NCBI RefSeq assembly: GCF_020055635.1
Contig: NZ_JAIPUT010000012.1
Coordinates: 1 to 64,000, forward strand
Direction of reading: 5' to 3'
Length of the DNA: 64,000 bases
Source of the DNA: Marivita sp.
GTDB taxonomy: Bacteria > Pseudomonadota > Alphaproteobacteria > Rhodobacterales > Rhodobacteraceae
Positions 1-64,000 of this stretch are shown piece after piece. A model generated the notes under the pieces. It saw only the letters and a program-made list of their open reading frames with translations. It had not been told where the DNA came from and ran no database searches. The position numbers were made by a program, and so were the translations under genes. Within the stretch, counting starts at the first letter, position 1; every line of letters begins with the position of its first letter.

Positions 1-1
1 C

Positions 2-628
2 GACGAAGGCTTCGAGTTCCAGATCGAGGAGTGGCAATATCTCGATGGCGCACATGGCCTCGAGACGATCTCGTGGATGGCCATGTCCGAGGGCACCCAT
101 ACCCTTGCCTCAGGGCAGATCGTGAGCGCCGGCAGGACCAACCTGGTGAACTATGACGAAGCGGCGGTTTCGCTGACAGGCTTTGAGGAGCCGCCAGCCG
201 TGTTCGGGCAGGTGTCGTCCTATAACGGCGTCCACGCAGTCACCGAACGGATCGACGATGTCACGAGCACAGGCTTCAACGTCCGCATGCAGGAAGAAGA
301 GAACCTTCAGGACGGGCATGTTCCGGAATCCTTCGACTGGATCGCCATGCAGTTCGGGACCACGGACTTGATCGACGTTGCTCTGACCTCCGCGGGGGAA
401 CGACGCACCGACATCACGTTCGCCGATCGCGAGAACGTGGCGCTGCTTGCAGACATGCAGACCGAACTGGGCACGAATACCGCGGTCATGCGGTATGACA
501 ATCTGACGTCGAACGGCGCGGAGATCTGGGTCGAGGAAGAAAGGTCCTTCGATCAGGAGATCTTCCATCTTCCAGAAGAGGTTGCGGTGCTCACTGCCAG
601 CACCGGGGTCTATGATTTCATCGCATAG
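2..628 (+). CDS. C-terminal part of a repeat-containing protein (5' end outside window)
   Basis: The frame is open from the first complete codon, so the gene begins upstream of the window; an internal ATG at 77 is unlikely to be the real start. At least three degenerate copies of a beta-rich repeat are visible. Two have the pattern hydrophobic-x-E-x-(W/E)-x-x-L-x-D-G-x-H-x-x-E-(S/T)-hydrophobic-x-W-(I/M)-A, as in FQIEEWQYLDGAHGLETISW near the left edge and FNVRMQEEENLQDGHVPESF around nucleotides 278-340. A weaker third copy lies near 523-590. Acidic composition and repeats suggest a secreted or surface adhesin-like protein, but no named domain is certain. It ends just before a strong inverted repeat. 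Function unknown. Confidence 0.6.
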   Translation, partial: DEGFEFQIEEWQYLDGAHGLETISWMAMSEGTHTLASGQIVSAGRTNLVNYDEAAVSLTGFEEPPAVFGQVSSYNGVHAVTERIDDVTSTGFNVRMQEEENLQDGHVPESFDWIAMQFGTTDLIDVALTSAGERRTDITFADRENVALLADMQTELGTNTAVMRYDNLTSNGAEIWVEEERSFDQEIFHLPEEVAVLTASTGVYDFIA

Positions 629-649
629 CGCCCCCCTCTGACATTCGGT

Positions 650-682
650 CCGGCGCTCTGGTTCAAGCTTCCAGAGCGCCGG
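650..682. terminator. Convergent hairpin, probable bidirectional terminator
   Basis: A 12-bp perfect stem (CCGGCGCTCTGG pairing with CCAGAGCGCCGG) encloses a 9-nt loop. It sits between the end of the repeat protein on the plus strand and the end of the oxidoreductase on the minus strand. There is no clear U-tract, so termination is inferred from stem strength and convergent position. Confidence 0.55.
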
Positions 683-721
683 AAATCACAATCCCGCACC
701 TCTGTCGACTGCGTACCAGAG

Positions 722-1699
722 TCATGGCGCGTCGGGGAGAGCAGCGTCGTAGACGGCGTCGACCAGCTTTTGCGTGCCGCGGACATATTCAAGCGGGCAG
801 GGGAAATCGCGCTCTTTGCGGATGGCCTGGTTGAAGGCTTCGACCTGCATCACGTACTGGTTCTCTTCGGGATATCGCCATTGCTGCATCGACTGCTCTG
901 CGTGCAACTCGACCCTGGCTTCGCCAAGGCCAAGCGGGTTGAACGGCACCGGCAAGCGCAGGCTGGCATCCGCCCCTGTCAGCGTCATGTCCTGCCAGAG
1001 CGCGCCGCGCATGGACATATATGCGCTCAGCAGAAAGGACGGGAAACGCACCGTGGCCTGAACGGTCGCGTCAACGCCGTTCTCCCAGTCTATGGTGGCG
1101 TCTATCACCGTCTCGGGTTCCTGCCCGGTGGCAAGCCGTGCCGCACCCAGAACGTAGGGCCCCAGGTCGCGCAGCGCGCCACCTCCGGGGCGCTGGTTGC
1201 GAAAGTCGGTCGGATCGGTCAGCGGTGCGCTGAAACTTGCATCGACGCGGTGCACCGCGCCAACGGCCCCGGACTGGATCAGCTCGCGCAGCTTGGCCCA
1301 TTGCGGGTGGTGGGCGATCATCCAGGCTTCGGCCAGTTCGACGCCTGTCTCCTGCCGCGCGGCGATGAGCCGGTCGATGTCCTGAAGTTCCAGCGCAATG
1401 GGTTTTTCGCACAACACGTGCTTGCCGGCACGCGCGGCCCGGATGGCCCATTCGACGTGAAGATGGTTCGGCAAGGGGATATAGACCGCGTCGATGTCAG
1501 GGTCCGAAATAAGCGCGTCATATCCCTGCATTGCCCGGATGTTCGGCGCAAACTGTTGGAGCGGCGCGGCTTTCTCGAGTTCGGAGGATGTCGCGACGGC
1601 GGTCAGCGCGCCGCCCCGCGCTGCGTTGATCGCAAAGGCCATCTGGTCCTTGGCGATCTGCGCCACCCCGATGATGCCCCAGCGCACGAAATCTGTCAT
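722..1699 (-). CDS. Gfo/Idh/MocA family NAD(P)-dependent oxidoreductase
   Basis: This 325-residue cytosolic protein has an N-terminal Rossmann fold (G-I-I-G-V-A-Q-I-A at residues 8-16) and the family's C-E-K-P-I-A-L motif around residues 97-103. The Lys99 of E-K-P is the usual catalytic or substrate-contacting residue. The C-terminal half has the G-G-G-A-L-R-D-L-G-x-Y segment typical of the substrate domain. Members oxidise or reduce sugars, inositols or their nucleotide derivatives; the substrate cannot be read from sequence. GGGAG lies about 8 nt before the ATG. It is not obviously in an operon; a terminator-like hairpin lies beyond its start. Confidence 0.88.
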   Translation of the reverse strand: MTDFVRWGIIGVAQIAKDQMAFAINAARGGALTAVATSSELEKAAPLQQFAPNIRAMQGYDALISDPDIDAVYIPLPNHLHVEWAIRAARAGKHVLCEKPIALELQDIDRLIAARQETGVELAEAWMIAHHPQWAKLRELIQSGAVGAVHRVDASFSAPLTDPTDFRNQRPGGGALRDLGPYVLGAARLATGQEPETVIDATIDWENGVDATVQATVRFPSFLLSAYMSMRGALWQDMTLTGADASLRLPVPFNPLGLGEARVELHAEQSMQQWRYPEENQYVMQVEAFNQAIRKERDFPCPLEYVRGTQKLVDAVYDAALPDAP

Positions 1700-1796
1700 G
1701 GCGTCTCTCCCATTCCACGTTCACGGATCGAACGCAGGCGGGTGCCGATTGGGTCCATCAGGCGGCCGTGCTCTCAAGCGGCCCCATCGAGGTCGC

Positions 1797-1830
1797 AGAA
1801 AAGAACCAAGGCGTTCGGGAACGCCTTGGT
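1797..1830 (-). terminator. Rho-independent terminator of the downstream-numbered minus-strand gene
   Basis: A 12-bp perfect stem (ACCAAGGCGTTC with GAACGCCTTGGT, 1805-1816 and 1819-1830) is followed on the minus strand by TTCTTTTCTG. It ends transcription of the unknown gene at 1874-2644. Confidence 0.7.
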
Positions 1831-1873
1831 CAGATGATGCCAACAGGCCGGCGCCGGATGATCAGACCGCAGG

Positions 1874-2644
1874 TCAGGTCTTGCGAGACTCGAGCGCCAT
1901 GCCGATGCCCGCATCCTTGAGGACCGCGTTCACATCTTTGAAGTCGACACCCGATGCGGGCAGCGCCGCCAGCATCATCGCCAGGTCGCGCTCGTCGAAA
2001 TCGAAATTGTCGATCTCGCCGATCTCCTTCAACTGCGTGGCGATCAGGCCGGGATTGAAGAAGAAGCCGGTCTCCGGCTCGATCTCGGCGAGGGCAGCGC
2101 CCGATCCGGTCGGCAGGCTGGACTGCGTCTGGTCGTTGATGACGCCGGTCGAGTCCAGGTAGGTCGCCCGGTTCTGCGGCGTGAGCAGGACGCGCGCGGG
2201 GCGGTCAAGCTGCGGTTCCACCGAAAGCCCGCCCGGGAACGAGAACCTGAAGTTCGGCGGGAGGCGCAACCGAACGTATCCGCGGGCCTCGAAATTCGCC
2301 GGGGTGACGGCGACGGGGAAGGGATCGCTGGGAAGCAGGGCGATCTTGGCCGTCTCGTTGGGCGCGATCACCACGGTAGGGCTGAGGGTAAAGCTCGACG
2401 ATGTCAGGCTGCCCAGCAGCGAGGCCGCCGTGTTGTTCGAATTCGCCGTGTCGATGAACGCGGTCGTGTTGTTGAACAGGCTGCGGTCGGGATCGCTCAC
2501 CGACGAGGTGACGAAACTGAGCGAAAAACGCAGGGGCACGTCTTCGAGGTTGGTGATGTTGAGAAAATAACCCTGAAGCACGGTATCCGCCGCGCCGACA
2601 GGAGATTGGGGTTTGTAGATCAACTCAAAGGACGAAACTTCCAT
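1874..2644 (-). CDS. Protein of unknown function with beta-rich N-terminal domain
   Basis: I do not recognise this family. The start at 2644 (MEVSSFELIYK) is chosen because GGAG lies 9 nt upstream on the minus strand; the longer frame to 2719 begins with non-protein-like residues. The 256-residue product has no signal peptide or membrane segment. Residues 1-150 alternate hydrophobic and Ser/Thr/Asn residues as in an Ig-like or jelly-roll beta sandwich, including an N-E-T-A-K-I-A-L-L strand and an R-G-Y-V-R-L-R-L strand. The last 60 residues look helical and acidic (FDFDERDLAMMLAALPASGV). The gene is monocistronic with its own terminator. It could be a small structural or stress protein; confidence applies to its being a gene. 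Confidence 0.65.
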   Translation of the reverse strand: MEVSSFELIYKPQSPVGAADTVLQGYFLNITNLEDVPLRFSLSFVTSSVSDPDRSLFNNTTAFIDTANSNNTAASLLGSLTSSSFTLSPTVVIAPNETAKIALLPSDPFPVAVTPANFEARGYVRLRLPPNFRFSFPGGLSVEPQLDRPARVLLTPQNRATYLDSTGVINDQTQSSLPTGSGAALAEIEPETGFFFNPGLIATQLKEIGEIDNFDFDERDLAMMLAALPASGVDFKDVNAVLKDAGIGMALESRKT

Positions 2645-2904
2645 GGTAATTTCTCCGTAAAATGCAGGGTTGAAAAAAGCCGCGCTGAAAGAACGTTTGG
2701 CGCATCTCGACGATATCACAGATCGTAAATGGCCGAAGAAATGGATGCCACGCCCGCCCGAAAACGGCGAAGTCTTGCTGTAGTGAAAACGGTGTGAATC
2801 TACCCCTCGGCGACCCTGGAAACCATGCTCGAAACCAGGCGCAAACGGGGCACCGCCCGGTCTATGCCGTCAGGTCCGAATGGCGCACGCGAGGGTACCC
2901 GTTT

Positions 2905-3933
2905 TCACACCGACAGCCGCGAGGCGTGAGCGCCGCGTTCACGGTAGGGCGTGGTTTCGTAATGCGCGCGGTAGCATTTCGAGAAATGCGATGGCGAGGC
3001 AAAGCCGCAGGCCAGCGCCACGTTGATCACGCTCATGTCGGTCTGCATCAGCAGGTTGCGGGCCTTTTGCAGGCGCAGTTCCATGTAGTATCGCTTCGGG
3101 CTGCGGCTCAGGTAGCGCCGGAACAGGCGCTCGAGCTGGCGCGTCGACATTCCGACCTGCTGGGCAAGAATCGACGGGCTGATCGGTTCCTCGATATTCT
3201 GCTCCATCATCTGGATCACCTTGGACAGCTTGGGATGGCGCACGCCGATGCGCGTCGGCACCGACAGGCGCTGGGTGTCCTGATCGGTGCGGATCGAGTT
3301 GTAGATCAGCTGATCGGCCACCGCGCCGGCCAGTTCCTCGCCGTGATCGTCGGCGATGATCTTGAGCATCAGGTCAACCGATGCGGTGCCGCCGGCGGTG
3401 GTGATGCGACTGCCGTCGACCACGAAGATCGACTTGGTCAGGTGCACCTCGGGAAATTCCTCGGAAAAGCTGTCCTGGTTCTCCCAGTGGATCGTCGCGC
3501 GCTTGCCGTCCAGAAGGCCCGCCGTGGCCAGCGTGTAGGCCGCGGTGCACAGCCCGCCGATGGCCAGCCCGCGGCGCGCCTCGCGGCGCAGCCAGTTGAT
3601 CACGCGTTTCGTCGTCGCCTTCTGAACGTCGATGCCGCCGCACATCAGCACGATGTCATCGCGGTTCAGTTCGGACAAATCGCCATCGACGCGGAAGGCG
3701 ACACCGGCCGAACAGGTCACTTCCTCGCCACCCTCGGCGATGATCGTCCAGTCATACAGCTTGCGATTGGCCATGCGATTGGCGATGCGCAGCGATTCCA
3801 CCGCGGCGGCAAAGCAAAGCATGGTAAATTCCGGCATCAACACGAAGACGAACCGGCGCGGCCGGCTCGGGACGTGGTCGAGTTCTACGGTCTGGCGTGT
3901 AGGCAACATAAAGTCAGGGCTTTCCAAGTGCAT
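2905..3933 (-). CDS. GlxA family transcriptional regulator (DJ-1/PfpI-like plus AraC HTH)
   Basis: The 342-residue protein combines an N-terminal class I glutamine-amidotransferase/DJ-1-like domain (about residues 25-200) with a C-terminal AraC/XylS DNA-binding domain (about 235-335). The first contains I-G-G-L-C-T-A-A-Y with Cys at the nucleophile-elbow position. The second has two helix-turn-helix units (ILAQQVGMSTRQLERLFRR and INVALACGFASPSHFSKCYR). Relatives sense amino acids or quaternary amines, for example GbdR of betaine catabolism; no such catabolic genes are nearby, so the ligand is unknown. It is divergent from DAHP synthase. The ATG at 3933 has a weak ribosome site; an in-frame ATG at 3909 is an alternative. 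Confidence 0.88.
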   Translation of the reverse strand: MHLESPDFMLPTRQTVELDHVPSRPRRFVFVLMPEFTMLCFAAAVESLRIANRMANRKLYDWTIIAEGGEEVTCSAGVAFRVDGDLSELNRDDIVLMCGGIDVQKATTKRVINWLRREARRGLAIGGLCTAAYTLATAGLLDGKRATIHWENQDSFSEEFPEVHLTKSIFVVDGSRITTAGGTASVDLMLKIIADDHGEELAGAVADQLIYNSIRTDQDTQRLSVPTRIGVRHPKLSKVIQMMEQNIEEPISPSILAQQVGMSTRQLERLFRRYLSRSPKRYYMELRLQKARNLLMQTDMSVINVALACGFASPSHFSKCYRAHYETTPYRERGAHASRLSV

Positions 3934-4075
3934 TTCGGCACGTTGCCGGCCAAAAGGTCAGAAGATGGGGCCCGGGTCAAGGTTCCGCGGCCAATTCGTC
4001 ACTGGTCAGCGTAAAGTGAATTCGCTATAGCAGGGCCGCTAACGCTAACTTACCTGGATGACCGGAGTAGAGACA

Positions 4076-5446
4076 ATGACCGAGTGGCAAAAATCAGGCT
4101 GGCGCGCGAAACCGCGGGTGCAGATGCCTGACTATACGGATACCGCAAAGCTGGAGGCCGTCGAAGCCCAGCTTTCCAAATATCCGCCGCTGGTTTTTGC
4201 CGGCGAGGCGCGCAAGCTCAAGAAGGAACTGGGGGCCGCATCGCGTGGCGAGGCGTTCCTGCTTCAGGGCGGCGATTGCGCCGAGGCGTTCGACCAGTTC
4301 AGCGCAAACGGCATCCGCGACACGTTCAAGGTGATGTTGCAGATGGCGATGGTGCTGACCTTCGGCGCCAAGGTTCCGGTGGTCAAGGTGGGGCGCATGG
4401 CCGGCCAGTTCGCCAAGCCGCGCAGCGCACCGACCGAAGTGGTGAACGGCGTGGAGCTGCCCAGCTACCGCGGCGACATCATCAACGATCTGCCCTTCAC
4501 ACCCGAAGCGCGCATCCCCGACCCGGCCAAGATGCTTCAGGCCTACACGCAGGCGGCGGCCACGCTGAACCTGCTGCGGGCGTTCTCGACCGGCGGCTAT
4601 GCCGATGTGCACCAGGTGCACCAATGGACGCTGGGCTTTACCGACCGCGAGGAATCCGAAAAGTACCGCGACATGGCGAACCGGATCAGCGACACGCTGG
4701 ATTTCATCAAGGCCGCCGGTGTCGACAGCGACCGCGCGCACACGTTGCAGACGGTGGATTTCTACACCAGCCATGAATCGCTGCTGCTGGAATACGAAGA
4801 GGCGCTGACCCGTCAGGATTCGACATCCGGCAAGTGGCTGGCGGGCTCGGGTCACATGATCTGGATCGGCGACCGCACGCGGCAGCCCGATGGCGCGCAT
4901 GTGGAATTCGCGCGCGGCGTGCTGAACCCGGTGGGGCTCAAGTGCGGTCCGACCACGACACCCGAAGACCTCAAGGTGCTGATGGCCAAGCTGAACCCGG
5001 AAAACGAAGCGGGCAAGCTGACGCTGATCGCACGGTTCGGCGCGGGCAAGGTGAACGAGCATCTGCCCCGCCTGATCAAGACCGTGGCCGAGGAAGGCGC
5101 CAACGTGACCTGGGTCTGCGATCCGATGCATGGCAACACGATCAAGTCATCCACCGGCTACAAGACTCGCCCGTTCGAGGCGGTCCTGCGCGAGGTCAAG
5201 GAATTCTTCGCGGTGCACAATGCCGAAGGCACGGTCCCCGGCGGTGTGCATTTCGAGATGACCGGGCAGGATGTGACCGAATGCACCGGAGGTGTCCGGG
5301 CGGTGAGCGAGGAAAACCTGAGCGACCGCTACCACACGGCGTGCGACCCGCGTCTCAACGCCTCCCAATCGCTGGAACTGGCGTTCCTCGTGGCCGAAGA
5401 GTTGACCGCGCGGCGCGAGGCGCAGCTGGCCGCAAAGGCGGGCTGA
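4076..5446 (+). CDS. 3-deoxy-7-phosphoheptulonate synthase, class II
   Basis: This enzyme joins phosphoenolpyruvate and erythrose-4-phosphate to make DAHP, the first step of the shikimate pathway to aromatic amino acids. The 456 residues match the class II (plant/mycobacterial type) length and motifs: G-G-D-C-A-E-A-F near residue 70, [47 protein letters not shown] and [15 protein letters not shown], the last two carrying metal and PEP ligands. The start at 4076 is preferred over 4058 because GGAG lies 8 nt before it. The gene stands alone, followed by a terminator, and is divergent from the GlxA-like regulator. Confidence 0.95.
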
Positions 5447-5469
5447 TCCGATCTGGAACAATGTGCAGG

Positions 5470-5500
5470 GGGCGGGCCAGCGGTCCGCCCTTTGTCGTTT
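5470..5500 (+). terminator. Terminator after DAHP synthase
   Basis: A stem of 9 bp with one G-U pair (GGGCGGGCC with GGTCCGCCC) and a 3-nt loop is followed by TTTGTCGTTT, 24 nt after the stop codon. Confidence 0.7.
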
Positions 5501-5739
5501 GTGGTACGGTCGTCCGAACAGCCCCGGAACTCCTCGGAACTTTGTGGGTCGAATACGCGTATCTTCTTGGCAAGCTGCGGTTTTCGGACTGAGCCGACGT
5601 GAGGCGTTGCGGACTGATCGCCACGCCGAACGCGTCCGAAACGACCCATGGGACGGGTCGTCAATGGACCGCCGCTTGTGGGCTGATTTGTAACTTTCGG
5701 CTGCACATAATAAGATACAAAAAAAAGAGCGGTAAAATC

Positions 5740-6228
5740 ATGAACATGATGCTTCAGAAAGCATGGCAGGAGTTTCTGTACCCGATGCTGCAAAGGCCCA
5801 AGGCATTGCAGCTTGCGGCGCTGTGCCATCGTGGCCACGGGGATGCGCGTGAATACCTGCTGATCACCAGCCGGGAAACGAAACGCTGGATCATTCCCAA
5901 GGGCTGGCCGATCCGGGGTCTCAAGTCCAACGAGACCGCGTTGCAGGAAGCCTGGGAAGAGGCCGGCGTGCGCGAAGGCAAGGTGAGTGCCCAACCGATC
6001 GGCAGCTACACCTACCAGAAGCGGCAGGACACGGGCTGGGCCTATCCCATCGAAACACTGGTCTATGCGGTGGCCGTCACGGATATGGCCCAAACATATC
6101 CCGAAAAGGCAGAGCGGACCCGCACCTGGGTTACCGCCGAGGCTGCGGCGGACATGGTGGACGAAGAGGAATTGCAGTTGATTTTCGCCAGCCAGAAAGA
6201 ATTCGCGGGCGTGCCGATCCGCGATTGA
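5740..6228 (+). CDS. NUDIX hydrolase
   Basis: The 162-residue protein has a Nudix box (G-W-P-I-R-G-L then QEAWEEAGV). The catalytic REUXEE core is present as Q-E-A-W-E-E, but the first conserved Glu of the consensus is Leu, as in some diphosphoinositol-polyphosphate hydrolase-like members with the P-K-G-W-P signature. It is expected to hydrolyse a nucleoside diphosphate-X or inositol pyrophosphate; substrate not assignable. The ATG at 5740 is used because upstream codons in the same frame are not protein-like; the ribosome site (gagcgg) is poor. It lies 47 bp before a PiT phosphate transporter, so a role linked to phosphate is conceivable. Confidence 0.85.
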   Translation: MNMMLQKAWQEFLYPMLQRPKALQLAALCHRGHGDAREYLLITSRETKRWIIPKGWPIRGLKSNETALQEAWEEAGVREGKVSAQPIGSYTYQKRQDTGWAYPIETLVYAVAVTDMAQTYPEKAERTRTWVTAEAAADMVDEEELQLIFASQKEFAGVPIRD

Positions 6229-6275
6229 TCTGCCTGTCAGGGGGCTTTAAGGGCCCCGCCACACCAGGGGGCGGT

Positions 6276-7766
6276 ATGACAGACCACCACGGCGATCCAC
6301 GCCATCTCGAAACACTGGATCGCGATCTTGAGCGGTTTTCCAAACTGGAAGGGGCCACGGCCTATATCGCACGGCCCATGGTCGGGCCGGGGATTTCGCT
6401 TGTCTTCGTCGTGCTTGCGGGCCTTGCGGCGCTGGTGCTGTTCGGCCAGACGAACAATGCGCTGATCGTCGTCGTCGCGGCCTGTCTCGGGGCTTACATG
6501 GCGCTCAATATCGGGGCCAATGACGTTGCCAACAACATGGGCCCGGCGGTCGGAGCGAACGCCCTGACGATGGGCGGAGCGATCGCCATTGCCGTAGTAT
6601 TCGAAAGCGCCGGCGCGCTGATCGCGGGCGGCGATGTGGTCTCGACGATCGCAAAGGGCATCATCGCGCCCGAAAGCATGGGCAACGCGGCAACCTTCAT
6701 CTGGGCGATGATGGCCGCACTCTTGTCTGCGGCGCTTTGGGTGAACCTGGCCACATGGGTCGGCGCGCCCGTGTCGACCACGCATTCGGTGGTCGGCGGC
6801 GTCATGGGCGCGGGCATCTCAGCCGCCGGGTTCGCCGCCGTGAACTGGCCCACGATGAGCGCCATCGCCGCCAGTTGGGTGATCTCCCCGGTTCTGGGTG
6901 GGGTCATCGCGGCGCTGTTCCTTTGGCTGATCAAGTCGCGGATCATCTATCGCGACGACAAGATCGCTGCCGCGCGCGTCTGGGTGCCGATCCTGGTCGC
7001 CATCATGGCCGGAGCGTTTACTGCCTACCTGGCCTTGAAGGGCCTCAAAAGGCTGATCAGCATCGACCTGTCCATGGCATTGCTGCTCGGGGTTGCGGTG
7101 GCTGCCGTCGTCTGGATCGTGATGATCCCGCTCATCCGCAAGCAATCCGAAGGGCTGGAGAACCGCAACAAGTCCCTCAAGGTGCTGTTCGGTGTCCCGC
7201 TGGTCGTTTCGGCCGCCCTTCTGAGCTTTGCCCATGGCGCCAACGACGTCGCCAACGCGGTCGGGCCGCTGGCAGCGATCGTGCAAGCCTCGCAATCGGG
7301 CAATTTCACCGAAGCCGTCAGTATTCCCTTCTGGGTCATGGTGATCGGGGCCTTCGGGATTTCCTTCGGCCTGTTCCTGTTCGGCCCCAAGCTGATCCGG
7401 ATGGTGGGCAACCAGATCACGAAGCTCAATCCGATGCGGGCCTATTGCGTCGCGCTGTCGGCGGCGATCACCGTGATCGTGGCCAGTTGGCTGGGCCTGC
7501 CGGTCAGTTCGACCCATATCGCGGTGGGCGGCGTGTTCGGCGTCGGGTTCTTCCGGGAATGGGACGCGGAGAGGCGCATTCGCAAGGCCCGGCTCAAGAT
7601 GCCCGACCGACCGGCATTCGCCCCCGAGGAACGGCGGCGCCGGAAGCTGGTCCGCCGGTCGCATTTCATGACGATCATCGCGGCGTGGATCATCACGGTT
7701 CCCGCCGCCGCCGCCTTGTCAGCGGTGATCTTCTACGTGATCGCCAGTTTTGCCGGCACGGTGTGA
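6276..7766 (+). CDS. pit: Inorganic phosphate transporter, PiT family
   Basis: The 496-residue inner-membrane protein carries both copies of the PiT signature, GANDVANNMGPAVG and GANDVANAVGPLAA, one in each inverted half, and roughly ten hydrophobic segments. The conserved P-V-S-T-T-H-S and P-V-S-S-T-H motifs are also present. PiT proteins are low-affinity phosphate (often metal-phosphate) symporters, complementing the high-affinity Pst system at 49-54 kb. The start at 6276 follows an AGGGGGCGG ribosome site. An N-terminal cytoplasmic extension of about 40 residues is usual in this group. Probably co-transcribed with the NUDIX gene. No PHO box was seen upstream. Confidence 0.95.
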   Translation: MTDHHGDPRHLETLDRDLERFSKLEGATAYIARPMVGPGISLVFVVLAGLAALVLFGQTNNALIVVVAACLGAYMALNIGANDVANNMGPAVGANALTMGGAIAIAVVFESAGALIAGGDVVSTIAKGIIAPESMGNAATFIWAMMAALLSAALWVNLATWVGAPVSTTHSVVGGVMGAGISAAGFAAVNWPTMSAIAASWVISPVLGGVIAALFLWLIKSRIIYRDDKIAAARVWVPILVAIMAGAFTAYLALKGLKRLISIDLSMALLLGVAVAAVVWIVMIPLIRKQSEGLENRNKSLKVLFGVPLVVSAALLSFAHGANDVANAVGPLAAIVQASQSGNFTEAVSIPFWVMVIGAFGISFGLFLFGPKLIRMVGNQITKLNPMRAYCVALSAAITVIVASWLGLPVSSTHIAVGGVFGVGFFREWDAERRIRKARLKMPDRPAFAPEERRRRKLVRRSHFMTIIAAWIITVPAAAALSAVIFYVIASFAGTV

Positions 7767-7790
7767 TCCGGGCCATGCCCTGACCACATC

Positions 7791-8366
7791 TCAGCCATTG
7801 TCCACCACAAGCCGCAAGGCCGGACCGCGAAGGGCCGGGGCAGGGCGCGGTCTTTGCGGCGTCGCGCCATGGCGTATGTGGTCGATGTTGTAGCGACGGG
7901 GCGCGGGACCCGCATCACCCCCAACGATCAGCCCGCCAAGCACCTGCGTCACCTGTCCCTGGTCATCGACCAGCGGATAAAGCACCATGCGGCCGGTGGC
8001 GCCTGCCTGCGGTGCGCTCAACGTCAGGTCCGCGGGACAGCCGCCCGTGATCACCTGTGCCAGCGCGGCCTGAAACCTTGGCCGCACGCGGGGGCCAAAA
8101 AACACCGACAGGGGCAGCCCCCGCAGGTCGCCTCCGACAACGCTGGACACCGCGCCGCCCGCGACGCGCAACCGGGCGTGGGGTTTTCCGACGCAGTCCG
8201 CCATGAACGCATATTCCAGCGCATCCTGGAACGCCTTGGGATCGACCGCGGACCAATGCGGAACACCGCCCCGTAGCGCTAGCCCGTGCCAATAGGCGTC
8301 CAGCAATTGCAGCGCGCGATGCCCGTGCAGCCGCAGCGTTTCCCGTGTCAGCGATATGCATTGCAT
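7791..8366 (-). CDS. PAS domain-containing protein (DUF1388/PF07310-like)
   Basis: The 191-residue cytoplasmic protein is essentially one PAS-like domain. The pattern L-x-x-Y-W-x-x-L, followed by a segment about the protein's origin (ALEYAFMADCVGKPHARLRV) and G-x-x-L-x-G-L-P-L-S-x-F-F, matches the alphaproteobacterial family that includes the regulator PhyR-independent PAS-only proteins. No output domain is attached, so it may sense redox or a ligand and act through a partner. The start at 8366 is preferred over 8381 or 8408 because GGGAG lies about 10 nt upstream. It converges on the phosphate transporter and diverges from yicC. Confidence 0.75.
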   Translation of the reverse strand: MQCISLTRETLRLHGHRALQLLDAYWHGLALRGGVPHWSAVDPKAFQDALEYAFMADCVGKPHARLRVAGGAVSSVVGGDLRGLPLSVFFGPRVRPRFQAALAQVITGGCPADLTLSAPQAGATGRMVLYPLVDDQGQVTQVLGGLIVGGDAGPAPRRYNIDHIRHGATPQRPRPAPALRGPALRLVVDNG

Positions 8367-8555
8367 CTCGTCCACTCCCATCCGTACCACCCAAGCGGTT
8401 GGTACCACATTTTCGCCGCATTCCTGCCCCGGATCTTACCAAATGGTTAACCCGGCGCTTGCCGAATGATGCGCGAAGACTGTGGGCGGCCCGGCTTGCA
8501 TCGTTTCCCCGCACAGCGTAACCCACGGACAACGCAGGGGACGGAGGGTGACGAC

Positions 8556-9446
8556 ATGCGGCAATCCATGACCGGCTTCGCCTCGGGGCAGGGAGAGGCG
8601 CTTGGCCTGGGCTGGTCCTGGGACCTGCGCAGCGTAAACGCGCGTGGCCTGGATATCCGGGTCCGGGTGCCGGACTGGATCGACGGCCTGGAACAGGCGT
8701 TGCGGACGCGGATCACCAAAACCCTGGCGCGGGGCAGCGTGACGGTATCGCTGCGCCTCGCGTCGAACGGCGCCGACGCGGCGCAGGATCTCAACGAGGC
8801 CCAGCTTGACCGGGTGCTGCGCGCGATGCTCAGGATCGAATCCGAGGCGATGATGCGCGGGCTGTCCCTGACCGCGTCCTCCGCGGCGGATCTGATCGCC
8901 CTGCGCGGTGTCATGGATGTGCCGCAGCAGCAATCCGACCCGGCTGCGGTGCGCGCGACGCTGCTGACCGATTTCGAACCGGTTCTGGCGAGCTTCGTGG
9001 CTTCGCGGCGCAGCGAAGGCGCGGCCCTGGTCGATGTGCTGACCAGCCAGCTGGACCAGATCACCGACCTGGTGACACAGTCTGCCAAGGTGGCCGAGAC
9101 CCGCAAGGACGAACAGGCCGAGCGGATGCGCGCCGCACTGGCGCGGGTGATGGAGACACAGGACAGCGTCGATGAACAGCGTGTTGCGCAGGAACTGGCG
9201 CTGATCGCGGTCAAGGCCGACGTGACCGAGGAGATCGACCGGCTGCGCGCGCATGTCGAAGCCGCGCGCGCGCTCTTGCAGACCGAGGGCGCGGTGGGCC
9301 GCAAGCTCGATTTCCTGATGCAGGAATTCAACCGCGAGGCCAATACCCTGTGTTCAAAGGCGCAATCCGCGCCTCTGACGGCGGTGGGACTCGAGTTGAA
9401 ATCGGTGATCGAACAGATGCGCGAGCAGGTTCAGAATGTGGAGTGA
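8556..9446 (+). CDS. yicC: YicC/YloC family endoribonuclease
   Basis: The 296-residue protein starts with the invariant MRQSMTGFA and ends with the conserved LDFLMQEFNREANTLCSKA block. The central region is helical. Family members are hexameric endoribonucleases that cut and destabilise selected RNAs. The start at 8556 is set by GGAGGG nine bases upstream and by homology of the N-terminus. It is followed after 3 nt by gmk, the usual order in proteobacteria, and then by the gamma carbonic anhydrase, forming a three-gene operon. Confidence 0.93.
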   Translation: MRQSMTGFASGQGEALGLGWSWDLRSVNARGLDIRVRVPDWIDGLEQALRTRITKTLARGSVTVSLRLASNGADAAQDLNEAQLDRVLRAMLRIESEAMMRGLSLTASSAADLIALRGVMDVPQQQSDPAAVRATLLTDFEPVLASFVASRRSEGAALVDVLTSQLDQITDLVTQSAKVAETRKDEQAERMRAALARVMETQDSVDEQRVAQELALIAVKADVTEEIDRLRAHVEAARALLQTEGAVGRKLDFLMQEFNREANTLCSKAQSAPLTAVGLELKSVIEQMREQVQNVE

Positions 9447-9449
9447 GAC

Positions 9450-10091
9450 ATGATCAACCGCCGCGGATTGCTGATCATCCTGTCATCGCCCTCGGGCGCG
9501 GGCAAATCGACCCTGTCGCGGCGCCTGCTGGACTGGGATGACAGTCTGAGCTTTTCGGTCTCGGCCACCACCCGCGCTCCGCGCCCCGGAGAGGTGGACG
9601 GCGAGCATTACCATTTCCTTGGCGAAGACAGCTTCAAGCGGGACGTGAACAACGGCGACATGCTTGAACACGCGCATGTCTTCGGCAATTTCTACGGCAG
9701 CCCCCGCGCCCCGGTGCAGGACGCCATCGACACGGGACATGACGTGCTCTTCGACATCGACTGGCAGGGCGCGCAGCAGATCGTCAATTCGTCGCTGGGG
9801 CCGCACACGCTGTCGATCTTCATCCTGCCGCCGTCGATTGCCGAACTGCGCCGCCGCCTGGAGGAGCGCGGACAGGACAGCGCCGACACGATCGGCAAGC
9901 GGATGCTGAAAAGCTGGGACGAGATCAGCCATTGGGGCAGCTACGATTTCGTGCTGGTCAATGACGATCTGGATGCAACGTTCGACAATCTGAAAACCAT
10001 CGTGACCGCGACGCGGCTGCGCCGCCTGCAGCAACCGGGCCTCATGGATCACGTGCGCAAGCTGCAACAGGAATTCGAGGAACTGACATGA
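9450..10091 (+). CDS. gmk: Guanylate kinase
   Basis: This enzyme phosphorylates GMP (and dGMP) to GDP with ATP in nucleotide recycling. The 213-residue length is standard. The P-loop [10 protein letters not shown] is near residues 11-20. The GMP-binding segment follows as S-x-T-T-R-x-P-R-P-G-E-x-D-G-x-x-Y-x-F, and the lid with its Arg residues is present (R-R-R-L-E-E-R-G). The ATG lies 3 nt behind yicC, and its last codons overlap the start of the carbonic anhydrase-like gene (ATGA), so the three are translationally linked. Confidence 0.96.
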
Positions 10092-10609
10092 CGCTCTACG
10101 CTCTGGACGGCACGGCCCCCGAACTGGCCAAGGATACATGGATCGCCCCGGATGCCAATCTCATCGGCCGGGTGGTGATCGAAGACGCCGCCAGCGTCTG
10201 GTTCTGTTCGACCCTGCGCGGAGACAACGAGACGGTCACCGTCGGCGCGGGCAGCAATATCCAGGAAAACTGCGTGCTGCACACCGACATGGGCTATCCG
10301 CTGACCATCGGGCAGGGCTGCACCATCGGTCACAAGGTGATGCTGCATGGCTGCACGATCGGCGACAATTCCCTGATCGGCATGGGGGCCACGGTGCTGA
10401 ACGGCGCGAAGATCGGTCGCAACTGCCTGATCGGGGCAGGGGCATTGATCACCGAAGGCAAGGAGATCCCGGATGGATCGCTTGTCATGGGGGTCCCGGG
10501 CAAGGTGGTGCGGAGCTTGGACGACGCGGCTATCGACGGGCTGCGCAAGAGCGCGCTTGGCTACCAGGCCAACATGCGCCGATTTCGGGATGGCATGACG
10601 GCGCTGTAA
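10088..10609 (+). CDS. Gamma carbonic anhydrase family protein
   Basis: The 173-residue protein is a left-handed beta helix made of hexapeptide repeats (for example I-G-R-V-V-I, T-I-G-Q-G-C, I-G-D-N-S-L). Three His residues in VLHTD and IGHKVMLHG occupy the zinc-binding positions of the gamma-class enzymes. Relatives include YrdA, PaaY and CaiE, for which carbonic anhydrase or thioesterase-like activity has been reported, so activity is not certain. The ATG overlaps the gmk stop codon. Confidence 0.88.
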
Positions 10610-10700
10610 TCAAACGGCGCCGCGCAACTGAATTTGATCCGATGCTTGATTTCGGGCGCGGTCACATCAGTCTTGAACAGAGTTTGAAAGAGGTAGCGCG

Positions 10701-12002
10701 ATGAAAGCGATCTGGATCGGCCTGTGTTTGATGGTGGCGGCGACATGTGCCAGCGCGCATGAGGTGCGCCCGGCCATCGGCGATCTCGAAGTGGTGGACG
10801 GGCAGGTCGAACTGACGGTCACGCTGAACGGCGAGGCTCTTGCCGCCGAGGTCAGTCTCGATGGCATCGACGACACCAACGCGCTTGCCGACTCGGACGA
10901 ACTTGACCGCCTGCGCGCGCTGGAACCGGAGGCGCTCCGATCCGAACTCGAACCGCGCATGTCGGGCTTTGTCGACAGCCTGGATGTGACGGCGGGCGGT
11001 GACAGTGTGGACCTGACGGTCACCGGGATCGACGTCGCCGAACTGGGCAACACCGACCTGCCGCGCGACACGGTGCTGACCCTGAACGGCCCGCTGCCCG
11101 CAGGCGCCGAAACGATCAGCCTGACCTGGCCCGCGGCCTATGGCGCGCTGGTTCTGCGGCAGCAGGGGGTAGACGACCCGTATACCGGCTATCTCGAAGG
11201 CGGCCAGAGCAGCGACGCCATCCAGCTTGGCGGCGGCGACGAAGCCGGTGGCTGGGCGACCCTGGCCACCTATATCCCGGTGGGCTTCGACCACATTCTG
11301 CCCAAAGGGCTGGACCATATCCTCTTCGTGCTCGGGCTGTTCTTCCTGTCCACCCGCTTTGCCCCGCTGCTGTGGCAGGTGACGTCCTTCACGCTGGCTC
11401 ATACCGTAACACTGGCGATGGCGGTTCTCGGCATCGTGACGGTGCCGGCAAGCATCGTCGAGCCGCTGATTGCCGCCTCCATCGTCTATGTCGCGGTGGA
11501 AAACATCGTGTCGGACAAGCTGCACCGATGGCGGCCCGTCGTGATCTTCGGCTTCGGCCTGTTGCACGGGCTGGGCTTTGCCTCGGTGCTCGGCGAATTC
11601 GGCCTGCCGGAGGGGCAGGTGATCCCGGCGTTGATCGGGTTCAACATCGGCGTCGAGTTCGGACAGCTTACCGTCATTGCGATCGCGTTCATCCTTGTGT
11701 GGTACGCCATCCGCGTCGATCGGGGCGAGGCGAATGTCGCCCCGGCCCAAGGCCTCTACGGCGTGCTTGCCGTGGTCTTCGTCGCCTTGGGCTTTGCCCT
11801 GAACACGGCCACATTCCAGGAGGTCATGGGCGCGTCGGCGATGGTGTTCTTCTGGCCGTTGGCCGCGCTGTCGGTGCTTTGCGCGGTATCGGCCACGCTG
11901 GTCGATCACCTGGACGCCTACCGCCGGATCGTGGCGGTTCCGGCTTCGGCGGCGATTGCCCTGGTGGGTGCCTATTGGTTCGTGGAACGGGTATTCCTGT
12001 AG
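10701..12002 (+). CDS. HupE/UreJ family membrane protein
   Basis: The 433-residue precursor has a signal peptide (cleavage after A-S-A, before H-E-V-R-P-A). A periplasmic beta-rich domain of about 180 residues follows, then a C-terminal block of seven or so membrane segments with the family hallmarks HILPKGLDHILFVLGLFFLS, HTVTLAMAVLG and FGLLHGLGFASVL. HupE/UreJ relatives are proposed nickel or cobalt permeases next to hydrogenase or urease genes; none are present here, so metal transport is only a family-based guess. GAAAGAGGT precedes the ATG. The gene is followed by the four-palindrome array. Confidence 0.85.
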   Translation: MKAIWIGLCLMVAATCASAHEVRPAIGDLEVVDGQVELTVTLNGEALAAEVSLDGIDDTNALADSDELDRLRALEPEALRSELEPRMSGFVDSLDVTAGGDSVDLTVTGIDVAELGNTDLPRDTVLTLNGPLPAGAETISLTWPAAYGALVLRQQGVDDPYTGYLEGGQSSDAIQLGGGDEAGGWATLATYIPVGFDHILPKGLDHILFVLGLFFLSTRFAPLLWQVTSFTLAHTVTLAMAVLGIVTVPASIVEPLIAASIVYVAVENIVSDKLHRWRPVVIFGFGLLHGLGFASVLGEFGLPEGQVIPALIGFNIGVEFGQLTVIAIAFILVWYAIRVDRGEANVAPAQGLYGVLAVVFVALGFALNTATFQEVMGASAMVFFWPLAALSVLCAVSATLVDHLDAYRRIVAVPASAAIALVGAYWFVERVFL

Positions 12003-12008
12003 CGTCGG

Positions 12009-12102
12009 CAAGCCCGTTCGAACGGGCTTGGTCCCGCGATTTTCGAAAATCGCGCAAAATCGCTTTGAAAGCGATTTGAACAAGGTGCTTCGAAGCACCT
12101 TG
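12009..12102. repeat. Array of four adjacent perfect palindromes with TTCGAA-type centres
   Basis: Four back-to-back inverted repeats occupy 94 bp. The first is 12009-12030 (11-bp arms, CAAGCCCGTTC). The second is 12035-12054 (10-bp arms, CGCGATTTTC). The third is 12057-12077 (10-bp arms, AAATCGCTTT, 1-nt centre). The fourth is 12081-12102 (11-bp arms, CAAGGTGCTTC). Three are centred on TTCGAA and the third on TTTGAAA. It lies between the hupE-like stop and the rpsB leader. It could act as a composite terminator, an RNA-stabilising element or a mobile palindromic unit; no CDS lies in it. Confidence 0.9.
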
Positions 12103-12122
12103 GCGCTTTCGCGTTCAAGGGC

Positions 12123-12151
12123 TTGCACAGGCGTCGATGCGCCGTTATACG
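12123..12151 (+). promoter_or_regulatory. Candidate rpsB-tsf promoter
   Basis: TTGCAC and TATACG are separated by 17 bp, with the start of transcription expected near 12158, leaving a leader of roughly 110 nt before rpsB. The leader could contain the S2 autoregulatory site known in other bacteria, but I cannot identify its structure. The promoter call rests only on hexamer resemblance. Confidence 0.35.
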
Positions 12152-12269
12152 CGCGCCACTGACACCACAGGTGGGGTCGGGCCTTTGGGGGAGACATCCC
12201 TGAACGTCCACCGGTTGGCCAGATGGCTGATACCCCCGCCCTAGGATTGAAACCGGAAAGGAAACGACA

Positions 12270-13115
12270 ATGGCTCTTCCAGAGTTCACATTGCGCCAGC
12301 TGCTTGAAGCCGGCGTGCACTTCGGCCACCAGACGCAGCGTTGGAACCCCCGCATGGGCGAGTTCATCTATGGCGCGCGCAACGGCATCCACATCATGGA
12401 CCTCACGCAGACCGTTCCGATGCTCGACGCGGCATTGAACGTGATCCGCGAGACCGTCGCCAAGAACGGCCGCATCCTGTTCGTCGGCACCAAGCGCCAG
12501 GCCCAGCAGCCGATCGCCGACGCCGCCGACAAATGCGCACAGTATTACATGAACCACCGCTGGCTCGGCGGCACGCTGACCAACTGGCAGACCGTGTCCA
12601 AGTCGATCCAGCGCCTCAAGAACATCGATGAGCAGATGGAATCCGGCGCCGAGGGCCTGACCAAGAAAGAACGTCTTGGCATGGAGCGCGAGCAGGGCAA
12701 ACTGCAGGCTTCGCTGGGCGGTATCCGCGAAATGGGCGGCGTGCCGGATCTGCTGTTCGTCATCGACGTCAAGAAAGAAGCGCTGGCCGTGGCCGAAGCC
12801 AACAAGCTGGGCATTCCGGTCGTGGCCGTGGTCGACACCAACTGTTCGCCCGACGGTGTCGATTACATCATCCCCGGCAACGATGACGCGGCCCGCGCCA
12901 TCAGCCTCTATTGCGACCTGGTCTCGCGTGCCGCACTTGACGGCATGACCGCCCAGATGGGTGCGGCCGGTGTCGACCTTGGGGCGCTCGAAGACGCGCC
13001 TGTCGAAGAGGCGGTGTCTTCGGACATGCCGATCGGCGGAGCGTCGGACAAGGCGGTCGAAGAGGTCAACATGGCAAAAGACGCGCCGTACGAGCTCGAG
13101 AACAAGGAAGGCTGA
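12270..13115 (+). CDS. rpsB: 30S ribosomal protein S2
   Basis: The 281-residue protein matches S2 throughout: [20 protein letters not shown], the WNPRM segment, [28 protein letters not shown] and a [17 protein letters not shown] region. It binds the small subunit near the 16S head and helps anchor S1. A C-terminal extension of about 35 acidic residues beyond the E. coli length is common in alphaproteobacteria. AAAGGAAACGACA precedes the ATG. It is followed by tsf as in most bacteria and probably co-transcribed with it. Confidence 0.98.
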
Positions 13116-13187
13116 GCCTTCATTTTAATGTGATGCGGGGCGGGCATATCTGCCTCGCAAACCGACACAGATTTGAGGAGAGCCAAG

Positions 13188-14063
13188 ATGGCGATCACAG
13201 CAGCACTTGTGAAAGAACTGCGCGAAATGACCGGCGCGGGCATGATGGATGCCAAGAAGGCGCTGGTGGAAACCGATGGCAACATGGACGCCGCGGTTGA
13301 CTGGCTGCGCACCAAGGGTCTGGCCAAGGCCGCCAAGAAATCCGACCGCACGGCGGCCGAAGGGCTTGTGGCCGTCAAGGTCGAAGGTGGCAAGGGCGTT
13401 GCCGTCGAGGTGAACTCGGAGACCGACTTCGTCGGCAAGAACGCGGACTTCCAGGGCATGGTGGATGCCATTGCAGGCGCCGCCCTCACCGCTGACAGCC
13501 TCGAGGATCTGAAATCCAAGGACATCGGCGGCAAGACCGTCGAAGCCACCATCACCGACAAGATCGCCACCATCGGCGAGAACATGTCGCTGCGTCGCAT
13601 GGCGACCGTCGAGGGCACGCAGGTCGTATCCTACGTCCACAATGCCGCGACCGACGGCATGGGCAAGATCGGTGTCCTGGTTGCACTGTCCGGCGAAAAC
13701 GAAACCTTCGGCAAACAGGTCGCAATGCATATTGCGGCGGTGAACCCGGCATCGCTTTCTTCGGCCGACCTCGACCCGGCGGTGATCGAAAAGGAGCGTC
13801 AGGTCCAGATCGACATCGCACGCGAGTCGGGCAAGCCCGAGCAGGTGATCGAAAAGATGATCGAAGGCCGGATGAAGAAGTTCCTCAGCGAAGTTACCCT
13901 GCTGGGCCAGTCCTTCGTGATCAATCCGGACCTGACCGTCGAAGCCGCGGCCAAGGAAGCCGGTGTCGAGATCACGAGCTATGTGCGGCTTGAAGTCGGC
14001 GAAGGCATCGAGAAGATCGAGGAAGACTTCGCCGCCGAAGTCGCCAAGGCCGCTCAGGGCTGA
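13188..14063 (+). CDS. tsf: Elongation factor Ts
   Basis: EF-Ts exchanges GDP for GTP on EF-Tu. The 291-residue protein starts [20 protein letters not shown], with the UBA-like N-domain, then the T-D-F-V-G-K-N core motif that contacts EF-Tu, and the subdomain C helices ([16 protein letters not shown]). The start at 13188 follows GAGGAG at a good distance; an upstream TTG frame extension at 13173 overlaps that site and is rejected. It is followed by a strong terminator. Confidence 0.98.
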
Positions 14064-14076
14064 GTATCCGACGAAA

Positions 14077-14110
14077 AAACGGCGCCGCCTAATGGGTGGC
14101 GCCGTTTCCT
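14077..14110 (+). terminator. rpsB-tsf terminator
   Basis: The stem AAACGGCGCC with GGCGCCGTTT is 10 bp and extends three more pairs with one G-U, leaving a loop of 5 nt. It begins 13 nt after the tsf stop. The A-run on the left arm also allows function in the reverse direction. Confidence 0.8.
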
Positions 14111-14427
14111 TGGGAGACACTCAAGACCACCGTGTTGGGGGCGGCGTCTCGCGGCGCAGCGGCCCCGGGAAAGGCCCTGCCACCATCGCGTCCCATATTC
14201 GAGCGGAACCCGCAGAGCCCTGGTAATATCGGGGATGCGGGTCCCTTGTTCCTAGGCCGTAATTGCCACCACTCACGGAACATGTACAGCTTGCCACTTT
14301 ACGCGAAGTCAAGGAAGTCAGGATTTCCTGACCTCACAGTTTTTTCACGCAGTTTGGCTGGCTTATCGACAGTTCGTAAGTTTTCAGCGCACTGTTTCCA
14401 CATCGAAAACAGTGTCGTGGTCAAATA
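14111..14427. other. Intergenic region between tsf and the LuxR-type gene
   Basis: No convincing coding frame or structured RNA was seen in these 317 bases. It holds one short perfect palindrome at 14317-14332 (GTCAGGA-TT-TCCTGAC), followed on the plus strand some 10 bases later by a run of six T. This could serve as a weak terminator or a dyad binding site. Confidence 0.5.
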
Positions 14428-15189
14428 TCAGGCGTCAGTGACGAACATCTGATTCTGCAGTGCAGCTTTGAGAACCGCCTGCGCCGTCGTGTCCACATTG
14501 AGCGCTTCGCGCGCAAGGCGCAAATGCTTTTCCACCGTCGCCGAGGTCAGGCCCATGATGGTGGCGATATCCTGTGTCGTCTTGCCTCCGCCAACCCATT
14601 CCAGGGCCTCGCGCTGGCGTCTTGTCAGCGCCTGGTTGGGCGGCGTATGGGGCAGGGTGAGAATCTTGAGATGCACGATGTTGTTCATCAACTGGATCAA
14701 CTCACCCGATTGCGCCCACGTGGCATCGACCTCGGCCTGTGACACTCCGGGCCCGGCAATCAGCGCAATGGCGCCCTTGGCGCGGTCCGACAGGCTGCGG
14801 AAGCTGATGGAAAAGCCCGCAGTGATCCCGTGCTGTGCGTTGAACTCGAGAATGCGTCGTTCGGCCGTGGTGACCGTTCCGCTCTGCAACATGCGCTCGA
14901 GCACGGTCCAGCTTGCCGCGCCGTCGTTTTTCAGCGCCCAACGCACCATGGGCGCCGACCGATACAGACCGTTCTGGACGAAGGTCTCGACGTAGTCGCT
15001 GCCGATATTCGACAGGACGATGAAATCGTTCGGATCGCCAAGCGAGGTCGCGGTGCGAAACCGGGTGAAGCCATACAGCAACCGATCAAAGCCGAAACGC
15101 GCCATGCGCCGACAATGCAGGTCCCAGAGTTCCTCGATGCTGCTGGAGTGGGTCAGGTCAAGAAGATCAGAATTCTGTTCAGGTGTCAT
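14428..15189 (-). CDS. LuxR family regulator with autoinducer-binding domain (orphan)
   Basis: The 253-residue protein has an N-terminal autoinducer-binding-like domain (about residues 15-165) and a C-terminal LuxR helix-turn-helix. The HTH opens with L-T-R-R-Q-R-E-A-L-E-W and continues G-K-T-T-Q-D-I-A, then S-A-T-V-E-K-H-L. This is the architecture of acyl-homoserine-lactone receptors such as TraR or VjbR. No luxI-type synthase is in the window, so it is a solo receptor or responds to a signal made elsewhere. It is transcribed away from the exopolysaccharide locus across a 516-bp gap, making it a candidate regulator of that locus. Confidence 0.85.
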   Translation of the reverse strand: MTPEQNSDLLDLTHSSSIEELWDLHCRRMARFGFDRLLYGFTRFRTATSLGDPNDFIVLSNIGSDYVETFVQNGLYRSAPMVRWALKNDGAASWTVLERMLQSGTVTTAERRILEFNAQHGITAGFSISFRSLSDRAKGAIALIAGPGVSQAEVDATWAQSGELIQLMNNIVHLKILTLPHTPPNQALTRRQREALEWVGGGKTTQDIATIMGLTSATVEKHLRLAREALNVDTTAQAVLKAALQNQMFVTDA

Positions 15190-15705
15190 AACTTGGCATG
15201 TTTAAATTCATTGCGGCGTGTGTAATGTGCGGCAGGTCGGAATGTCCAGTTTTACTTGCCGAACTTTATTACATAATACTGATTATACGTTTTTTTTGTT
15301 CACGGGTGGATTCACAAACGAAGTGCAATTTCCTCATAAAACCGTGGCGTTGCAAGGAGGTTCAACACTGGGACGCCGTTCCCTTCTCCTGATCTTGGCG
15401 CCGAAAGCGTTGGCTTGTCCCGCCGTTGGAGAACAACCCCAAGGCCTGCTGATGGCCAAAAGTTGATAATCGCCATCTGTAAAATGGCTAACCTTTCATT
15501 ATTTCCGATAGTTACGGCGCATACTTCACATTGCAGACAAAGCAGCTACCAACGCCTGCATGGGCGTCCTTCCACGGCGGGCACGGTCTCGCGGTTTTGT
15601 GCGAAATTTCTCCGAAGCATCATGAACAATTCCGTCGCCGGCTGCGTTGACCAGCAAAACGAGCGGGTCGAAGATTGATCGGGCCGACAGCTTGCGGGGT
15701 TCAGA
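15190..15705. other. Long, AT-richer intergenic region upstream of the polysaccharide locus
   Basis: These 516 bases separate the divergent LuxR-type gene and the first glycosyltransferase. The region is visibly richer in A/T than its surroundings (for example around 15260-15300 and 15480-15530) and contains no convincing gene. It is long enough to hold promoters and regulator sites for both directions. I could not identify a clear lux-box dyad. Confidence 0.5.
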
Positions 15706-17022
15706 ATGAAGTCTACAGTCTCGGCGATTGTCCCGACCTTCAACCGTGCCGCGTTTCTGGATGAATGCCTTGCCGCCCTGACCGCGCAATCGCAGCCCTT
15801 GGAGGAGATCCTCATCTGGGACGACGGGTCCACGGATCATACGGCAGACATCGCCCGGCGGTGGAATGCGGTTTTCGAGCCCGACGACACACCGACTGGT
15901 CGCGTGGTCGATCTTGCCGGAAAGCGCCCCTTGGTGCGATATGTACGGGCCGAAAACGGCGGCAAGTCGCGGTCACTGAACCGGGCGCTGCAGCGGGCCT
16001 CGGGTGCCTATATATGGGTGTGCGATGACGATGACCTTGCCCTGCCCCATGCCGCGCAGACGCTTGCGGAACGGCTTGATGCCGATCCCGGACTGGTGGC
16101 TGCGGCTGGCCATTACCGACGCTTCTCCAACGACCCCGACACCGGCACCCGGATCGAAGACGGGCCCGGCTATTGGCCGGACCTGTCGACGGGATCGGTC
16201 TTGCGGCATCTGCTCGAGGACATGTTCGTGTTCCAGAACGCAACCCTTGTCCGGCGTGCCGCCTTCGACCGTGTCGGGCCGTTTCGAGAGGATCTGCCCC
16301 GTTCGGTCGACTACGAGATGGCGCTGCGGCTGGCCGCGCTGGGTCCGATCGCGATCGTGGATCAGCCGATCTTCCTGCAACGCCAGCATGACGGAGATCG
16401 GGGTCCGGCCGCCAAGCGGCACAGTGCCGAAAAGTCCGTCGAGGTCTGGCAGCAGAACGACCGCGCCATCTTCGACATGGTCTATGACACCATCCCGCTC
16501 GCGACCTATCAGCAGATGTTCGCAAGCCCCGATGCAAAGCTTGTGCTCCGCGCCGCCCATATCCAGCGGGCCTGCGTGTATGCGCGCCACGACGATTGGG
16601 ACACCGCCTTTGCAGATCTGCACCAGGCCGCGCAGGTGAAACCCAAAACCAGGCTGACAGAGGTCGAGCGCGACATCTGTCGTCGCTTCATGTCCGGAAA
16701 GTTCTCGATCCAGGCGCCGATCCCGGTCACGCTTCAACGGCACGTGCGGTCCTTTGCCTCCACATCACCGGTGGCATCGGAAATCGGTCGTGCCATCGCG
16801 CGCGGTGCGATCTGGCGCATCCGCGACGGGCTACAGCGGCACAGCCTTCGGCACGCGGTGGGCGCAGCCGGCTTCACCTCGGCTGTCTGGCAGGCGACGC
16901 GACGGACGGCACAAGCGCGCCCCGCGCAGCTTGAGGAAAATGACACGCTGGATTTCGGTGGGCCATGGGCCGAAAAGTCGCATCGCGGGCCCCATCTGGC
17001 GGCGGTTGCGGAGGTGACGTGA
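15706..17022 (+). CDS. Glycosyltransferase family 2
   Basis: The 438-residue protein opens with a GT-A fold: V-S-A-I-V-P-T-F-N-R-A near the N-terminus, I-W-D-D-G-S-T-D-H-T for nucleotide-sugar binding, and W-V-C-D-D-D-D as the metal-binding DxD. About 150 C-terminal residues lack a recognised domain. It transfers a sugar from an activated donor during polysaccharide repeat-unit assembly; donor and acceptor are unknown. Its stop overlaps the GTG start of the next glycosyltransferase, so they are translationally coupled. It is the first gene of the exopolysaccharide locus. Confidence 0.9.
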   Translation: MKSTVSAIVPTFNRAAFLDECLAALTAQSQPLEEILIWDDGSTDHTADIARRWNAVFEPDDTPTGRVVDLAGKRPLVRYVRAENGGKSRSLNRALQRASGAYIWVCDDDDLALPHAAQTLAERLDADPGLVAAAGHYRRFSNDPDTGTRIEDGPGYWPDLSTGSVLRHLLEDMFVFQNATLVRRAAFDRVGPFREDLPRSVDYEMALRLAALGPIAIVDQPIFLQRQHDGDRGPAAKRHSAEKSVEVWQQNDRAIFDMVYDTIPLATYQQMFASPDAKLVLRAAHIQRACVYARHDDWDTAFADLHQAAQVKPKTRLTEVERDICRRFMSGKFSIQAPIPVTLQRHVRSFASTSPVASEIGRAIARGAIWRIRDGLQRHSLRHAVGAAGFTSAVWQATRRTAQARPAQLEENDTLDFGGPWAEKSHRGPHLAAVAEVT

Positions 17023-18095
17023 CCCAGCGTTGCCTGGCCTATACGATCACGGATCCATCCCGCCCCGGTGGTGTCGAGGCCGTGTTCCAGGGCGTCATGG
17101 CCGCGTGCCGGGACAGCGGCCTTCCGGTCACGGAACTGCGCGCCGATGATTGTCCGCTTTACCTTCGACCGGGTACGCGCCGCCGCTTGCACCTGCCCTC
17201 GGCGCTGCGGCTGTTCGCGCTGCTGGCCCGGCATCGCCCGACGGTCGTCAACGTGCATTTCATCACAGCCGAGACCTGGTATTTCGCGCTGTTCAAACGG
17301 CTGTTCGGCTATCGGCTGATCCTGTCCTTTCACGGCAGCGACCTGTTGTTGCCGGATCCGCAAACCGCAGAGCTTTTGCCCGCCATCCTGGCCCGGGCCG
17401 ACGCCTGCACCGTAGTCTCGCGCCATATGCTGGGCGCGCTGGAGGCGGTTTCCGGCGTCGACATGAAGAATGTGCATCTGGTCTTCAACGGCATCGACCC
17501 GGATTTCTGGCACCCGTCGCCCGAACCGAAAAAGCCCGGAAAGACAATGCTGTGTGCCGGTCGGCTGGAGCCGGTGAAAGGGTTCGACCTTTTGATCGAG
17601 AGCTTTGCGCGGATCAGCCGGGCGTTGCCCGATCTGCGCCTGGTGATAGTCGGAGACGGGTCGCAGCGCGCCGAGCTTGAGCAACAGGCGAGCGCTGCCG
17701 GACTGCAGGACCGCATCACCTTCACCGGGTTTCTGGATCGCGACGGGCTGCGCGCGGAATATCACAAGGCCGACCTTTTCGTGATGCCATCGCGCAGCGA
17801 AGGCTTTCCCATCGCCTTGCTGGAAGCGATGGCAACCGGCCTGCCTTTCGTCGCCGCGGATGTCGGCGGGGTCACTGAGATCGCGACAGAAGCGACCGGC
17901 GTTTGCATTCCGCCCGAAAACGTGTCGGCCCTGTCCGATGCCCTGCTCCGGGTCTTTCGCGATTTCGACCTGCAAACAGCCGGTCACAGCGCCCGCGAGA
18001 GAGCCTCGGAATTTTCGGTCGCAAAGGCGGAACGGCGCTATGTCGCGCTGATTTCCGGAACCGGACGACTTTCCTCGGAACCGCTCAATGCCTGA
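17019..18095 (+). CDS. Glycosyltransferase family 4
   Basis: The 358-residue cytosolic enzyme has the GT-B fold. The N-terminal domain contains a G-G-V-E loop (SRPGGVEAV). The C-terminal donor-binding domain has the glycosyl-transfer signature C-A-G-R-L-E-P-V-K-G and the E-x7-E motif in PSRSEGFPIALLEAMATG. It is a retaining transferase for polysaccharide repeat-unit assembly. The GTG start at 17019 is chosen because GGAGGTGAC stands just before it and it overlaps the previous TGA; the frame stays open upstream but that part is the neighbour's shadow. Confidence 0.92.
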   Translation: MTQRCLAYTITDPSRPGGVEAVFQGVMAACRDSGLPVTELRADDCPLYLRPGTRRRLHLPSALRLFALLARHRPTVVNVHFITAETWYFALFKRLFGYRLILSFHGSDLLLPDPQTAELLPAILARADACTVVSRHMLGALEAVSGVDMKNVHLVFNGIDPDFWHPSPEPKKPGKTMLCAGRLEPVKGFDLLIESFARISRALPDLRLVIVGDGSQRAELEQQASAAGLQDRITFTGFLDRDGLRAEYHKADLFVMPSRSEGFPIALLEAMATGLPFVAADVGGVTEIATEATGVCIPPENVSALSDALLRVFRDFDLQTAGHSARERASEFSVAKAERRYVALISGTGRLSSEPLNA

Positions 18096-18135
18096 CGGGT
18101 TGATCCGGCGTTGAAGGTTCCAAAGGAGAGTCGGA

Positions 18136-19110
18136 ATGTCTGTTCTCGTCACCGGCGGCTGCGGCTACATCGGTAGCCACATGGTCTGGGCGCTTCTTGA
18201 TCAGCAGGAAGACGTCATCGTGATCGACAACCTGGTCACCGGCAATCGGGATGCCATTCCGCCGAAGGTCACGCTCTTCGAGGCGAGCCTTCAGGACCGC
18301 CGCGTGCTCGACGGAATCTTCGATGCCCATGACATCACCGATGTGCTGCATTTCGCAGGTTCGACATCGGTGCCTGAATCCGTGGGCAACCCCCTCGCCT
18401 ATTATCGCAACAACACCGCCAATTCGCTCAATCTGCTCGAGGCGATGACCGGCGCGGGCACCGAGCGCATCGTGTTTTCCTCGACCGCGGCAGTCTACAA
18501 GCCCGGCGCCAAGTCCGCCGTCGGCGAAAGCGATCTGATCGACCCGGCGTCGCCTTACGGCGCGTCCAAGCTGATGACTGAACGGATGATCGCGGACGGC
18601 GCCTCTGCCGGACAGGTCCGGGCGGGTGTGCTGCGCTATTTCAATGTCGCGGGCGCCGATCCGGAAGGCCGCACCGGACAGTCGACCCCGAATGCATCGC
18701 ACCTGATCAAGGTCGCCTGCGAAGCGGCCACAGGTCAGCGCGACAACGTCAAGGTGTTCGGAACCGACTGGCCGACACATGACGGCACCGGAGTGCGCGA
18801 TTACATCCACGTCACCGATCTGATCGAAGCGCATCTGCTGATGCTGGACCATCTGCGCCGGGGCGGCGATTCCCTGACGCTGAACTGCGGCTACGGGCGT
18901 GGATTCTCGGTGCGCGAAGTTCTGCAGGCCGTCGAGAGCAAGAGCAATGCGCGGATCGACGTGATCGAAAGCGACAGGCGCCCCGGCGATGTCGGCGAAC
19001 TGATCGCGCGCGCCGACAGGCTGCGGGATCAGCTGGGTTGGACGCCCCGCCATCAGGACATCGATACGATCGTGGGGCATGCGCTGGATTGGGAGCGGCG
19101 GCGCATGTGA
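18136..19110 (+). CDS. galE: UDP-glucose 4-epimerase
   Basis: The enzyme interconverts UDP-glucose and UDP-galactose, supplying galactose for the polysaccharide (ExoB role in rhizobia). The 324-residue extended SDR protein has the NAD-binding T-G-G-C-G-Y-I-G-S at residues 6-14. The catalytic Ser lies in F-S-S-T-A-A-V-Y and the Tyr/Lys pair in Y-G-A-S-K. Substrate-domain motifs include R-Y-F-N-V-A-G-A-D-P and VRDYIHVTDL. AAAGGAGAG precedes the ATG. It lies 40 bp behind the GT4 gene in the same direction. Confidence 0.93.
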   Translation: MSVLVTGGCGYIGSHMVWALLDQQEDVIVIDNLVTGNRDAIPPKVTLFEASLQDRRVLDGIFDAHDITDVLHFAGSTSVPESVGNPLAYYRNNTANSLNLLEAMTGAGTERIVFSSTAAVYKPGAKSAVGESDLIDPASPYGASKLMTERMIADGASAGQVRAGVLRYFNVAGADPEGRTGQSTPNASHLIKVACEAATGQRDNVKVFGTDWPTHDGTGVRDYIHVTDLIEAHLLMLDHLRRGGDSLTLNCGYGRGFSVREVLQAVESKSNARIDVIESDRRPGDVGELIARADRLRDQLGWTPRHQDIDTIVGHALDWERRRM

Positions 19111-19264
19111 CGCCACGTTCCACCGTAATAAACCCGGATCGGCCCTGCGTTAATCCGGAGTGAAAAGACCGACAAGAGTGTGACCATGGCTAAAATTATT
19201 CCTGCGAAATCAGATTGTCCCTTTACGGAGGGCCCCTACGTTTCGTATCGCGGAAGGGCCGAAA

Positions 19265-19600
19265 ATGGTTCGGCGCACAGAAAGGACAACCGCGATCTTG
19301 GGTCTGGCCGCCATTATCGTGCTGGCGTTTCTCGCTGGCGCCCTGATGGGACTGGTGCTTCGGCTACCGGGGTTTGCGGCGCTGCTTGTGGGATTTGTGC
19401 TGCTGACGTTGGGTCTCTGGGTCATGGCGCCCGAACGCGGGCCTTCGACGGTAGATTTTGTCCTGTCCCTTGTGTTCCTGCAAATCGGCTATCTCGTCGG
19501 CTCCCTGATCGAGGCAGCGTATCTGAGCAAGCAATCGCCGTCACGACAGCAGAAACCGGCGAAACCGGTTTCCCGAGAAAGCAGTTTCTGGCTGAAGTAG
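19265..19600 (+). CDS. Small integral membrane protein of unknown function
   Basis: The 111-residue product has three likely membrane helices (about residues 10-32, 35-53 and 63-88) and a basic cytoplasmic tail. GGAAGGG stands 7 nt before the ATG. An overlapping frame beginning at 19180 was rejected because its residues are not membrane- or domain-like. Position between galE and an ExoL-like transferase suggests a role in exopolysaccharide synthesis or export, but I recognise no family. Comparable small membrane proteins occur in other exo loci. Confidence 0.65.
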   Translation: MVRRTERTTAILGLAAIIVLAFLAGALMGLVLRLPGFAALLVGFVLLTLGLWVMAPERGPSTVDFVLSLVFLQIGYLVGSLIEAAYLSKQSPSRQQKPAKPVSRESSFWLK

Positions 19601-19676
19601 CGCCTGCTGCATCCGCACGCCCTGACACGGTCTCGCAATCCCGCATTTCGCGCCCGGCCCTTTGCGGAGCGATGTC

Positions 19677-20849
19677 GTGACCACCGTGGGCATCCTCGCG
19701 CATGATCTTTCCGACCCGGCCGTGGCGCGCCGGGTGAAGATGCTCAAGGCGGGCGGCGGCACCGTTCGGGTCGCGGGCTTCATCCGTGGCACGGTGTCCA
19801 AGGCGCGTCTGCCGCTGGGCTGCGTGCTTGGTCTGGGCCGCACGCGTGACGGGCGGCTTGTGCAGCGCGGCCTGTCGGTTCTGCAGGTGCTGTCCTTCCG
19901 CATGGGCGCGCTGAAACGGTACATGCAGGGCTGTGACGTGCTGATCGCGCGGAACCTCGAAATGCTGACCATCGCGGCGCTGCTGGCGCGACGCCTGGTG
20001 CCGAAGCCCCGGCTGGTCTATGAATGCCTTGATATTCACCGCTTGCTGACCGAGCAAAGCGTTGCGGGCCGCGCCATCCGCAGGATCGAGGCGCTTGCCG
20101 GCCGGGACGTTGAACTGGTGATCACCAGTTCCCCGGCCTTCGTCGAAAACCATCTCGACAAGGGCGTCTTTGCGGGACGTTCGCTCGTGGTCGAAAACAA
20201 GGTGACCGCGTTCGAAGACACCGCCATGGTACATGCGGTGCATACCTTCCCCGGCCCACCATGGCGGATCGGATGGTTCGGAAACCTGCGCTGCCGCCGT
20301 TCGCTGGACGTGCTGAAGGAACTGGCCCGTATTGGTGGCGGAGAGATCGAGATCATCCTGCGCGGGCGCCCGTCCCCGGCGATCTTTCCCGATCTCGATC
20401 GGGAACTGGCGGGACTGTCGCATATCCGCTTCGAGGGGCCTTACGATGCCACCCGCGACTTGCCGAGGATCTACGGCGAGGTGCATTATTCCTGGTGCAT
20501 CGACTATTACGAGGAAGAGGGCAATTCGCGCTGGCTGCTGCCGAACCGGCTTTATGAAAGCGCCTTTCACAACACCGTACCGATTGCCCTGCAAGACAAC
20601 GAGACCGGACGCTTCCTGAGCCGGATCGGTGCTGGTGTGCTGTTGAAGGACACGAGTCCCGACCTTCTTCTCGAAGTCTTCAAGACGTTTCAGCCCGAGC
20701 ATTACACCGAGCAGATCGCGCAGCTTGAAGCGGTGCCCCGATCGACATGGGCCACCGATGTCGAGGAATGCCGCACGCTTGTCAGCGCCCTGACGGTACC
20801 TTCCCCGGCGACCCTCCGATCCATCAGCGAGACCGGGTATGGAACATAG
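19677..20849 (+). CDS. Glycosyltransferase, ExoL-like
   Basis: The 390-residue protein starts with a segment resembling rhizobial ExoL, H-D-L-S-D-P-A-V-x-R-R-V-x-M-L-x-x-G-G. ExoL adds a glucose during succinoglycan octasaccharide assembly. It is GT-B-like: a central G-W-F-G-N-L-R and a late N-R-L-Y-E-S motif fit a donor-binding half. The GTG at 19677 is preferred because CGGAG lies 8 nt upstream; TTG 19662 is the alternative. The 3' end overlaps the start of the ExoA-like gene by 11 nt. The ExoL link is from memory of the family and is moderate; glycosyltransferase is firm. Confidence 0.82.
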   Translation: MTTVGILAHDLSDPAVARRVKMLKAGGGTVRVAGFIRGTVSKARLPLGCVLGLGRTRDGRLVQRGLSVLQVLSFRMGALKRYMQGCDVLIARNLEMLTIAALLARRLVPKPRLVYECLDIHRLLTEQSVAGRAIRRIEALAGRDVELVITSSPAFVENHLDKGVFAGRSLVVENKVTAFEDTAMVHAVHTFPGPPWRIGWFGNLRCRRSLDVLKELARIGGGEIEIILRGRPSPAIFPDLDRELAGLSHIRFEGPYDATRDLPRIYGEVHYSWCIDYYEEEGNSRWLLPNRLYESAFHNTVPIALQDNETGRFLSRIGAGVLLKDTSPDLLLEVFKTFQPEHYTEQIAQLEAVPRSTWATDVEECRTLVSALTVPSPATLRSISETGYGT

Positions 20850-21894
20850 CGCACAGACCGACCGTGTCCTGATCGTCGTCCCCACACTGAACGAAGTCGA
20901 CTGGATCGAGACGGTGATGGACACGCTTCTTGAAGATGCCCCGCGCGACACGCGGCTGGTGGTCGCCGATGGCGGCAGCACCGACGGCACCCGCGAGGTT
21001 GTCCGGCGCTATGCCGCGCGCAACGAGACCGTGACCCTGATGCACAACGACGCCCGCATCCAGAGCGCCGGGATCAACAGGGCCGTACAGACCGAAGCGC
21101 GGGATGCGGACTTCCTGCTGCGCGCGGATGCCCATGCCGCCTACCCGCCCGGCTACTGCCGGGTCCTGCTCGACGAGATCCGTGCAACTGACAGCGCCTC
21201 GGTCACCGTGGCGATGCGGACCGTGCCGAAAGGCGGGTTCTCGACCGGTGTGGCTGCGGCACAGAACAGTTTTCTTGGCACGGGCGGATCGGCGCATCGC
21301 ACCGGCGCCGGCGTCAACCGGTTCGTCGAACACGGGCACCACGCAATCATGCGGGTGGACGCCTTCAGTGACGTCGGCGGCTATGATGCCGGGCAAAGCC
21401 ACAACGAGGACGCCGAACTCGACCACCGGCTCCGCAAGGCCGGGCACCGGATCTGGCTGACCGGTCGCACCGATCTCGAATATGTGCCCCGGCGCACGCC
21501 GGAGGCGCTGTTCCGGCAGTATTTCGCATATGGGCGCGGTCGGGCGATGACGGTCGAGAAACACCGCGTGCGGCTGCGCCTGCGCCAGATGGCGCCACTG
21601 GCCGTCGCCCCGGCAGTGTTTCAGGCGCTCATCGGCTTGATCCTCGCGCCGCTCGCGGTCGAATGGCTGCTCCTGGGCCTGCCTGCGCTGCTCTGGGCCA
21701 CCATCTGCCTGGTCTATGGCGCCATCGCGGCGCTGCGGGCCGGCGATCCGGCCGTCGCCTTGGCCGGACCTGCGGCCATGGTCATGCATTTCGCGTGGAG
21801 TACCGGGTTCCTGACGCACCGGGTCCGTTCTGCGCTCGCGTCGGGATCCGCGCGCGCGCGTCTGGGCGGCAAGGCCGCAAGGAGGCCGGAATGA
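20839..21894 (+). CDS. exoA: Glycosyltransferase family 2, ExoA-like
   Basis: This 351-residue protein has the GT2 start L-I-V-V-P-T-L-N-E, then V-A-D-G-G-S-T-D-G-T and L-R-A-D-A-H-A-A-Y-P-P as the DxD region. Two to four C-terminal membrane segments (about residues 250-325) anchor it to the inner membrane. ExoA in Sinorhizobium adds the first glucose to the lipid-linked galactose. The order of motifs, the G-G-x-A-H-R segment and the membrane tail match that family. It overlaps the previous gene by 11 nt and the next by ATGA, so all are one operon. Confidence 0.85.
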   Translation: MEHSAQTDRVLIVVPTLNEVDWIETVMDTLLEDAPRDTRLVVADGGSTDGTREVVRRYAARNETVTLMHNDARIQSAGINRAVQTEARDADFLLRADAHAAYPPGYCRVLLDEIRATDSASVTVAMRTVPKGGFSTGVAAAQNSFLGTGGSAHRTGAGVNRFVEHGHHAIMRVDAFSDVGGYDAGQSHNEDAELDHRLRKAGHRIWLTGRTDLEYVPRRTPEALFRQYFAYGRGRAMTVEKHRVRLRLRQMAPLAVAPAVFQALIGLILAPLAVEWLLLGLPALLWATICLVYGAIAALRAGDPAVALAGPAAMVMHFAWSTGFLTHRVRSALASGSARARLGGKAARRPE

Positions 21895-23123
21895 CCGATC
21901 CCGTTCACGCCCCCCGTCCCGCGCCGCTGTTCCGCGGGCGTCTGGACTCCGTCCTCGGTTGGTTGCACTGGCAGCGCAAACGGTTCCCCCAGCGGCTCAT
22001 CTCGCTTGGCGTGCCCCCGGCGCTGTTCGGATGGCGGCCGATCCCGCACATCTCGCCACAAACCCATGTCGCCGAGTTTGGCCAGGCAGGCGATTTCGAG
22101 ATCCTGGAGCCCGAGGAAACCCGAGCCAACTTCCTGCCGGCCAATATCGAGGATTGCGCCGCGCTGAACCCGGATGCGGGCTGGTGGGGCTATTCGATGC
22201 GCGATGTGCCGACCCGCAGAAGCGCCGCGATTGCCCTTGCGACCCTGTCGAATGTGCGCGTCCTGTCGTTTCTCGACGGACCGAAACGGAATTTCACACC
22301 GGCCATCCTCGACGCGCGCAACCGGGCTGTCGAATTCCCGCAGGTGCGGTTCCGGCCCGGCCACGCCGAGCTGATGCGCCGATCCGTGCCAAGGATGCAG
22401 GTCTCGGACGCGGTCTGGTTTCTCGAACGGGTGTACGACAATCATTCGCACTGGCTGACGGCGCATCTGCCGAAATTGCTGCTGCTCAAGAAATTGGGGC
22501 TGCTGGATCGCACGATCATGCCGGCACAGCGCAGCGCCGCGATGGATGCGTCTCTGGCGATGATCGGCATCGACCCCACGAAGATGCTGCAATACGAGAC
22601 CGGTACGGTGCTCGAGGTTGACCGGTTGACGGTACCTGTCACCGACCGGTTCGATCCGCGCCTGCTGCGCCCCGTGCGCGAGGCCTGCGCCCGGCATGAC
22701 CCGGACGGTCCGTCGGCGCGTGTGTTCATCAGCCGCGCCCGTGCGCGCGGTCGGAAACTGTTGAACGAGGATGCGCTGTGGCCAAGGCTCGAGGCGCTGG
22801 GGTTCCAACGGGTCTTCATGGAGGACCTGGATTTTCCGGAACAGGTGCGCCTGATGCAGCAGACCTCGATCATCGTGGCACCGCACGGGGCCGGACTGAC
22901 CAACATGATGTTCTGCCCCGAGGGCGCCGACATCGTGGAACTGGCCGACCCGGATTATCCGAATCCGAATTTCTATGCTCTGGCCGCCGCGATGGGCCAT
23001 CGCTACTGGCTGATCGATGCGCAGGCCACCGGGCGCGGGCACGCGCTTGAAAAAGACCTGACGGTCGATCCCGACAGCGTGATCGGGGTGCTCGACCGCG
23101 TTCTGGCCGCGCAGGTATCGTGA
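21891..23123 (+). CDS. Glycosyltransferase family 61 protein
   Basis: The 410-residue protein carries GT61 (DUF563) features: N-H-x-H-W-x-x-x-x-L-P-K-L near the middle, a S-R-A-R-A-R-G-R-K-L-L-N-E motif, and V-A-P-H-G-A-G-L-T-N-M-M-F followed by E-G-A-D-I-V-E-L. Bacterial GT61 members occur in capsule and exopolysaccharide loci; donor unknown (xylosyl or other sugars in eukaryotes). The ATG at 21891 overlaps the ExoA-like stop; a GGAGG-containing site precedes it. The longer open frame upstream is a shadow of the exoA gene. Confidence 0.85.
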   Translation: MTDPVHAPRPAPLFRGRLDSVLGWLHWQRKRFPQRLISLGVPPALFGWRPIPHISPQTHVAEFGQAGDFEILEPEETRANFLPANIEDCAALNPDAGWWGYSMRDVPTRRSAAIALATLSNVRVLSFLDGPKRNFTPAILDARNRAVEFPQVRFRPGHAELMRRSVPRMQVSDAVWFLERVYDNHSHWLTAHLPKLLLLKKLGLLDRTIMPAQRSAAMDASLAMIGIDPTKMLQYETGTVLEVDRLTVPVTDRFDPRLLRPVREACARHDPDGPSARVFISRARARGRKLLNEDALWPRLEALGFQRVFMEDLDFPEQVRLMQQTSIIVAPHGAGLTNMMFCPEGADIVELADPDYPNPNFYALAAAMGHRYWLIDAQATGRGHALEKDLTVDPDSVIGVLDRVLAAQVS

Positions 23124-25021
23124 TGCGTGTCTCGGTCATCATGCCCTGCTACAACGCGGCGGACTGGATCGGCGTGGCGCTGCGGTCGCTCTTGAACCAG
23201 ACCGTCCTGCCGCATGAAATCATCGTGGTCGATGACGGCTCCGACGATGAAAGCGCCGAGATCGCCGAGTCGTTCGGGGCGCCGGTGCGGGTGCTGCGCG
23301 TACCCAACGGCGGTGCGGCCCGCGCCCGCAAGACGGGGGTCGCCGAGGCTTCGGGTGACGCGCTGATGTTCATGGATGCCGATGACCTGATCGCGCCTGA
23401 CAGTCTTGCCGCGCTGGCCGGCTGCCTGTCGGCCCATCCCGGCCAGATCGCTTTGACGCCGTGGTATCGCTATGAACAGGTCAATGGCGCCGTCTGGTTG
23501 CCCCGGCCGGCGTCCTGCCCGCCCCGGCGCCCCGAGCATGACGATCTGCAAGCCTGGCTCTCGGGGTGGTATCATCCGCCCTGCGCCGTGCTGTGGTCGC
23601 GGGCAGCCTACGAACGCTCCGGCGGCTGGGACGAAGACCTGGCCGTCAACCAGGATGGCGACATCATGATGCGCGGCCTCGTGCGCGGCAACCGGCTGGT
23701 GCTGACGAGGACCGGCGCGGCCTTCTACAGACGGCTGCCGGGGGAAACCGCAACGGTCAGCGGCGGCAGATCGACCCGCAAGGGTGTGCAGTCGCGGCTC
23801 AGGGTGCTGGACCGCATCACCGGCATGCTGGAAGAGGAGCATCGCACGCCGTTCTACGCAAACGAACTGCGCCTTGCCTACAAGGACGTGAAGGACAGCT
23901 GCCCGTCGGAATTCGGGGATCTGCGCACATGGGCCGATGGCGCTCTTTACGCCCTGCCTCGCCGGCGCGCCGCCAAGGCGCGCAGCGCCGGGCTGCCGAT
24001 CTGCGATCAGACGATCCGACCGTCGGCGGACACCCTGCCGCGGCCCATCCTTGCCACATCGCCTGCGGTGTCGGTGGTGATCCCGACATGGAACCGGGCA
24101 GAGATTGCCCTGCGCGCCGTCAACAGTGTGCTGGAGCAGAGCTTTCGCGATCTCGAACTGATCGTCGTCGATGACGCCTCGACGGACGACACCGTCGAAC
24201 GCCTGCGCGCGGTGACCGACACCCGCCTGCGGATCGTGCGCCAGAGCGTCAATCAAGGCGTGGCCGCCGCGCGCAACCGCGGGCTTGCAGAGGCCCGCGC
24301 GCCGCTTGTCGCCTTTCTCGATTCCGACGATCTGTGGCGGCCCGACAAGCTTGAACGCCAGGTCGCTGCCATGCAGGCCGCCTCGCCAAGGGTCGGCATC
24401 CTTTATTGCGGGATCGAGAACCGCGCCCCCGACACGCGGGATCGATGGCCCCCCGTGGCGCGTGGTCCGGTTTTCGAAGCGATGCTGGAAAAGAACCTGC
24501 TTCACGGCCTGCCATCAACGGGCCTGTTTCGCCGCGAGGTTTTCGACATGGTCGGCGGGTTCGACACGAGCTTTCCGGCAATCGAGGATTTCGAGATGTG
24601 GCTCCGCATCACGCGCTTCTGGGAGGTCGATTTCGTGCCCGAAACCCTGGCAAGCTATTACGATGGCAAGGACACAGACACCGCCGGTCTGCGCCGGTCG
24701 CGCAACCTTGTGGCCAACAACGCGGCGCGGGACATGTTCCACCAACGATACGCGCGCGACATGCGGGCCGCGTCGGTCGAACATGAATTCCTCCTGGAAT
24801 CCGCCCGCCGTCGCGCAGAGGAAGGCGGGTTGGCAAGATGGCGTGCCGCGCGGTCTGTCCTCAAGGCAATCCGGTACCGGCCCCAGGCATCGAAACTCTA
24901 TGCCTGGTTGCCGCTCATCCTGATGAAGCCGCAGCTTCGGGACCGCATCGTTGACAGGATACGCGCCCTGCGCCACCCGGCGGCCTTTGAACGACCGGAC
25001 AAGAGCGCCGATGCAAATTGA
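23123..25021 (+). CDS. Two-domain glycosyltransferase family 2 protein
   Basis: The 632-residue protein fuses two GT-A domains. Domain 1 (about 1-240) has V-S-V-I-M-P-C-Y-N-A, V-V-D-D-G-S-D-D and M-D-A-D-D. Domain 2 (about 313-540) has V-S-V-V-I-P-T-W-N-R-A, V-V-D-D-A-S-T-D-D and L-D-S-D-D. Each half could add one sugar of the repeat unit, as in hyaluronan- or chondroitin-type double transferases, or one may be regulatory. Its ATG overlaps the preceding TGA (TGATG). It overlaps the polymerase gene that follows by 11 nt. Confidence 0.9.
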   Translation: MRVSVIMPCYNAADWIGVALRSLLNQTVLPHEIIVVDDGSDDESAEIAESFGAPVRVLRVPNGGAARARKTGVAEASGDALMFMDADDLIAPDSLAALAGCLSAHPGQIALTPWYRYEQVNGAVWLPRPASCPPRRPEHDDLQAWLSGWYHPPCAVLWSRAAYERSGGWDEDLAVNQDGDIMMRGLVRGNRLVLTRTGAAFYRRLPGETATVSGGRSTRKGVQSRLRVLDRITGMLEEEHRTPFYANELRLAYKDVKDSCPSEFGDLRTWADGALYALPRRRAAKARSAGLPICDQTIRPSADTLPRPILATSPAVSVVIPTWNRAEIALRAVNSVLEQSFRDLELIVVDDASTDDTVERLRAVTDTRLRIVRQSVNQGVAAARNRGLAEARAPLVAFLDSDDLWRPDKLERQVAAMQAASPRVGILYCGIENRAPDTRDRWPPVARGPVFEAMLEKNLLHGLPSTGLFRREVFDMVGGFDTSFPAIEDFEMWLRITRFWEVDFVPETLASYYDGKDTDTAGLRRSRNLVANNAARDMFHQRYARDMRAASVEHEFLLESARRRAEEGGLARWRAARSVLKAIRYRPQASKLYAWLPLILMKPQLRDRIVDRIRALRHPAAFERPDKSADAN

Positions 25022-26282
25022 TCCCGGCCGATATCTCGATCCCGACAGGAACGCGATCACGATGATCCCGGCGATAGCCCTGTCGATGATGGTGTTTGCC
25101 TATTCCGTCATTTTCGGGCCGATCTCGGTCCTGATGTTCTATGGCTTCTGGTTGCCCGCGTTCCTCTTGCGGCCGCAATTGCTGCTGCGCCAGAGCGGGC
25201 TTGTCATCGTGCTTCTGCTGATCCCCTTCGTGGCGACGCTGTCGATGTTCTGGTCGCAGGCCCCGTCCACGACGATGCGGGCCGGTATCCAGTACGGAAC
25301 CACCGTGTTCTGCGGGCTTGTCGCGGCACGGCTGGTCTCGGTGTCCAATCTCATGGTCGGCGGATTGCTCGGTGGCCTGCTGGTCCTGCTCTACTCGTGG
25401 TTCAACGGCTCATCCGCCTATGACGTGGTCGACGGGACCTATACCTTCGTCGGCGCCTTCGGATCGAAGAACCAGCTGGGCTATTTCGCGTCGCTGACGA
25501 TCCTGTTCGCAATCGGTGTCGGCATCATTTTTCGCGCGATCTGGGGCCTGCGTCTGCTGGCGGCTCTCATCGGGCTTTTTGCAGCGCAGGTGTTGCTGAT
25601 GTCGGATTCCGCGACCTCGGTGTTGACCCTTCTCTTCGCCATCGGCATCGTCTTCATCGCGCGGGGCCTGTTCGCCCTGCCCGAGGCATTGCGCCGCCTG
25701 ACGATCCTGGTCCTGATGGCACTGGGGCTGGCGATCGCGCTGTCGGCCGTGCAGCTGGGCGCCTTCGATGCCATCCTGAGCGCGTTCAACAAGGATCCGA
25801 CCCTGACAGGGCGGACCTACCTGTGGAACCGGGGCATCACCATTGGCGGCGAGAACCCCTTTCTCGGCTTGGGCTACAACGCGTTCTGGATCCACGACCA
25901 CCCCCCGGCCGAGGAATTGTGGCGCGAATTCTACATCACGGGACGCACCGGGTTTCATTTCCACAACACGTTGATCGAGGCCTATGTCGGGCTCGGCATG
26001 CTCGGGGTGGCGATTATGGGCCTGTTGACGCTGTCGCTTCTGGTGTTTCCCATCCGGGTGATGATGAACCGCCACGCGACCGGTGGTGCGATCATGTGTG
26101 CAGGGCTGTCGCTGCTCTTTCTGGTGCGCTCCACCGTCGAGATCGACTATTTCACGCCCTACACGGCGGGCTCGTTCCTGGTGCCCTTCCTGCTGCTGAA
26201 GATGTCGGACAGCCGACGCCTGGAAAAGACGCTCAAGCGCAAACCCGCGCAGCCGAACCAACCGCGCATCGTCGCGGTCTGA
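25011..26282 (+). CDS. O-antigen ligase/polymerase family protein (Wzy/ExoQ-like)
   Basis: The 423-residue inner-membrane protein has about ten hydrophobic segments. A large periplasmic loop near residues 265-330 contains T-L-T-G-R-T-x-L-W and H-N-T-L-I-E-A-Y-V-G-L-G, the hallmark of the Wzy_C/O-antigen ligase family. In this setting it most likely joins lipid-linked repeat units into polymer, the role of ExoQ. The start at 25011 overlaps the end of the previous gene. It is the last gene of this plus-strand run and converges on a minus-strand glycosyltransferase. Confidence 0.88.
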   Translation: MQIDPGRYLDPDRNAITMIPAIALSMMVFAYSVIFGPISVLMFYGFWLPAFLLRPQLLLRQSGLVIVLLLIPFVATLSMFWSQAPSTTMRAGIQYGTTVFCGLVAARLVSVSNLMVGGLLGGLLVLLYSWFNGSSAYDVVDGTYTFVGAFGSKNQLGYFASLTILFAIGVGIIFRAIWGLRLLAALIGLFAAQVLLMSDSATSVLTLLFAIGIVFIARGLFALPEALRRLTILVLMALGLAIALSAVQLGAFDAILSAFNKDPTLTGRTYLWNRGITIGGENPFLGLGYNAFWIHDHPPAEELWREFYITGRTGFHFHNTLIEAYVGLGMLGVAIMGLLTLSLLVFPIRVMMNRHATGGAIMCAGLSLLFLVRSTVEIDYFTPYTAGSFLVPFLLLKMSDSRRLEKTLKRKPAQPNQPRIVAV

Positions 26283-26297
26283 TCCCGAGGCGCCGGG

Positions 26298-27416
26298 TCA
26301 CGCCATGTGCTTTTTCCAGTAAAGCCGTCCCATCGCGGCGCGGGCGGCAACCTCGGGCCACAGCACCGGCCCGGCAAGGCGCATGGCCTCGCCCATGCGT
26401 CCCAGCCGCAGCAGCCGCGCCGCCGTGGCCGCGCGCATCTTCGCCAACTCGCGCAGATTGCCGTCGGGCAAAGTGACCGGCGCGGCAAAGGCCTCGGCCA
26501 TGAAGCAGCAATCCTCGTGGGTGACTTCGTAGGGGCGGTATCCGGCAAGCTCCATCAACTTGGCCGCCACGGCCAGCCGCAACCAACGGGCCTCCTCGTC
26601 TGTCAGGTTCAGATCCGCGAGGGCCGAGCCGGTCATCGCCTCCAGCGACTCCGACGCGCGCCAGGCCGTAGCCTGCGCATGGTCGAAGGACAGGTCGGGC
26701 TTGCCGCCTGCCCGGCGCTGTGCCGACAGGGCCGCCAGTTGCGAAAAGACCGCCATCGTCCGCCCGTTCCGGATCGAGGCGCTGGAAATGCTTGCGGCAT
26801 GCATGCGGTACTTGCCGATCACGTCCGGCAAATTTGCCAGCCGACCAAGTTCGGCGAGGCGCCAGTAGAGATCGGCATCCTCGGCATTGTGAAACGCCCG
26901 GTAGCCCGCCACCTGTTCAAGACTGGCGCGCCGGACAAACAGGAAGGGATGCGTCAGTTTCGGCTCCTGCGCCGGTGCCCACAAGAAATCGGCCGTCGCC
27001 TCCTGCGGCGGGCGATGGACGCGGCCGGTCGGTACGCCCTGCCCGTCGATCTCGGTATGGGCGCCGGACAGCGCGACGATGTCGGGGGCCTTCCGCAGAC
27101 AGGCGATCTGCTTTTCGAACCGGTCCGGTTCGCAGATGTCGTCGGCATCCATGCGCGCGACATACTCTGCCGAGCACAGCGCCAGACCGGCGTTCAGGGC
27201 CGACACGATCCCGCCGTTTTCCTTCTGCTCCAAGTGTACGCGGGCATCGGTTCGGGCGACATCCCGCACGATGTCTGCCGTGCAATCCGTGCTGCCATCG
27301 TCAATGACGATCACCCGCAGATTCCCGTTGGTCTGAGAAAGAACAGACGTCACTGCAACCAACAGCGTCGCTTCGGCGTTGTAGGCCGGTAGGATGATGT
27401 CGACTTCAGCTGGCAT
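26298..27416 (-). CDS. Glycosyltransferase family 2
   Basis: The 372-residue protein has V-D-I-I-L-P-A-Y-N-A-E at its start, V-I-D-D-G-S-T-D-C-T and R-M-D-A-D-D as the metal site, typical of GT-A inverting transferases. The last 120 residues contain no known domain. It is monocistronic and antisense to the operons on both sides, with only 15 bp to the polymerase gene end and 67 bp to the ExoP-like start. Its upstream promoter region is therefore shared with exoP. Specificity unknown. Confidence 0.88.
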   Translation of the reverse strand: MPAEVDIILPAYNAEATLLVAVTSVLSQTNGNLRVIVIDDGSTDCTADIVRDVARTDARVHLEQKENGGIVSALNAGLALCSAEYVARMDADDICEPDRFEKQIACLRKAPDIVALSGAHTEIDGQGVPTGRVHRPPQEATADFLWAPAQEPKLTHPFLFVRRASLEQVAGYRAFHNAEDADLYWRLAELGRLANLPDVIGKYRMHAASISSASIRNGRTMAVFSQLAALSAQRRAGGKPDLSFDHAQATAWRASESLEAMTGSALADLNLTDEEARWLRLAVAAKLMELAGYRPYEVTHEDCCFMAEAFAAPVTLPDGNLRELAKMRAATAARLLRLGRMGEAMRLAGPVLWPEVAARAAMGRLYWKKHMA

Positions 27417-27483
27417 CGAGACAAAACCGGATTTTCAAGGGTCCATACATGACAAACAATACTCTAGGGCAGCGGTACGCTTG

Positions 27484-29715
27484 ATGACAGGAATGATCAG
27501 CGAACGGCAGGCTTGGAACAGTCCAACGCCTGGAGACGATGAAAAGTTCGAACTCGCCAAGCTGGGTCGCGCAGTCCGTCGGCAGCTTCCACTGGTGGCT
27601 TTCTTTGCCTTTATCGGCGCGGCGCTCGCGGCGGCAATGGTCATCGGGTCGGTGCAGCGGTTTATCGCCATCGAATCCATCCTGCTGGATGAAGAACGCA
27701 GCAACCTGCTCGACCAGGTGTCGGCCCTGCCCAATTCGGCGCGCAACGACAGCGCAATCCAGAGCGAGATCGAAATCATCAAGTCCCGCGTGCTGGCCGA
27801 AAAGGTCGTCGACCGTCTGAACCTTGACGAGAACACCGCCTTCCTCAATCCGCCGACCGACATGACAAGGGTCGTGACGGGACGGATCATGGGGCTGGCC
27901 GATCCCATTCTCAACCTGATTTCCCCGCAACAGCCAACAGCGCCCGCCGAACCCGTGCCGCAGGAGACCGCGCCGCCTGACGCTGCCGAAGCAGCGGAAC
28001 CGGAGCCGGAGGCTGATGTCGCCGAGCGCGAGGCGGCCGAGCGCGCGCGGGATCGTGCCATCGCGATCGTGCGATCGAACCTCTTTGCCGGCCGCGCCGG
28101 GCGCAGCCTCGTGATCCAGATCGGGTACGAAGGCTATGACGCCGAACGCGCCGCCGCCATCGTTCGGGCCTTCGGGAACGAATACACCCAGTTTCAGCTG
28201 GAATCGACGACAGAGGACGCCCGCAACGCGGGCAGATGGATTCAGCAGCGCCTGGACGTGTTGGAGCAGCAAAGCCTCGATGCCGCCCGGACCGTGCAGG
28301 AGTTTCGCGCCGACAACAACCTGATCGAGGTGCGCGGCGATCTTCTGACCGATCAGCAGCAATCGGAAATGACCAGCAAGCTGATCGATGCGACGGCGGA
28401 GACCGCCCAGGCGAAGGCGCGGCTGGACAATTTCGAAAGCCTTCTGTCGGAAACCGACGGCGACGTGATCACCGTGTCGGCACTGGAAACCGGCACCCCG
28501 TCCGGCCAGATCCTGAATTCCTTGCGGTCGGAATACCTTGAATTGACGCGCCGTCAGGAAAGCGTCGAAAGCCTTTACGGTCCGGACCATTCCCGAGCCG
28601 TCGACCTGGCCGAGCGCGCGGCGGCGCTCGAGGATGCGATCGCCGAGGAACTCAACAGCGCCATTGCGGCGATCCGCGCGGATTACGCCATCGCCCAGAG
28701 CCGCGAAGAAACCCTGCGCTCGCAAATCGAGGCGCTGAGCAGCACCGCCAATGACGAGACAGCCGACCTGGGACGCCTGCGGCAGCTCGAGGCGATCTCC
28801 CAGACCTACGCTGCGGTCTATCGCGACTACCTCGAACGCTACGAACTGACGACGCAGCAACAGGGCTTCCCGATTGCCTCGGTCCGTATCCTGTCGCGCG
28901 CCGAAGTCCCGAGATCCGCCTCGTCGCCGCGCAAGAAACTCATGCTGGCAACCGGCCTGACGCTTGGCGCGCTGCTTGGCATCGCCATCGGCGCGATGCG
29001 GGAACTGCGCACGCAACCGCTGCGCACCGGTGAAGAGGTCCGCGAGACGCTTGGCCTGTCCTGCGCCGGTCTGGCACCGAAATACACACGCTCTTCGTCG
29101 CGGCGGTCGAAAGAAGTTCTGGACCGGACCCTGTTCCGGGTGCGCCAGGCCGTTCTGAACAACACGTCCAAGACCAGCGGCCGCGTCGTCGGTCTTGCCC
29201 CGGCGGCGGAATTCAGGGACGCGCTGAGCATGGTGCCCCGCCTGTGCACGGTCTTGTCCATGCAGGGAGAAACCGTGCTGGTCGTAGATGTCTCTGGCAA
29301 ATCGAAACGCCTGCGAAATGACGTGCGAAGGGTCTCCGGTGCCGAGTTCACGACCGGCCAGGAGATTGACCGCATGATGGCGACCGACGTGCAGGGGTCT
29401 GACGCGGCGGACGGCTCAACTGCGGCGCGTTACAAGACGATGGACGACGTGGCATCCGAATATGATTTCGTGCTCCTGCTGTTGCCCCCCCTGACGCGGA
29501 CCATCGCCGTCGACCCCTTGTCGGGGATGTTCGACGTGTCGGTAATGACGATCCCGTGGGGCAAGGTTTCGTCCGAATTGATAAGCGGCGCGCTGCGCGA
29601 TCACCAGGTGTTCGCGAGCCGCCTGGCAACAACGGTTCTGGAGGGCGCAAACCTGCGCAAGGCACGGCGCTACATGCGCTCCGGAGACTATGAGGAACGC
29701 ATCATCCATGCTTGA
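27484..29715 (+). CDS. exoP: ExoP/Wzz-type polysaccharide co-polymerase with degenerate kinase domain
   Basis: The 743-residue protein has a Wzz domain with membrane segments near residues 38-60 and 485-505, a long periplasmic coiled-coil stretch, and a C-terminal cytoplasmic domain aligned with BY-kinases. Expected ATP motifs are gone. Where a P-loop (G-E-G-K-S-T) should follow V-V-G-L-A-P there is A-A-E-F-R-D-A-L. Walker A' reads V-V-D-V-S-G-K-S-K, and Walker B is L-L-L-L-P-P without Asp. It likely controls chain length without autophosphorylation. Two Tyr remain near the C-terminus (Y-M-R-S-G-D-Y). Start 27484 versus 27493 is uncertain. The end overlaps exoF by 8 nt. Confidence 0.85.
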   Translation: MTGMISERQAWNSPTPGDDEKFELAKLGRAVRRQLPLVAFFAFIGAALAAAMVIGSVQRFIAIESILLDEERSNLLDQVSALPNSARNDSAIQSEIEIIKSRVLAEKVVDRLNLDENTAFLNPPTDMTRVVTGRIMGLADPILNLISPQQPTAPAEPVPQETAPPDAAEAAEPEPEADVAEREAAERARDRAIAIVRSNLFAGRAGRSLVIQIGYEGYDAERAAAIVRAFGNEYTQFQLESTTEDARNAGRWIQQRLDVLEQQSLDAARTVQEFRADNNLIEVRGDLLTDQQQSEMTSKLIDATAETAQAKARLDNFESLLSETDGDVITVSALETGTPSGQILNSLRSEYLELTRRQESVESLYGPDHSRAVDLAERAAALEDAIAEELNSAIAAIRADYAIAQSREETLRSQIEALSSTANDETADLGRLRQLEAISQTYAAVYRDYLERYELTTQQQGFPIASVRILSRAEVPRSASSPRKKLMLATGLTLGALLGIAIGAMRELRTQPLRTGEEVRETLGLSCAGLAPKYTRSSSRRSKEVLDRTLFRVRQAVLNNTSKTSGRVVGLAPAAEFRDALSMVPRLCTVLSMQGETVLVVDVSGKSKRLRNDVRRVSGAEFTTGQEIDRMMATDVQGSDAADGSTAARYKTMDDVASEYDFVLLLLPPLTRTIAVDPLSGMFDVSVMTIPWGKVSSELISGALRDHQVFASRLATTVLEGANLRKARRYMRSGDYEERIIHA

Positions 29716-31054
29716 GGCTTTTCCGGTGCAGGGTGTCCGAGCCCCTGCCCTCGCAATGTTCAAACCCGTCCTGATGCTGTGCAGGGCCGTCCTGCTGGTT
29801 GCGCTGACGCAGGCCGCGACGCCCGCGGTTGCGCAGGACGATCATGTCATCCAGTCGCAGGACGTGCTTCGGATCCGGGTCGGCCAGTTCGACCCGGTCA
29901 GCCAGGCTTATGTCAACTGGGACAGCGTCAGCGGGGAATACCGCGTCTCGCCCACGGGTCAGGTCACGGTTCCGATGATTGGTGCGGTGACTGCGGCGGG
30001 CACGAACCCGGCCGAGCTGTCGCAGGATCTGACGGACATGCTGAACCGCCGCCTGGGACTGGACGAAAGCGTCGATGTGATCGTCGACCTGGCATCGTTC
30101 AGAAACATCTTCGTCATCGGCGCCGTCAATGCGCCGGGGGCCTATCCCTATACGCCGGGGCTGTCGGTTCTGCAGGCGCTCAGCCTGGCAGGGGGCACCG
30201 AACGCATGGCCGGCACGTTGTTGCAGTCGCAACGCAGCGCGATCAGCACCCAGGGCCAATACCGGTTGTTGCAGATGAACCTGCTTGCAAATCTCGCGAC
30301 CGAGGCACGGTTGACCGCAGAACTGAACGAAGCGGACATCGAGACCCCGCCCCGCCTCGAGGAAGCGCCGCTGGGCGAGGAACTGATGCAGCGGGAACGC
30401 GAAATCAAGGAGGCGCGGGACACCGCCTTCCGGTCCAGCCTGGATCAGATCGAAGGCCTCGAGACGCTTTTGCAGGAACAGATCGCCCGCCAGAACGAAC
30501 AGCTTGAGCTGCGCGAACGTCAGTTGACGCTTGTGCGCGAAGAATTGTCCACGGCCTCGGACCTTGTGGAGCGCGGGCTCTCCACCGCCAGCCGCGCAAG
30601 CTCGCTCGAACGGCTTGTGGCCGATCAGGAAGTGAGGATGCTGGAACTGGAAACCTCGACGCTTCAGGCGCAACAGCGGCTGAACGAAGCGCGGCGCGAT
30701 CGTCTGAACCTGACAAATGACCGTCGACGCAACCTTGTGTCACAACTCCGGGGCACCCGCGTTACGATCGAGGAAACGCGCCTGAAGCTCGACACCCAGG
30801 CGGCTCTCTTTGCAGAGGCGATGCGGATGGGTGATGGCTATGTGATGCCCGACAGCAAGGGCCAACCCACCATCCAGATCACCCGGCGCGGGCCCGAAGG
30901 TCCCGAGGTGTTCACCGCGACCCGCGCGACGACCGTGCGACCCGACGATGTGATCGAGGTCAGCCTGCCTGACGTGGACAGTGTTCGGGTCTTCCCACTC
31001 GACACGCCGAATGACGCAGCTGAACCGCCTGGTCCGCTGACCTTGAACCAGTAG
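29708..31054 (+). CDS. exoF: Polysaccharide export protein, ExoF-like
   Basis: The precursor has a signal sequence beginning at the internal MFKPVLMLC (29756) with cleavage after A-V-A-Q, then a Poly_export (SLBB/Wza-like) domain with D-V-L-R-I-R-V-G-Q-F-D-P and Y-R-V-S-P-T-G-Q-V-T-V-P. An SLBB-like loop (GAVNAPGAYPYTPGLSV) follows. A long coiled coil fills residues about 200-370, as in ExoF, which lacks the lipid anchor of Wza. It is thought to form part of the outer-membrane export path with ExoP. The overlap with exoP supports coupling. The ATG at 29708 or 29756 may be the true start. Confidence 0.85.
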   Translation: MLEAFPVQGVRAPALAMFKPVLMLCRAVLLVALTQAATPAVAQDDHVIQSQDVLRIRVGQFDPVSQAYVNWDSVSGEYRVSPTGQVTVPMIGAVTAAGTNPAELSQDLTDMLNRRLGLDESVDVIVDLASFRNIFVIGAVNAPGAYPYTPGLSVLQALSLAGGTERMAGTLLQSQRSAISTQGQYRLLQMNLLANLATEARLTAELNEADIETPPRLEEAPLGEELMQREREIKEARDTAFRSSLDQIEGLETLLQEQIARQNEQLELRERQLTLVREELSTASDLVERGLSTASRASSLERLVADQEVRMLELETSTLQAQQRLNEARRDRLNLTNDRRRNLVSQLRGTRVTIEETRLKLDTQAALFAEAMRMGDGYVMPDSKGQPTIQITRRGPEGPEVFTATRATTVRPDDVIEVSLPDVDSVRVFPLDTPNDAAEPPGPLTLNQ

Positions 31055-31392
31055 AATTAAGTCTGTGTTCCGCGCAGCCTGACACGCGGCGCGCCCAGGG
31101 TCAGGAAGGCCCGGTGCCTCGATGAAAGCCCATAAGCGGGCGCCCTGGATAGGACCGGGCACCGACCCGCGCGGTCTGCCCCGGAGCCGTCGACCACAGT
31201 GTCACTAAGCTGTGCAAGGCGTCTGAATCCTGGCATGCGTGCGGGCGTGTTTTCTGGCCCGCACTCTCCGGCCACCAGATCGTGACGCGGCCGATCGCCT
31301 GTTTTGGTCCCACCTCGATGGATTAGCAACACCGGTCTTGCGTCTTCGCTCTGACAGTGCAGGTCTGGCCGCACCTATTGCGGGCAACGGGC
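31055..31392. other. Gap between convergent exoF and the ABC transporter gene
   Basis: These 338 bases lie between two gene ends. Short reading frames on both strands lack ribosome sites and domain-like composition. No strong U-tailed hairpin was found. I see nothing functional that I can support. Confidence 0.45.
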
Positions 31393-33198
31393 CTAGCCGG
31401 TCGCCTCGTGCAGCGCGCGGAAGGATCGGTTCTTCGCAACCAGCCCGTCATAGCCGTCCGCCGCGGCCAGTGTGCCGTGTTCCAGCAGAAAGATCTTGTC
31501 ACAGTTGCGCACCGTGCTCAGGCGATGGGCGATCATGATGATCGTCTTTTCTCCGCTCAGCCGGGCGATGGCGTTCATCACCGACCGTTCGGTCAGATTG
31601 TCCAGAGCGCTGGTCGCCTCGTCGAAAATCAGTACGTCCGGATTGGAATAAAGCGCACGCGCAATGCCGATCCGTTGGCGCTGGCCGCCCGACAGGCGTG
31701 TTCCTCTCTCGCCCACCATCGTGTCATAGCCCTGCGGCAGCTGTTCGGTCACGAACTCATGCAGCTCGGCGATGCGCGCCGCGGTCTTGACGGCCTCCAT
31801 GTCGATCTCGTCTCCGATCTTGCCGAAGGCGATATTGGCCGCGACGCTGTCATCGGTCAGAAAGATGTCCTGCGGGACATATCCGACCGATTTCTGCCAG
31901 GCGCGCACATTGTCGTCGTCGATCACCTGCCCGTCGACCTTCATCGCGCCGCCCTGCGGCGACAACAGGCCAAGGATGATGTCGACCATCGTCGTCTTGC
32001 CGGCCCCGGTCGAACCGACGATGCCGACGGTCGTGTTGGCGTCGATGGTCAAGGACAGATCGCGCAATGCGGGTCTTTCGGCGCTGGGAAACGCGAATTC
32101 GACATTTTCAAGCTCCAGCTTGCGGTTCAGGAGGATCGGCGCGAGATCGCCACCGCGGGTCGTGTCGAATCCCGTCGATTGCATCAGTTCGGCATGCATC
32201 TGGTCCAAAGCGGCTTCGCCGAAGCGAATGGTCGACAGGGCGCCGAACAATTGCTGGATCGTCGGAAACATCCGCGCCGCGGCAAAGGCATAGACGCCGA
32301 GCAGCGGGATGATGCCGGACACGTCCCCGTCGCGCGTCGCCAGCAGCCAGAGCACGAACAGGATCATGCCGCCGAAAGCGATGACCTCCAGCAGGTTGCG
32401 CGGCATTTCACTGATCACCGACAGCGAGGCCTGGTTGCGCGCCAGGCGGCTTGCAGGTTCCTTGAAACGCTCGATGTAATTGTGTTCAAGGTTCAGCAGC
32501 TTGACGTTCTTGATCCCGCCCATCGCCTCTTGCATGACCTGGAAACGGGCCCGGTTCGAGGCGACGCGCTCTTCGCCCATCCGGGTCAGGCGCGTGCGCA
32601 CGAAAAGATAGATCAGCCCGTAGCTGCCGCCGAACAGCACGGCAGCCGCGAGGGCGGCCCGAGGCTCGATCACGAAGAGGAAGATCACCAGGAAGACGAT
32701 GACGATCGCATTGGCGATCAGCCGCAGCGAGGCCGCGATGGGTCCGTTCACCACCTGCGCCACCTCGGACAGGATCGATTTGCCAAGGTCCGAGGTGTGC
32801 CGCGTCAGGAACCAGACATAGGGCTGGCTCAGGTAATGCTCCATCAGGCGCATCGCGAGGCTGAGCACCCGCATCCGCACGAAATAGGTCAGCAAATAGA
32901 AGGTCCCGGCGCGAAAAAGGGTCGTTCCCAGCACGAAGAGAAACATCGCGCCCGCCAGCAGGATCAGGAACCCCTGAACGGTTTCGGCGCCGGAAAACTG
33001 GTACAGCGAGTTGAGAAACGAGTTCGTCTCGACCGCCTCCGGGTTCGACACGACCGCGAGGAACGGAAGGATCGACGCGACACCCAGCACGTCGACGATC
33101 CCCATCACGAAGGTGAGGGCGATCAGCCAGTAGAATTGCTTGCGCTCGCGCGGATCAAGCAATTCGAAGATTTTTCTGAAAGTCTTGCGCAAGGACAT
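31393..33198 (-). CDS. ABC transporter, fused permease and ATPase (PglK/MsbA-like)
   Basis: The 601-residue half-transporter has six N-terminal membrane helices (about residues 20-300) and an ATPase domain with Walker A G-S-T-G-A-G-K-T-T, signature L-S-G-G-Q-R-Q-R and Walker B V-L-I-F-D-E-A-T-S-A-L-D. The N-terminus, L-D-P-R-E-R-K-Q-F-Y, resembles the PglK group that flips lipid-linked oligosaccharides. Since no Wzx-type flippase was found here, it is a candidate flippase for the polysaccharide repeat unit. Start 33198 (MSLRKTFRKIF) is chosen on family resemblance; ATGs at 33240 and 33279 are alternatives. Confidence 0.88.
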   Translation of the reverse strand: MSLRKTFRKIFELLDPRERKQFYWLIALTFVMGIVDVLGVASILPFLAVVSNPEAVETNSFLNSLYQFSGAETVQGFLILLAGAMFLFVLGTTLFRAGTFYLLTYFVRMRVLSLAMRLMEHYLSQPYVWFLTRHTSDLGKSILSEVAQVVNGPIAASLRLIANAIVIVFLVIFLFVIEPRAALAAAVLFGGSYGLIYLFVRTRLTRMGEERVASNRARFQVMQEAMGGIKNVKLLNLEHNYIERFKEPASRLARNQASLSVISEMPRNLLEVIAFGGMILFVLWLLATRDGDVSGIIPLLGVYAFAAARMFPTIQQLFGALSTIRFGEAALDQMHAELMQSTGFDTTRGGDLAPILLNRKLELENVEFAFPSAERPALRDLSLTIDANTTVGIVGSTGAGKTTMVDIILGLLSPQGGAMKVDGQVIDDDNVRAWQKSVGYVPQDIFLTDDSVAANIAFGKIGDEIDMEAVKTAARIAELHEFVTEQLPQGYDTMVGERGTRLSGGQRQRIGIARALYSNPDVLIFDEATSALDNLTERSVMNAIARLSGEKTIIMIAHRLSTVRNCDKIFLLEHGTLAAADGYDGLVAKNRSFRALHEATG

Positions 33199-33329
33199 TC
33201 GCGATTTTCTGTTGTGAGTTCCTGCGACCCAACCCGACATGGCGGCGATGGTTCCGAGCCGTTGGAAAAACATGAACAAATGCAGGGTTCGCGCGTTGCC
33301 GGTCAGACGTGACCTTCAGGACAGACCCC

Positions 33330-34226
33330 GTGGACCGCCCGCTTCATATCGACATCGGCATCTGCACGTTCCGGCGCGACAGCGTGGCCGACACCATCAG
33401 AAGCGTCGATGCCCAGCACTTGCCACCCGATGTCACGCTGCGCATTCTGGTGGCAGACAACGATCACGCGCCGTCGGCACGGGACAGGATCCTGGCCTGC
33501 GCCGGACACGCGCGGTGGCCTGTCGAATATATCCACGCGCCCGCCGGCAACATCTCGATCGCGCGCAACGCCTGTCTCGACCATGCCGATGCCGATTGGC
33601 TTGGCTTTATCGACGATGACGAAGTGGCCCGCCCCGACTGGATTGCACAGGCGCTGCACACCGCCGCCATGGAAGACGCGCAGGTCGTCTTCGGGCCGGC
33701 GCTTGCGCGCTATCCCGAACAGACGCCGCGCTGGATCCGCGACAATGATTTTCACAGCAATCGCGCAAAGCTGCGCCACGGCAAGGTCGAGACCGGGCAT
33801 ACCAGCAACGTGCTGATGCGGTTCAACGGGACTCTGGCGCGAAACCAGCGCTTCGATCTCGATCTTGGCCAGAGCGGCGGCGAGGATACCGATTTCTTCT
33901 TTCGCCTGTCAGAATCCGGGATGACGCTGGCAATATCGGAGAAGGCAATCGTCGAAGAGGTCGTCGAACCCAAACGCCTGCGCCTGCCCTGGCTGATCGA
34001 ACGGCGTTTCGCGGAAGGCGCGCATTACGGCGCGTCGGCACCGGGAAGCCGGGCCATGCGGCTTGGCGCGAGCCTTGCCAAGGTCGGTTACTGCGGGGTG
34101 CGGACCGTGGGGTCGCCCGCCGACCGGACAGCGGCGGCCTTCTGGTTCCTGCGGGCCGTCTTTCACTGCGGGGTCTCTGCGGGCAGCCTTGGGCGCACAC
34201 GCCGCGCAGCCTATGGCAAGGACTGA
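33330..34226 (+). CDS. exoM: Glycosyltransferase family 2, ExoM-like
   Basis: The protein of about 298 residues has I-D-I-G-I-C-T-F-R-R-D near the start, then N-I-S-I-A-R-N-A-C-L-D and F-I-D-D-D-E, a combination I associate with ExoM, which adds a glucose to the succinoglycan intermediate. The GTG at 33330 is preferred because AGGA lies 8 nt upstream; GTG 33309 is the alternative in the same frame. It is divergent from the ABC transporter and ends 1 bp from the convergent ExoO-like gene. Confidence 0.82.
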   Translation: MDRPLHIDIGICTFRRDSVADTIRSVDAQHLPPDVTLRILVADNDHAPSARDRILACAGHARWPVEYIHAPAGNISIARNACLDHADADWLGFIDDDEVARPDWIAQALHTAAMEDAQVVFGPALARYPEQTPRWIRDNDFHSNRAKLRHGKVETGHTSNVLMRFNGTLARNQRFDLDLGQSGGEDTDFFFRLSESGMTLAISEKAIVEEVVEPKRLRLPWLIERRFAEGAHYGASAPGSRAMRLGASLAKVGYCGVRTVGSPADRTAAAFWFLRAVFHCGVSAGSLGRTRRAAYGKD

Positions 34227-34227
34227 T

Positions 34228-35163
34228 TCACAAGCGCTTTCGCAAGGCTTCGACAAGCTGTCTTCCAACCCGTGACATGGCCTGCGGCCGGTGCAGAACC
34301 GCACGCGCGGCATTGCACATGTTCCCGGCCTTCAAGGCCCGCATGACGGTCTCGGCGGCCAGCAGATCCTGTGTGTCGCCCTGCCTGCGCCGCAACAGGT
34401 CGCCCAAGGATCCTGCACTGTCCGCGCGATCGGCAAGCCTGGCATCGGCATCGGCAAGTGCCGCCAGGTGCGACAGGTCCGCCCGGTGCGAGATCGACCC
34501 GCTGCGCCGCGTGTAGCGATACAGCGGCTCCGGCGAAAACCAGACCCGCGCCCCGGCAAGGAAACACGCCATGATGACGTGGAAATCTTCGCCGTTGCGC
34601 AGCGTCGGATCGTAGCGGATCCCATGCGTTTCGAGAAAGGACCGGCGAAACACCGGTTTGAGATAGCCGTAGGTATGCGACCCGACAGAGGACAGGTTAC
34701 GCTCGACAAACGCCTCGACGCTCAGCGCCTCTGGTGCGCGGGGCGTCGGGATGAACCGATCCCCCAGCGCGACGCCCCCCTCGTCCACCTCCTGAAGGTT
34801 TCCCAGAACCACGTCCGCGCCCTCTGCATCGGCCAGTGCGATGAGGCGGGACGACCGTTCCGGCGCGAACGCGTCATCCGCGTCCAGAACCGCAACCCAG
34901 TCGCCGCGCGCATGGTCAAGCGCCGCGTTGCGCGCCACCGCGGGCCCGCCATTGGTGGCGTTTCGAAAGGTCCGAACCCGCGGGTCCCGGCTTTCCAGTC
35001 GCCGGGCAACCTCGTGGGTGGCGTCGGGCGACCGGTCGTCGACCACCAGCACCTCCACATCGACGCCCACTTGCGACACGGCGCTGTTCACCGACGCGCC
35101 CAGAGTGAACTCTGCGCAATAGGCCGCAATGATGACGGACAGGTCGGGCTGCCCCGAGGTCAT
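34228..35163 (-). CDS. exoO: Glycosyltransferase family 2, ExoO-like
   Basis: The 311-residue protein shows L-S-V-I-I-A-A-Y-C-A-E, V-V-D-D-R-S-P-D-A-T, N-G-G-P-A-V-A-R-N and V-L-D-A-D-D-A. Later come G-Y-L-K-P-V-F-R-R-S-F-L and L-R-N-G-E-D-F-H, both resembling ExoO of rhizobia. It should add a glucose late in repeat-unit assembly. It lies 64 bp downstream of another minus-strand glycosyltransferase and in the same direction as the nucleotidyltransferase of the lasso cluster, so the three may form one transcript. Confidence 0.82.
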   Translation of the reverse strand: MTSGQPDLSVIIAAYCAEFTLGASVNSAVSQVGVDVEVLVVDDRSPDATHEVARRLESRDPRVRTFRNATNGGPAVARNAALDHARGDWVAVLDADDAFAPERSSRLIALADAEGADVVLGNLQEVDEGGVALGDRFIPTPRAPEALSVEAFVERNLSSVGSHTYGYLKPVFRRSFLETHGIRYDPTLRNGEDFHVIMACFLAGARVWFSPEPLYRYTRRSGSISHRADLSHLAALADADARLADRADSAGSLGDLLRRRQGDTQDLLAAETVMRALKAGNMCNAARAVLHRPQAMSRVGRQLVEALRKRL

Positions 35164-35227
35164 GACAGTCGCCGATTTTCAGGCAAGCGCGCCCGCACCG
35201 CACCGGTGTGTCGCCGCGAGTCCGGCA

Positions 35228-36247
35228 TCAGGCAGAGGCCCCCATATCGGTCCAGTGTGACAGCAGGCGCTTGAGTTCGAGCGTTCGGACGAAATTTCGT
35301 TTCGGGCACCAGTCAAGCTGCACCTTCAGGCTTTTCCGGAACCGTGACGCGACGTGGTCGAAGGCCTCGCGGGGTTCCCGGTGTCGCGCGATCTTCATGA
35401 TGCGCGCGGCTCCGTCGAAGGCCCGGCGCAAGGTGGCGCGGTCCAGCAGGTGCTGGCCCTGGTAAAGGTCGACCACGGCGGCGGCATCATGGGTCTCGGG
35501 GGCGTCCTCGAGATAGGCAAGCTGCATCCGGGTCGGCACGCTCAGGCTGAGCCTGCGTCCCTCCGGCCCACGTTTCTTCATGATGGAGGCACCATGGATG
35601 CGGTAATCGACGAGCAGATCGGGAAGGTTGTCGATCCGTCCTCCGGCCATGATCAGGCGCGCCCAGAGGTCGCTGTCCTGCGCGGTCCAGTATCGCCGGT
35701 CATATCCGCCTATTCCGGTGAGGGCATCGGCGCGGATCATCGCGCCCGGATGCAGCAACGAGCTTTGAAACAGCGATACGAAGGCAATCTTGTCGGACCC
35801 CGTCACCGGCACCCGCTGGCCGATCACCTTCCCCGTCTCGTCAATCTTGCGGAAACCGCAGGACAGGGCGGCCAGCTTTGCATCCGACCGCATGCGATCA
35901 TGCTGCACCTGCAGGCGGTCGGGGTGATAAAGGTCATCCGCGTCCGCGCGGGCAATCAGATTTCCCCGGCAATATTGCAATCCCGTGTTCAGGGCATGCG
36001 CAAGCCCGTCCGCCTGGGCATCGTCAAGGCGCAACACCGTCAATCGCGGATCCTGCTTCGCCCAGTCGCGCAGGATTTGCGGCGTGCTGTCCGAGCTGGC
36101 ATCATCCACCACCACGAATTCGACCGCCGAAGCGGTCTGTGCCCGCAGGCTGTCGATGGTGGCCTGCAGAAAGGGCGCGCCATCCCTGACAGACATCAGG
36201 ACGCTGATTTCCGGCTTGTCCGGAGCGCGGGATGGACGGTTCGGCAT
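35228..36247 (-). CDS. Glycosyltransferase family 2
   Basis: The 339-residue protein has I-S-V-L-M-S-V-R-D-G-A near the N-terminus, V-V-D-D-A-S-S-D-S-T and A-R-A-D-A-D-D, the GT-A nucleotide and metal sites. The G-G-Y-D-R-R-Y-W-T-A-Q-D-S-D-L-W segment carries the catalytic-base region. Donor and acceptor are unknown. It lies between the lasso-type nucleotidyltransferase (62 bp upstream) and the ExoO-like gene. It could therefore work on the polysaccharide or, less likely, on the modified peptide. Confidence 0.88.
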   Translation of the reverse strand: MPNRPSRAPDKPEISVLMSVRDGAPFLQATIDSLRAQTASAVEFVVVDDASSDSTPQILRDWAKQDPRLTVLRLDDAQADGLAHALNTGLQYCRGNLIARADADDLYHPDRLQVQHDRMRSDAKLAALSCGFRKIDETGKVIGQRVPVTGSDKIAFVSLFQSSLLHPGAMIRADALTGIGGYDRRYWTAQDSDLWARLIMAGGRIDNLPDLLVDYRIHGASIMKKRGPEGRRLSLSVPTRMQLAYLEDAPETHDAAAVVDLYQGQHLLDRATLRRAFDGAARIMKIARHREPREAFDHVASRFRKSLKVQLDWCPKRNFVRTLELKRLLSHWTDMGASA

Positions 36248-36309
36248 GTGGACGTGACCTCGGTCGCAAGAAAATTACCCCTCTCGTGACTGGAACGTTG
36301 CACCGGCTG

Positions 36310-37428
36310 TCAGGTTCCGACGGCCGCCTTGTGCTCCTGGTCGAAATGCCGTGTCAGTTCCGAGGCCCCGTACCAAAGCGACTGCGACACCATCCGCCCG
36401 ACATGTCGTTCACAGGCATCAACCAGGATATCCCGCCGACGTGGCAGAGCCGACTGCGCTGGAGATTCCAGAAGCGTCAGAAGCAGATCGGCGTCACTGA
36501 CACCCGGCATGACCTTTGCCAGCCGGGCTTCCATGTCGCTGTAATTATGCGGAAACAGCGCGTGCAGGATGCGCAGCGCGATCAGAGCCGTTCCGGTCAG
36601 GCGCTGTTCCGCCGCGACCTCCAGGAAGGCCGCCACGCGCGCGGTCTGACCATGCCCGAGAAGCTGCGACAGGTCCCAGGCATGGGTGATCATCTTCGAC
36701 TTCGACACCAGCCCCTTGATCAGGTTCATCGCCGGCACCAGCGGCAACAAGCGTCGCGGAACGACCTGCCAGTGCTGGCCGCGATGGCTGATTACCGCGT
36801 CAGGATCGAAAAACGCGCCCAGGTTCGCCGGTCCGGGTGTGCCCGGCTGCTGAAGCCCGTTGTGCAGGTCGATTGCCCGGTAGTCGCCGGTGTCCGGGTA
36901 CAGGTGCCGTTCCCCGAGAAAGGTCTCCCACCAGAGCGACCGCTCGAACTTGGGGTTGAACCCGATTGACCCAAGCAGGTCGACCACCGCCCGAAAGCTT
37001 TTCCTGGGAACCAGAAGGTCAATGTCGCCGCTCGGGCGCAGGAAGAAATCGCGGTAAATCTGATGCTGTTGGTGGATGCCCTTGAAGAACACGTAGCGAT
37101 GCCCGCTGTCCTCCAGCGCCCGTGCGACGAGGGTCGATTGATCCACCAGAACCGCGTTGATTTTCATGATCTTGGACTGCCAGCGCAGGGTCTTCCCTTC
37201 CAGCCAGAGCCGATCCTGCCCCTCGAGAACCGGTGCCAGTCCGGAGGCGAAATGGGTCAACATCCAGTTGCTCCGCGCCAGCACTCCGGCGCCGATCACA
37301 TCCTCGCGTCGGACGTCAAGAAATCTCGGCGGTTTTACGCCGGCGGCCAATCGAAGGCCGACCAGGAAAAGCTGTTCGCGTGGCTCCAAGCCATGAATTT
37401 CCGAGTTGCTGAGCTCCACTTGCATCAT
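36310..37428 (-). CDS. Nucleotidyltransferase family protein (PF14907-like) of the lasso peptide cluster
   Basis: The 372-residue protein has V-F-F-K-G at residues 113-117 and R-P-S-G-D-I-D-L-L-V at 131-140, the G-S/D-x-D metal site of polymerase-beta-type nucleotidyltransferases in the PF14907 family. Such genes recur in lasso peptide clusters that also encode an HPr-like kinase; in pseudomycoidin, as I recall, the homologue PsmN further modifies the phosphorylated C-terminal Ser with hexose. It is divergently transcribed from the precursor gene across 194 bp. TTGAGG precedes a double ATG (37428 and 37425); either may be used. Confidence 0.82.
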   Translation of the reverse strand: MMQVELSNSEIHGLEPREQLFLVGLRLAAGVKPPRFLDVRREDVIGAGVLARSNWMLTHFASGLAPVLEGQDRLWLEGKTLRWQSKIMKINAVLVDQSTLVARALEDSGHRYVFFKGIHQQHQIYRDFFLRPSGDIDLLVPRKSFRAVVDLLGSIGFNPKFERSLWWETFLGERHLYPDTGDYRAIDLHNGLQQPGTPGPANLGAFFDPDAVISHRGQHWQVVPRRLLPLVPAMNLIKGLVSKSKMITHAWDLSQLLGHGQTARVAAFLEVAAEQRLTGTALIALRILHALFPHNYSDMEARLAKVMPGVSDADLLLTLLESPAQSALPRRRDILVDACERHVGRMVSQSLWYGASELTRHFDQEHKAAVGT

Positions 37429-37569
37429 AAAACCTCAATAAACGAGCGACTTTAGGTCGCAAGACTTCGATTACAAACATTACGTCGATGGTTTGGCAAC
37501 CATTCGCCCATTCCTGCGTTTCAAGCCGTGTCCGGATATTTTTTGAACGTCCGGGCCTTCACGGCGCTT

Positions 37570-37590
37570 ACGACAGGCACCCTGCCTGTC
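37570..37590 (+). promoter_or_regulatory. Hairpin in the 5' leader of the lasso precursor gene
   Basis: An 8-bp perfect stem (CGACAGGC with GCCTGTCG) and 5-nt loop ends 32 nt before the precursor ATG and does not cover the ribosome site. It may stabilise the mRNA or mark an operator; the role is not shown by sequence. Confidence 0.45.
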
Positions 37591-37622
37591 GGGGCGCAAA
37601 CGACAACAGAAAGGTGAAACCA

Positions 37623-37769
37623 ATGAAGTTTGAAACCACAGCATATGAGAAGCCGACGCTGACCGCACTCGGGACGGTCGAGGACATGACGCATGGCGCG
37701 TCCGCAGGTTCGGAACTCGACAACGATTTCCCAACTGGAACGGATTTTGGCGATCTGACCTTTAGCTGA
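37623..37769 (+). CDS. Lasso peptide precursor (A)
   Basis: This 48-residue gene is preceded by AAAGGTG. Residues 8-25 carry the leader signature Y-x-x-P-x-L-x-x-x-G-x5-T-x-G (YEKPTLTALG then MTHG). With Thr at the penultimate leader position, cleavage falls after residue 24 (T-H), leaving a 24-residue core beginning G-A-S-A-G-S-E-L-D. Gly1 supplies the amine; Glu7 or Asp9 can supply the side-chain carboxylate, giving a 7- or 9-membered ring. The tail has Phe12, Phe18 and Phe23 as possible plugs and ends in Ser24, a site for the kinase downstream. The core is acidic. Product and target are unknown. Confidence 0.88.
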   Translation: MKFETTAYEKPTLTALGTVEDMTHGASAGSELDNDFPTGTDFGDLTFS

Positions 37770-37786
37770 TCGCGCTCGGTGCGACA

Positions 37787-37815
37787 CGTGTGGGCCGATC
37801 CCGTCGGCCCACACG
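37787..37815 (+). terminator. Strong hairpin between the precursor and biosynthetic genes
   Basis: A 12-bp perfect stem (CGTGTGGGCCGA with TCGGCCCACACG) and TCCCG loop begins 17 nt after the precursor stop. There is no U-tract, so it probably acts as a processing or stability element or partial attenuator, keeping precursor mRNA in excess over the enzyme genes. This arrangement is common in lasso and other RiPP operons. Confidence 0.65.
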
Positions 37816-37849
37816 GTTCGGGTTCTCAACATCATTGGATGGGTCAGCC

Positions 37850-38146
37850 ATGATCTCTCAGCCAAACACCACATTCACCTCCTGTTCGCATGTCGTCAGC
37901 AGCAATATCGGCGGGTCTCTCGCCCTGCTCGATACGAAGTCTGACAGGTACTTTTCCCTCAACGGCACCGGCGCCACGGTCTGGGAGCTGCTCGAAACGC
38001 CGCGAACGCTTCCCGATCTGTGCAGCGAGATCGGCAAGAAGTATCAGCTGTCGCCCGAAGAGTGCCGCGACGACATCGCCGAAATCCTGACCGCCCTTCA
38101 TCACGAGGGACTGATCGAAGGAGAACGGCATGCGGCGCATAATTGA
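37850..38146 (+). CDS. Lasso peptide biosynthesis B1 protein (PqqD-like leader-binding RRE)
   Basis: The 98-residue protein is a stand-alone PqqD-type RiPP recognition element: a short beta part (LALLDTKSDRYFSLNGTG) followed by W-E-L-L and helices (EECRDDIAEILTALHHEGLI). B1 binds the leader's Y-x-x-P-x-L motif and presents the precursor to the B2 protease. The ATG at 37850 is used because the residues upstream in the frame cover the hairpin. It overlaps B2 by 17 nt, so the two halves of the leader peptidase are translated in coupled fashion. Confidence 0.88.
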   Translation: MISQPNTTFTSCSHVVSSNIGGSLALLDTKSDRYFSLNGTGATVWELLETPRTLPDLCSEIGKKYQLSPEECRDDIAEILTALHHEGLIEGERHAAHN

Positions 38147-38570
38147 TCGGGCGATCACCCTGTTCCGGTGGTTTCCCATCCTGGTCTCCGCGCTGTTCTG
38201 GGTGGTCGTCGCCCGGCTCTGGCTGACCTTCGGAACGCATCGCAGCCTGCGGCCAAAGGTCTTCGAACGCAGCCTGAAAGAGGCACAGGACATCGCGGCG
38301 TGGCGTGTCGGTCGCGTGGTCTGGGCCGTGCACCACGCCGCCCGCCTTGTGCCGCGCGCATCCTGCCTGACCCAGGGGCTGGCGGCACAGATCATGCTGG
38401 CCCGACGCGGGTTGCCCTCGACGCTCCATATCGGTGTCAAAAAAGACACCGAGACACCGTTTGAAGCCCATGCCTGGCTGACCTTTCGGGGCAGGATCAT
38501 CCTTGGACATCGCGAGAATCTTCTGGCCCGCTATTCTCAGCTGGCCGAATACGGACCGACCGCGGCATGA
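38130..38570 (+). CDS. Lasso peptide biosynthesis B2 protein (transglutaminase-like leader protease)
   Basis: The 146-residue protein has the papain/transglutaminase-like core seen in lasso B2 enzymes: Cys79 in R-A-S-C-L-T-Q-G-L-A, an R-R-G-L-P-S-T-L-H-I-G-V strand, and His114 in F-E-A-H-A-W-L. It removes the leader while B1 holds it, exposing Gly1 of the core. A hydrophobic N-terminal helix (about residues 13-32) could associate with membrane. The stop overlaps the cyclase ATG (ATGA). Split B1/B2 is typical of this class of cluster. Confidence 0.9.
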   Translation: MRRIIDRAITLFRWFPILVSALFWVVVARLWLTFGTHRSLRPKVFERSLKEAQDIAAWRVGRVVWAVHHAARLVPRASCLTQGLAAQIMLARRGLPSTLHIGVKKDTETPFEAHAWLTFRGRIILGHRENLLARYSQLAEYGPTAA

Positions 38571-40456
38571 GCGGAATTGCAGGCCATATCTGTGCGCGGG
38601 GCCAACTGCTGGACGCGGTGACCTCGACCGATCTCTGCACCGGATTGCGCGCGCGTGGACCCGGACGCCTGACCGAATGGTCGCACCCGAGGGCGGCGCT
38701 TTATCACCTGCACCTGGGGCCAGGGGATGTCGGGCACAGCTTCGACGCGGCGGGCGATGCCGTCGTGCTGGGCGACATCCGCATCGACAACAGGGCCACG
38801 CTCTTGCGCGATCTGGAGATCCCCGACGCGCAGACGCTGACCGACGCCCGGTTGATCGCCGCGGCCTGGAAGGTCTGGGGGCCTGACCTGTGCGCGCGCC
38901 TGGTTGGTGATTTTGCCATTGCCATCTTCGAGCCGGCCCGGAACCGCATGTTTCTGGCGCGCGACGCGCTGGGCGTGCGGCCCCTGTTCTGGCGACAGGT
39001 CGATCAGGGTATCGCCTTTGCGTCCGACGCGCGGATCCTGTGCCGAGACGCGCCTCCGGCGATGTCTGACGACGAGTTGATCACCTATCTTTCCGGCGCG
39101 CCGCGCAATCCCGAAACGACGCAGTACCCAGGTGTGCGCCGGGTCCAGCCGGGGCATTGGCTGGAGTGGCAGGCGGGCGCGGTCGAAACATCGCGCTACT
39201 GGGATTTCAGCCTGCAAGAGCGCACCCCTCCCGACCCGAAAGCCGCGTTTCGCGACCAGTTCCGGACGGCTGTCGCCGATCGCCTGTCAGGTCCGGGGAC
39301 CGTGGCCGCGATGCTGAGCGGCGGGCTTGATTCCTCCTCGATCTGCGTGGTTGCGAACCGCGAAACCGACACGCCCCTGCGCACCTATTCGCTCACCTAT
39401 CCGGGCCAGTCAGACGCGGATGAAACACCCTATATCGACGCGGTTCTGGCGACCGGAGAGTACGATCCTGTCCGGATCCCCATGACAGAACACCCGCCTT
39501 TCGACGCCTTCGATGCCCTTCTCAAGCGCCATGGCGGCCCGTTCGAGGCGCCCGGGCTGACAAAATCCGCGGTCCTGTTCCGACAGGTGGCCAGGGACGG
39601 ATACACCGTGCTGCTCAGCGGGCATGGGGGCGACGAAGTGGTCTGGACCGGCGTGACCCGCGTGCTTGAACTGGCGCGCCAGAAACGTTTCCTGCGGGCG
39701 TTGCCGCTGGTGCCGGTCTACGCCCGCGCCTCGGGCCGGTCTTCGGCTGCGGTGATGGTGGCGCTCCTGCGCACCCACGGCCCTCAAAACCGCGCCCTGC
39801 AACGGGTCTGCAGGTCCCTGGCGCAGCGATTGCGCCCCCGCGATCAAGAAACCGGAGCTCTGCTGCGGGATCGGTGCCTGAACACCGACACGACCCGGCA
39901 AACCCAGACGCCGCAACGCTCGGAACCCGATCGTTCTGATCCGAATGCGGCGCATCACCTGGACAGGGCGCATCATGTCGAGACGCTTTCGTCGCCCCTT
40001 GTCCAGCGCGCGTTCGAGATCCTCGACGCCGAGGCGGCGGCGGCGGGCATCGAATTGCGGTTTCCCTTCTACGACCGGCGCCTGGTCGAGTTCTGCGTCG
40101 CCCTTCCGGCATCGGAAAAATTCGCCCACGGGCAGACCCGCAGCATCCTGCGTCGCGGCTTGAAGGGCATCCTGCCCGCCAAGATCGCAAGACGACGGGA
40201 CAAGACCGACTTTTCCGCAGAAATCGGGCGCCGCCTGGTGCGCCACCACGACGAAATTCTCAGGGATGTCGCCGATGACGCGACAGGGCGGCTGCACGGC
40301 ATTCTCGACATGCCCGCGCTGCGCGACGCCATAGACACGCTGCGCCGCGACCCCGACAGGCTTGGAGGCCGGGACATCGGGTTCCTGTGGCGTGTCGCCA
40401 GCCTGCACCTCTGGATGCGCATGATGAAGACCCCCAAGACCGGAGACCGACCATGA
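38567..40456 (+). CDS. Lasso peptide cyclase (C), asparagine synthetase-like
   Basis: The 629-residue enzyme has an N-terminal glutaminase-like fold starting M-S-G-I-A-G. The Cys2 nucleophile of true Asn synthetases is Ser here, so it probably cannot hydrolyse glutamine, as expected for lasso cyclases. The C-terminal domain has the PP-loop L-S-G-G-L-D-S-S-S near residue 249, L-S-G-H-G-G-D-E and a late R-F-P-F-Y-D-R-R-like block (LRFPFYDRRLVEF). It adenylates the acidic ring residue with ATP and closes the macrolactam around the tail. It overlaps both neighbours by 4 nt. Identity as cyclase rests on the B1/B2/precursor context. Confidence 0.9.
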   Translation: MSGIAGHICARGQLLDAVTSTDLCTGLRARGPGRLTEWSHPRAALYHLHLGPGDVGHSFDAAGDAVVLGDIRIDNRATLLRDLEIPDAQTLTDARLIAAAWKVWGPDLCARLVGDFAIAIFEPARNRMFLARDALGVRPLFWRQVDQGIAFASDARILCRDAPPAMSDDELITYLSGAPRNPETTQYPGVRRVQPGHWLEWQAGAVETSRYWDFSLQERTPPDPKAAFRDQFRTAVADRLSGPGTVAAMLSGGLDSSSICVVANRETDTPLRTYSLTYPGQSDADETPYIDAVLATGEYDPVRIPMTEHPPFDAFDALLKRHGGPFEAPGLTKSAVLFRQVARDGYTVLLSGHGGDEVVWTGVTRVLELARQKRFLRALPLVPVYARASGRSSAAVMVALLRTHGPQNRALQRVCRSLAQRLRPRDQETGALLRDRCLNTDTTRQTQTPQRSEPDRSDPNAAHHLDRAHHVETLSSPLVQRAFEILDAEAAAAGIELRFPFYDRRLVEFCVALPASEKFAHGQTRSILRRGLKGILPAKIARRRDKTDFSAEIGRRLVRHHDEILRDVADDATGRLHGILDMPALRDAIDTLRRDPDRLGGRDIGFLWRVASLHLWMRMMKTPKTGDRP

Positions 40457-41433
40457 ATGACGTCCATACCACTGGCCTGCCCTTCAAATCATCCAGAGCC
40501 GCGCCCCAACCCCATCACTATACGGCGTTCGGCCTGACTTTCAGCTCTGACATACGTTTCGACGAATTGACGCGGGTCGATCCCTGCGTTGCGGACATCG
40601 AGGTCCGGCGCGGCGCCATCGACCTGTCAGAGGCCGCGCCCGGGCGTTCCATCCGGTTCGACTTTGACCGCGACGAATACCTGTTCTGCTGGAAGGACGT
40701 GGCAAATTTCCGCATCCGCGGCACCGACAGCGTCCTGATCGACCCGTCCCCGGAATGCGACGAGACCATGTTGGCGTTTCCCTTTCTCGGGCCGGTCATC
40801 GCCTTGCTCCTGCATCTGCGCGGCAAGCTGGTTCTGCACGCAAGCTGTGTCGCGGTTGCGGGTCTGGGCGTGTCGTTTCTGGGTGCCAAGATGGCCGGAA
40901 AATCGACCACCGCGGGCGCGTTCGTGCGCGCCGGGTACCCGCTGCTCAGCGATGACGTGGTGGCCCTCGATCTCGACGGCAATGGCGGCGCTTCGGTGGC
41001 CCCGGCCTTCGGCCAGATCAAGTTGGCCCCGGATTCGTCGGACGCGCTTGCGCTCGGGGCGCAGATCATGACCGACGGAGACCGCAAGAAACTGCCGAAA
41101 CAGGCGCATCGGATCGCGGGGGCGCTGGCCTCGGCCGAGGTGCCCATGTCGCGCATCTGCATTCTCGAGCGGGGCGACACCGCCGCGATGCACCTGATGA
41201 GTCCCGAAGAGGCGCTGCCGGAACTGCTGTGCCATTCCTATGTCAACCGGTTCGGCCGCTCCGCCCTGCCCAGCCGGGAAAAGACCCTGCACATGACGCA
41301 CTGCGCCCGGGTGCTGTCCGAGATACCGGTCTACCGGCTGACCGTGCCAACGGGGCTGGACCGGCTGTCCGAAGCGGTCGGTCTTGTGCGGTCCGAGATG
41401 ACGGAACCGACGAGGGCCCATGCATCCGGCTGA
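40453..41433 (+). CDS. HPr kinase-like lasso peptide kinase
   Basis: The 326-residue protein has HPr kinase/phosphorylase-type motifs: L-H-A-S at 128-131, Walker A G-A-K-M-A-G-K-S-T at 144-152, and L-L-S-D-D-V-V-A-L with Asp167-Asp168. It lacks a bacterial PTS context. Homologues in lasso clusters (PadeK of paeninodin and ThcoK, as known from the literature) phosphorylate the side chain of a C-terminal Ser of the precursor; the precursor here ends in Ser. The ATG at 40453 overlaps the cyclase stop, and the gene overlaps the exporter by 14 nt. Confidence 0.85.
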   Translation: MNDVHTTGLPFKSSRAAPQPHHYTAFGLTFSSDIRFDELTRVDPCVADIEVRRGAIDLSEAAPGRSIRFDFDRDEYLFCWKDVANFRIRGTDSVLIDPSPECDETMLAFPFLGPVIALLLHLRGKLVLHASCVAVAGLGVSFLGAKMAGKSTTAGAFVRAGYPLLSDDVVALDLDGNGGASVAPAFGQIKLAPDSSDALALGAQIMTDGDRKKLPKQAHRIAGALASAEVPMSRICILERGDTAAMHLMSPEEALPELLCHSYVNRFGRSALPSREKTLHMTHCARVLSEIPVYRLTVPTGLDRLSEAVGLVRSEMTEPTRAHASG

Positions 41434-43249
41434 TCCCTATTCCGAGGAAACCTCCAAGGGCGAGCTGTCGTCCTTCCTGCGCTACCTGTCCCGCAAGTCG
41501 GGACGGCGCGGGCTCTGGGCGCTGGCGCTGCAACTTGCCGGCAGCCTGACCGAAGGCGTGTCGGTCCTGTTGCTCGTGCCGATCCTGACGCTGGTCAACC
41601 GCACCGAGAGCAACCCGACCGTCACTCTGCCCGACGGCGACGGAATCGGTGTGATCACCCGGGGCGCCGAGGTGGGGCTGCCGCTTGCCCTGACGGCGCT
41701 GGTGGTGGTGGTCATCCTGATGGCGCTCTTCAACCGCCTGCGGATGATCTTCACGGCAGACCTGGTCTACGAACTTCTCAACGACCTCCGGCTCGACCTC
41801 GTGCGCGCCATCACGCAGGCCCGCTGGACCGCCTTCGTGCGCTCCCGCGAGGCCGATCTGACACATATCCTCACCGGCGATATCGACCGGGTGCAAAGCG
41901 CCACCGCCTCCACCCTGTCGATCTTTCAGAACCTGTTCAGCATCGCGGTCTACCTGGCCGCGTCGCTGTTCATCTCGGTGCAGATGACCCTGCTCGCGGC
42001 GGTGATCGGCGCGGTCATGCTGGTGGTGCTGACGCCGCTGCGCCGGCATGCCCGGCGATTGGGCCGGTCGATCACGTCCAACAGGCGGTCCCAGTACCGG
42101 ATGGTGTCCGACATGGTCACGGGCATGAAGATGACCAAGCGGCTGAACGCCGAGGCCGGCAGCCTGCACCGGCTGGAAGACACGCTGGGCGAGATGCGGC
42201 GCAACACGGTGACCTTCGTGTCCGCCAGTTCCTGGGGGTCTGCCGGGTTCAATATCTTCAGCGTGGCGGGTCTTGCGATCTTTGTCTGGGTCGCGCTGAC
42301 CCGGACGCAGATGCCGCTGCCCGAACTGGTGATCCTGCTGTTTGTCTTCATGCGCATCGCGCCGCGCTTTCTGACCACCCAGTCGCTCTGGCAACAGGTC
42401 CTGCAGAACCTGCCCGCATTCCACGCCATCCGGTCGATGACGCGCTATTTCGAGGACCGCAGGGAGGTGCCGTCGACCGACGTGCAGGCACCGCCGCTGA
42501 ACGACCGGATCGTCCTCCGCAACCTGTTTTTCGGCTATGGCGACGACACGCCGAACGTGCTGTCCGATGTTTCGATGGTGTTGCGCAAAGGAGAGGTCAC
42601 CGCGGTCATCGGGCCGTCGGGGTCGGGCAAGAGCACCCTGGCCGACCTGCTGATGGGATTGCTCGAGCCGGATCGTGGCGAGATCCTCGTCGATGGCACC
42701 GAGATCGACGCCAGCCTCAAGCGCGCGTGGCGACGCCAGGTCGCCTTCGTGCCGCAGGATGTGCTGTTGCTGCACGACACGATTGCGAACAACCTGAGGC
42801 TTGCGCGCCCCGACGCCACCGATAGCGATATCGAAGAGGCGCTGCGCAGCGCCCATGCGTGGACCTTTGTAAGCGCCCTGCCCCACGGGATTCACACCAA
42901 TGTCGGGGATCGCGGCCTGTGGCTTTCGGGGGGCGAACGGCAGCGCATCGCACTCGCCCAGGCCCTGTTGCGCAAGCCTCGGCTTCTGATCCTCGACGAG
43001 GCGACCAGCGCGCTGGACTGGGAAACGCAGGCGTCGATCGCCAAGGCGATTGCCGGGCTCAAGGGCGACATGACCATTCTCACGATTGCGCACCGTCCGT
43101 CGATGATCTCGTTCGCCGACCGGGTTGTTGCGCTGTCGGATGGCAAAGTTGCGGAAACCGGCGGATATGCCGAACTTTCGGCCGATGGAAACAGCCGTCT
43201 GTCACGCATGCTGGCAACCGAGGAGAACCGGGAACTGACAGCGTCGTGA
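41420..43249 (+). CDS. ABC transporter (lasso peptide exporter D)
   Basis: The 609-residue half-transporter has an N-terminal six-helix membrane domain (about residues 25-330) and an ATPase with Walker A G-P-S-G-S-G-K-S-T, signature L-S-G-G-E-R-Q-R and Walker B L-L-I-L-D-E-A-T-S-A-L-D. As the last gene of the overlapping B1-B2-C-kinase-ABC operon, it most likely exports the finished peptide and gives self-immunity, as McjD does for microcin J25. The N-terminal start overlaps the kinase end by 14 nt. Confidence 0.9.
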   Translation: MHPADPYSEETSKGELSSFLRYLSRKSGRRGLWALALQLAGSLTEGVSVLLLVPILTLVNRTESNPTVTLPDGDGIGVITRGAEVGLPLALTALVVVVILMALFNRLRMIFTADLVYELLNDLRLDLVRAITQARWTAFVRSREADLTHILTGDIDRVQSATASTLSIFQNLFSIAVYLAASLFISVQMTLLAAVIGAVMLVVLTPLRRHARRLGRSITSNRRSQYRMVSDMVTGMKMTKRLNAEAGSLHRLEDTLGEMRRNTVTFVSASSWGSAGFNIFSVAGLAIFVWVALTRTQMPLPELVILLFVFMRIAPRFLTTQSLWQQVLQNLPAFHAIRSMTRYFEDRREVPSTDVQAPPLNDRIVLRNLFFGYGDDTPNVLSDVSMVLRKGEVTAVIGPSGSGKSTLADLLMGLLEPDRGEILVDGTEIDASLKRAWRRQVAFVPQDVLLLHDTIANNLRLARPDATDSDIEEALRSAHAWTFVSALPHGIHTNVGDRGLWLSGGERQRIALAQALLRKPRLLILDEATSALDWETQASIAKAIAGLKGDMTILTIAHRPSMISFADRVVALSDGKVAETGGYAELSADGNSRLSRMLATEENRELTAS

Positions 43250-43274
43250 AGCACAGGTCGGGCCGCAGGCGGGT

Positions 43275-44528
43275 TCAGTCGCTGCGGCTCAGAAGATGCA
43301 CCTGCCGTCCGCCATCCTCGAGGGTCGTGACAAGAATATGCTGCCCGTCCGGGCTGGGCACCGGATGCAGATCACAGCGGAACGGCCCCTTGGCGGGCGT
43401 GTGATTTCCGAACTGCGCAATCCTCTCGGCCTGCCCGGTCTTCAGGTCCAGAATGCAGACGTCGATCTCTTCCCGGTAGGGCGTGTCGAAGACGAACCTG
43501 TCAGGCAGGCCGGGGATCTGGCGGATATGCACATTCGCGTCCAGCACCGACGGCGCGAACACCGCCTCTTGCGTGCCGGGACCGGCATCGCGGAACAGGC
43601 GCACCTTGCCCTGTTGCCAGAAATACAGCCGATCCCGGTCATACCAGATCACATGCGATGTCGCGGGGGCCAGAAGCCGCAGATCGCGCCCGTCGACGCC
43701 GCAGGTCAGACTGTAGCCCATCGCCTCGTTCCACGGACCGCCCGGAACCCGAAATCGCAGCTTGACGGTAAAGCGGGTCCCGTCCGGCGACAGTTTCGCA
43801 TGGTTGAACCAATAGATGTACCGACGGCGCAGGTGCCCCAGACGCGACCGCAGACCAAGCTGGCGCATCAGGAACCGGACCGCGCGTTTCAGCGACAGGA
43901 TCAGCGCCGCATCGCCCGTTTCAAGATCCACGCGCCACACCCCGTCATCATCCGGCTTGCGGTCAAGCCTGCTGTCCGTGTCATCCATGTCACCGGAATA
44001 GCCATAGCCCGGACGCAGCGTGTTCAGCCGCAAGAGGTTGAGCGACAGCATGTGCCTGCCATCGGGGTCCACCGCGTAGACAGCGCGCGGCAGCGTGCGG
44101 GTCCGGCCGGTTGCAAGGTCATGCACACGCGCCACGATCCGCCCGTCCTCGCGGTCATTCCAGATAACCTGCGATCCCCCGCTTTCATCCCCGCCGACCC
44201 ATTGCGCCATCGGTCCCTGCTGCACGCTCCAGGCGCGGCTTTCACCGATGGGGGTCCAGCGCCGTGCCGGATCCATGACGTCGATCACGCCGATCTCGAT
44301 CGTGTCGTCGCCGGACGGATGACGCCCCGCAACCGAGGTCCGGTAAAGCACGACGCGGCGGCTTTCGGCGTCGAAGACGGGAATGTCGTAATAGCTGTGA
44401 CTGTGAAACCGGCCCGCTGCGGTGCCATTGGTCAGGCGCGTCTGCACCCATGTCATCGGCTTGGGATCGCCATCGGGGTTGAGCGACGCAGCCGCGTCTT
44501 CGGCGACGGAGGGGGCATGTTGGTGCAT
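43275..44528 (-). CDS. TolB-like beta-propeller protein
   Basis: The 417-residue protein consists of WD40/TolB-type repeats: segments such as L-S-P-D-G-T-R-F-T-V and P-S-P-D-G-Q-H-I-L-V-T-T, plus Y-A-V-D-P-D-G-R-H-M-L-S. There is no signal peptide. Some oligogalacturonate-lyase-like and dipeptidyl-peptidase propellers look similar, but no catalytic motif is clear. The start at 44528 is supported by GGAG at about 9 nt and lies 2 nt after the stop of the upstream sulfotransferase, so the pair is coupled. It may bind a saccharide or peptide in polysaccharide modification. Function unknown. Confidence 0.7.
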   Translation of the reverse strand: MHQHAPSVAEDAAASLNPDGDPKPMTWVQTRLTNGTAAGRFHSHSYYDIPVFDAESRRVVLYRTSVAGRHPSGDDTIEIGVIDVMDPARRWTPIGESRAWSVQQGPMAQWVGGDESGGSQVIWNDREDGRIVARVHDLATGRTRTLPRAVYAVDPDGRHMLSLNLLRLNTLRPGYGYSGDMDDTDSRLDRKPDDDGVWRVDLETGDAALILSLKRAVRFLMRQLGLRSRLGHLRRRYIYWFNHAKLSPDGTRFTVKLRFRVPGGPWNEAMGYSLTCGVDGRDLRLLAPATSHVIWYDRDRLYFWQQGKVRLFRDAGPGTQEAVFAPSVLDANVHIRQIPGLPDRFVFDTPYREEIDVCILDLKTGQAERIAQFGNHTPAKGPFRCDLHPVPSPDGQHILVTTLEDGGRQVHLLSRSD

Positions 44529-44530
44529 TT

Positions 44531-45553
44531 CTAGGGTTCTCCGGCCTCGGCCAGGGACAGGAAGTCGAATTCCTCGATCATGTCGCGCACCCTGGCGATC
44601 TGGCCGGGCGACCAGGCCACGCTGTGCCGGCTGCGGTTTTCCCCGTGCCGCACGATCGACGCGGCATCCTCGACGAACCCGCCCCGGTCCTCGAGATCGA
44701 GAAAGCCAAGGATGCGGCGCAGCCCCGCCGCGGGATCGCGCGCAAAAGCCTCGTAGCCGACCCCAAGCCAGTGGTCCGCCGGAACCCGCGCCTGAAGATC
44801 CCGGACACCGGCACAAAGCGACCGGAAATCGTCGATCATCGCGTCATCGGCGCTGTCGGCGATGGACTTGCCGGCCTCGGCCTTCAACGCCGCCTTGAAC
44901 GCGCTTGAATCCGGACTTGAGATGCGCAACCGGTCATAGGCCCCGCCCCGCCGCAGCGACATGGTGGCGATGTTGTCGAACGGGTTGCGCACCACCAGCA
45001 ACCACTTGCACGGCAGCGCAATCCGCTCGTGCAGCCTGTCGAGCAGCCCGGCATCCCTCTGCATGCGCCGAACCGCCCAGTCGCCCTTCTTGTCCCCGAT
45101 GACCAGCGGCGCGTCGGAGCGTCCGTTATGCTGGTTCGGCACGACATAGGCGAACCCGTTCCAGTAACGCCCGTGATCCATGAAAGCGGCCGATTGCGAC
45201 CCGATCAGCGCGAAGATCTCGTCTTGCGACCACCCCGCGTCGAGCAGACCCAGAACATCGAGCTCGTGTGACACCACCGCATCGGGATGCGCATCCACCA
45301 GCGACCCGATCAGCGAATGACCCGAGCGCGGAAAGCCCGCGAATTGAAGAAAGCTGTGCGTATGGGTCGTCGATTGCCCGCCGGTCCGTTGCCACCACTT
45401 GGCGCGAGCCTTCAGTTCAAGCAGTGATTTCGGTCGATGATGGCGCGAGGCATCGTGATCGAAAACGGGCACCGTGTGTTCGCCCGTCCTGCGCCGCAGC
45501 ACCGTGTCCACTTTGTGTTTGATCCGGTGAACCGGCGAATCCTGGCTTGGCAC
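44531..45553 (-). CDS. Sulfotransferase
   Basis: The 340-residue protein has the PAPS-binding G-F-P-R-S-G-H-S-L (5'-phosphosulfate loop) near residue 74 and V-R-N-P-F-D-N-I-A-T-M (3'-phosphate) near residue 188. It is expected to transfer sulfate from PAPS to a sugar or protein acceptor. The 95-nt-wide gap on its 5' side leads to a second, divergent sulfotransferase. It starts with GTG at 45553, AAGG at 10 nt. It could sulfate the exopolysaccharide or the lasso peptide product; the window does not decide. Confidence 0.82.
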   Translation of the reverse strand: MPSQDSPVHRIKHKVDTVLRRRTGEHTVPVFDHDASRHHRPKSLLELKARAKWWQRTGGQSTTHTHSFLQFAGFPRSGHSLIGSLVDAHPDAVVSHELDVLGLLDAGWSQDEIFALIGSQSAAFMDHGRYWNGFAYVVPNQHNGRSDAPLVIGDKKGDWAVRRMQRDAGLLDRLHERIALPCKWLLVVRNPFDNIATMSLRRGGAYDRLRISSPDSSAFKAALKAEAGKSIADSADDAMIDDFRSLCAGVRDLQARVPADHWLGVGYEAFARDPAAGLRRILGFLDLEDRGGFVEDAASIVRHGENRSRHSVAWSPGQIARVRDMIEEFDFLSLAEAGEP

Positions 45554-45683
45554 GTTGGATGACCTTCAAAATCTGGCTACGCAAACAAACGTCATGCAAC
45601 CCGAATGGTTCCTTGCTCGTTTACCAAGCCATGACGGCCCGCCTTCCCGATAGGCGCGGGGCCGTTCATCCAAGCGAGGGGCC

Positions 45684-46520
45684 ATGACAAAAACCGACAT
45701 CATCATTCTGGGTGCCCAGAAATGTGCCACCACCTCCCTGTTCGACGTGATGACGCGTGCGCCCCGCATCGTCGGCGCATCGCCGAAGGAGCCGCATTAT
45801 TTCAGCACCTGCGAAGACTGGCGCGACGGTCTGGACGACTATCACCGGATATATGCCGCGCAAGCCAATGCATTGCGGCTCGAAGCGTCCACAACCTACA
45901 CGTTTTTCCCGCATCGCAAGCGTGGGCTCTGGCACGATCTGCATGCCTATAACCCGGCCCTTCGATTGATCTACGTCGTGCGAAAACCCGTCGATCGGAT
46001 CATGTCCCATTACAAGCATGTCGTCCGGCGGGGCTATTTCTCGGGCACGCTCGAGAAATTTGCGCTGAACAAACCGCAGGCCCTGTCGATTTCGCGCTAC
46101 TACACGCAGATTCGTCCCTTCATCGAACGTTTTGGCCGCGAACAGGTCCTGCTGCTGCAATACGAGGACGTGATCTCGGGCCGCGCCAACCGCAAGGTTG
46201 CAGAGTTTGTCGGTCTCGACCCGGACGCCCTCGGATCAGAACCGGCGCTGTCGAATGAATCTGGCGCGGTTCGGCATCGCAGGTTTTCCGAAGACCGACC
46301 CGCCTGGAAACTGCTGAGCGCCGCCAGCCCGAAAACCGCCGAGCGGATCTCGCGTCGGTTGACCCGGTCCCCCCCGGCATCGCCCGATCTGAGCCCGGAG
46401 CTGCAGGGCGCGATCAACCACATGCTCGAACCGGACATCCGGGCTTTCGAAAAGCTGAGCGGCTTCGACCTTGGCCACTGGCGCTGTGTGACCATGCCAC
46501 AGGCTGCGCGCACGGGATAG
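45684..46520 (+). CDS. Sulfotransferase domain-containing protein
   Basis: The 278-residue protein has the P-loop-like I-L-G-A-Q-K-C-A-T-T-S-L at residues 8-19 and V-V-R-K-P-V-D-R-I-M-S-H-Y near 98, typical of heparan/NodH-type sulfotransferases that use PAPS. It is divergent from the other sulfotransferase and about 140 bp before the ExoY-like gene. A role in sulfation of the exopolysaccharide is likely by context but not proved. GAGGGGCC stands directly before the ATG. Confidence 0.85.
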   Translation: MTKTDIIILGAQKCATTSLFDVMTRAPRIVGASPKEPHYFSTCEDWRDGLDDYHRIYAAQANALRLEASTTYTFFPHRKRGLWHDLHAYNPALRLIYVVRKPVDRIMSHYKHVVRRGYFSGTLEKFALNKPQALSISRYYTQIRPFIERFGREQVLLLQYEDVISGRANRKVAEFVGLDPDALGSEPALSNESGAVRHRRFSEDRPAWKLLSAASPKTAERISRRLTRSPPASPDLSPELQGAINHMLEPDIRAFEKLSGFDLGHWRCVTMPQAARTG

Positions 46521-46662
46521 CGGCGGAATTGCGTCGAAAAATGGACTTTTGCGAGAAAACTCATGCTTTTCCGGGAACTGATCCCCCATCGCACGGTTAG
46601 CTGCGAAACGGAGACAGGCATCACGCCGTCGGAATGTTTTCAGCACGACCGGGAGTATGGGC

Positions 46663-47460
46663 ATGAAGACCTTGAATCGGACCGAGAACGGTCCTTCGCA
46701 GTTCGCCAACATCGATCGCCTGCCCTTTGGCAGCGGGGTCTTTGATGCCGAGATCGCTGGAAGGGCCGCCGGGGTCGATTTTCCTGCGTCGACCCGTGAT
46801 GGCGCGACCTGGCCACGGCATGCTGTCGACGATCACCGCATCCCGGACAATGACACGGTCCTTAAGCATGTTTTCGATCGGGTGTTCGCCGCCTTGGCCC
46901 TTGTCCTGCTGTCTCCGCTCTTTCTGATGGTGGTGCTGCTGATCCGCTTCACCGATCCGGGGCCGATCTTTTTCGCCCATGAACGCATCGGAAAGCGGGG
47001 GCAACGGTTCAAGTGCCTGAAGTTCCGGACGATGGCAGAAGACGGCGACGCCATCCTGGCCCAGCATCTGCGGAACAATCCCGAGGCCGCGGCTGAATGG
47101 AACAGCACGCGAAAGCTTCAGGATGATCCCCGCGTCACTCGCCTCGGCGATGCGCTGCGCCGCTCCAGCATCGACGAATTGCCGCAACTCTGGAACATCC
47201 TGGTCGGAGACATGAGCGTGGTCGGCCCGCGCCCCATTGTGGACGCCGAAATCCCGCATTACGGCAACGCGATCTTCGACTACCTGTCGGTACGTCCGGG
47301 CCTTACCGGCTTGTGGCAGGTCAGCGGACGCAGCGACGTCGGCTACGGCCAGCGTGTCCGGCTGGACACGGAATATGTGCGCACGCGGACGATCCTGAAG
47401 GACGCGGCGATCGTCCTGAAGACGATCAAGGTCGTCGCCTTCCGCGAAGGCAGCTGCTAG
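46663..47460 (+). CDS. exoY: Undecaprenyl-phosphate galactose phosphotransferase, ExoY-like
   Basis: The 265-residue protein is a bacterial sugar transferase that puts the first sugar-phosphate (galactose in ExoY) on undecaprenyl phosphate. A variable N-terminus of about 65 residues precedes one membrane helix (about 73-94). The conserved core then has [25 protein letters not shown] and [13 protein letters not shown]. The start at 46663 has GGAG at 7 nt; ATG 46657 would be too close. It completes the exo-type locus although separated from it by the lasso region. Confidence 0.9.
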
Positions 47461-47476
47461 CCCGACTGCGACCCAG

Positions 47477-48757
47477 CTAGATCTTGTTCACCCCGCACCA
47501 CTCGGCGATGAACAGGGCCATCGCGACGGTGATCCGCTGCACCGAGGCGATGCTGACCCGTTCGTCGAAGCCGTGGATATTCTCGGAAATCGGACCGTAA
47601 CACAGCGACGGAATGTCATTGTAAAGCCGGTACACCCGGCAATCTAGGTATCCCGGCGTGGTGAAGCTTTGCAGCGGCTGCCCGGTTGCGGCGCGATGGG
47701 CGCGCTCCAGAATGGCCTCGGCCTCGGACCCCGGTTCCTGCACATAGCCTTCGGCAAAGAACCCGTTGAACCGCACGACCGGCGGCGCGCTGCGCAGGTA
47801 GCCGTCCTGTTCCGCGAACTGCGCGATGCAGGCTTCGATCTCCCGCGCCGCGTCGGCGGCCCGGATGCCCGGATAAAGTGCGATGCGGCACTGGATCCGG
47901 CACCACGCCGGAACCGAAGACCCCCAGTCCCCGCCTTCGATCTTGCCGATATTGAGATTGATCGGATGGTCCAGATCCTCGAAATGCCGATGGTCGTGCC
48001 GTTGCGCGTTCCATCTTTCCTCCAGACCACGCAATGCGCCGACCACCCGGTGCGCCGCGTCGATGGCATTGGCCCCCGCCCCCATCTCGCGCACATGCAC
48101 CGGCTTGCCCCGGACCTCGATCTCGAACCACAACGTGCCGACATTGGCACGGACCAGCATTTCCTCTTCCGGCTCGGGGATCAGCACGGCATCGGCCGTG
48201 TGCCCCTTGAGAAAGGTCATCAAGGCGCCGTTGCCGGTGGATTCCTCCTCCACGACCGACTGGATCTCGACCCGCGCCGCCGGAGAAACCCCCGCCGCCT
48301 TCAGCGCATCCATCGCAAAGATCATCGCCGCGTGACCCGCCTTCATGTCGGCCCCGCCCCGCCCTGCAAGCCAGTCACCGTCGATCCGTGGCTCGAAGGG
48401 CGGTGAGGTCCACATGTCGGCCGGGCCTGCGGGAACAACATCGGTATGCGATTGCAAGATCAGCGAGTTTCCCGAAACGCGTGTCGGAACATGCGTGCCG
48501 ATGACGATCGGCGCGTCCGAATGCTCTTCACTGAACTTGCCGCCGCCTTCATGCGCCTCGATCTGTGCCCGGTCCATCTCGAACCGGGTCATCTCGTAGC
48601 CGCGCTGCTCGAGCGCGTCGTGGACGAACTGCTGCACCTCGTGTTCCTTGCCCCGCGTCGAGGCAAAGCGCATCAGCGCCTGCGTGAAGTCCAACTGCTC
48701 CGCGAACCGGTCCTGCACGGCCCGGCGAATGGCTTCGGTCTGGGTCTGATCCGGCAT
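47477..48757 (-). CDS. ArgE/DapE family (M20) deacylase/peptidase
   Basis: The 426-residue enzyme has M20 zinc-site motifs: S-H-T-D-V-V-P (metal His and Asp), G-R-G-G-A-D-M-K-A-G (bridging Asp), and V-E-E-E-S-T-G-N-G-A (catalytic Glu pair). It should hydrolyse an N-acyl amino acid or related amide (acetylornithine, succinyl-diaminopimelate, carbamoyl and similar); substrate unresolved. The ATG at 48757 has CAGGAG upstream. It converges on exoY and is divergent from the pst operon; not evidently part of either. Confidence 0.9.
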   Translation of the reverse strand: MPDQTQTEAIRRAVQDRFAEQLDFTQALMRFASTRGKEHEVQQFVHDALEQRGYEMTRFEMDRAQIEAHEGGGKFSEEHSDAPIVIGTHVPTRVSGNSLILQSHTDVVPAGPADMWTSPPFEPRIDGDWLAGRGGADMKAGHAAMIFAMDALKAAGVSPAARVEIQSVVEEESTGNGALMTFLKGHTADAVLIPEPEEEMLVRANVGTLWFEIEVRGKPVHVREMGAGANAIDAAHRVVGALRGLEERWNAQRHDHRHFEDLDHPINLNIGKIEGGDWGSSVPAWCRIQCRIALYPGIRAADAAREIEACIAQFAEQDGYLRSAPPVVRFNGFFAEGYVQEPGSEAEAILERAHRAATGQPLQSFTTPGYLDCRVYRLYNDIPSLCYGPISENIHGFDERVSIASVQRITVAMALFIAEWCGVNKI

Positions 48758-48936
48758 CTGTCCTGTCCCGCTCCTGACTGTGACCGCCCGAACCGGCGGT
48801 GATTCCCCGGCCACTCTAGCGACAGCAGGCCCACTGTCATGTTTCTCGGGGCAAAACAGCCGGAAAAACCGATCGGGCAAAGGTGGGGACCATCAGAACA
48901 CTGGGATCAATAAGAGAAATTTTTATTTTAATAACA

Positions 48937-48954
48937 ATGTCATAAATCTGTATT
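48937..48954 (+). promoter_or_regulatory. Second, degenerate PHO box
   Basis: ATGTCAT, AAAT and CTGTATT form two 7-bp half-sites at the 11-bp pitch of PhoB sites. It lies 46 bp upstream of the main PHO box. Half-site 2 is weak. Confidence 0.4.
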
Positions 48955-48982
48955 TCGCTGACAAGGGCATCCCCGGCGACGA

Positions 48983-49011
48983 CTGTCATCAAACTGTTAC
49001 GCAACTGTCAC
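48983..49011 (+). promoter_or_regulatory. PHO box upstream of pstS (three tandem half-sites)
   Basis: CTGTCAT, CTGTTAC and CTGTCAC repeat with exact 11-bp spacing (starts at 48983, 48994 and 49005). This matches the PhoB consensus CTGTCAT-N4-CTGTCAT. Phosphorylated PhoB should bind here in phosphate starvation and activate pstS, whose start lies 88 bp downstream. Confidence 0.9.
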
Positions 49012-49098
49012 AAAAGCATGGCGAAAGCTGACTAGATCCGGCGCCAACGGTCATCAGGGGGATGGCCGAGAGATGTCCAACCTCAAGGAGCTGACATT

Positions 49099-50136
49099 AT
49101 GTCCGTAAAACTCTCCGTATCGGCACTTGCCATTGCTGCCGTTTCCGCAACGGCTGCTGCAGCCCGCGACAACGTCCAGATCGCCGGCTCGTCCACGGTT
49201 CTGCCCTACGCCTCCATCGTCGCCGAAGCGTTCGGTGAAAACACCGACTTCCCGACACCGGTCGTGGAATCCGGCGGGTCGTCGTCCGGTCTCAAGCGCT
49301 TCTGCGAAGGCGTTGGCGAGAACACCATCGACATCGCGAACTCCTCGCGTCCGATCCGCGAAGCCGAAGTTGCTGCATGCGCCGAAAATGGCGTGACCGA
49401 CATCATCGAAGTCCGCATCGGCTATGACGGCATCGTGTTCGCGTCGCAGCAGTCCGGCCCGGCGTTCGACGCCTTTGTCCCGTCCGACATCTACAACGCC
49501 ATCGGCGCGAAGGTCATGAAGGACGGCGAACTGGTCGACAACGACTATCAGAACTGGGCCGAATTCAACGCCGATCTGCCGGATGCCGAAATCGCGATGT
49601 TCATTCCCGGCACCAAGCACGGCACACGCGAAGTGTTCGAAGAGCAGGTTCTGCTGGTCGGCTGTGAAGCCACTGGCGCAATGGAAGCGATGATCTCGGG
49701 CGGCATGTCCGAAGACGACGCGGAAGACGCCTGCCTCGACGTCCGTCAGGACGGCAAGTCGGTCGACATCGACGGCGACTACACCGAGACACTGGCTCGC
49801 ATCGACGCCAACACCAACGGCATCGGCGTGTTTGGTCTGGCGTTCTACGAGAACAACCAGGACAAGCTGAAGGTCGCGACCATGTCCGGCGTCGAGCCGA
49901 CAACCGAGACCATCGCGTCGGGTGAATACCCCGTGTCCCGCCCGCTGTTCTTCTACGTGAAGAAAGCCCATATCGGCGTGATCCCGGGCCTCAAGGACTA
50001 CGCCCAGTTCTTCATCTCCGATGATCTGGCAGGCCCGAACGGCCCGCTCTCCAACTACGGCCTCGTGTCCGACCCCGAGTTGGCAAAGACACAGCAGATG
50101 GTCGCTGACGAAAAGGTCATGGGCGCAGACATGTAA
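49099..50136 (+). CDS. pstS: Phosphate ABC transporter, periplasmic phosphate-binding protein
   Basis: The 345-residue precursor has a Sec signal (S-A-T-A-A-A-A, cleavage before R-D-N-V-Q). It then has the PstS ligand loops I-A-G-S-S-T-V-L-P and G-G-S-S-S-G, S-S-R-P-I, and G-T-K-H-G-T-R. It captures phosphate in the periplasm for PstCAB. It belongs to the alphaproteobacterial SphX/PstS-like type. A PHO box lies upstream and a terminator-like hairpin downstream, so pstS mRNA should exceed that of the transporter genes. Confidence 0.94.
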   Translation: MSVKLSVSALAIAAVSATAAAARDNVQIAGSSTVLPYASIVAEAFGENTDFPTPVVESGGSSSGLKRFCEGVGENTIDIANSSRPIREAEVAACAENGVTDIIEVRIGYDGIVFASQQSGPAFDAFVPSDIYNAIGAKVMKDGELVDNDYQNWAEFNADLPDAEIAMFIPGTKHGTREVFEEQVLLVGCEATGAMEAMISGGMSEDDAEDACLDVRQDGKSVDIDGDYTETLARIDANTNGIGVFGLAFYENNQDKLKVATMSGVEPTTETIASGEYPVSRPLFFYVKKAHIGVIPGLKDYAQFFISDDLAGPNGPLSNYGLVSDPELAKTQQMVADEKVMGADM

Positions 50137-50158
50137 TCGCCCGAAGACCTGATCTATC

Positions 50159-50190
50159 AGGAGGCGGCACACCACGCCGCCTCCTTTTTC
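50159..50190 (+). terminator. Terminator/attenuator after pstS
   Basis: A 10-bp perfect stem (AGGAGGCGGC with GCCGCCTCCT) and 7-nt loop runs into CTTTTTC. Partial read-through would give low pstC transcription relative to pstS. Confidence 0.8.
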
Positions 50191-50224
50191 TTCCGGAACA
50201 ACCTCTGAACACCCTGGGGGCACC

Positions 50225-51697
50225 ATGCCGCTACTCTGGCTTTTCCTGATCGTCCTCGCGATTGCCGCTACGGCGTTTGTCCTTTCCCGGTCGCGCGTCC
50301 TTGCGATGTCGGGTCAGGACCGGCGCACCCTGCATTCCCTTCCGAATTACTATGGCAGCAATGCCGCAATGAAATCCGCGATCCCGGCCCTGTTGGTCTT
50401 GGTGATCTGGCTTCTGGCGCAGCCATTCTACGTCAACAACGCGGTCTCGGGCATGATCCCGGACTCGGCCATTGCCGACAGCTCGTCGCGCGGCCTCGTT
50501 CTGGCCGAAGTGCGCCGCGCAGCCGACGGTCTTGACCTCGCGGTCGCGCGTGGCGAGATGTCCGAAGACGAAGCGCGCAATCTCAGAACCGATTTCACCG
50601 ATGTCACCACGCGGCTCGAGAACGCGGGGGCCATCGTCACGTCGCAGATCACGCAGCCGATCCTGCGCGCCGCGCAGCGGTTCCGGGTGATGAACACCAT
50701 CGGGTCGCAGATCATGGCGGTGGTGGTTCTGCTGATCGCTCTGGCCGGCGCGTTTTGGGCGTTTCGCGAAACCGACCCGGTATTCCGCGCGCGCAACACT
50801 GTCGAACAGGGCATACGTGCGCTGCTCATCGCGGCGGCGTCGATTGCCATCCTGACCACGCTGGGCATCGTCCTGTCGCTGGTCTTCAACACCATCGAAT
50901 TCTTCCGCCTCTACCCCGCGTCCGAGTTCTTTTTCGGCACCAACTGGGCGCCCAGCTTTTCGGGACGCGGTGGCGCATCCGATCTGGGCATTCTGCCGCT
51001 CTTGTGGGGCACGTTCTATATCTCCATCGTGGCGCTGATCGTGGCGGTGCCCATCGGGCTGTTCGCGGCGATCTACCTGTCGGAATACGCCAGCCCCCGG
51101 GTCCGCGCCTTCGCCAAGCCGATGCTCGAAGTCCTCGCCGGCATCCCGACCATCGTCTACGGCCTCTTTGCGCTGCTGACGGTAGGTCCGCTGCTGGTCG
51201 AAGTCTTCGGCGACGACGGCCTCGGCTGGATGCAGTCCGGCACCGCCGTGATGACCGCCGGTCTTGTCATGGGCATCATGCTCATTCCGTTCGTGTCCTC
51301 GCTGTCGGACGACATCATCAACGCGGTGCCGCAATCCATGCGCGACGGGTCATACGGGCTGGGGGCGACGCAATCGGAAACCATCCGCCAGGTCGTGCTT
51401 CCCGCCGCCCTGCCGGGCATTGTCGGAGCGATCCTGCTGGCCGCATCCCGCGCCATCGGGGAAACCATGATCGTGGTTCTGGGCGCCGGTGCCGCCGCCC
51501 GCCTGAGCCTCAACCCGTTCGAGGCGATGACAACCGTGACCGCCAAGATCGTGTCGCAGCTGACGGGCGACTCGGATTTCGCCTCACCCGAAGCGCTGGT
51601 GGCCTTTGCCCTTGGCATGACGCTCTTCGTCATCACCCTCGGGCTGAATATCTTCGCGCTCTATATCGTGCGCAAATACCGGGAGCAGTACGAATGA
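50225..51697 (+). CDS. pstC: Phosphate ABC transporter permease PstC
   Basis: The 490-residue inner-membrane protein is longer than E. coli PstC (319). It carries an extra N-terminal region with two helices and a periplasmic stretch, as in alphaproteobacteria. The transporter core has P-I-G-L-F-A-A-I-Y-L-S-E-Y-A and the EAA-type coupling loop (LGATQSETIRQVVLPAALPG). Its stop overlaps the pstA start by ATGA. Confidence 0.93.
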   Translation: MPLLWLFLIVLAIAATAFVLSRSRVLAMSGQDRRTLHSLPNYYGSNAAMKSAIPALLVLVIWLLAQPFYVNNAVSGMIPDSAIADSSSRGLVLAEVRRAADGLDLAVARGEMSEDEARNLRTDFTDVTTRLENAGAIVTSQITQPILRAAQRFRVMNTIGSQIMAVVVLLIALAGAFWAFRETDPVFRARNTVEQGIRALLIAAASIAILTTLGIVLSLVFNTIEFFRLYPASEFFFGTNWAPSFSGRGGASDLGILPLLWGTFYISIVALIVAVPIGLFAAIYLSEYASPRVRAFAKPMLEVLAGIPTIVYGLFALLTVGPLLVEVFGDDGLGWMQSGTAVMTAGLVMGIMLIPFVSSLSDDIINAVPQSMRDGSYGLGATQSETIRQVVLPAALPGIVGAILLAASRAIGETMIVVLGAGAAARLSLNPFEAMTTVTAKIVSQLTGDSDFASPEALVAFALGMTLFVITLGLNIFALYIVRKYREQYE

Positions 51698-53016
51698 CCG
51701 ACGCAAGCATGGACAGCGCCCCCGTCAAGGGACGTCTGACAACCGTCGACGCCCGCACCAGGAAACGCAACGCCGCCGAAAAGCGCTTCAAGGCCTACGG
51801 TCTGGTGGCGATCCTGATCGGCCTGTTCTTTCTGGTTGTCCTCGCCGTATCGATCCTGCGCTCGGGGCTTCCGGCCTTCACGCAGGCCGAGGTGCAGGTC
51901 GAATTCACCCTGACCCAAGAGGAGTTCGACGCCGCCGAAAGCCAGATGCTCAAGACCCGCGCCTATGAGGATCTCTTCATCGCAGCCCTGCAAGGCCAGC
52001 TTGAAGAGCGCGGGCTGGAGGTCGCTTTCGACCCGGCCGCCATCGAACGTCTGCTCGGCAAGACCGGCGGCACCATTCGCGAGTTCTTCCTCGAGAACCC
52101 GGACCGGATCGGCACGCCGGTGACGTTCGATCTGGCCGCATCGTCGCGTGTCGACGGATATTTCAAGGGCCGCGTCACCCGTGACACGGTGGTGGACAGC
52201 CGGTTCCTGATGGTCAGCGACCTTGATCTGGTGGATGCGCTGGCCGATGCGGGGATCATCACGTCCAGCTTCAACTGGAACTTCATCACCGGATCGGATT
52301 CCGGCGTCGACAACCCCGGCGGCGCGGGCATCGGCGTATCGGTGATCGGGTCGTTCTTCATGATGCTGGTGGTGCTGGCCCTGTCGCTGCCCATCGGCGT
52401 GGCCGCATCGATCTATCTCGAGGAATTTGCACCGCAGAACTGGTTCACCGACCTGATCGAGGTGAACATCTCGAACCTTGCCGCCGTGCCGTCCATCGTG
52501 TTCGGCATCCTTGGCCTTGCGGTGTTCATCCAGTTCATGCACCTGCCGCAATCGGCACCTCTGGTCGGTGGCCTGGTGCTCACGCTGATGACCCTGCCGA
52601 CGATCATCATCTCGACCCGCGCGTCGCTCAAATCCGTGCCGCCCTCGATCCGCGAAGCCGCACTGGGGGTCGGGGCCTCAAAGATGCAGACCGTGTTCCA
52701 CCACGTCCTGCCGCTGGCCGCGCCCGGCATCCTGACCGGCACCATCATCGGTCTGGCCCAGGCGCTTGGCGAAACCGCGCCGCTGCTGCTGATCGGCATG
52801 GTCGGTTTTATCGCCCGCGCCTATCCCGAAGGGGTTGTATCCGGCTTCATCGACCCCAACTCCGCGATGCCGGCACAGATCTACACATGGGCCGCCCGCG
52901 CCGATGCGGGGTTCTACGAAAAAGCCTGGGGCGGGATCATCATCCTGCTCATCTTCCTGCTGACGATGAACATCATTGCCATCATTCTGCGCCGTCGCTT
53001 CGAGCGCCGCTGGTAA
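51694..53016 (+). CDS. pstA: Phosphate ABC transporter permease PstA
   Basis: The 440-residue permease has an N-terminal extension (about 170 residues, one membrane helix and a periplasmic domain of DUF3333 type). Its core then has P-I-G-V-A-A-S-I-Y-L-E-E-F-A and the coupling loop L-G-V-G-A-S-K-M-Q-T-V-F-H-H-V-L-P. It pairs with PstC to form the channel. The ATG overlaps pstC and is the correct start; the frame upstream is a shadow of pstC. Confidence 0.93.
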   Translation: MTDASMDSAPVKGRLTTVDARTRKRNAAEKRFKAYGLVAILIGLFFLVVLAVSILRSGLPAFTQAEVQVEFTLTQEEFDAAESQMLKTRAYEDLFIAALQGQLEERGLEVAFDPAAIERLLGKTGGTIREFFLENPDRIGTPVTFDLAASSRVDGYFKGRVTRDTVVDSRFLMVSDLDLVDALADAGIITSSFNWNFITGSDSGVDNPGGAGIGVSVIGSFFMMLVVLALSLPIGVAASIYLEEFAPQNWFTDLIEVNISNLAAVPSIVFGILGLAVFIQFMHLPQSAPLVGGLVLTLMTLPTIIISTRASLKSVPPSIREAALGVGASKMQTVFHHVLPLAAPGILTGTIIGLAQALGETAPLLLIGMVGFIARAYPEGVVSGFIDPNSAMPAQIYTWAARADAGFYEKAWGGIIILLIFLLTMNIIAIILRRRFERRW

Positions 53017-53031
53017 CAAGGACCCTGCCTC

Positions 53032-53832
53032 ATGTACGATGCACCTCACTACACCACACAGGAGACGGCCGTGACTGACGTCAAAATCAAAGCCAAGGAC
53101 GTGCAGGTCTATTACGGCGAGAACCACGCGATCAAGGATGTGTCGGTCGAGATCGAGAACAACACCGTCACGGCCTTCATCGGCCCTTCGGGCTGTGGCA
53201 AGTCGACCTTTCTGCGCTGTATCAACCGGATGAACGACACCATCGACATCTGTCGCGTCGAGGGCGACATCCTGATCGACGGCGATGACATCTACGACAA
53301 GCGCGTCGACCCGGTGCAGCTGCGTGCCAAGGTCGGCATGGTGTTCCAGAAGCCGAACCCGTTTCCCAAGTCGATCTACGACAATGTCGCCTACGGCCCC
53401 AAGATCCACGGCATGGCCCGCAACAAGGCCGAGCTTGACGACATCGTCGAACGCGCCCTGCGCCGCGGCGCCATCTGGGACGAGGTCAAGGACCGGCTGC
53501 AGGCTCCCGGCACCGGCCTTTCGGGCGGGCAGCAACAGCGCCTCTGCATCGCGCGCGCCGTTGCGACCGAACCCGAAGTGCTGCTGATGGACGAGCCGTG
53601 CTCCGCGCTCGACCCGATCGCCACCGCGCAGGTCGAGGAACTGATCGACGAGCTGCGCCAGAACTACGCCGTGGTGATCGTGACCCACTCCATGCAGCAG
53701 GCCGCGCGGGTCAGCCAGAAGACCGCGTTTTTCCACCTCGGTTACCTCGTGGAATACGACGATACCTCCAAGATTTTCACAAACCCCGAAGACAGCCGCA
53801 CCGAAAGCTACATCACCGGACGGATTGGATAA
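53032..53832 (+). CDS. pstB: Phosphate ABC transporter ATPase PstB
   Basis: The 266-residue ATPase has Walker [10 protein letters not shown], the Q-loop ([11 protein letters not shown]), signature L-S-G-G-Q-Q-Q-R and Walker [13 protein letters not shown]. It powers phosphate import. The start MYD fits the family; a GTG at 53071 with GGAG at 8 nt is a possible alternative that would remove 13 residues. It is followed directly by phoU. Confidence 0.95.
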
Positions 53833-53836
53833 AACC

Positions 53837-54562
53837 GTGAATTCATCGCAACAGCATATCTCAAGCGCCTTCGACCGCGATCTCGAAGGGATTCAGGCGC
53901 GGATCATGAAGATGGGGGGCCTCGTCGAACAGGCCATCCTCGATGCAGCGCAAGCGCTGGAAACCCGCGATCAGGAACTGGCCGACCAGGTCCGGAACAA
54001 CGACAAGACGATCGACCAGCTCGAAGAGCTGCTCAACGAGGAGGCCGCCCGCGTGATCGCACTGCGCGCGCCCACCGCGGTCGATCTGCGGGTGATCCTG
54101 TCGGTCATGCGGATCAGTGCCAACCTCGAACGCATCGGCGACCTGGCCAAGAACCTGGCCAAGCGCAACGCGATCCTGATGTCGATGCCCTCGATCAACG
54201 GCGCCGCGTCGCAGCTGCGCCGCATGGCGCGCGACGTGCAGATCATGCTGAAGGATGCGCTCGACGCGTATATCCAGCGCGACGAAGCGCTGGCCCGCGA
54301 CGTGATCGACCGCGACATCGACATCGACCAGATGTACAACACCCTCTTCCGCGAGTTCCTGACCTTCATGCTGGAAGACCCACGCAACATCACACCCTGC
54401 ATGCACCTGCATTTCATCGCCAAGAACGTCGAACGCATGGGGGATCACGTCACGTCGATCGCCGAACAGGTGGTGTTCCTCGTGACTGGCGACAAGCCCG
54501 AAGAGGCGCGCCAGAAAGAAGATGTCACCTCGTCCGATGCGCGCCTGTCGACGACGTCTTAA
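53837..54562 (+). CDS. phoU: Phosphate signalling regulator PhoU
   Basis: The 241-residue protein is all-helical with two PhoU three-helix repeats, including E-R-I-G-D-L-A-K-N and E-R-M-G-D-H-V metal-binding motifs. It links the Pst transporter to PhoR and keeps the Pho regulon off when phosphate is high. The GTG at 53837 is a likely start (4 nt after the pstB stop); TTG 53825 is also possible. Confidence 0.93.
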   Translation: MNSSQQHISSAFDRDLEGIQARIMKMGGLVEQAILDAAQALETRDQELADQVRNNDKTIDQLEELLNEEAARVIALRAPTAVDLRVILSVMRISANLERIGDLAKNLAKRNAILMSMPSINGAASQLRRMARDVQIMLKDALDAYIQRDEALARDVIDRDIDIDQMYNTLFREFLTFMLEDPRNITPCMHLHFIAKNVERMGDHVTSIAEQVVFLVTGDKPEEARQKEDVTSSDARLSTTS

Positions 54563-54577
54563 ACCGGAACACAGACC

Positions 54578-55267
54578 ATGAATTCCGTCCAGCCCACCGT
54601 ACTCATCGTGGAAGACGAACCGGCACAGCGCGAGGTGCTGGGCTACAATCTCGAAGCCGAGGGCTTCCGTGTCGCCACCGCCGAGAATGGCGAGGAGGCG
54701 CTGCTGCTCGTTGCCGAGGAACAGCCCGACATCATCGTTCTCGACTGGATGCTGCCCAACGTGTCGGGCATCGAAGTGTGCCGCCAGCTCAAGACGCGGC
54801 CCGACACGCGCAGCGTGCCGATCATCATGCTGTCGGCGCGTTCCGAAGAGGTGGACCGCGTGCGGGGGCTGGAGACAGGTGCGGATGACTATGTCATCAA
54901 GCCCTATTCCGTGGTCGAGCTGATGGCGCGCGTGCGCGCGCAACTGCGCCGCACCCGCCCGGCCGCCGCCGGTCTGCGGCTGGAATTCGACGATATCGTG
55001 CTGGATGCCGAAACCCACCGCGTCACGCGTGATGGAGCGGACATCAAGCTGGGCCCGACCGAGTTCCGCCTGCTGTCGACGCTGATGGAAAAGCCCGGCC
55101 GTGTCTGGTCGCGCGAGCAATTGCTCGACCGGGTCTGGGGCCGTGACATCTATGTCGACACCCGGACGGTGGACGTCCATATCGGGCGTTTGCGCAAATC
55201 CCTGACCACAACCGGCGGTGCCGATCCGCTGCGCACCGTACGCGGGGCGGGATATTCGCTGGGCTGA
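54578..55267 (+). CDS. phoB: Phosphate regulon response regulator PhoB
   Basis: The 229-residue protein has a receiver domain with acidic triad E12-D13 and Asp56 (phosphoacceptor in I-V-L-D-W-M-L-P), Lys in V-I-K-P-Y-S, and a winged-helix OmpR/PhoB output domain ([20 protein letters not shown]). It should bind the PHO boxes upstream of pstS. It is the last gene of the pst operon, 15 bp after phoU, and converges on the kinase phoR. Confidence 0.95.
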
Positions 55268-55284
55268 GCCCGTGTCACCGGCGG

Positions 55285-55325
55285 ATGATGCGTCACCGCA
55301 TCATTCCGTTTCCATCGATGGAAAC
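55285..55325. terminator. Double hairpin between phoB and phoR
   Basis: Two dyads stand side by side: an 8-bp stem with TCAC loop at 55285-55304 (ATGATGCG and CGCATCAT), and a perfect 18-bp palindrome at 55308-55325 (GTTTCCATC and GATGGAAAC). It separates the convergent phoB and phoR ends and may terminate both directions; no U-tract is present. Confidence 0.5.
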
Positions 55326-55345
55326 GCCGCTCACCAGCGCGTCGA

Positions 55346-56395
55346 TCAGTCCTGCTTGCCATCCAGCGGCAGGATCACCGTGAAGGTCGTGCCCTTGCCG
55401 GGCTGGCTGTCCACCTGCAACCGACCGCGGTGACGGTTGACGATGTGCTTGACGATCGCCAGCCCCAGCCCGGTGCCGCCAAGGTCGCGGGACCGATGAC
55501 TGTCGACCCGGTAGAACCGCTGGGTCAGGCGGGGCAGATGTACCGCCTCGATCCCCGGCCCGGTGTCCGAGACCTCGACCCGCACGCCCTGCCCGCGCAA
55601 CCGGCTCTCGTAATCCGCCGCCCCCAGACTGACCCGCACGAAACTACCGCGCTCGGAATACTTGATCGCGTTCTCCAGCAGGTTCGTGAGCACCTGCCGC
55701 AGCTGGTCGGCGTCGCCGGGAATGACCAGCGGCGCGTCGGGCAGATGCAGGGACACCTCGATCCCGGCCTCCTCGGCCATCTTTGCCAGACTGTTCCGTG
55801 TCTGCCGGATCACCGCGCCAAGCTCCACCGGATCGACCGGGCGCACCCGCTCGCTGGCCTCGACCCGGCTCAGCGACAGCAGGTCCGACACCAGCCGGTT
55901 CATCCGCGCCGCTTCGGATCCCATGATGCGCAGGAACCGCTCCTGCGCCTTGGGATCGTTGCGCGCCGGTCCTTGCAGCGTTTCGATGAATCCCAGAAGC
56001 GCCGTCAGCGGCGTGCGAAGTTCATGGCTGACATTCGCCACGAAATCCCGCCGCATCTGGTCGGCCTGTTCGACCGGCGTGATGTCCTCGAAGGACAGCA
56101 AGATGCCCGAGCGCCCCTGCATCGGCACCGGCCCGCAGGTGACGCGAAAGGTGGTGTCGTGCTGCCCGTCGCTCGCCAGGTAGCGGGTCTCGCGCCTGGT
56201 GCCGTCGCGCTGCACCTGCTCGATCGTGTCCAGCAGGTTCGGCTGGCGCAGCGCGGTGATGAAATGCCGCCCCTCGATATTCCGGCCCAGAAGCTTCTCC
56301 GCGGCGTCGTTGACCGCAAAAATCCGTTCATCCGGCGCGATCAGAAGCGCCGGGATGCCAAGCATCATCAGGACGTCGCGGGGCGCCGCGGTCAT
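55346..56395 (-). CDS. phoR: Sensor histidine kinase PhoR-like
   Basis: The 349-residue protein has an N-terminal PAS domain (about 1-108), HisKA with the phosphorylated His124 in N-V-S-H-E-L-R-T-P-L, and a HATPase domain with N-L-L-E-N-A-I-K-Y, D-T-G-P-G-I and G-T-G-L-G-L-A-I-V. No membrane segment is seen, unlike E. coli PhoR, so signal input probably comes via PhoU/Pst contact. It is assigned to PhoB because phoB is its convergent neighbour. Its ATG overlaps the stop of the PLP gene upstream. Confidence 0.85.
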   Translation of the reverse strand: MTAAPRDVLMMLGIPALLIAPDERIFAVNDAAEKLLGRNIEGRHFITALRQPNLLDTIEQVQRDGTRRETRYLASDGQHDTTFRVTCGPVPMQGRSGILLSFEDITPVEQADQMRRDFVANVSHELRTPLTALLGFIETLQGPARNDPKAQERFLRIMGSEAARMNRLVSDLLSLSRVEASERVRPVDPVELGAVIRQTRNSLAKMAEEAGIEVSLHLPDAPLVIPGDADQLRQVLTNLLENAIKYSERGSFVRVSLGAADYESRLRGQGVRVEVSDTGPGIEAVHLPRLTQRFYRVDSHRSRDLGGTGLGLAIVKHIVNRHRGRLQVDSQPGKGTTFTVILPLDGKQD

Positions 56396-57576
56396 TTCCG
56401 CGCCGCCACCGCCGCCAGACCCGCGTCAAACGCCGCGATCAACGCGTCCGGATCTTCCAGACCGACGGAGACCCGGAAGAATCCCTCGCTCATGCCCAGC
56501 TTCTCGCGCGCTTCTGGCGTCAGCGCCCGGTGCGAGGACGATGCGGGATGGGACAGCGTGGTGCCCACGTCGCCCAGCGTCGGCGCAAAGGCGATCTGGT
56601 CGGCCCCCCTGGTAAAGGCATTGGCCTCGGCCCGGCCGCCCTCCAGCTCGAAACTGACCATGTTGCAGCCGCGCCCCTGCAACAAGCCCTGCGCGCGGGC
56701 GCGGTCGGGATGATCGGGCCGCGTCGGATAGAGCACCCGCTTGACGCCGGGCTGCGCCGCCAAATGGTCCGCCAACCGCGCCGCCGTCGCCTCCGCCCGG
56801 TCAAAGCGCAGATCGAAGGACATCAGCCCACGCTCGGCCAGCCAGCAATCGAACGGGCTTGGCGTCAGGCCGGTGGTGACGGCAAAATCATAGATCGCCT
56901 TGGCATGGTCGGCCTCGCGCGCCGCGACCCAACCCAGCGTCACATCCGAATGCCCGGCCAGCAGCTTTGTCACCGAATGCAGCACCACATCGGCCCCCAG
57001 TTCGAACGGCCTGACCGCGCGCGGCGTGGTGAAGGTGTTGTCCACCACCAGAAGCACGCCGGTCTCGCGGCACAGATCCGCGATGCCCTGCACATCGGCG
57101 ATCCGCAGCGTCGGGTTCGACACGACCTCGATCAGCACCAACCGCGTCTCGGGCCGCAGCGCTGCCGCAACCGCACCCACATCCGTCGGATCGGCGAGGC
57201 TTGTCGCGATCCCCAGCCGGGGCAGATCGTCCCGCATCATGCGCAAGGACCGCCCGTAAAGCTGATCGCCTCCCACCACATGGTCGCCGGCCTTGCACAG
57301 CCCCAGCAGAACCGCCGTCACCGCCGCCATGCCGGACCCGACCACCAGTCCCGGCTGCGGCGCGGCTTCCATCGCGTCCACCCGGCGCGCCAGCACATCC
57401 GCGTTGGGATGGCCCTCGCGTGCATAGGTGTAGCCCTGCGCGCGGCCCTCGTACTGGTCATCCAGCCGATCGGGCGTTTCGCTTGCATAGACCACCGAGG
57501 GCATCAGCGGCGTGACCACCGGGGTCGACGCGGTTTCAGGAAGCCCACCGGGGCGCATCAGGGTCGGTTTCATCAT
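56392..57576 (-). CDS. PLP-dependent trans-sulfuration enzyme family protein
   Basis: The 394-residue protein has the Cys/Met metabolism fold: T-Y-A-R-E-G-H-P-N near residue 50, G-S-G-M-A-A-V for PLP phosphate binding, D-N-T-F-T-T-P-R-A, and the PLP Lys in H-S-V-T-K-L-L-A-G-H-S-D. It could be cystathionine gamma-synthase/beta-lyase or methionine gamma-lyase; motifs do not separate these. GAAGG precedes a double ATG (57576/57573). It is read into phoR through an ATGA overlap and is divergent from the pseudouridine kinase gene. Confidence 0.88.
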   Translation of the reverse strand: MMKPTLMRPGGLPETASTPVVTPLMPSVVYASETPDRLDDQYEGRAQGYTYAREGHPNADVLARRVDAMEAAPQPGLVVGSGMAAVTAVLLGLCKAGDHVVGGDQLYGRSLRMMRDDLPRLGIATSLADPTDVGAVAAALRPETRLVLIEVVSNPTLRIADVQGIADLCRETGVLLVVDNTFTTPRAVRPFELGADVVLHSVTKLLAGHSDVTLGWVAAREADHAKAIYDFAVTTGLTPSPFDCWLAERGLMSFDLRFDRAEATAARLADHLAAQPGVKRVLYPTRPDHPDRARAQGLLQGRGCNMVSFELEGGRAEANAFTRGADQIAFAPTLGDVGTTLSHPASSSHRALTPEAREKLGMSEGFFRVSVGLEDPDALIAAFDAGLAAVAARK

Positions 57577-57706
57577 TGTCGCTTGCCTTCGTTCAATCTT
57601 CGGCAAAGCCCTGCCACAAAGCGCCTTCGGCAACAATGGGCCGCGCAACCGCCGGTTTCGAAATCCGGGACTTGCGCTGCCCCTGTCCTCGGGCGATGAA
57701 ACAGCC

Positions 57707-58594
57707 ATGACCACCCGCCCGGATATCCTCTGCATCGGCTCCGTCCTCTGGGACGTGATCGGCCGTTCGGACCGCCACATGAAACACGGCGCCGACGTGC
57801 CGGGTCACATCACCCGCCTGCCCGGCGGCGTGGCGCTGAACATCGCGATGACGCTGGCCCGGTTCGACCTTGTGCCGGCGCTCCTGAGCGTGGTCGGCCG
57901 CGATCCCGAAGGCAACGAACTGGTGCTGGCCTGCGACCGGCTGGGCCTGATCACCGACCATATCTACCGTTCGGACGATCTGCCCACGGATCAGTACATG
58001 GCCGTGGAAGGCAAGAACGGGCTGATCGCCGCCATCGCCGACGCACATTCGCTGGAACAGGCGGGCGACAAGATCCTGCGACCGCTGATCACCGGCCCGC
58101 TCGGGTTTGTCGAGGCGCCCTTTCCCGGCCCGATCGCGCTGGATGGCAACCTGACCGAAACCCTGCTCGACCAGATCGCGCGGCACCCGGCGTTTTCCAG
58201 GGCCGACCTGCGCATCGCGCCCGCCTCGCCCGGCAAGGCCGAGCGTCTTCTGCCCTTCCTGCGCAGCGGCCACGGCGTGCTTTACGTCAACCTCGAAGAA
58301 GCCGGACTGCTCTGCCAGACCACGTTCGAAAGCGCGCCACAGGCCGGGGCCGCGCTGGTCGAACGGGGGGCGGCCCGCGCCCTGGTCACCGATGGCGGCA
58401 ACGTCACCTGCGACGCCACCTCCGAGGGCATCCTCGCCGAACGCCCACCCGAGGTCATGGTGACCCGCGTCACCGGCGCGGGCGACACCTTCATGGCCGC
58501 CCATATCGCGTCCGAAATGCGTGGTGCGAACCGCCCCACCGCCCTGCACCGCGCGCTTGCCACCGCCGCGGCCTATGTTGCCGGAGGAACCTGA
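57707..58594 (+). CDS. PfkB family carbohydrate kinase, probable pseudouridine kinase
   Basis: The 295-residue kinase begins I-L-C-I-G-S-V-L-W-D-V-I-G and has the N-terminal G-G-V-A-L-N-I-A motif. Its PfkB signature is T-R-V-T-G-A-G-D-T-F-M-A-A, with Asp of G-A-G-D as the catalytic base. As psuG follows after 3 nt, it most likely phosphorylates pseudouridine to pseudouridine 5'-phosphate. The ATG at 57707 is chosen; the upstream frame is antisense to the PLP gene. Confidence 0.85.
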   Translation: MTTRPDILCIGSVLWDVIGRSDRHMKHGADVPGHITRLPGGVALNIAMTLARFDLVPALLSVVGRDPEGNELVLACDRLGLITDHIYRSDDLPTDQYMAVEGKNGLIAAIADAHSLEQAGDKILRPLITGPLGFVEAPFPGPIALDGNLTETLLDQIARHPAFSRADLRIAPASPGKAERLLPFLRSGHGVLYVNLEEAGLLCQTTFESAPQAGAALVERGAARALVTDGGNVTCDATSEGILAERPPEVMVTRVTGAGDTFMAAHIASEMRGANRPTALHRALATAAAYVAGGT

Positions 58595-58597
58595 TCC

Positions 58598-59515
58598 ATG
58601 CCCCCCCTTCCCCTCGATATCTCGCCAGCAGTTCAGGCCGCGCTTGATGCCGACCGCCCCGTCGTGGCGCTCGAATCCACCATCATCACCCATGGCATGC
58701 CCTGGCCGCAGAACCTCGAAACCGCCCGCGCCATCGAAGCCACGATCCGCGAGCACGGCGCCGAACCCGCGACGATCGCGGTGATGGCCGGCCGCCTCTG
58801 CGTCGGGCTGGACAGCGACCAGCTCGAAGCGCTGGCGCAGGCCAGGCAGGTCGCCAAGCTGAGCCGCGCCGACATGGCGGTCTGTCTCGCCAATGGCGGC
58901 ACCGGGGCGACCACCGTCGCCGCCACGATGATCGCCGCGCACCTTGCCGGGATCGCCGTCTTCGCCACCGGCGGCATCGGCGGCGTGCATCGCGGCGCGG
59001 ATCAGAGCTTCGACATCTCCGCCGATCTTCAGGAACTGTCGCAGACCCCGGTCACCGTCGTTGCCGCCGGGGCCAAGGCCATCCTCGACCTGCCCAAGAC
59101 GCTCGAAGTGCTGGAAACCCTGGGCGTGCCGGTCATGGCCTACGGCCAGGACGCGCTGCCCGCCTTCTGGTCGCGCGCCTCCACGCTCAAGGCTCCGCTG
59201 CGCGCCGACAGCGCCCTCGAGATCGCCAGGGCCCACCAGATGCGCCGCGCCCTCGGCCTTCCCGGAGGTCAGTTGATCGCCAACCCGATCCCCGCCGAGG
59301 CCGAGATCCCGCATGCCGAGATCCACCCGATCATCACCCGCGCCACGCAGGATGCCGAAACCCACGGCATCACCGGAAAGGCGCTGACGCCCTATCTTCT
59401 GCAACGCATCTTCGAACTGACCGAAGGGCGTTCGCTCGACGCCAATATCGCGCTTGTGCTCAACAACGCCCGTCTTGGCGCGCAAATTGCACAGGAATTG
59501 ACATCGCTGCGGTGA
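58598..59515 (+). CDS. psuG: Pseudouridine-5'-phosphate glycosidase
   Basis: The 305-residue enzyme splits pseudouridine 5'-phosphate to uracil and ribose 5-phosphate. Motifs include A-L-E-S-T-I-I-T-H-G-M-P-W-P-Q-N (with Glu26), a G-G-x-G-A-T-T-V-A loop and F-A-T-G-G-I-G-G-V-H-R-G. K-T-L-E-V-L-E-T-L-G-V-P-V and N-P-I-P lie in the C-terminal half. It is co-transcribed with the PfkB kinase in a two-gene salvage operon. Confidence 0.95.
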   Translation: MPPLPLDISPAVQAALDADRPVVALESTIITHGMPWPQNLETARAIEATIREHGAEPATIAVMAGRLCVGLDSDQLEALAQARQVAKLSRADMAVCLANGGTGATTVAATMIAAHLAGIAVFATGGIGGVHRGADQSFDISADLQELSQTPVTVVAAGAKAILDLPKTLEVLETLGVPVMAYGQDALPAFWSRASTLKAPLRADSALEIARAHQMRRALGLPGGQLIANPIPAEAEIPHAEIHPIITRATQDAETHGITGKALTPYLLQRIFELTEGRSLDANIALVLNNARLGAQIAQELTSLR

Positions 59516-59604
59516 AAAGCGGGCCAGAGCCATTTGGCCCCATTGTAGAGGACAGCGGGACCGCCTAGGTTTTGCCCGAACCAGTGACGGACCCCCGATC
59601 CCCT

Positions 59605-60285
59605 ATGACCACCCCATTCGAACCCGAAAGACGCCGACCCGGTCTTTTCTCGCGGCTGCGGGCAAGCTTCCTGACCGGGATCGTCGTCATCGCGCCGGTG
59701 AGCCTGACGATCTGGCTGATCTGGTCGATCATGGGCTGGATCGACGGCTTCGTGCTGCCCCTGGTGCCCAGCCGGTTCAACCCCGAGCAATATATCGGCA
59801 TCAACCTGCGCGGCATCGGCGTGATCTTCTTTCTGGTGTTCACGGCCTTTGTCGGCTGGGTCGCCAAGGGCCTGATCGGCCGGTCGCTGATCCGCTTCGC
59901 GGAAAGCCTCGTGGAACGGATGCCGGTGGTCCGGTCGATCTACAGCGGCGTCAAGCAGATCGCCGAGACGATCTTTGCCCAATCCGAACGCAATTTCGAA
60001 AAGGCCTGCCTGATCCAGTATCCGCGCAAGGGCATCTGGGCCATCGGCTTCATCTCGACCGACGCGCGCGGCGAAGTCGCCGACCGGGCCGAAACCATGG
60101 GCAAGCTGATCTCGGTCTTCGTGCCCACAACGCCCAACCCGACCTCGGGATTCCTGCTGTTCTTTCCCGAAGAAGACGTGGTCGAACTGGACATGAGCAT
60201 CGAGGATGCGGCAAAGCTGGTGATCTCCGCCGGCCTGGTCTATCCCAATGCCAAGGATCCGACCCAGCCCGCCAAGGCCGCCTGA
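59605..60285 (+). CDS. DUF502 family membrane protein
   Basis: The 226-residue protein has two membrane segments near residues 19-45 and 70-92, then a soluble domain with R-M-P-V-V-R-S-I-Y-S-G-V-K-Q-I, P-R-K-G-I-W-A-I-G-F and V-P-T-T-P-N-P-T-S-G-F. These are DUF502 signatures; the family's function is unknown, with relatives in plants (LCV/COV1) and bacteria. The ATG at 59605 is used; a TTG at 59572 would add 11 residues. It converges on the patatin-like gene 10 bp away. Confidence 0.9.
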   Translation: MTTPFEPERRRPGLFSRLRASFLTGIVVIAPVSLTIWLIWSIMGWIDGFVLPLVPSRFNPEQYIGINLRGIGVIFFLVFTAFVGWVAKGLIGRSLIRFAESLVERMPVVRSIYSGVKQIAETIFAQSERNFEKACLIQYPRKGIWAIGFISTDARGEVADRAETMGKLISVFVPTTPNPTSGFLLFFPEEDVVELDMSIEDAAKLVISAGLVYPNAKDPTQPAKAA

Positions 60286-60295
60286 CGGCCAGCCG

Positions 60296-61327
60296 CTAGT
60301 CGAACATCTGACGCAAATCCGCCGTCTGACGCTGGCCCAGATCGTGCTTGTGCTGCGCAAGGAACCCGCCCGCGGCCCGGCGGCCCGCCGCTTTCAGCTC
60401 GGCAATCACCGACGGCACCGGCACCAACTTGGTCGCCACGGACAGGTCGTTCATCAGATCGTCATCCGCGATCATGTGAACCCGCATGTTCTTCATCGCA
60501 CCCGCCCGGATCGTGCCGTCGGACAGGAGCCGCTGCACAAAGGCGATGGCGCGCAATTCGCGCAGAAGCGACGAATTGAAACTGATCTCGTTGATGCGGT
60601 TCTGGATTTCGTTCGGCATCACCGGCACGGCGTCGCGCTCAAGCGGGTTGATGTTCACGATCACCACGTCATCCGGCAGATCGGCGTGGAACAGCGGAAA
60701 CAGCGCCGGATTGCCGGTGTAGCCGCCATCCCAGAACGCCTCCACGGCCCCGGTCAGCGGGTCCTCCACCTCGACCGCCTGGAACATCGTCGGCAGGCAG
60801 GCCGAGGCCAGGATGCTCTGCGTGGTGATTGCGTCGCCCTCGAAGACCCGCACCTTGCCGTCGCGCACATTGGTGGCGCAGACAAAGAATGCCGGTCCGT
60901 CACGCGCGCAGACCCGGCCGAAATCGAACTGGTCGACGATCTTTTCCAGCGGGTTGTCATAAAGCGGCCCCCAGGCATAAGGCGACACCATCCGGCCAAA
61001 CATGTCGCCCACCAGGTATGCCGGCGAAAACTCGAGGGACCTGCTGATCGCCCCCGGCGTCGGCAACCACGCCTGCATCCAGAAGGGCACCGCCAGGTCA
61101 TCCAGCCGCGCCACCTGCGTCCAGAGCCAATCAAGATTGTCGCGCGCGCCCTGCCGCCCGTCCAGCAGCCAGCCCGCCTTGAGCGCGGCTCCGTTCAGCG
61201 CGCCCGCCGACGTCCCCGTGATCGCCGCGATCTCGAGGTCGTCCTCCTCCAGAAGCCGGTCCAGGACGCCCCAGGTGAACGCGCCATGCGCGCCGCCGCC
61301 CTGAAGCGCAAGATTGATCTTCACCAT
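60296..61327 (-). CDS. Patatin-like phospholipase family protein
   Basis: The 343-residue protein has the oxyanion-hole motif G-G-G-A-H-G-A-F near residue 10, the nucleophile in G-T-S-A-G-A-L-N-G, and the dyad Asp in D-G-G-Y-T-G-N. It should hydrolyse acyl esters of lipids. It is downstream of 3-hydroxybutyrate dehydrogenase on the same strand, across a short hairpin (61372-61391, 9-bp stem). That arrangement recurs in this group of bacteria and suggests a link with polyhydroxybutyrate or lipid turnover. Confidence 0.88.
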   Translation of the reverse strand: MVKINLALQGGGAHGAFTWGVLDRLLEEDDLEIAAITGTSAGALNGAALKAGWLLDGRQGARDNLDWLWTQVARLDDLAVPFWMQAWLPTPGAISRSLEFSPAYLVGDMFGRMVSPYAWGPLYDNPLEKIVDQFDFGRVCARDGPAFFVCATNVRDGKVRVFEGDAITTQSILASACLPTMFQAVEVEDPLTGAVEAFWDGGYTGNPALFPLFHADLPDDVVIVNINPLERDAVPVMPNEIQNRINEISFNSSLLRELRAIAFVQRLLSDGTIRAGAMKNMRVHMIADDDLMNDLSVATKLVPVPSVIAELKAAGRRAAGGFLAQHKHDLGQRQTADLRQMFD

Positions 61328-61411
61328 GCCGCCGCCTGCTCCTTCATCTTGCCGGATAAACTCCGGGGAGCGCGAGGGGCTGGCCCCTCGCACCTCTGCA
61401 CATGCGCGCGG

Positions 61412-62185
61412 TCAGAGGGCGGTCCAGCCGCCATCCACCGAGATCGTCGTCCCGGTGATCTGCGCCGCGGCGTCAGAGCACAGGAACACCGCCGTGCCGC
61501 CGACCTGCTCCACCGTGGCGAACTCCTTTGACGGCTGCCGCTCGAGGATGACCTTCTGCTTGGCCTCTTCCTCTGTCATGTCGTATTTCTTCGCCGTGTC
61601 GGGGATCTGCGCCTCCACCAGCGGGGTCAAGACATACCCCGGGCAGATCGCATTGCAGGTGATGGCCTCGCGTGCGGTCTCGAGCCCGGTGGTCTTGGTC
61701 AGACCGACGATCCCGTGCTTGGCGGCCACATAGGCGGATTTGAACGGCGAGGCCGTCAACCCGTGGGCGCTGGCGATGTTGACGATCCGGCCCCAACCCG
61801 CCTTGCGCATCATCGGAAGCGCCGCGGCCGTGGTGTGAAAGGCGGAACTCAGATTGATCGCGATGATCGCGTCCCACTTTTCCGTCGGGAACTCGTCAAT
61901 CGGGGCCACATGCTGAATGCCTGCGTTGTTCACCAGGATATCGCAGGCCCCGGCCTGTTCGATCAGCGCCCGGCACTGGTCCGGCTTGGACATGTCGGCC
62001 TGGATGTAGCGCACGGTCACACCGTGGTCCTTGCCGATGGACTCCGCCAGCCGATGATCCTCGGGCGTGTCGGTGAACGAATTGATCACCACATCCGCGC
62101 CCGCCCGCGCCAGTTCCTGTGCCACGCCCAGCCCGATGCCCGAATTCGACCCGGTGATGACGGCGGTTTTTCCCTTCAGCGACAT
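61412..62185 (-). CDS. bdhA: 3-hydroxybutyrate dehydrogenase
   Basis: The 257-residue short-chain dehydrogenase oxidises 3-hydroxybutyrate to acetoacetate with NAD+. The cofactor motif T-G-S-N-S-G-I-G is at residues 11-18, N-N-A-G near 86-89, and the catalytic Ser139, Tyr152 and Lys156 in IASAHGLTASPFKSAYVAAK. The C-terminal T-P-L-V-E-A-Q-I-P-D and S-V-D-G-G-W-T segments fit BdhA. AAGGGG precedes the ATG. It probably shares a transcript with the SnoaL-like gene upstream and the patatin downstream. Confidence 0.92.
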   Translation of the reverse strand: MSLKGKTAVITGSNSGIGLGVAQELARAGADVVINSFTDTPEDHRLAESIGKDHGVTVRYIQADMSKPDQCRALIEQAGACDILVNNAGIQHVAPIDEFPTEKWDAIIAINLSSAFHTTAAALPMMRKAGWGRIVNIASAHGLTASPFKSAYVAAKHGIVGLTKTTGLETAREAITCNAICPGYVLTPLVEAQIPDTAKKYDMTEEEAKQKVILERQPSKEFATVEQVGGTAVFLCSDAAAQITGTTISVDGGWTAL

Positions 62186-62264
62186 GATCGCCCCTTCCAT
62201 GAAGTGTTTGCTTGCGCGGCACGCTAGATGCTGCGCCTGCATAATGCAAAGGAAGGATGTCCGA

Positions 62265-62633
62265 TCAAGCCTCGGGTGGCTGCGCTCCGAAAAAGCCGAT
62301 GATCTCGGTCAGCCGGCCATCCGCACCGATCCGGCCAATGTCGATCCCCTGCACCGGGACCGACCCATCGGGCAGCACCATCCGCCACGCGAACCGGATA
62401 CGGTCATGGTGGCCATCGACACCCGAGGTCAGTTCGATTCGCGCCCCCGGAAACTGGTCATGCACCCGACCGATATGCCCCACCAGCGAATCGCGTCCCA
62501 GGGCCTCGCCGCTGGGATCCTGGTACAGGCCGTCATCCGCCCAGGCCGATGTCAGCAGATCGCGGCGCCTGCCGTCATCCACCTCGCACCACGCGTCGCC
62601 ATAGGCCTTTAGAACTTGGTTCAGACTGTCCAT
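62265..62633 (-). CDS. SnoaL/NTF2-like family protein
   Basis: The 122-residue protein has a small alpha+beta barrel fold pattern: Y-G-D-A-W-C at the N-terminal helix, Y-Q-D-P-S-G-E-A-L-G-R-D-S-L, a strand F-A-W-R-M-V-L-P-D-G and G-I-D-I-G-R-I-G-x-D-G-R-L-T-E-I-I-G-F. Such proteins can be enzymes (isomerase/hydrolase) or ligand binders; no catalytic residue is clear. AGAGGCGAC precedes the ATG. It is 79 bp upstream of bdhA in the same direction. Confidence 0.8.
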   Translation of the reverse strand: MDSLNQVLKAYGDAWCEVDDGRRRDLLTSAWADDGLYQDPSGEALGRDSLVGHIGRVHDQFPGARIELTSGVDGHHDRIRFAWRMVLPDGSVPVQGIDIGRIGADGRLTEIIGFFGAQPPEA

Positions 62634-62686
62634 GTCGCCTCTCTTTCTGTCGCGTCACCCTTGCAGAGCGCAGGACATTCGGACAG

Positions 62687-62761
62687 AAAAAAACCCCGGC
62701 ACGAAGCCGGGGTTAAGTTATTGAGGCAGGTTTCATACAGGCAAGAAACCTATCGAGCAGT
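62687..62761 (-). ncRNA. Candidate small RNA with intrinsic terminator
   Basis: Minus-strand transcript of about 75 nt predicted from three elements. First, a promoter-like pair lies upstream. Second, an internal hairpin has a 7-bp stem (AGGTTTC with GAAACCT, plus-strand 62728-62734 and 62745-62751). Third, a terminal hairpin (AACCCCGGC with GCCGGGGTT, loop 5 nt) is followed by five or more U. No minus-strand gene lies upstream for this terminator to serve, and no protein-like frame is present. The RNA is inferred, not shown. Confidence 0.45.
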
Positions 62762-62767
62762 GATCCC

Positions 62768-62796
62768 TTTATAGGCAATCTTTCTCCACAGTCCAA
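62768..62796 (-). promoter_or_regulatory. Candidate promoter for the small RNA
   Basis: On the minus strand TTGGAC (62796-62791) and TATAAA (62773-62768) are 17 bp apart, a good sigma70-type arrangement. Transcription would start near 62761. Confidence 0.4.
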
Positions 62797-62875
62797 GCTA
62801 AAAGTTTGAAAAGCCAAGAAAGCCCCGTTACCTTCGCCGTCAATAAAACAAGAGCAGACAGGGAATGTTGCGAAA

Positions 62876-64000
62876 ATGAGATCGGATTTTTTCCACCAAT
62901 GGCGGCTTGGCGCGGCGATCCTGGCCCTCGCGCTCAGCGCGCAGTCCGGCGCGGCTGACCCCCAGCACGGCATAGCTATGTATGGCGACCCCGAGCTACC
63001 ACCGGATTTTGTGTCCCTGCCCTATGCCAACCCCGACGCGCCCACCGGCGGCCGCATCGTCACCGGCGAGGTCGGCGGCTTCGACAGCCTCAACCCGCAC
63101 ATCCCCAAGGGCTCGACTCCGTGGCAGCTTCGCTTCCTGGCCTACGAAAGCCTGATGGGCCGCAACTGGGACGAACCCTTCACGCTCTACGGGCTTCTGG
63201 CCGAATCGATCGAGGTCGGACCGGGCCGCGAATGGGTCGAATTCGTCCTGCGCGAAGAGGCTGCGTTTTCCGACGGCACGCCGCTCACGGTCGAGGACGT
63301 GATGTGGTCCTATGAGACGCTCGGCACCATCGGCCATCCGCGCTACCACGGCGCGTGGAACAAGATCGCGTCGATGGAAAAGACCGGCCCGCGCAGCGTC
63401 CGGTTCACCTTCAACGAACAGGATCCGGAAATGGCGCTGCTCATCGGCATGCGCCCGATCCTGAAAAAGGCCCAGTGGGAGGGCAAGGATTTCGCCGCCT
63501 CCGGCATCGACGAGGTGCCGATCACCACCGCGCCCTACGTCATCGACGATTACGAGGCGGGCCGCTTTGTCAGCCTCAGGCGTGATCCCGAGTATTGGGG
63601 CCGCGACGTCAACTTCATGCGTGGACAGGCCAACCTGGATGAGATCCGCCTTGAATTCTACGGCGACGGCACCGCCATGTTCGAGGCGTTCAAGGCCGGA
63701 GAACTGAACTCCAGCCGCGAATTCAACGCCGAGAAATGGGAAACCCAGTATGATTTCCCCGCCATCGACAGTGGCGACGTCGTCAAGTCGGTGCTGCCGC
63801 ATGAACGCCCCTCGGGCATCACCGGCTTTGTCATGAACACCCGCCGAGAAGCGTTCTCGGACTGGCGCGTGCGCGACGCGATGCTGCACGCGTTCAACTT
63901 CGAATATATCAACGAGACCATGACCGGCTCCAAGCAGCCGCGCATCACCTCGTATTTCTCGAATTCGGTGCTGGGCATGCAGGACGGTCCGGCGGAAGGC
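62876..64000 (+). CDS. Extracellular solute-binding protein, family 5 (YejA-like), truncated by window end
   Basis: The open frame runs from ATG 62876 to the window edge, 375 codons so far. A signal peptide with K/R start, hydrophobic core (LGAAILALALSA) and cleavage after G-A-A is present. The mature start then has H-G-I-A-M-Y-G-D-P-E-L-P-P-D-F, with P-Y-A-N-P-D-A-P-T-G-G-R and F-S-D-G-T-P-L-T-V-E-D-V, typical of peptide-binding lipoprotein-like YejA/OppA relatives. It should deliver peptides to an ABC importer encoded beyond the window. AGGGAATG lies upstream of the start. Confidence 0.9.
   Translation, partial: MRSDFFHQWRLGAAILALALSAQSGAADPQHGIAMYGDPELPPDFVSLPYANPDAPTGGRIVTGEVGGFDSLNPHIPKGSTPWQLRFLAYESLMGRNWDEPFTLYGLLAESIEVGPGREWVEFVLREEAAFSDGTPLTVEDVMWSYETLGTIGHPRYHGAWNKIASMEKTGPRSVRFTFNEQDPEMALLIGMRPILKKAQWEGKDFAASGIDEVPITTAPYVIDDYEAGRFVSLRRDPEYWGRDVNFMRGQANLDEIRLEFYGDGTAMFEAFKAGELNSSREFNAEKWETQYDFPAIDSGDVVKSVLPHERPSGITGFVMNTRREAFSDWRVRDAMLHAFNFEYINETMTGSKQPRITSYFSNSVLGMQDGPAEG

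Follow-up and report, generated by a model that had tools for sequence, protein, structure and literature searches.

The 64,000-nucleotide stretch of DNA analyzed here (the window) very probably encodes a lasso peptide of class II, made by a cluster of the proteobacterial A-B1-B2-C-K-D type, with a nine-residue ring predicted between Gly1 and Asp9 and a C-terminal Ser that would be phosphorylated. The peptide itself belongs to an already known lasso clade. Our main addition is the linkage of this clade to exopolysaccharide genes in Alphaproteobacteria, contrasted with the other lasso clusters of the order; for Bacilli, a comparable linkage is already in print (PMC13381572). Such a clade-specific linkage of kinase-bearing lasso clusters would allow a concrete function to be tested. 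Moreover, the case illustrates that comparison with relatives goes a long way toward deciding between two candidate ring acids in one core.

The precursor and its biosynthetic genes

The precursor gene A (37623-37769, plus strand) translates into the leader MKFETTAYEKPTLTALGTVEDMTH followed by the core GASAGSELDNDFPTGTDFGDLTFS and a stop codon (48 codons, stop at 37767-37769). The sequence-only reading had taken this frame for a lasso precursor cut behind Thr-His, an interpretation supported by the translation, by the Pfam and NCBIfam matches of the cluster, and by comparison with relatives. The cut gives a leader of 24 residues (37623-37694), with YEKPTL at -17 to -12 and Gly at -8, and a core at 37695-37766. 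Relative to this cut, the YxxPxL motif has its Tyr at -17, its Pro at -14, and its Leu at -12, and a Thr stands at -2; PMC10368454 gives the same spacing. The NCBIfam lasso leader domain NF033521 matches the precursor with 21.1 bits (cut-off 19); a Pfam search of the precursor gave no match. The lasso leader pattern occurs a single time in the whole window, and a narrower pattern (leader, core beginning with Gly or Ala, acid near 7-9, close to a stop) was found in none of 100 shuffles of the window, these being mononucleotide shuffles in which codon and dinucleotide structure is lost. Tyr-17, Pro-14, Gly-8, and Thr-2 are each present in all 51 leaders compared, all four being residues that the search score itself favored.

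The window precursor thus shows the class II lasso features: the YxxPxL leader with Thr at -2, a small residue at core position 1 with an acid at 7, 8, or 9, adjoining B1, B2, and C genes, and a core free of Cys, which therefore has no disulfide. The acids noted earlier at core positions 7 and 9 are read in the translation as Glu7 and Asp9, and the tail is indeed acidic (Asp at 11, 17, and 20) and ends in Ser. The three Phe that had been proposed as plugs are present at positions 12, 18, and 23; among the 41 cores of 24 residues, Phe is found 40 times at position 12, 14 times at position 18, and 36 times at position 23. As candidate plugs they are partly supported, the plug residue itself not being readable from sequence.

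On the same strand, A is followed in order by B1 (37850-38146), a PqqD-like leader-binding protein (RRE; PqqD, 62.9 bits); B2 (38130-38570), a transglutaminase-like leader peptidase (lasso_biosyn_B2, 79.5 bits versus 33; NF033537 also above cut-off); C (38567-40456), an asparagine-synthetase-like lasso cyclase (Asn_synthase, 196.8 bits); K (40453-41433), an HprK-like precursor kinase; and D (41420-43249), an ABC exporter identified by Pfam and NCBIfam. Of the lasso-specific NCBIfam models, the one for B2 is matched above its cut-off, and those for B1 and C only at scores under their cut-offs. Divergent from A, on the minus strand, lies N (36310-37428), an NTP_transf_5 nucleotidyltransferase (72.7 bits, cut-off 31.2) with a relative in 71 of 80 related loci.

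By analogy with characterized relatives, from which every chemical step, the order of the steps, and the threading are taken, B1 would bind the leader and K would phosphorylate the C-terminal Ser of the precursor. B2 would then cut behind Thr-His, and C would activate the side chain of Asp9 and join it to the amine of Gly1, closing a ring of nine residues through which the tail is threaded. N may afterwards add a sugar to the phosphate, and D would export the product.

The ring-closing acid

We searched the cyclase against its own genome and 394 family genomes (three with E <=1e-80, own genome included) and in a scan of one genome per species, keeping the best 80 of 209 relatives. The kinase was searched against 390 genomes of the order (10 with a match), and the precursor against a plasmid collection, which gave three further records. 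Precursors of the relatives were located by the leader pattern near biosynthetic genes. The final set comprises 51 distinct cores, after one antisense frame of N that passed the precursor pattern (L029) was dropped and two precursors (L018, L161) were added by hand because they have no ATG near the leader. L017 and L027 are one contig, and their shared core was therefore counted once. The set leaves out L019 (no cyclase, GTG start), L107 (an orphan precursor with Asp9 and Ala7), loci whose precursors did not score high enough, and the precursor candidates of the order's more distant lasso clusters. The 51 cores are not independent, 25 of them being Mesorhizobium-type by our own sorting. In the precursor score, an acid earned the same credit at any of positions 7, 8, and 9, so that 9 was not favored over 7.

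Asp9 is present in 47 of the 51 cores and Asp8 in three, all of which come from the cyanobacterial loci L103 and L106; the remaining core (L104) has no acid at 7-9. All 41 cores of 24 residues carry Asp9, and 22 of 26 cores do so when the Mesorhizobium-type loci are left out. Position 7, by comparison, is variable (Ala in 25 of the 41 24-residue cores, Ser in five, Arg, Val, and Thr in two each, Glu in one), and an acid is found there in the window alone (1 of 51). The window's own genome holds a second cluster (L016:6900-11130; G000:C58), with two different precursors, a kinase, and a Poly_export gene near; their cores, GQATGLNTDAAFSTTTPLADVTFS and GGSTGLRLDASFPAGTPFGDLTLS, each carry Asp9 and lack an acid at 7. 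Since Asp9 is conserved among relatives, including both precursors of this second cluster, we conclude that the window peptide most likely has a Gly1-Asp9 ring of nine residues (Asp9 codon GAC, 37719-37721), and Glu7 (codon GAA, 37713-37715) seems to have arisen by chance substitution at a variable position. The conservation is a property of the family, and it counts against this reading that the window is the only member with an acid at 7. The choice between a 7- and a 9-membered ring proposed from the sequence is chemically possible; the comparison of relatives does not support the smaller ring.

On conservation we rejected Glu7 as the ring residue, and also Asp11, since an acid at 11 occurs in the window alone among the 41 24-residue cores. 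Two loci deserve separate mention. The candidate precursor core near position 6953 of L104, AGAPNQIFFEQYGYS, has its Glu at 10 and would thus need a ten-residue ring or another cut. L107:7001-7147, on a Nostoc plasmid, is an orphan precursor with core GLKDGSALDKDFPTGTPRGKLTFS, 50% identical to the window precursor; no lasso enzyme was found in the surrounding 14.1 kb.

In xanthomonins, the acid at position 7 is the ring residue. Xanthomonins I-III, compared here by description, are lasso peptides like that of the window, whose family conserves Asp9 instead; a conserved ring acid at 7 is not seen across the 51 cores. It is therefore very improbable that Glu7, present as it is in the core, closes a seven-residue ring here and leaves Asp9 in the loop, even though seven-residue lasso rings exist (xanthomonins, in a title cited in PMC13352647). 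None of the other 50 cores has an acid at 7, the window keeps Asp9, and the nearest cyclases found outside the genome (L017/L027, 41-42% by pairwise identity rather than by a tree) pair with Asp9 precursors. Scarcely more credible, or less, is a cyclase that makes a mix of two ring isomers from one precursor: both acids lie within the 7-9 range, but a single lasso core is not known to give rings of two sizes. In PMC13352647, lasso precursors are said to tolerate substitutions except at the acidic residue, and a shift of the ring by one residue lowers production, which speaks for closure at Asp9 and against a mix; one caulosegnin enzyme set yields 8- and 9-residue rings from different precursors, which speaks for it and also counts against an Asp9-only reading.

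We hold it to be no more probable than these two that no ring forms at all, with the cluster silent or its product a linear phosphopeptide. Bacillota do have linear polyphosphorylated peptides that come with a comparable kinase and an NTP transferase (PMC13381572), and one relative, L019:7554-9653 (G600:C31), has a leader-bearing precursor, B1, B2, and K, with a core, FYWSWTKIAPWCDPSYS, that lacks an acid at 7-9 and ends in Ser. There is no cyclase gene between its B2 and K, and none was found in the G600 genome with the window cyclase as query, an empty result that is weak as proof of absence; the product of L019 is possibly a linear phosphopeptide. In the window, on the other hand, the cyclase frame runs for 629 aa without a stop, and the ring acid is kept. 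That this close relative, G600, in which no cyclase was found, also has no acid at 7-9 in its core is counted in favor of the Gly1-Asp9 ring.

The kinase and the C-terminal serine

In an alignment of 111 kinases, H129, K150, S151, D167, and D168 of the window kinase are conserved in 109 each. Its match to Pfam Hpr_kinase_C is below cut-off (26.2 versus 33.3 bits). Searching with its AlphaFold2 model (mean pLDDT 89.5), Foldseek ranked PEP carboxykinases best (E 3.6e-9), followed by HprK/P (E 5.5e-7), and at the sequence level the kinase profile also finds HprK/P (E 5.2e-8). The PEP carboxykinase and HprK/P families have a common fold. A point against the kinase, besides the low Pfam score, is Met147, at a position occupied by Gly in 105 of the 111; by our reading of the spacing, this residue would correspond to G166 of the related kinase BsfK, whose motif glycines G166 and G168 are replaceable with almost no loss (PMC10368454).

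Ser is the last residue in 50 of the 51 cores, the exception being the second precursor of L109, which ends in Pro; in the window its codon is 37764-37766. The paeninodin/Syan-type combination of an HprK-like kinase gene encoding the His, the Lys, and the Asp-Asp pair with a core ending in Ser is thus found here, and kinases of the paeninodin type act on the C-terminal Ser (PMC9266682). We therefore suggest that Ser24 is likely the target of K. BsfK phosphorylates Ser3 (PMC10368454), and the window core also has a Ser at that position; we consider this site less likely, as only 17 of the 51 cores share it. The C-terminal Ser thus takes its likely meaning from features that the sequence-only reading of the precursor had not included, namely the kinase, the nucleotidyltransferase, and the location among exopolysaccharide genes.

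Exopolysaccharide linkage and known counterparts

The lasso cluster sits within a run of polysaccharide genes extending from 15706 to 47460. To its left (15706-36247) lie glycosyltransferases, a sugar epimerase, Wzy_C (24951-26282), Wzz/GNVR (27394-29715), Poly_export (29690-31054), an ABC gene (31393-33279), and three GT2 genes; to its right (44531-47460) are two sulfotransferases and a bacterial sugar transferase (46657-47460). A LuxR-type regulator with an autoinducer-binding domain (14428-15189) stands just before the exopolysaccharide genes. The two sulfotransferase genes (44531-46520) lie beside the lasso cluster; sulfotransferases likewise adjoin the clusters of Sulfitobacter and Thalassobaculum, and PMC8498205 mentions one for lasso clusters of Firmicutes. 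Between the exporter and the sulfotransferases, a long frame on the minus strand (43278-44816) has only a weak NCBIfam match to a TolB-propeller and no match in a Pfam search.

As a control, we surveyed 380 genomes of the order for lasso B2 genes, finding 32 sites spread over 26 genomes (three sites scoring below the family cut-off), and listed the Poly_export genes of the same 26 genomes. Clusters were called window-type by high scores to the kinase and cyclase profiles, which were trained on several of these very clusters; G600, which lacks a cyclase, and G091, which lies at a contig end, were assigned from the genes that they do have. A Poly_export gene lies within 20 kb of eight of nine window-type clusters versus three of 23 other lasso clusters (Fisher p 1.3e-4), a contrast whose grouping was made after the first cases had been seen and whose related clusters are not independent. 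Adding G048, which came from the cyclase search of family genomes, is absent from the 32 B2 rows, and has no Poly_export on its contig, changes this to 8/10 versus 3/23 (p 4.2e-4), and removing six short-contig or sub-cut-off rows to 8/10 versus 3/17 (p 0.0034). The share of the genome that close to a Poly_export gene is about 1 to 5% in each genome. Many of the other lasso clusters also carry a kinase relative, so the contrast is between clades and not between presence and absence of the kinase.

A second comparison, by tblastn with the polysaccharide proteins of the window and of two plasmid loci, points the same way. Relatives of Poly_export, sugar transferase, Wzz, or Wzy were found in 10 of 11 window-type stretches, two of which are themselves sources of some queries, versus 3 of 22 other lasso stretches; the exception among the 11, L022, has only glycosyltransferases nearby. 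Among the best 80 of 209 loci, 66 have relatives of both Poly_export and the sugar transferase within flanks of <=5 kb, nearly all of these being Mesorhizobium. No such polysaccharide relatives were detected by tblastn in the stretches of L096, L103, L105, and L106, or in the short-contig loci L078 and L098. In two annotated plasmids, one from Paracoccus sp. MC1862 and the other from Sulfitobacter indolifex, the cluster again lies among polysaccharide genes.

From the gene neighborhood, an exopolysaccharide locus, one may guess that the peptide works in the matrix or at the cell surface. A bolder idea, drawn solely from that neighborhood and to which we assign a low probability, is that the lasso peptides of this alphaproteobacterial clade are working parts of exopolysaccharide systems, in which a phosphoserine sugared by N would link or dock the lasso to the exported polysaccharide. 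If true, the polysaccharide coat would carry knotted peptides. In the literature covered, which excludes most subscription journals, we recognized nothing relevant to a lasso-polysaccharide link beyond PMC13381572, and a search combining lasso peptide, Rhodobacter, and kinase gave nothing judged relevant. According to PMC13381572, capsular polysaccharide loci of Bacilli are a frequent location for both paeninodins and linear polyphosphorylated peptides; a biofilm role for these peptides is there called tempting but untested, and the roles of paeninodins unknown.

Several described systems share parts of this arrangement. The linear polyphosphorylated peptides of Bacillota resemble the window in their RRE, HprK-like kinase, NTP transferase, exporter, and polysaccharide loci; as presented in PMC13381572, they have a SipW-like peptidase and no cyclase, whereas C and B2 are both present in the window. 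Paeninodin (PadeK) and pseudomycoidin (PsmK, PsmN), compared by description, combine a kinase with a C-terminal Ser as the window does (PMC9266682, PMC8498205), and the capsule linkage reported for paeninodin-type clusters of Bacilli (PMC13381572) recalls its exopolysaccharide locus. In pseudomycoidin, the nucleotidyltransferase is needed for placing hexoses on the phosphate (PMC9266682, PMC8498205); the window cluster also has such a gene, N, set beside PsmN by description alone. Unlike the window, both follow the Firmicute order C-A-K-B1-B2-D (PMC5067487). Closest in gene order is the SyanK/SyanA type of Sphingobium yanoikuyae, likewise known here by description. The order A-B1-B2-C-K-D, named for a putative proteobacterial kinase-bearing cluster, is that of the window (PMC5067487), as are the split B protein, the HprK-like kinase, and the C-terminal Ser (PMC5067487, PMC9266682); the window differs in having N divergent beside A and its cluster set in an exopolysaccharide locus.
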